Below are positions 1-17,469 of a stretch of DNA of 17,469 nt, piece by piece. The translations under genes were made by a program, and so were the position numbers. Location of the stretch: positions 1-17,469 of the forward strand of contig DASVDK010000146.1 in NCBI GenBank assembly GCA_036381125.1, in the 5' to 3' direction. Each line of letters starts with the position of its first letter. Positions within the stretch are counted from its first letter, which is position 1. Under the pieces are notes generated by a model, which was given only the letters and a program-made list of their open reading frames with translations, searched no databases and was not told where the DNA came from. Source of the stretch: DASVDK01 sp036381125 [NCBI: Thermodesulfobacteriota bacterium]. GTDB lineage: Bacteria > DASVDK01.

Positions 1-321
1 CTCGAGGCCTGTCTCGCCGAGGGACGGGCGGCGCGCTCGATCGAGGCCTTCGAGCGGGCGGACGGCGCGCTGCACCTCGCCATCGTGCGCGCCACGCACA
101 ACCGACTCCTCGAGGCGGCGATCGAGGGCATCGACCGCGCCCGCCAGAACGCGGCGTGGGGGAAGCTCAAGCGCGACACGCTCACCCCCGAGCGGCGGGC
201 CTCGTACCAGGCCGAGCACGAGGCCATCGTCGCCGCCCTGCGCGAGCGCGACGCGGACCTCGCCCGCGCGCGGATCGCCGAGCACCTCCTCCACGTCCGG
301 AAGAACCTGCTCGGGTACTGA
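1..321 (+). CDS. GntR-family transcriptional regulator, FCD domain, C-terminal part only
   Basis: The frame is open from the first base, so the gene begins upstream of the window and only the last 106 residues are present. They read as the helical ligand-binding FCD domain of FadR-subfamily GntR regulators: an LHLAIVRATHNRLL helix (the F/L-H-x-A-I and H-N-R-L signature), then HEAIVAALRERDADLARARI and a final EHLLHVRKNLL helix. The His residues in these helices are the usual metal or ligand contacts of FCD domains. The winged-helix DNA-binding half lies outside the window. Regulators of this type usually control nearby catabolic or transport genes and respond to an organic acid; the ligand cannot be told from this part. 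The gene is followed 27 bp later by a strong hairpin, which suggests it ends its own transcript. Confidence 0.85.
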   Translation, partial: LEACLAEGRAARSIEAFERADGALHLAIVRATHNRLLEAAIEGIDRARQNAAWGKLKRDTLTPERRASYQAEHEAIVAALRERDADLARARIAEHLLHVRKNLLGY

Positions 322-348
322 CGCCGCGCCCGCGCGCGCCGCTACCGC

Positions 349-371
349 ACCGGCCGCCCAGGGCGGCCGGT
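349..371 (+). terminator. GC-rich hairpin after the GntR gene
   Basis: A perfect inverted repeat with 11-bp arms (ACCGGCCGCCC and GGGCGGCCGGT) around a single A at 360, starting 27 bp after the regulator stop codon. No T-tract follows, so it is not a textbook intrinsic terminator. A very stable hairpin at this place may still stop or stabilise the transcript; a regulator operator is the alternative. Confidence 0.45.
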
Positions 372-421
372 CCGACCGCCGCCTTCGCGAACAGGGTTCG
401 TGTCGGACAGGGAGGTCACTC

Positions 422-1153
422 ATGCGCGGCATACGCTCGCCCGGACTCCAGGGCGGCCTGCTCGTCGCCGCCGCCGTCGGCCTCGTCCTCGTCGTCCTCG
501 CCTCCGGAGACCCCGCCACCGGCCAGGGGCGGTCCGCGCCGCCGGGCGCGACCGGCACGCACCACGTCCTGCCCGCCACGCTCGAGACCGTTCAGTGGGG
601 CTGGCTCGATCCCAAGGAGCCGCCGAAGCTCACGATCGAGTCGGGCGACACCGTGGCGGTCGAGACGATGATGCACTCCCACGACAAGATCCAGCCGGGC
701 GTGACGATGGAGGAGATCGTCGCGCTCAGGAAGGCCAACCCGGGCGGCGGCCCGCACTCGCTCACCGGGCCCATCTACGTGAAGGGCGCCGAGCCGGGCG
801 ACGTCATGGAGATCCGGATCCTCAAGATCGTCCCGAAGCCCTTCGGGACCAACTTCAACCTCCCCGGGAAGGAGTTCCCGACCATCGGCGCGCTGGCGCC
901 CGAGTTCCCGAACGGCTGGGTCCGCTACTTCGTGTTCGATCCCGAGCTCGAGACGACCGAGTTCAGGCCGGGCATCACGCTCGACCTGCAGCCCTTCCCG
1001 GGCACGCTCGCCGTCGGCATCGACCCCGACGACCCCTACGAGGCCTACGCGCTCACGTCCATGGCGGTCGACTGCCGGGTGAGCCAGATCGTGGACGTCC
1101 GCAAGGGGGTCCACTGCATGGTGCCGAAGAGCCTCTTCACCGACCGCTCCTGA
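422..1153 (+). CDS. Acetamidase/formamidase-family protein, exported, with an internal in-frame deletion
   Basis: 243 residues starting at an ATG behind a good AGGGAGGT ribosome site at about 408-416. Residues 1-38 look like a long signal peptide or membrane anchor (hydrophobic run GLLVAAAVGLVLVVLA). The rest matches the FmdA/AmdA amidase family: an N-terminal half with EPGDVMEIRIL and a PFPGTLAVGI segment, and the C-terminal segment EAYALTSMAVDCRVSQIVD followed by KGVHCMVPKSLF. Family members are normally about 300-400 residues. The whole central part, including the conserved GDxHxxQGDGE-type stretch, is missing: residue 205 (Pro, after GIDPDD) runs straight into the C-terminal EAYALTS helix. 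The join lies near 1031-1036. As written it is unlikely to be an active amidase. The ORF is intact, so it is listed as a CDS, but a decayed gene or assembly error is possible. The following gene starts at the overlapping TGATG at 1151-1155. Confidence 0.75.
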   Translation: MRGIRSPGLQGGLLVAAAVGLVLVVLASGDPATGQGRSAPPGATGTHHVLPATLETVQWGWLDPKEPPKLTIESGDTVAVETMMHSHDKIQPGVTMEEIVALRKANPGGGPHSLTGPIYVKGAEPGDVMEIRILKIVPKPFGTNFNLPGKEFPTIGALAPEFPNGWVRYFVFDPELETTEFRPGITLDLQPFPGTLAVGIDPDDPYEAYALTSMAVDCRVSQIVDVRKGVHCMVPKSLFTDRS

Positions 1154-1244
1154 TGGGGCCCGTGGCGCGACGGGGGAGCGGCTGCGCGTCGTCACGACCA
1201 CCACCGACCTGCGCTCGCCCGTCGAGGCCGTCGGCGGCGACCTC

Positions 1245-2030
1245 GTGACCGCCGTGAGCCTCCTCGCGGCGGCCCAGAACCCGCACGCCTTCGCGGCCCG
1301 GCCGCGCGACCTCGCGGCCGTGCGCGAGGCCGACCTCCTGGTCCGGATCGGGCTCGATCACGAGCCGTGGACGCGAGCCCTCGTGGCGCGCGCCGGCAAC
1401 CCCCGCATCGCGCTCGGCGGGCCGGCCGACGTCGTGGTCTCGAAGGGGCTCGACCTCCTCGAGCCGGCCGCTCGCACGGGCGGCCCGCCCGGGCATGCCC
1501 ACGCCTTCGGCAACACGCACGTCTGGCTCGACCCCGGGCACGCCGAGCCGATCACGCGGGCCATCGCGGACGCGCTCGCCGCGGCGCGCCCGCGCGAGCG
1601 CGAGGTCGTCGAGGCTCGCCGCGCGGAGCTGCTCGCGCGCGTCGAGGCCGGCCTCGCCAGGTGGACCGCCCGCCTTGCGCCCTACCGGGGGATCCGGGTC
1701 GCGGCGGTGCACGACAGCTTCCCGTACCTCGCCCGGCGCTTCGGGCTCGAGATCGTCGGGCACCTCGAGCCGCAGCCGGGGATTGCGCCGCCGCCGGCCC
1801 ACCTCGCGCGGCTCGCCGCCGAGATACGCCGTCACGGCGTCCGGGTCGTCCTCGCCGAGGCGTGGCAGCCCGAGGACCTCGCCCGGCGCGTGGCCTCGGC
1901 CGCCGGTGCGACGGTCGTCCTCCTGCCCACGTCGGTCGACAGCGTCCCCGGCACGGGCGACTACGTGGCCCTGATGGACGTGATCGTCGAGCGGCTCGCG
2001 GCCGGCCTCGCGGCCGCCGCCGCGCGGTAG
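1245..2030 (+). CDS. Zinc/manganese-type ABC transporter substrate-binding protein (ZnuA/TroA family), N-terminus defective
   Basis: Cluster A-I (TroA/ZnuA) metal-binding protein that would hand Zn2+ or Mn2+ to the permease encoded just downstream. Visible metal-site signatures, numbered from the GTG at 1245, are H14 in QNPHAF, H92 in NTHVWLDP, H156 in AVHDSFPYL, and the acidic SVDSVPGTGDYVALMD segment near the C-terminus. A short His-containing stretch (GHAHAFGNTH) replaces the long His-rich loop of many ZnuA proteins. Family-like sequence (GERLRVVTTTTDLRSPVEAVGGDLV) continues in the same frame upstream to about 1173, but there is no ATG/GTG/TTG there and no signal peptide. The ATG at 1153-1155 that overlaps the preceding stop is in another frame, which closes at 1248. 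Translation may start at GTG 1245 or a weak CTG at 1182, or the gene may have lost its 5' end. The 3' end is normal and lies 8 bp before the permease start. Confidence 0.75.
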   Translation: MTAVSLLAAAQNPHAFAARPRDLAAVREADLLVRIGLDHEPWTRALVARAGNPRIALGGPADVVVSKGLDLLEPAARTGGPPGHAHAFGNTHVWLDPGHAEPITRAIADALAAARPREREVVEARRAELLARVEAGLARWTARLAPYRGIRVAAVHDSFPYLARRFGLEIVGHLEPQPGIAPPPAHLARLAAEIRRHGVRVVLAEAWQPEDLARRVASAAGATVVLLPTSVDSVPGTGDYVALMDVIVERLAAGLAAAAAR

Positions 2031-2038
2031 CGGCGATC

Positions 2039-3175
2039 GTGGACGCGCTCGTCTTCCTCTGGCCCGCCCTGGCCGCCGGTCTCGTCCTGGCGGGCATCCA
2101 CGCCTACCTCGGTCTTCACGTTCTCGTGCGCGGCGTCATCTTCGTCGATCTGGCGCTCGCCCAGGCGGCGGCGCTCGGCGCGGCGGTGGCGACGCTGGCG
2201 GGCCACCCGTCCCAGGGGGCGACGACCTTCGGCTACTCGCTGGCCTTCGCGCTCGGGGGAGCCGGCCTGCTGGCGCTCTCGCGGCAGCGGCACCCGCGTG
2301 TGCCGCAGGAGGCGCTCATCGGGGTCGTGTACGTCGTCGCGGCTGCCCTCGTCGTGCTCGTCCTCGACCGGTCGCCCGAGGGAGCCGAGCGCGTCAAGGG
2401 GCTCCTGCTCGGCGACATCGTCACCATCGATGCGGCGCACGTCGGGACGCTGGCGCTGCTCTACGCCGCCGTCGGCGCGATCCTGGCCGAGGGCGTGGGA
2501 CGCCGCCTCGCGATCGGCTGGACCGTGGGGGAGGCCGGCGCCGTGGCCGGGCTCGGCGCCTCGCTCGCCTTCGACCTGCCGACCGGCGCGGCGATCGTCT
2601 CGCTGCTCGGGCTCGCGCTCCTCGGCGTCCTGGCTGCCCGCGCGGCCCTCGGCCCCCGGGGGCGGCGGCGAGAAAGCCTCGCGCGGGCCGGGCGCGTGGT
2701 CGTGGCCGGGGGCGGCATCGCGCTCGCCGCCGCAGGCGCCGGCCTGGCCGCCTTCCCGGCCTGGAGCTACGGCTGGCTCACGCTGATCGAGCGGGCGCTG
2801 CCGCTCGTCGAGACCGCCTTCCTCACGCCGGCCGAGCGGCAGGTCCGCGAGGACACGCTCCGGACGGCCGCCTGGAACGAGGCGGAGGTCGCCCGACTCG
2901 CGGCCGTGCGGGAGGCCGTGCGGTTCGGGGCGCGGACCATGGACGCCGAGGCCGAGGACCGGCTCCGGCAGTACCTCCTCGCGCGGCAGGAGATCGCGGC
3001 CGGCGACCGGTTCGTGCTCGCGGCGCTCCGGGGCCGCGCGCGGGCCAGGCAGCGCTTCGTCGTCGGGGTCCCGCTCGTCGTCGGCGGCGTCGCTCTGGCC
3101 TTGTGGTCCGTCCGGCAGCGCTATGGGAGTGGAAGGGCGGGGTTGGTGCCCCACTCTAAGGCACGGATTAGCTGA
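2039..3175 (+). CDS. Metal ABC transporter permease (ZnuB/ABC-3 family) with extended C-terminus
   Basis: Starts at GTG 2039, 8 bp after the binding-protein stop. An in-frame ORF reaches back to 1367 but only overlaps the previous gene, so that extension is rejected. Residues 1 to about 220 are the multi-helix ABC-3 permease core: LAAGLVLAGIHAYLGLHVLVRGVIFVDLALAQAAALG at the start, a VPQEALIGVVYVVAAALVVLVLD segment, LLLGDIVTI, and later helices including LPTGAAIVSLLGLALLGVLAA. This core would form the membrane channel for Zn2+ or Mn2+. After about residue 225 there is another hydrophobic helix, a charged soluble stretch of about 80 residues (rich in Ala, Arg and Glu), and a last helix (VVGVPLVVGGVALALW). 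At 378 residues it is about 100 longer than typical ZnuB. The last 15-20 residues (after QRYG) have a different base composition and probably come from the inserted block. No ATPase gene is present beside it. Confidence 0.8.
   Translation: MDALVFLWPALAAGLVLAGIHAYLGLHVLVRGVIFVDLALAQAAALGAAVATLAGHPSQGATTFGYSLAFALGGAGLLALSRQRHPRVPQEALIGVVYVVAAALVVLVLDRSPEGAERVKGLLLGDIVTIDAAHVGTLALLYAAVGAILAEGVGRRLAIGWTVGEAGAVAGLGASLAFDLPTGAAIVSLLGLALLGVLAARAALGPRGRRRESLARAGRVVVAGGGIALAAAGAGLAAFPAWSYGWLTLIERALPLVETAFLTPAERQVREDTLRTAAWNEAEVARLAAVREAVRFGARTMDAEAEDRLRQYLLARQEIAAGDRFVLAALRGRARARQRFVVGVPLVVGGVALALWSVRQRYGSGRAGLVPHSKARIS
3127..3156. other. Inverted repeat at the left edge of the lower-GC block
   Basis: GAGTGG at 3127-3132 pairs with CCACTC at 3151-3156, and an inner GGGG/CCCC pairing is also possible. 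It lies at the point where composition changes, between the end of the permease core and the convergent stop of the TPR gene. It may be a two-way terminator for the convergent genes or mark the insertion edge. The arms are short and no T-tract follows. Confidence 0.25.
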
Positions 3176-6100
3176 TAAGGCCTCGACTCAAGGCACGCTG
3201 CTGCTCCCACAGTTCAATGCTACGGAATATCGTATGCTCTGCCAACGGAAGCAAAGCCAAGCGAGGTCTCAAAGCCGCCCTGAGTTTGCGAAGGACCCGG
3301 CTCACCAGACGACCAGTGGTCAGGACAGTGAGCACCAAGTCAAGTACCGCCAACTTCTGGTGATACAGCGCCTGTTCCAGCCAAACGGTTCGTATTAGAC
3401 TAGCCAGTATGACTACGGCTCGATCCTCATCGCATTCCGGCCCTTGTAGCAGATCAAAGACTCGGGCTGTCTTTCGGTCGACATTCATTTCTCCATCAAG
3501 TAGCATCCCGAGTAGCGTTTCCGCATCGACGGACAGGAAGTGATAGTTGCCGCCCACGAGCTTCCTTATCGCATCCCGGTATCCTTTCGCTTCTAGCAGG
3601 CCGCGATCCCGCATGGCCTGCAAGACTGTTTGGGTCCAGAGCCCGTCCACGCCCCACTCAGCTTGTGCGACACGACGAAGTGCGAGGTCGTCGGCGTAAA
3701 GCGGCGCTCCATGTTCGCTCGCAACTAAGGCGGCCGCCGCGGAGGCTTTCCCAAGAACTTGCTCAAACTCCTCCAATCGAGCCTTGCCCAGGGTTAGAGC
3801 CGCGGATACAGGCACAACCTGCGCGCTCGATGAGATAAACTGGAGGATCGTCTCAGGCACCGTTCTCCTTCGTGTCCATGCCTCGGGGCTGATCTCCTCG
3901 TGTACGTATCGGTCTCCGATCCTCGCCAATGTGCCGGCGGGTGGTGGCAACATGTCGTCTTCGACAATGGCCTCTGTAAGAGCATCGATCACCGCCTGCG
4001 GCACGAGAAGCCGTTCGACGAGCTTCGGCAGTAGCGGCAAGAGGTTGAGGTAGTGAATCCCCAAGAGGGCCGTTAGATCGACTACTATCGTCCGCGCCGT
4101 AGCAAGCAGTTCTCTTTCTTTTGCGAGCTCCTCGGCAATACCTCCCGAAGCCACGAGACGGGCTTCTGGCATCGAAATCAACCCCATCCAGGTGTCGATC
4201 AGGCTACTATGAGTCGCCTTTGCGACAGCGCCAAGAGGGAACTGTCCCGTGCGATGGAGCTTAACAGCCGCCTCCACCTGACGCGCACGCGCATCGACCG
4301 CAGCGAGGATCTTCGAGACATCGCCTTCGGCTATTTCGAGTCGATGCAAGCCTTTGTTCTCGGGGAACCATGTGGTGAACGTACTGAACGTCTCCTGGAA
4401 GGCGAAGACGTATTTGCTCTGCACGTCGACGACCTCATAAGGCGGCTCTTCGAATGGCTCGCTCCTCAGAGACACACGGCCCCCTTTGCGGAGTCCCAAG
4501 AGTCTCTTCGCCAAAGGATCATCCAGGGCAAGCTCGCAACGCTCTAGTTGGGGAGTTCCCTCTGCTAGAAGTGTAAAGTGCCGTTTCTCTGCCCCGCGCC
4601 TAAGGTGGACAGTGCAATCGGGAACAACATGATCGACGGACAGGACCGCCTCGTCTGATTTCTCATGGGCGAGAAACAGCCCTGCGTACTGCAAGTGGAT
4701 CTGCGGGTCGTTGAACCCAATGCGCCGCGCTAGGTATGCGAGCGCCAGGGCACCATCGAGTCCAAGTAATCGACGCGCCTGTGCGACCTCCATAAGCGCA
4801 CGGGCGTTCTGTTCGATATCTTGCCTTCTGATGGAGGTGACGAGCGTGCGAGCGGAATCCCGATCACCCATCCGAATGTCCAACTTAACGAGGCGCAGGC
4901 GGTGCTCAATACGGTCTGGTTCGAGGGCCGCAAGGGCAGCTGTTAACTTTCTCGCCTCTCGGATATCGCCGATGTACTCGAGAATGCGCGCCTCGACCTC
5001 GGAGACGACGGGTATAGGGCCAGTGTCTCCACGAATGCTCTTGGCGATGAGAAACGCCTCGCGTAGTGAACCCGAGTTGAGCAGGCTGATTAGATATTTC
5101 CGAAGAATAGGGTTGTCGCGCTGGGTGTCGGCGATACGCCCAAGCGTCTCTGCCGCTTCTGGATATCGCTGTTGCTCGTAGTACAGAAGACCGAGATCGA
5201 GAGCGATTCTCTCGCTTTGAGGCCCTGATGAGTATCCAAGAGCTTCGCGGAGAAGCTCTATCGCTTCGTCTGGACGCCTTTGGGCCCGCCGGCAACGAGC
5301 TGCTGCCGCCAGTGCCTCGGGGTCGGCTGGCCAGGTCCGACTAATGGACCGAAGCACCTCCTCGGCGGCCGGCATATCGCCGTCTTCGGCAAGGGCGACG
5401 GCAAGTATCTCGGATATCACGAGTTGCTCAGCGTCGTGGAGGTCGGGACGCCAAAGCCGCCTGAGCAGGGTCGCGGCGTCCGCCGGTCGTCCAACCCGTC
5501 GGAGGGTTTGAGCTACAAGTGCCGCGATATCCGGATCGTCCTGTCCCTGTGGGATGCGCTGGAGAGTCGCTAATGCCTCTTCCGCCTTCCCGGTCTCGAG
5601 AAGGGCCGACGCTTTGAGCTTGCTGGCTCGACGCTGTGAGGCATCGAGTAGCAGCGCCCGGTCGCAATCAGCGGCTGCTTCTTCAGCTCTTCCAAGAAGG
5701 AGACGCACGGCTGCGCGGTTCGTGAGAGCGTCACTAAGGCGTGACGGGCTCTCGTGGTCCTCAAGTAAGACCACGGCTCGCGACAGTGCCTCTTCTGCTC
5801 GCTCGGCTGGGTCACGCTGGGCCGCCGACAATCGCCAAGGGAGGGGAGGGTTCGAAGCTATGGACTCCTGTACCGGATTGAAGAGCGCTTGGGCCAGTAG
5901 CGCATGAGCGTCAGGATCCTCCGGCTGCTCCTGGACAGCTCTGCGAAGGAAGGGCATCGACTCGGCGTATCGGCCTCTACGATTCCAAAGCTCACCAAGT
6001 ACGAGAGCGCATGTCCCGTCAGCGGCTATCCAGGGTTCGGCTGCGAGAAGGTCTTGAATCTCGTCCGTGTGGCCTAGTCGATCAAGCGCTTGAATATAGA

Positions 6101-7064
6101 CAGCCCTAGCTTGCGGGTCGTTAGGGGCGAGGCCTCTGGCTTCAGTGCTCAGCCGCCTTGCCTCCTCTAGCTCGTCTCTGAGGAGGGCGGCAGTAGCTGC
6201 GTTCGTCAGCGCCGTTGGATGACCCGGACGCAACGCCAATGCGACATCGAACTGCCGAACGGCAAACGTGGTATCGCCCAGTTGGAGCGCACACGCCCCA
6301 AGGTTCGTGGCAAGCCGGAACGCGATGTCGACTGAAGGTGAGGTATCGCCGATCTCGGCACGAACGGCCTCCAACAGTTGGCGTGCGCTGCGGGCGCGTC
6401 CGCGGATGAGTAGAGAGCGGGCCGCGTCGATCTTGGCGTGTACCTTAAGGTCCGAGGTCTCGCGAGCCCGGCCGGAGTCATCTGGTGGAATACGAGGAGC
6501 CAGATCGCTTGCAGGTGCCCTTTGCATCTGGATTTCGCGGAGCGATTGGCGCTGTAAATCGAGCAGTTGCTGAGTTGATTCGTCAACGCGGCTGAGAATG
6601 TCTGCCGCGCGCGCCTGTCGATCTAGTACCGCTGAAGTCAGCACCTCTGTTCGGGCTGCTAAGGTTGGCAGTCCCTCGTCTGTCTTGAGTAGTTCATACT
6701 CGAGGTGCTTCGCGAATGTCGTCAGGATTTGGTGTGCGGCCGCGCGGCTATCGCCGGCTGCTTCAAGTTGCGTTTGCTGGATGAAGCCGTCAACGAGGTC
6801 CACGTCGACGATGTCGCGATCGCCGGCCCTGAGGCGCTTCACAGTGCGCTCAAAGTCGGCGCTGCCGATCCAGGCTTCAAGAGCGAAGGTCACGGTGAGT
6901 CGCGTGATTGGAAGGTCGCCACAGTCGGCTTGCGTAGCAGCGATAGCCCGTCGTACCGGAGGGGTGCGAACCAGTGCCGCGAAGCCGCCCCTAGCAGCGG
7001 CGCTGATGATCGGGCTAGCAACCTTCCAGAGCAGTTCAGTTAGCGTTATCCCGTCAAGCATCAC
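3168..7064 (-). CDS. TPR-GreAB-C-PIN protein, predicted conflict/defence ribonuclease
   Basis: 1298 residues. The codons GTG (7064) and ATG (7061) are adjacent; a GAGG 8 nt before the ATG favours 7061. Residues 1-215 are a mostly helical region I do not recognise, ending in a coiled-coil-like stretch. About 215-810 is a long array of TPR-type helical hairpins (for example RARSARQLLEAVRAEI, TNLGACALQLGDTTFAVRQF, DLGLLYYEQQRYPEAAETL). About 815-895 resembles the GreA/GreB C-terminal domain: CELALDDPLAKRLLGLRKGG with DD at 848-849, then YEVVDVQSKYVF. From about 985 a PIN-like nuclease fold follows: TIVVDLTALL with D996, a helix with several acidic residues (VIDALTEAIVEDD), and LYADDLALRR with D1125/D1126. 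The last 150 residues are helical. GreAB-C binds RNA polymerase in Gre factors and PIN domains cut RNA, so a nuclease aimed at transcription or nascent RNA is plausible but inferred. The gene is convergent with the metal permease (8-bp overlap) and has no obvious partner gene. Composition indicates transfer. Confidence 0.85.
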   Translation of the reverse strand: MMLDGITLTELLWKVASPIISAAARGGFAALVRTPPVRRAIAATQADCGDLPITRLTVTFALEAWIGSADFERTVKRLRAGDRDIVDVDLVDGFIQQTQLEAAGDSRAAAHQILTTFAKHLEYELLKTDEGLPTLAARTEVLTSAVLDRQARAADILSRVDESTQQLLDLQRQSLREIQMQRAPASDLAPRIPPDDSGRARETSDLKVHAKIDAARSLLIRGRARSARQLLEAVRAEIGDTSPSVDIAFRLATNLGACALQLGDTTFAVRQFDVALALRPGHPTALTNAATAALLRDELEEARRLSTEARGLAPNDPQARAVYIQALDRLGHTDEIQDLLAAEPWIAADGTCALVLGELWNRRGRYAESMPFLRRAVQEQPEDPDAHALLAQALFNPVQESIASNPPLPWRLSAAQRDPAERAEEALSRAVVLLEDHESPSRLSDALTNRAAVRLLLGRAEEAAADCDRALLLDASQRRASKLKASALLETGKAEEALATLQRIPQGQDDPDIAALVAQTLRRVGRPADAATLLRRLWRPDLHDAEQLVISEILAVALAEDGDMPAAEEVLRSISRTWPADPEALAAAARCRRAQRRPDEAIELLREALGYSSGPQSERIALDLGLLYYEQQRYPEAAETLGRIADTQRDNPILRKYLISLLNSGSLREAFLIAKSIRGDTGPIPVVSEVEARILEYIGDIREARKLTAALAALEPDRIEHRLRLVKLDIRMGDRDSARTLVTSIRRQDIEQNARALMEVAQARRLLGLDGALALAYLARRIGFNDPQIHLQYAGLFLAHEKSDEAVLSVDHVVPDCTVHLRRGAEKRHFTLLAEGTPQLERCELALDDPLAKRLLGLRKGGRVSLRSEPFEEPPYEVVDVQSKYVFAFQETFSTFTTWFPENKGLHRLEIAEGDVSKILAAVDARARQVEAAVKLHRTGQFPLGAVAKATHSSLIDTWMGLISMPEARLVASGGIAEELAKERELLATARTIVVDLTALLGIHYLNLLPLLPKLVERLLVPQAVIDALTEAIVEDDMLPPPAGTLARIGDRYVHEEISPEAWTRRRTVPETILQFISSSAQVVPVSAALTLGKARLEEFEQVLGKASAAAALVASEHGAPLYADDLALRRVAQAEWGVDGLWTQTVLQAMRDRGLLEAKGYRDAIRKLVGGNYHFLSVDAETLLGMLLDGEMNVDRKTARVFDLLQGPECDEDRAVVILASLIRTVWLEQALYHQKLAVLDLVLTVLTTGRLVSRVLRKLRAALRPRLALLPLAEHTIFRSIELWEQQRALSRGLIS

Positions 7065-7468
7065 GATCGCCTCAGTGACTACGGTTCGGGTGCACCTAAT
7101 AGATCCGTCCCGGACCCGGTAACCGTTGCCCTACCTCCCGCACCGCGCATCACCGGCTTCTGAAAGTTCTTGCGCCGGCCGCGTGACACGCGATCCACAA
7201 GCCGTACCGTGATGAGAGACGCAACCGCGAGCTTCTTGGAAGCGCTGAATCTTTCAGGGTTCGCAAAGCCGCCACCCGCGTTCTCCTACTGGCAGGAGGA
7301 GCCGGAGCAGGGGGGACCGTGAGATAGATGCAGTTCCCGCTCACAGCGTAGCTCGGCCGACAGCCCGCCCTAGAACCTGTTATGCACCTCCCGCTGCCGG
7401 CATCCGAACGATTCGGGCCAGCGCGAGACCGGCGACGGCTATGAGACCGAGTCCGACGCCCTCGCGGG
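7065..7468. other. About 400 bp with no convincing gene, right part of the lower-GC block
   Basis: The stretch separates the TPR gene from the HNH gene on the same strand, so these two are probably not one transcript. On the plus strand a 36-codon ORF runs from ATG 7212 (or GTG 7209) to TGA 7320-7322 and reads MRDATASFLEALNLSGF then PPPAFSYWQEEPEQGGP. It lacks a clear ribosome site and I recognise no family; it may be chance or a remnant. A minus-strand ORF over the same bases (7344-7150) looks like a shadow. Composition changes back to high GC near 7380. Confidence 0.3.
7096..7122 (-). promoter_or_regulatory. Weak promoter candidate for the TPR-GreAB-C-PIN gene
   Basis: On the minus strand a TATTAG (7101-7096) lies about 35 bp before the start codon, with TTACCG (7122-7117) upstream at 15-bp spacing. 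Both boxes are imperfect and the spacing is short. The position would give a short leader. It is the best match I see in the upstream 100 bp. Confidence 0.2.
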
Positions 7469-8674
7469 CTACGGCGGCTGCCAGGCCGACGCCCAACTCG
7501 GTCCGGACCGAGTTCGCGTCGGGTCGGTGGCCCGGCACGCCGTGGCGTAGACGCGCCCCGGCTCCCGCACCAGCGACGGGCCCCAGGGGCCGAAGACCTG
7601 CTCGGCTTCGTAGGCGTTGTGCGCCCGGCAGCGCAGCTCGATGTTCTCCGCCGTCGCCGGCCCGCCCGCGGCGTAGGGCCGCACGTGGTGGAACTCGAGC
7701 CACCCGCGCTCCGTGCACCGGCGCCCCTTTGGGCTCACGAAGGCGCACCGCCCGCCATCCCGGGCCCAGACCGCCCGCCTGACCGCCGCCGGGACGTGCC
7801 GCGAGCCCGGGGTAGGCGTCTTGCCCACCCGCGGCCGGTCGGTAGCCGCGGCTTTCTGCTTCAAGAGCGCCTCGACGAGGACGGTGAGGGCGCGGTCGAG
7901 GACCTGCCCGACGTCCCCGTCGGGGATCTGGTGGCGCAGCAGGTCCTGCGCCAGCCGGAGCTTGGCATGGGTCTCCGCGCTCGCGGTGAACTGGACCTTG
8001 TAGCGCGCGGGCGCCAGGGGCGCGACGATCGGCGGCCGCGCGGGCGGTGCCGGGGCGGGCGCCGGCGGTGCGGCCGCCGGCGGTGACGAGGCGTGGTCGC
8101 CACCCTGGGGCGAGCGGGACCCCGTCGGCAGCGGCGCATCGCCCGGGATCGGGGGCACGGACGGGCGGACCGCCGGCGCCTCGGCCGGGGGCGAAGGCGC
8201 CGCGACCGGTGCCGTCCGCGGCGTCGGCAGGCGGCGGACCGAGGCGGGCACGGGGGGCTGGGGGCGGAGCGAGGCCACCAGGACCTCGACCTCGCGCCGG
8301 CTCTTGTGGCGGGCCCGCGCCAGCAGGTCCCGGTGGTTCTCAGGCGTGAGGTGGGCCGCGAGTAGCCCGACGGCGGTGAGGGTGACCGACCCGTCGGCGA
8401 GCCGGTCGAGGACGACGGGATAGCGTCGCGCCACACGAGCCGCCTCGATACGCCCGTACGCGGCGTGCTCGGACAGGTGGAGGCATTGGGTGCAGTAGGC
8501 GAAGAGCGACGGGTAGCCCTCGGCCAGGTAGAGGCGCCGCGCGTCGAGTTCGGCCAGGTGGGCGATCAACGCGACGGTCGCCTCGCGCTCCTGCGCGGCA
8601 AGCCGGGCGACCTGGGTGAGGAGGTCGGCGTCGGAGAGTCCAGTGAGAGAGGCGAGTCTGATCGTCGGAGCCAT
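7469..8674 (-). CDS. HNH endonuclease domain protein
   Basis: 401 residues from ATG 8674. Residues 1-130 are a helical domain (LSDADLLTQVARLAAQEREATVALIAHLAELDARRLYL, then a YPSLFAYCTQCLHLSEHAAYGRI segment) typical of a large family of HNH proteins that occur in many copies in high-GC genomes. About 140-225 is a low-complexity Pro/Ala linker. About 225-275 is a second helical part, and about 290-370 is the HNH nuclease: VWARDGGRCAF, LEFHHVRPYAAGG with H329/H330, ENIELRCRAHNAYEA. These give the His-His, Asn and His residues that bind one metal ion and cut DNA in HNH enzymes. The last 20 or so residues (after VREPGRVYA) look non-conserved and run through a 20-bp palindrome. The role in the cell is unknown for the family; mobility or recombination is often suggested. 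The nearest Shine-Dalgarno (GGAG) is only 1 nt from the ATG, so the start is not well supported. Confidence 0.85.
   Translation of the reverse strand: MAPTIRLASLTGLSDADLLTQVARLAAQEREATVALIAHLAELDARRLYLAEGYPSLFAYCTQCLHLSEHAAYGRIEAARVARRYPVVLDRLADGSVTLTAVGLLAAHLTPENHRDLLARARHKSRREVEVLVASLRPQPPVPASVRRLPTPRTAPVAAPSPPAEAPAVRPSVPPIPGDAPLPTGSRSPQGGDHASSPPAAAPPAPAPAPPARPPIVAPLAPARYKVQFTASAETHAKLRLAQDLLRHQIPDGDVGQVLDRALTVLVEALLKQKAAATDRPRVGKTPTPGSRHVPAAVRRAVWARDGGRCAFVSPKGRRCTERGWLEFHHVRPYAAGGPATAENIELRCRAHNAYEAEQVFGPWGPSLVREPGRVYATACRATDPTRTRSGPSWASAWQPP
7495..7514. repeat. 20-bp perfect palindrome, copy 1 (3' end of the HNH gene)
   Basis: AACTCGGTCCGGACCGAGTT is identical to its own reverse complement. 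It lies inside the last codons of the HNH reading frame. A near-identical copy is at 8890-8909, on the other side of the same gene. Confidence 0.8.
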
Positions 8675-8973
8675 GCTCCGTTTCTATCATGAGGGTTTCG
8701 GCAGGCTCTCCACGTGCCCCTGTGCGATGCGCGCCGCCCCGATCGGCTGGTGCGCCTCCGGTCGCGCAAACCGCGCCTGGCGGCCCATCCTGGGCCGCGG
8801 AGGGCCGATCTACGGGCGAACCATCGCGCGCTGCAGGCTCGCCGTGCGCGCTGTCAAGGATTTTTTCGAGGTCGTGCGTGTATCACCGCAACTCGGTCCG
8901 AACCGAGTTGAGCCGCTCGGCGGGCCGGTACCGCGGGGAATCAGTGAGCCCGCGAGCAGGAAGAGCGCGCCCC
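8675..8973. other. Non-coding gap between the TRAP permease end and the HNH start
   Basis: About 300 bp, with both neighbours on the minus strand. It holds palindrome copy 2 and, on the minus strand, a perfect TTGACA (8857-8852) preceded by an A-rich run (GAAAAAATCC). No good -10 box lies 16-18 bp downstream (GCAGCG at the expected place), so a promoter for the HNH gene is only a weak possibility. I see no RNA gene or real ORF. Confidence 0.35.
8890..8909. repeat. 20-bp palindrome, copy 2 (upstream of the HNH gene)
   Basis: AACTCGGTCCGAACCGAGTT differs from copy 1 at a single central base. It lies 216 bp before the HNH start codon and 64 bp after the TRAP permease stop codon. The flanking bases C and G extend the outer palindrome by one pair here. 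It could form a hairpin that ends the TRAP transcript, but no T-tract follows. Confidence 0.75.
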
Positions 8974-10890
8974 TCACGCGGCCCGCGCCCGCCGCCCCTC
9001 GATCGCCTGCCAGCCGAGGACGAGGGCGAACCCCGCGAGCCCGGCCGCGTCGGCCACCGGGTGGCCGTACACCAGGGCGAGCCCCGAAGCGACCAGGATC
9101 ACCCGCTGCGGCCAGGAAGCCCGGTGCAGGAGGAAGCCGCCCGCGCCTGCCACGAGCGCCCAGATCCCGGCCACCGCGGTGCCGACCGCGAGCACCACCT
9201 GCGGCGCGGGGCCCTCGAGCAGCAGGCCCATCCCCTCGGGCGTCAGGACGAACATGAACGGCACGACGAAGGCGGGCAGGGCGTACTTCCAGGTGATCCA
9301 CATGGTCCGGTACGGGCTGCCGCCCGTGATGGCCGAGACGGCGAAGCAGGAGAGGGCGGTCGGCGGCGAGACCTCCGAGAGGAGCGCGTAGTAGAAGATG
9401 AACATGTGCGCCGCGGCCTCGGGGACGCCCACGGTCTTGAGGGCCGGCGCCAGCATGACCGCCGCGATGATGTAGGACGCGGTGATCGGCAGGGCGAGGC
9501 CGAGCACGAGGAGCGCCAGGGCCGTGTAGAGCGCAGTGAGGAAGAGGCTGCCGCCCGCGAACTGCACGATGATGCCGGAGAACTTGAGGCCGAGGCCGGT
9601 CAGGTTCACGACGCCGACCAGGATGCCCGCCACGGCGCAGGTTGCGGCGACCGGCAGGATGGCGAGGGCGCCCCCCTCGAGCGCCTTGAGGAGCTTCGGC
9701 GGCGTCAGCATGGTGTCCCGCCTGAGGAAGCTCGTGGCGACGGCGACGGCGATGCACCAGAAGACGGCCCACATCGCCGAGAAGCCCATGGCGAGGAAGA
9801 CCACGATGGCCACCAGGCTCGTGAAGTGGAACCAGTACCGGCGAACCAGCGGCCCGAGCGCCGGCACGTCCAGGTCGACCCGCCGCTCGCCGATCGTCCG
9901 CGCGTCGAGCTCGATCATGAGGAAGATCGAGAGGTAGTAGAGCACCGTGGGGACGATGGCCCACTGGATGACCTTGAGGTACGAGACCTGCGTCAGCTCG
10001 GCGATGATGAAGGAGGCCGCCCCCATGACGGGGGGCGAGAGCACGGCGCCGATGCCGCCGGCGGAGAGGACCGCCCCGGCCGCCTCGCGCGAGTAGCCCG
10101 CCTGCCGCAGGAGGGGGAAGGTCACCGAGCCGAGCGTCACGGCGGTCGCCACGCCGCTGCCCGAGGGGCCGCCGAGGAGGAACGAGGCGAGCGTCACGGT
10201 CCGTCCCGGACCGGCCCTCTTGCGCCCCATCGCGGCCAGCGAGAAGTCGACGAAGAACTTCCCCGCGCCCGACTGGTCCAGGACGGCGCCGTAGACCGTG
10301 AAGAGGATGATGAAGGTGGCCGAGACGGCGATCGGCGTCGAGAAGATGCCCTCGAGCGTCATGTACTGGAGTCCCACCACCCGCTCGAGGTCGTACCCGC
10401 GGTGCCCCCAGGGGGCCGGCAGCCAGGTGCCGTAGAAGGCATAGGCGAGCGCCAGCACGGCGAGCGCCGGCAGCATCCAGCCGGTGGTGCGGCGCGCCGC
10501 CTCGAGGACGAGGAGGATGGTCGCCACGCCGAAGACGACGTCCGCGGGGTCCATGAAGGACGCGCGCTCGACGAAGCCGTCGAAGTCGACGACCACGCGC
10601 GACATGGCGGCGGCGCCGATCAGCGCGAAGGCGAGGTCGAGGAGCGTCGGCCGGGCGGCGCGGTAGGCGGGGTAGAGGAGGAAGACCAGCGCGAGGACGA
10701 GGCCCACGTGGACCATGCGCATGATCTGCGCCGGCACCACGCCGACGGCTGACCAGAGGCCCCAGAGGCTCGTGGCCACGGCGAGGAGGCCGACGAGGCC
10801 GCGCGGCCATCCGTGGAGCTTCCGCGCCCCGCCCTCGTACTTCTCCAGGATCTCCTGGACCTGCGCCTCGTTCAGGCCGGGCTCGGACAC
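8974..10890 (-). CDS. TRAP transporter permease, 4TM/12TM fused (DctQM-type fusion)
   Basis: 638 residues from GTG 10890, chosen over an upstream start at 10956 because AAGGAGG lies 5 bp before the GTG and the family start (VSEPGLNEAQVQEILEKYEGG) follows. The cytoplasmic first 30 residues carry the EKYEGGAR motif usual in these fusions. Then comes a small-subunit-like group of helices (about residues 35-165) and a large-subunit group with the conserved GGPSGSGVATAVTLGSVTFPLL (about 230-255) and the later FIFYYALLSEVSPPTAL segment. It belongs to the TIGR02123-like fused permeases that work with TAXI binding proteins, moving an organic substrate inward by ion symport. The start codon lies within the end of the DUF1850 gene (19-bp overlap), so the two are translationally linked. 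The last four helices after residue 540 are usual for the family. Confidence 0.93.
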   Translation of the reverse strand: MSEPGLNEAQVQEILEKYEGGARKLHGWPRGLVGLLAVATSLWGLWSAVGVVPAQIMRMVHVGLVLALVFLLYPAYRAARPTLLDLAFALIGAAAMSRVVVDFDGFVERASFMDPADVVFGVATILLVLEAARRTTGWMLPALAVLALAYAFYGTWLPAPWGHRGYDLERVVGLQYMTLEGIFSTPIAVSATFIILFTVYGAVLDQSGAGKFFVDFSLAAMGRKRAGPGRTVTLASFLLGGPSGSGVATAVTLGSVTFPLLRQAGYSREAAGAVLSAGGIGAVLSPPVMGAASFIIAELTQVSYLKVIQWAIVPTVLYYLSIFLMIELDARTIGERRVDLDVPALGPLVRRYWFHFTSLVAIVVFLAMGFSAMWAVFWCIAVAVATSFLRRDTMLTPPKLLKALEGGALAILPVAATCAVAGILVGVVNLTGLGLKFSGIIVQFAGGSLFLTALYTALALLVLGLALPITASYIIAAVMLAPALKTVGVPEAAAHMFIFYYALLSEVSPPTALSCFAVSAITGGSPYRTMWITWKYALPAFVVPFMFVLTPEGMGLLLEGPAPQVVLAVGTAVAGIWALVAGAGGFLLHRASWPQRVILVASGLALVYGHPVADAAGLAGFALVLGWQAIEGRRARAA

Positions 10891-11408
10891 GGCGCCTCCT
10901 TGTTGCCGGGTCGTCCGACCGCCGGCCGGAGGAGGGCGACGGCCGCCGGCCGCCACCGCACTTCGAGCGTCAGCGCGCCGCCCTCGCCCGCCAGGGCGCG
11001 CAGCGGAACGGTGCAGCCGTCGACGACCAGCGAGCGGTTGCCGATGGCCGTCGCCCGGATGCGCAGCCGCTCGTGCGCGAGGCCGAGCCGCACGAGCCGG
11101 ACGTCGCCGTCGGCCGCCTGCACCGCGGCGCCCGGGATGTCGTAGTAGCCGACGATGTCGAGGCGCGTCGAGCGGATCTCCTCGAGCACGAGGCGCAGCC
11201 GCGCGTCCACCTCGAACCGCTCGCGCACCGGCACGTCGAACATCGAGTGCCGGTAGGTCAGCTCCACGCCCTCGCCGGGCGCCACGAGCCGGGCGAGGCG
11301 CGGCCGTCCCGGCGCGTCGGGGGTTGCCTCGAGCACCGGGACCGGCAGCGTCACGGCGCCGGCCAACAGCATCACCGCGAGGAGGTCGGGCCGGCAGCCG
11401 TGCGCCAC
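10872..11408 (-). CDS. DUF1850 domain protein of the TRAP operon
   Basis: 178 residues from GTG 11408, only 4 bp after the TAXI gene stop. It has an N-terminal hydrophobic segment (LLAVMLLAGAVTLPVPVL), probably a signal peptide or anchor. The domain itself has GEGVELTYRHSMFDVPVRERFEV, where the YRHSMF-type motif is typical of DUF1850, and ends with a WRPAAVALLRP strand. DUF1850 genes lie very often between TAXI binding proteins and fused TRAP permeases, as here. A role as an accessory periplasmic or membrane component of the transporter is inferred from that neighbourhood; no biochemical role is established to my knowledge. Confidence 0.85.
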   Translation of the reverse strand: MAHGCRPDLLAVMLLAGAVTLPVPVLEATPDAPGRPRLARLVAPGEGVELTYRHSMFDVPVRERFEVDARLRLVLEEIRSTRLDIVGYYDIPGAAVQAADGDVRLVRLGLAHERLRIRATAIGNRSLVVDGCTVPLRALAGEGGALTLEVRWRPAAVALLRPAVGRPGNKEAPCPSPA

Positions 11409-11412
11409 GCGG

Positions 11413-12375
11413 CTACTTGCCGGTCCAGACCCCGCGCTCGCGGTAGTACCGGATCGCGCCGGGATGGTACTCGGCCGGTGCGCCCTGCGAGGCGCTCTTG
11501 AGGTCCAGCTCCTTGGCCGCCGGGTGGACGGCCACGAGCTCGGCCTTGTGGTCGAACATGGTCTTGAGGATGTTGAAGGCGAGGTCGGCCGGCATGTCCC
11601 TGTGCACGGCGAGGACGTTCGGCACCGCGGCCACCTTCACGTCCTTGTCGACGCCGGGATAGGTGCCGCCCGGGATCGTGGCCACGACGTAGAGCGCGCC
11701 GTACTGCTGGACGAGGGCGGGCACCACGTCGTCGGTCGGCAGGAGGGCGATGCGCTGCCCGGGCGTGGCGGCCAGCTCGAGCACGCCGGCCGTCGGCAGC
11801 CCGCCCGACCAGAAGAAGGCGTCGATCTTGCCGTCCTTCAGCGCGTCGGCCGACTCGCCCACGCCGAGGCGCTCGCGGCTGATATCCTTGAGCCAGTCGA
11901 GGCCGTTGGCCTTGAGGATGCGGTCGGCGATGATCTCCGTGCCGCTGTTGGGCGAGCCGGTCGAGACGCGCTTGCCCTTGAGGTCCTTGATCGACTTGAT
12001 GCCCGAGTCGGCCTTGACGACGACGTGCGTCATGTTGCCGTAGAGCACGGCGAGCGACTGGATGGGCAGCGGCTCCTTGAACTTCCCCCGGCCCGTCACC
12101 GCGTCGTGGAGGGTGTCGGCCAGCGTGTAGGCCAGCTCCGCACGGTGAGTGGCGAGGAGCTGCATGTTCTCGACCGACGCGGCCGTGACCTCGGCCGTGG
12201 CCTCGACGCCCGGGAGGTGCTGCGTCAGGACCTTGGCGAGCGCGCCACCATAGACGTAGTAGACGCCGCTGGTGCCGCCGGTGGCCACCGACAGGCGCGT
12301 CTGGGCCACCGCGTCGGGCGACGGCCAGAGAAGGATGGCCGCGAGCGCGGCCGCGAAGCGCACGAGCGTGTGCAT
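11413..12375 (-). CDS. TAXI-family TRAP transporter solute-binding protein
   Basis: 320 residues from ATG 12375, with AGGAGGT about 10 bp upstream. Residues 1-24 are a signal peptide (LVRFAAALAAILLWPSPDAVAQ). The mature part starts with the TAXI hallmark RLSVATGGTSGVYYVYGGALAKVL, followed by SVENMQLLATHRAELAYTLADTL, the KSIKDLKGKRVSTGSPNSGTE loop that contacts the ligand, and FFWSGGLPTAGVLELA. It would bind the substrate in the periplasm for the fused permease at the end of the operon. The family includes glutamate or other dicarboxylate binders, but the ligand cannot be read from sequence. It is the first gene of the operon, divergent from the oxidoreductase gene across 168 bp. Confidence 0.93.
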   Translation of the reverse strand: MHTLVRFAAALAAILLWPSPDAVAQTRLSVATGGTSGVYYVYGGALAKVLTQHLPGVEATAEVTAASVENMQLLATHRAELAYTLADTLHDAVTGRGKFKEPLPIQSLAVLYGNMTHVVVKADSGIKSIKDLKGKRVSTGSPNSGTEIIADRILKANGLDWLKDISRERLGVGESADALKDGKIDAFFWSGGLPTAGVLELAATPGQRIALLPTDDVVPALVQQYGALYVVATIPGGTYPGVDKDVKVAAVPNVLAVHRDMPADLAFNILKTMFDHKAELVAVHPAAKELDLKSASQGAPAEYHPGAIRYYRERGVWTGK

Positions 12376-12543
12376 ATCGTTGTCCGACCTCCTGAAACGC
12401 CGTTCGATTTCTGGCGGGGCCTCATTCAGGATAGCGCGGTGACGGGCAGCACGGGGCCTGGTCGTCCGGGCAGCGCTCGATTGTGACGGCGCCGCGGCGC
12501 GCGGGTCCGGGGCCGCGGGTTCGGGTCAAGGAGGGAGACGACG

Positions 12544-13452
12544 ATGCGCATCCTCGTCACGGGCGCCACCGGCTTCATCGGCTCGGCCCTGGTACCGTTC
12601 CTCGTCGCGCGCGGCCACCGGGTGACTCGCCTGGTGCGGCGCGACGTTCCGGCGATCGCCGGGGCCGACGACCTCCGATGCGACCTCGTTTCGGGGAGCC
12701 TCGATCCGGCTGCCCTGGAGGACCACGACGCCGCGATCAACCTCGCGGGCGAGAGCGTGGCCGAGCGGTGGACGCCCGAGAAGAAGGCCCGGATACGGGC
12801 CAGCCGGGTCGACGGAACGCGCCGGCTGTCCGAGGCGCTCGCGGCCCTCGCGCGGCCGCCGCGCGTCCTGGTCTCGGCCTCCGCCATCGGCATCTACGGA
12901 GACCGCGGGGACGAGCGGCTCACCGAGGCCTCCGCGCCCGGCCGCGGCTTCCTCGCGGAGGTGGCGCAGGCGTGGGAGGCCGCGGCCGAGCCGGCCCGGC
13001 GGCGGGGGATCCGGGTGGTGCACCCGCGCATCGGCACGGTCCTCTCGCCCGGCGGCGGCGCGCTCGCGCGGCTCCTGCGGCCGTTCAAGCTCGGCGCCGG
13101 CGGCAAGCTCGGCAGCGGGCGGCAGTGGACGAGCTGGATCGCCCTCGACGACCTGGTGCCGCTCCTCCTCCATCTGACCGCGGACACGACGCTCGAGGGG
13201 CCGGTCAACGCCGTGGCGCCCGGGGCGCTGACGAACGCCGAGTTCGGCCGGCTGCTCGGCAAGGTGCTCGGCCGGCCGACGGCGCTCGGCGTGCCGGCCT
13301 TTGCCGCGCGCATGGCCTTCGGGGAGATGGCCGACGAGGTGCTGCTCGCCTCGACCCGCGTCATCCCGGCGAAGCTCGAGGCCGCGGGCTACCCCTTCCG
13401 CCATCCGGAACTCGAGGCGGCGCTGCGGCACATGCTCGGCCTCTCTCGCTAG
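12544..13452 (+). CDS. TIGR01777-family NAD(P)-dependent epimerase/oxidoreductase (YfcH/SDR39U1-like)
   Basis: 302 residues, the normal family length, from ATG 12544 behind AAGGAGGGAG. It is an extended short-chain dehydrogenase: the Rossmann motif GATGFIGS at residues 7-14, then AAINLAGESVAERWTPEKKARIRASR (the NLAGE and RWT-K-I-SR pattern that marks the TIGR01777 group), SASAIGIYGDRGDE (the Ser/Tyr region), and GSGRQWTSWIALDDLV in the second half. C-terminal ends of this kind carry the DUF1731 helical segment (ARMAFGEMADEVLLASTRVIPAKLEAAGYPF). The cofactor is expected to be NADP. The substrate is unknown for most members; SulA-like division effects have been reported for relatives. It stands alone here. 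Confidence 0.93.
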   Translation: MRILVTGATGFIGSALVPFLVARGHRVTRLVRRDVPAIAGADDLRCDLVSGSLDPAALEDHDAAINLAGESVAERWTPEKKARIRASRVDGTRRLSEALAALARPPRVLVSASAIGIYGDRGDERLTEASAPGRGFLAEVAQAWEAAAEPARRRGIRVVHPRIGTVLSPGGGALARLLRPFKLGAGGKLGSGRQWTSWIALDDLVPLLLHLTADTTLEGPVNAVAPGALTNAEFGRLLGKVLGRPTALGVPAFAARMAFGEMADEVLLASTRVIPAKLEAAGYPFRHPELEAALRHMLGLSR

Positions 13453-13465
13453 CGCACGTGGCGCG

Positions 13466-13493
13466 GCCGAGACGAGCAACGGCTCCTCTCGGC
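13466..13493. terminator. Hairpin between convergent genes
   Basis: GCCGAGA (13466-13472) pairs with TCTCGGC (13487-13493) over a 14-nt loop, 13 bp after the oxidoreductase stop. A second small hairpin (GGCAGG AG CCTGCC, 13496-13509) follows directly. The site lies between two convergent genes, where a two-way terminator is expected. There is no T-tract. Confidence 0.3.
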
Positions 13494-13563
13494 GTGGCAG
13501 GAGCCTGCCCTCGCGTCCATGGGCGGCCACGACTGCGGACCGGCCGCCCCCGACCCCATGGAC

Positions 13564-14673
13564 TCACCACGCCGCCCGCGTGGGAACGCGACGCGCCACG
13601 TGTGGCGGCTGCCCGGATCTCGTGGGCATTCCGGGTGCGTCCGGGCCGGGCTCGCCGAGCGCGGCGCGCCACCGCTCGAGGGCCGCCGGAGCGAGCCGCC
13701 GCGCGGCGCGCGAGGGGAGGAGCGGGACGAGGAGGAACCAGGCGGCGAGGGCGGCCCGACGGCCAGCAGGGCCGTCGCGGCGGCGGCAGGCGGCGGCGAG
13801 GCCGCGCGCGGCAAGGAAGAGGCGGCCCTCGTCGGGCTTCGGGTACGCGGCACGGTCGGCGACCCTGAGGACGAGGCGGGCCGCCGCGCACCAGGGGTCG
13901 CGCAGGGCGAGGTCGGCCGGCACCGGGAAGCCGTACGCCTCGGCGGTGCGCCGGACGAGCGCCTCGCGCTCGATGGCCTGCGCGACCGCGCGGGCGAGCC
14001 GGGTCGTCGTGTCGCCGGCGGAGGCGGTCCGGTGCTCCCGGGCGTCGAGCCGGTAGTCGCCGAGCGGCGCGTCGATCGCGACGACCCGCCCGTGGAAGGG
14101 GAGACAGGCAGCGAGGTAGGCGTCCGCGCCGAGCGCGCCCTCCCCATCGGGGATGGGCAGGAGGGCCGAAAGGGCGTCGCGGCCGTACGCGTTGCCGGAG
14201 GCCGGGGGACAGGGGTAGACGAACCGATCGAGCAGCTCGTACCTCAGGTCTCCCGCCGGCAGCGGCGTCCGGGCGTCGGGGACAAGGGGGCCCCGCGGGC
14301 GACCCGCGGCGTCGACCACCCGCAGCCGGAAGTGGACCTTCGCCACGTCCGGCCGCCAGGCGGCGGCCACCCGCGCCGCGGCCTCCGGCGCCAGACGATC
14401 GTCGCCATCGAGCGTCAGCACGACCTCGCCGCGGCTTGCCTCGAAGCCGGCGTTGAGGGCCGCGGCACGGGTCCCGTTCGGCCTGAGCAGCGGGACGACC
14501 CGACGGCCGTAGCGGGCGATCAGGCCGCGGACGGCGCCACGCGGGCCGGCGTCCACGACGATCACCTCCAGGCGCGGGTAGCGTTGCGCGACCGCGCTCT
14601 CGATCGCCTCGCGGAGCCACCGCTCGCGGCCGACGCTCGTGATGACGACGCTGACGCGCGGTTGCGCGCCCAT
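13564..14673 (-). CDS. Family 2 glycosyltransferase
   Basis: 369 residues from ATG 14673, with AGGAGG 8 bp upstream. A longer ORF reaching 14925 has no family sequence before this ATG and is rejected. The GT-A fold is plain: RVSVVITSVGRERWLREAIESAVAQ, then LEVIVVDAGP, a TRAAALNAGFEASRGEVVLTLDGDD segment with the metal- and sugar-nucleotide-binding DGDD at residues 89-92, and an acceptor-side region around SGNAYGRDAL and GADAYLAACLPFHG. The C-terminal 100 residues are helical and variable. It transfers a sugar from a nucleotide donor to an unknown acceptor. It has no other cell-envelope genes around it, so its pathway cannot be inferred. Confidence 0.88.
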   Translation of the reverse strand: MGAQPRVSVVITSVGRERWLREAIESAVAQRYPRLEVIVVDAGPRGAVRGLIARYGRRVVPLLRPNGTRAAALNAGFEASRGEVVLTLDGDDRLAPEAAARVAAAWRPDVAKVHFRLRVVDAAGRPRGPLVPDARTPLPAGDLRYELLDRFVYPCPPASGNAYGRDALSALLPIPDGEGALGADAYLAACLPFHGRVVAIDAPLGDYRLDAREHRTASAGDTTTRLARAVAQAIEREALVRRTAEAYGFPVPADLALRDPWCAAARLVLRVADRAAYPKPDEGRLFLAARGLAAACRRRDGPAGRRAALAAWFLLVPLLPSRAARRLAPAALERWRAALGEPGPDAPGMPTRSGQPPHVARRVPTRAAW

Positions 14674-14804
14674 CGCTCGGCCTCCTGGCGTGGGGACGCT
14701 CGACGCCGCCGCGGGGTGAGGCTTGCTCGTTTCGTGCCGCCGGCCGGCCGCGGGCGCGTTCCGTCCGGGGCGGCATTCTCGGGACGGCATTCCGGGACGA
14801 GCCC

Positions 14805-14835
14805 TTGACATGGCAACGGTGAATCGAAGTAGAGT
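14805..14835 (+). promoter_or_regulatory. Promoter candidate for the peptide-binding protein/ureohydrolase operon
   Basis: TTGACA at 14805-14810 is a perfect -35 box; TAGAGT at 14830-14835 is the best -10 box, at 19-bp spacing, slightly long. The region is less GC-rich than its surroundings. The start codon follows 49 bp later, behind GGAGGAG (14872-14878). Confidence 0.5.
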
Positions 14836-14884
14836 ACGGGATACCGCCCGAGAGCCGAACAACTCGTCCGCGGAGGAGCGAGCC

Positions 14885-15286
14885 ATGCGTCGCCCCGTCG
14901 TCTCGGCCCTCTCCCTGGTCTCCATCCTCGCCGCCTTCGTCCTCGCCGCGTCGCCCGCGGCCGGCGCCGACGCGCCGCGCTACGGCGGCACCATGGTCTT
15001 CGGCCAGCCCTTCACCGGGTTCCACCCGCGCACGCGGCTCGCCTTCCAGAACCTGGCCGGCATCGACACCTCCGACGCGCACACGGTCGTCGTCCGCTTC
15101 ACGAAGCCCTACGCCCCCTTCCTGCAGCAGATGACCTGCCAGGAGGGGGCGATGCTGCCGGAGCACCTCTACGAGGGGACCGGCATCCTCGACAACCCGC
15201 GCAACAACGACCACCCGATCGGGACCGACCCCTTCGCCTCGTGGCCGGCTTCGACGACCCGCAGGCCGGCCCGCGACACCTGCTGA
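14885..15286 (+). pseudogene. Peptide/opine-type ABC substrate-binding protein (SBP family 5), several pieces missing
   Basis: ATG 14885 has a strong ribosome site and a signal peptide (VVSALSLVSILAAFVLAASPAAGA). The mature start APRYGGTMVFG is that of family 5 (DppA/OppA-like) binding proteins. In family members about 60-80 residues separate this from the HDGKPFTAADV-type motif. Here G40 is followed at once by QPFT (41-44), and this at once by GFHPRTR, so two internal segments are absent. Normal family sequence then runs from FHPRTRLAFQNLAGI through PFLQQMTCQEGAMLPEHLYEGTGIL to NPRNNDHPIGTDPF (residue 117), and the remaining roughly 350 residues are gone: after about 15235 the frame is lost and the sequence belongs to another gene. 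A full protein would be about 500 residues, so this cannot work as a transporter component. Confidence 0.75.
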
Positions 15287-15432
15287 CGACCGGCGACACG
15301 CGCGACAAGGTCCACGCCGCCGACCTCGAGGCCGGGACGCTGGTCGCGGCGGATCTCGTCTGGCGCGCGCTCGCCTGGGAGGGGCCGGTGGCGGCGCATC
15401 ACGAGCGTGCGGGCGGTACGGAGCAGCCATGA
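15235..15432 (+). pseudogene. C-terminal fragment of another gene, possibly M28-like peptidase
   Basis: From the break in the binding-protein gene a different frame is open to TGA 15430-15432 and gives about 65 residues with natural-looking composition (LVAGFDDPQAGPRHLL, GDTRDKVHAADLEAGTLVAAD, LVWRALAWEGP). The H...T-x-D-T-x-DKV-x-A-x-x-L pattern recalls the last part of M28-type metallopeptidases, but I am not sure of the family. Its stop codon overlaps the first ureohydrolase start as ATGA (15429-15432), the usual arrangement of a real upstream operon gene. It therefore looks like the surviving 3' end of a gene whose 5' part, and probably transporter genes before it, were lost. Confidence 0.4.
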
Positions 15433-16340
15433 CCGACATCCAGGGACCGTTCGACGGGGTCACGACCTTCATGCGGGTGCCGTTCACGCGCGACCTCGCG
15501 GGCGCGAAGGCGGCGATCCTCGGGATCCCGTACGACATGGGCACCCACCCGACCCGCATCGGCGCGCGCCAGGGGCCGGCGGCCATCCGGGAGCAGTCGT
15601 ACCTGGTCCGCCCCTACCAGCCGCCCCACGCCGACTGGAACCCGCTCGAGCGGCTCGGCGTGGTCGACCTGGGCAACGTCGCCCTCACGGCGAGCCGCGT
15701 CGAGGAGGCGTTCGCCCGGATCGAGGCCGCGGTCTCGGCCGTCGTGGAGGCCGGCGTCGTCCCCGTCACGCTGGGCGGCGACGGCAGCGTGACGCTGCCC
15801 CAGCTCAGGGCCGTGCATCGCCGCTACCCCGGTCTCGCCGTGCTCCACCTCGACGCGCACACGGACACGAGCCCGGGGGAGGGGTACAACACCGGGACGA
15901 CGTTCACGCGCGCGGCCGAGGAGGGGGTGCTCGACGTGGCCCATACCATCCACGTCGGCGCGCGCGGGACGCTCTACCAGCCGGGCAACTGGGACCACTG
16001 CCGTGCGACGGGCTACGAGCTGATCCCGGCGGCCGAGCTGTACGAGCGGGGCGTGCCGCAGGTGACCGCGTACCTCAGGCGCCGGCTCGCGGGCCGACCG
16101 GTCTACCTCTGCTTCGACATGGACTTCTTCGACGCGAGCGCGGCGCCCGGCGTCTGCGCGCCGACGTGGGGCGGACCGCTTCCCCGGGAGGGGCTCGCCC
16201 TCGTCCAGGGGCTGGCCGGGCTCGACGTGGTCGCCTGCGACGTGAACACCGTGAGCCCGCCGCACGACGTGGGCGGGATGACGGCCTTCCTCGCGGCCAC
16301 GGTCGTGCTCGAGTGCCTGACGCTCGTGGCTCGGAAGTGA
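15429..16340 (+). CDS. Agmatinase/arginase-family ureohydrolase, copy 1, with altered metal site
   Basis: 303 residues, usual family length. Ureohydrolases cut guanidino groups (agmatine, arginine, guanidinobutyrate and others) to urea with two metal ions held by GGDHS, DAHxD and DxDxxD. Here DAHTD (D142, H144, D146) and DMDFFD (D230, D232, D235) are intact, but the first motif reads GGDGS: G119 replaces the His that binds the first Mn. Other family parts are present (PYDMGTHPTRIGARQGPAAIRE near residue 35, NTVSPPHDVGGMTAFLAA near the end). The loop after DAHTD is three residues shorter than in copy 2 (SPGEGYNTG against YPGEGVDRYNTA), and the Pro of the family DP pair is Ala (DAS). The start overlaps the previous frame's stop (ATGA). 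The substrate is unknown; with Gly119 even catalysis is in doubt. Confidence 0.85.
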   Translation: MTDIQGPFDGVTTFMRVPFTRDLAGAKAAILGIPYDMGTHPTRIGARQGPAAIREQSYLVRPYQPPHADWNPLERLGVVDLGNVALTASRVEEAFARIEAAVSAVVEAGVVPVTLGGDGSVTLPQLRAVHRRYPGLAVLHLDAHTDTSPGEGYNTGTTFTRAAEEGVLDVAHTIHVGARGTLYQPGNWDHCRATGYELIPAAELYERGVPQVTAYLRRRLAGRPVYLCFDMDFFDASAAPGVCAPTWGGPLPREGLALVQGLAGLDVVACDVNTVSPPHDVGGMTAFLAATVVLECLTLVARK

Positions 16341-16352
16341 GGGGGATCCTCC

Positions 16353-17282
16353 ATGGGTGACATCCTCGCCCCGCTCGACGGGGTCACGACCTTCATGCGG
16401 GTGCCGTTCGCGCGCGACCTCGCGGGCGCGAAGGCGGCGATCCTCGGGATCCCGTACGACATGGGCACCCACCCGACCCGCATCGGCGCGCGCCAGGGAC
16501 CGGCCGCCATCCGCGAGCAGTCCTGGCTCGTGCGGCGCTTCCAGCCGCCGGACGCCGACTTCGACCCGCTCGAGCGGCTCGGCGTCGTCGACGTGGGCAA
16601 CGTCGCCCTCACGGCGAGCCGCGTCGAGGAGGCGTTCGCCCGGATCGAGGCCGCGGTCTCGGCCGTCGTGGAGGCCGGGGCGATCCCGGTCACGATGGGG
16701 GGCGACGGCAGCGTGACGCTCCCGCAGCTCCGGGCGCTCCACCGGCGCCATCCCGACCTGGTCGTGCTCCACATCGACGCGCACACCGACACGTACCCCG
16801 GCGAGGGGGTCGACCGGTACAACACGGCAACCACCTTCACGCGCGCCGCGGAGGAGGGCGTGGTCGACGTGCGCCACTCGCTGCACGTGGGGGCCCGCGG
16901 GCCGGTCTACATGCCGGGGGTCTTCGATCACACGCGGGCCCAGGGGTACGAGCTGATCGACGGCGTCGAGCTGTTCGGCTCGGGGCTCCCCGAGACGCTC
17001 GTCCGGATCCACCGCCGGCTCGCGGGCCGGCCGGTCTACCTCTGCTTCGACATGGACTTCTTCGACCCGAGCTGCGCCCCGGGGGTCTGCACGCCGGCCT
17101 GGGGCGGCGCCACGGCCCGGGAGGGGCTCGCCCTGCTGCAGGGGCTGGCCGGGCTCGACTTCGTGGCGTTCGACGTGAACACGGTGAGCCCGCCGCACGA
17201 CGTGGGGGGGATGACGGCGTTCCTCGCCGCCACCGTGATGCTGGAGTGCCTCACCCTTGCCTGCCGTGGAGGCGGGTCCTGA
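16353..17282 (+). CDS. Agmatinase/arginase-family ureohydrolase, copy 2, with altered metal site
   Basis: 309 residues from ATG 16353, 12 bp after copy 1, behind GAGGGGG. It is a close paralogue of copy 1, with stretches of identical DNA. The same His-to-Gly change is present (GGDGS, D118-G119), while DAHTD (D142, H144, D146) and DMDFFDP (D233, D235, D238) are kept, the last with the family Pro. The loop after DAHTD keeps the VDRYNT residues missing in copy 1. Both proteins may form a mixed oligomer, as ureohydrolases are trimers or hexamers; this is inference. An amino-acid-type ABC binding protein gene follows 55 bp later, so the pair may act on an imported guanidino- or amidino-compound. 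Confidence 0.87.
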   Translation: MGDILAPLDGVTTFMRVPFARDLAGAKAAILGIPYDMGTHPTRIGARQGPAAIREQSWLVRRFQPPDADFDPLERLGVVDVGNVALTASRVEEAFARIEAAVSAVVEAGAIPVTMGGDGSVTLPQLRALHRRHPDLVVLHIDAHTDTYPGEGVDRYNTATTFTRAAEEGVVDVRHSLHVGARGPVYMPGVFDHTRAQGYELIDGVELFGSGLPETLVRIHRRLAGRPVYLCFDMDFFDPSCAPGVCTPAWGGATAREGLALLQGLAGLDFVAFDVNTVSPPHDVGGMTAFLAATVMLECLTLACRGGGS

Positions 17283-17337
17283 CCGGCCGGCATCGGTCCG
17301 GACCCGGCCCCATCGGTCGAACCGGGAGGACGAAGAG

Positions 17338-17469
17338 ATGGCTCGCACGGTGACGTTCATCCTCGCGGCGGCGCTCGCCGCCGCGGCGCTCGGCGCGGTC
17401 GACGCTCACGCCGCGACGCCGGCCGAGATCAAGAAGGCGGGGGTCATCAAGGTGGTCACGACCTCCTCG
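17338..17469 (+). CDS. Amino-acid-type ABC transporter substrate-binding protein, N-terminal part only
   Basis: The gene runs off the window; 44 residues are present. ATG 17338 has GGGAGGA about 10 bp upstream. A signal peptide (TVTFILAAALAAAALGAVDAHA) is followed by TPAEIKKAGVIKVVTTSS, the typical first strand of family 3 binding proteins (polar amino acids and related compounds: an E-I-x-x-x-G-x-I-x-V segment). It follows the second ureohydrolase by 55 bp on the same strand and may bring in the substrate of those enzymes. The specificity-determining part is outside the window. Confidence 0.75.
   Translation, partial: MARTVTFILAAALAAAALGAVDAHAATPAEIKKAGVIKVVTTSS

Follow-up and report, generated by a model that had tools for sequence, protein, structure and literature searches.

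The window, i.e. the whole 17,469-nucleotide stretch of DNA that was analysed, contains on its minus strand one uninterrupted ORF encoding the single 1298-residue protein described in the initial annotation, in which a helical N-terminus is followed by a TPR array, a GreA/B C-terminal domain (GreA/B-C) and a PIN domain. The annotated start codon is a GTG at 7064, codon 2 is an ATG at 7061 and, since a GAGG at 7073-7070 precedes the latter, ATG 7061-7059 is the likelier start, which would leave a protein of 1297 residues. The features of the locus are as follows.

3100..7380 (edges approximate), no strand: low-GC segment holding the ORF (GC of the ORF 59.8%; flanks 75.8% and 74.0%)
3168..7064, minus: whole ORF, 1298 residues
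7070..7073, minus: GAGG, Shine-Dalgarno-like, 8 nt before ATG 7061, read from the sequence
6450..7064, minus: orphan helical N-terminal module, residues 1-205 (AF2 helices, low confidence)
4695..6449, minus: TPR array, residues about 206-790 (Pfam TPR_19, E=6.3e-34; pLDDT block means 79-95 for residues 211-340)
4380..4649, minus: GreA/B-C, residues 806-895, with DDPLAKRLLG at 848-857 (hhalign 98.6 and fold matches)
4110..4334, minus: helical linker, residues 911-985, HTH-like by eye (AF2 helices 917-938, 944-950 and 955-963; pLDDT block means 38-69)
3660..4085, minus: PIN domain, residues 994-1135 (PF20698, E=1.5e-18; VIA-align folds)
4077..4079, minus: D996, first PIN acid (D in 27/27 members)
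3984..3986, minus: D1027, second PIN acid (D or E in 22/27)
3735..3737, minus: A1110, at the place of the third PIN acid (D or E in 23/27)
3687..3689, minus: D1126, fourth PIN acid (D in 26/27, E in 1/27)
3171..3632, minus: helical C-terminal domain, residues 1145-1298 (helical in the AF2 model, where pLDDT block means past residue 1165 are 36-69)

The low GC content of the segment is accompanied by a GC3 of 0.62 in the ORF, to be compared with 0.92-0.97 in seven neighbours. Judged by this composition, the ORF is a foreign low-GC insert, presumably acquired horizontally. It stands alone among unrelated ordinary chromosomal genes, with no known defence gene adjoining it in the window, and neither a long flanking repeat nor a tRNA nor an Rfam match was found at the insert ends. 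Promoter-like sites (3, with 0.6 expected) and terminator-like sites (3, with 2.9 expected) were left unused as evidence. The window also contains tandem agmatinases; among the 80 relatives kept of 159 confirmed, the best identity is 68%.

A core of TPRs, GreA/B-C and PIN with a swappable N-terminal domain was named in eLife in 2021 (PMC8195603). The domain calls, the family name and the label of predicted conflict system given in the initial annotation were right. The paper lists 14 kinds of N-terminal domains, gives WP_017307658.1 of Fischerella as exemplar and proposes as the target of the system an RNA polymerase that has been taken over for transcribing viral DNA. The mechanism of the initial annotation, an RNase placed at the transcribing polymerase, is essentially this hypothesis as worded there; no experimental test of it, including protection against phages or other invaders, was found in the literature searched. 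By sequence, the window protein is one more member of the published family.

Relatives were reached through three weak plasmid matches (E from 0.02 to 4), all three of which were confirmed by PF20698. A peptide-word search confirmed none in viral or genome contigs, and tblastn found none in plasmids at 1e-5 and, for residues 815-1298, none in phages at E<=10. Two DNA-pattern searches gave four viral contigs each, among which L158 and L159 proved to be members, unlike L156, L157, L160 and L161. The alignment of L159 with the window protein spans residues 152-1227 of the latter, with 23% identity. The whole protein found matches in 66 of 240 genomes; those listed lie in the TPR range with a single exception at residues 814-885 (36% identity, E=7.4e-4), a true GreA. 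All 16 members of alignment A2 match PF20698. The final alignment has 27 rows. Excluded from it were L014 and L015, which are interrupted or truncated, the short stretches L100-L109, most of which recur in longer loci, L120, whose protein is that of L017, and L123-L125, which are long; over residues 806-1160 the window protein is 11-25% identical to the other 26 members.

The long region of TPR-like hairpins was borne out by Pfam, which found TPR_19 in seven stretches. For GreA/B-C, the evidence from the single sequence is weak, with an NCBIfam GreA match at 804-882 (E=0.013) and no GreA_GreB among the 24 families listed in the Pfam search of the protein. A profile-profile comparison of the family segment 806-895 by hhalign (rows more than 70% gapped being dropped) gave a clear match to a GreA-type alignment (98.6; 98.7 for segment 785-910), covering 77 of the 79 template columns, with values of 0.0-0.1 for seven other segments of the same 27-member alignment used as controls. 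The profile of family alignment A4 matches GreA 1grj at E=0.01, and two relatives reach 27.0 and 25.7 bits with Pfam GreA_GreB (cut-off, 26.9) in the long frame that also holds their PIN domain. The predicted structure agrees with this assignment and with that of the PIN domain: VIA-align matched the GreA/B-C model to 2pn0 (Z 8.2, rmsd 2.9, 70 aligned), Gfh1 2eul (Z 7.5, rmsd 3.0, 69 aligned), GreA 1grj (Z 6.7, rmsd 2.8, 64 aligned) and the Gfh1 chains from polymerase complexes 3aoh (Z 7.2) and 3aoi (Z 7.1), and the PIN model to 2mdt (Z 9.9, rmsd 3.0, 118 aligned), the SMG6 PIN 2hww (Z 9.0, rmsd 2.6, 125 aligned) and VapC 5ecw (Z 7.6, rmsd 3.5, 123 aligned), several of these Z values being below 8, a range in which, by the tool's own warning, sharing a common arrangement may be enough. 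With GreA, GreB and Gfh1 the window protein shares the C-terminal domain by profile and fold; it differs from them in having no visible coiled-coil arm and in embedding the domain in a 1298-residue TPR protein.

The PIN-like region of the initial annotation corresponds to PF20698, the ‘PIN domain associated with the TPR-GreAB-C-PIN system’ (67.8 bits; cut-off, 27.8). With Foldseek, no structure matched at E<=0.001 (best E, 0.025), and a profile of VapC-type frames, from which those more than 60% gapped were left out, did not recognize the family PIN (hhalign 0.5). Among the acids pointed out initially, D996 and D1126 proved conserved as listed, whereas D1125 is acidic in only 17/27 members. 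The Ala at position 1110, which had gone unmentioned, is shared as absence of an acid by L018, L019 and L117, while all four acids (996, 1027, 1110 and 1126) are present in 21/27 members. L003, encoded on a Sinorhizobium meliloti plasmid, is a four-acid relative. The window protein has three of the four usual acids and keeps R1130; because of the Ala at 1110, it is uncertain whether this copy is an active nuclease. As for the adjoining helical regions, HTH_upst_double_PIN was found in one relative, below the family cut-off (E=0.019), and some columns of the C-terminal domain are conserved in the family alignment.

The helical N-terminus noticed initially reappears in the AF2 model, whose confidence is low there (pLDDT means over ten residues, 33-64). 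No function could be assigned to this module: Pfam on the 300-residue N-terminal query returned only TPR_12 at 215-279, and nothing in 1-205; NCBIfam gave a weak EzrA match (57-180, E=0.11); the best PDB match had E 0.65, and the only plasmid match (E=9) was a chance one. Against 4139 frames of at least 150 residues in the fetched loci, phmmer found no match and the best BLAST value (E 0.057) was taken as chance. In the relatives, an endonuclease-like motif occurs in the N-terminal modules of 19/27 members, the assignment being for most of them motif-based, with weak Mrr_cat matches in only 2/16 members and none in L003; PNP_UDP_1 (nucleoside phosphorylase), DUF4365 and HNH_2 were also found. 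Of L219-L224, added later, the N-termini alone were read. Since the N-terminal slot of relatives holds endonuclease-like, nucleoside-phosphorylase or HNH modules, the PIN domain need not be the sole effector in the window protein. The closest counterpart in this respect is L159 (IMG/VR UViG 3300005804_000095), in which a helical-looking, non-endonuclease N-terminus precedes TPR-GreA/B-C-PIN, although its first 150 residues lack homology to the window protein recognizable by BLAST.

The presence of TPR-GreA/B-C-PIN proteins is sporadic: PF20698 exceeded its cut-off in 9 of 398 Pseudomonadota genomes and in 1/385, 4/369 and 1/15 genomes of other, overlapping draws. The L158 copy is flanked by portal/major-head genes on one side and an integrase on the other, which indicates prophage carriage. 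Of the 17 annotated plasmid loci fetched, 10 have a gene named for defence or toxin-antitoxin nearby; for the first ten plasmids the count was 6/10, versus 1/10 half a plasmid away (one-sided Fisher p=0.029), with a small control and a criterion fixed by gene names after the loci were seen. Plasmid and prophage carriage and the neighbours of relatives support a defence role, but only indirectly.

Comparison with known systems places the protein closest to the published one (PMC8195603; PF20698), which has the same order of variable N-terminus, TPRs, GreA/B-C and PIN and is likewise mostly a standalone gene with few conserved neighbours; the window protein differs in the N-terminal module without Pfam match and in the Ala at PIN position 1110. 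VapC- and SMG6-type PIN nucleases share the fold, with acids D996, D1027 and D1126 in the window PIN, but the latter is fused, outside any toxin-antitoxin pair, lacks the third acid and belongs to a family that escapes the VapC-type profile. The PADLOC candidate PDC-S70 matches weakly over 40-62 residues at the PIN start (E=4e-4 for the window protein, 7e-5 for P0003) and was not adopted, the match being partial and absent at E<=0.01 from 6/7 relatives tested. GAPS6 (GapS6b) was also discarded (NF047936, 13.4 bits; cut-off, 850; only residues 652-748, i.e. TPRs). According to PMC13092281, the DefensePredictor systems DS-3 and DS-5 are PIN nucleases that depend on their catalytic residues for phage defence, and DS-3, like the window protein, is a single protein without antitoxin; its own PIN comes in two parts, one at either terminus, and it was not adopted. 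‘GreA’ as a whole word is absent from the main text of that paper.

By taking into account family membership, domain order, foreign composition and the differing N-terminal modules of a family carried on mobile elements, all of which are read from sequence, we tentatively favour, with a confidence somewhat below an even balance, a horizontally acquired single-gene conflict protein, probably anti-phage. The TPR array would sense, or hold the protein off; GreA/B-C would bind, in the manner of Gre factors, to the beta' coiled coil of RNA polymerase at the secondary channel; once infection occurs, PIN would cut RNA at or near the docked polymerase, and the N-terminal module would provide a second output. 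The interpretation given in the initial annotation is partly supported overall; A1110 and an N-terminal module that fits none of the families searched weaken a simple nuclease reading of this copy.

Alternatively, the PIN domain of the window copy may be a structural or RNA-binding remnant, the helical N-terminal module being the effector released by the TPR sensor and GreA/B-C only the polymerase-watching part. The missing acid, also lacking in three relatives, and the effector-like N-termini of other members speak for this unlikely but serious alternative, while the retention of D996, D1027, D1126 and R1130 and the lack of an assignable function for the N-terminal module speak against it. 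The fold match to Gfh1, also as found in polymerase complexes, would suit a protein that sits on the secondary-channel rim and blocks transcription or drives Gre factors off, with RNA cutting being secondary; however, nothing corresponding to the Gre/Gfh1 coiled-coil arm was observed and D996 is present in all 27 members, making this distinctly unlikely.

It is very improbable that GreA/B-C is an FKBP-like binder of another target, e.g. the ribosome or a phage protein, where PIN would cut RNA: a relation to FKBP-like domains is stated in PMC8195603, and in DDPLAKRLLG G857 is kept in 24/27 members but P850 in only 13/27 and A852 in 15/27, yet the GreA profile match is specific and nearly complete. 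That the ORF encodes an ordinary regulatory TPR protein without a conflict role would fit its isolation among chromosomal genes, but foreign composition, sporadic presence, plasmid and prophage carriage of relatives and their differing N-termini leave this scarcely credible.

Returning to the favoured conflict protein, PIN cutting may be weak in the window copy because one motif acid is missing, and more of the effect may fall to the helical N-terminal module. It is conceivable, though quite improbable, that a nuclease is here being traded for a new helical effector, perhaps oligomerizing or membrane-acting, with the output moved from RNA cutting to another form of cell shutdown and the polymerase-watching sensor kept. 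If the published proposal is right, the family would represent a form of immunity in which RNA polymerase itself is inspected and the RNA being made is cut, a mode of which no tested example was found in the literature searched. The window contributes a member whose front end differs and whose nuclease motif is altered; among the plasmid and prophage relatives are four-acid proteins that can be used for a direct test of the proposal.

The protein encoded by the window ORF almost certainly belongs to the TPR-GreA/B-C-PIN system. The TPR-like repeats and the PIN-like region of the initial annotation were both recovered by profile searches, so that the following features are assigned (residue numbering takes the GTG as residue 1):

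7064 down to 3168, minus strand: TPR-GreA/B-C-PIN ORF, 1298 residues
residues about 206-790, minus strand: TPRs (TPR_19, E=6.3e-34)
residues 994-1135, minus strand: PIN domain (PF20698, the Pfam entry for the PIN of this system, E=1.5e-18)

The GTG at 7064 is directly followed by an ATG at 7061, with a well-spaced GAGG ahead. The GreA/B-C segment is barely detectable from the window sequence alone (NCBIfam GreA, E=0.013; absent from Pfam's list). The proposed GreA/B C-terminal likeness was borne out by HMM-HMM comparison of an alignment of 27 members (the window protein and 26 relatives) with a GreA-type alignment, built from K-12 GreA together with at most 21 frames that it retrieved: hhalign probabilities were 98.6 for residues 806-895 and 98.7 for 785-910 versus only 0.0-0.1 for seven other segments, the associated E-values referring to a single comparison. 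Pfam GreA_GreB matches 5 of 16 members at E<=0.1, another two relatives reach 27.0 and 25.7 bits (cut-off, 26.9), and a PDB search with a three-member profile returned GreA 1grj at E=0.01.

Structure prediction also agrees with the two folds. The AF2 model of residues 785-1298, built from a three-row alignment (the window protein and those of the viral contigs L159 and L158), has a mean pLDDT of 62, with ten-residue means of 53-65 over 815-884 in GreA/B-C and of 81-93 over most of the PIN, with two dips, one near 1035-1064 (45-55) and one near 1085-1104 (60-70). Foldseek gave no match at E<=0.001 with this model, GreA/GreB 2pn0 and VapC-type PINs occupying rows 5 to 7. By VIA-align, where Z under 8 can reflect a common arrangement, window residues 814-883 (model 30-99) superpose on 2pn0 (Z 8.2, rmsd 2.9, 70 aligned) and on Gfh1 2eul (Z 7.5, rmsd 3.0, 69 aligned), residues 991-1160 (model 207-376) on 2mdt (Z 9.9, rmsd 3.0, 118 aligned), and model residues 201-372 on the SMG6 PIN 2hww (Z 9.0, rmsd 2.6, 125 aligned).

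The acids first picked out in the PIN, D996 and D1126, are conserved: D996 is invariant among the 27 members, and position 1126 is Asp in 26 and Glu in one. Positions 1027 and 1110 are acidic in 22 and 23 members, respectively, all four acids occurring together in 21. The window protein carries A1110, and the members at loci L018, L019 and L117 likewise have no acid there. Column 1110 is the Asp of a 'D..hhA' helix preceding the D1126 strand, a place occupied by an active-site Asp in VapC-type PINs, and for this reason 1110 is a putative catalytic position; local hhalign alignment to VapC-type frames gave a roughly agreeing, not significant, register (0.5).

The N-terminal module varies. An endonuclease-like motif is present in 19 of the 27 members (weakly recognised by Pfam Mrr_cat in 2 of 16), PNP_UDP_1 in a Nostoc relative, and DUF4365 or HNH_2 in L222 and L223, some members being without an assigned family. 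Searches with the N-terminus of the window protein yielded nothing convincing; the L159 protein aligns from window residue 152 onward, with no recognisable homology before it, and in an AF2 model of residues 1-345 confidence is limited to the TPRs, residues 1-205 being helical with block pLDDT means of 33-64. Long proteins (1928-2072 aa) at L123, L124, L125, L223 and L224 match PF20698, over the cut-off in L223 and below it in the other four; that of L124 (3830-9652, minus strand) starts with bDLD3, a Death-like domain of bacteria (E=4.5e-21), and has its PIN match mid-protein. They are perhaps a sister family.

The window ORF looks foreign to its chromosome: its GC3 is 0.62 versus 0.92-0.97 in seven window genes, and its overall GC 59.8% versus about 74-76% in the flanks. 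At 3100-3172 the C-terminus of a zinc-transporter permease-like ORF extends into the lower-GC DNA; its original end may therefore have been replaced upon insertion. Around the window ORF are zinc-transporter genes and TRAP transporter parts, an HNH-type ORF, genes for an oxidoreductase and a glycosyltransferase, and a pair of agmatinase-like genes, no known defence gene being seen among them. The adjoining HNH-type ORF (7469-8674, minus strand) matches Pfam HNH just under the cut-off (E=0.0014) and no NCBIfam family at 1e-5; the tandem agmatinase-like genes (15429-16340 and 16353-17282), named by eye, are 80% identical.

PF20698 exceeds its cut-off in 9 of 398 Pseudomonadota genomes and in none of 14 control genomes. 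A tblastn search with a relative's protein (P0003) matched 48 plasmid records, of which 11 cover 80% or more of the query; among those listed, the match is confined to the N-terminal part in at least three. In 10 of 17 annotated plasmid loci the fetched stretch holds a named defence or toxin-antitoxin gene (L003, L004, L005, L006, L008, L010, L012, L013, L018 and L019), the kinds including Shedu, endonuclease/AAA and helicase pairs, CBASS phospholipase, AbiE, abortive-infection protein, SIR2, TIR, RES, RelBE and VapBC. For the first ten plasmids such genes accompany 6 of 10 loci versus 1 of 10 stretches half a plasmid away (a VapB gene; p=0.029). Because the classification of gene names was by eye and post hoc, this is modest evidence of a defence setting. 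Two plasmid relatives, L014 (7845-14600) and L015 (6968-8590), are disrupted or truncated, with IS66 and IS21 elements adjacent. In L117 (region 5053-10166) the member is short (1100 aa), has a different N-terminus and adjoins a DarTG-like pair (DarT, E=6.5e-52; Macro domain, E=6.8e-26). In the IMG/VR contig L158 (region 783-12530) the gene (6817-10857, minus strand) has phage portal and major-head/protease genes on one side and an integrase on the other; the system is prophage-borne there.

According to the eLife 2021 paper describing the system (PMC8195603), GreA/B-C would engage the beta' coiled coil of a polymerase hijacked for viral-DNA transcription, the PIN would then cut the transcript, and an N-terminal effector, of 14 kinds of domain (e.g. 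EAD10), would act as a second line. GreA/B is absent, beyond unrelated words, from the main text of a comparable earlier paper (PMC7159879), and no experimental test of the proposal was found in searches of open-licence papers. A defence role is probable for the protein. Docking with RNA cutting is a tentative mechanism, falling somewhat short of probable; A1110 makes it less likely still in the window copy. The finding is real and of a kind already known, and its worth is that it adds one more member, whose N-terminal module has no assignment and whose PIN motif is altered.
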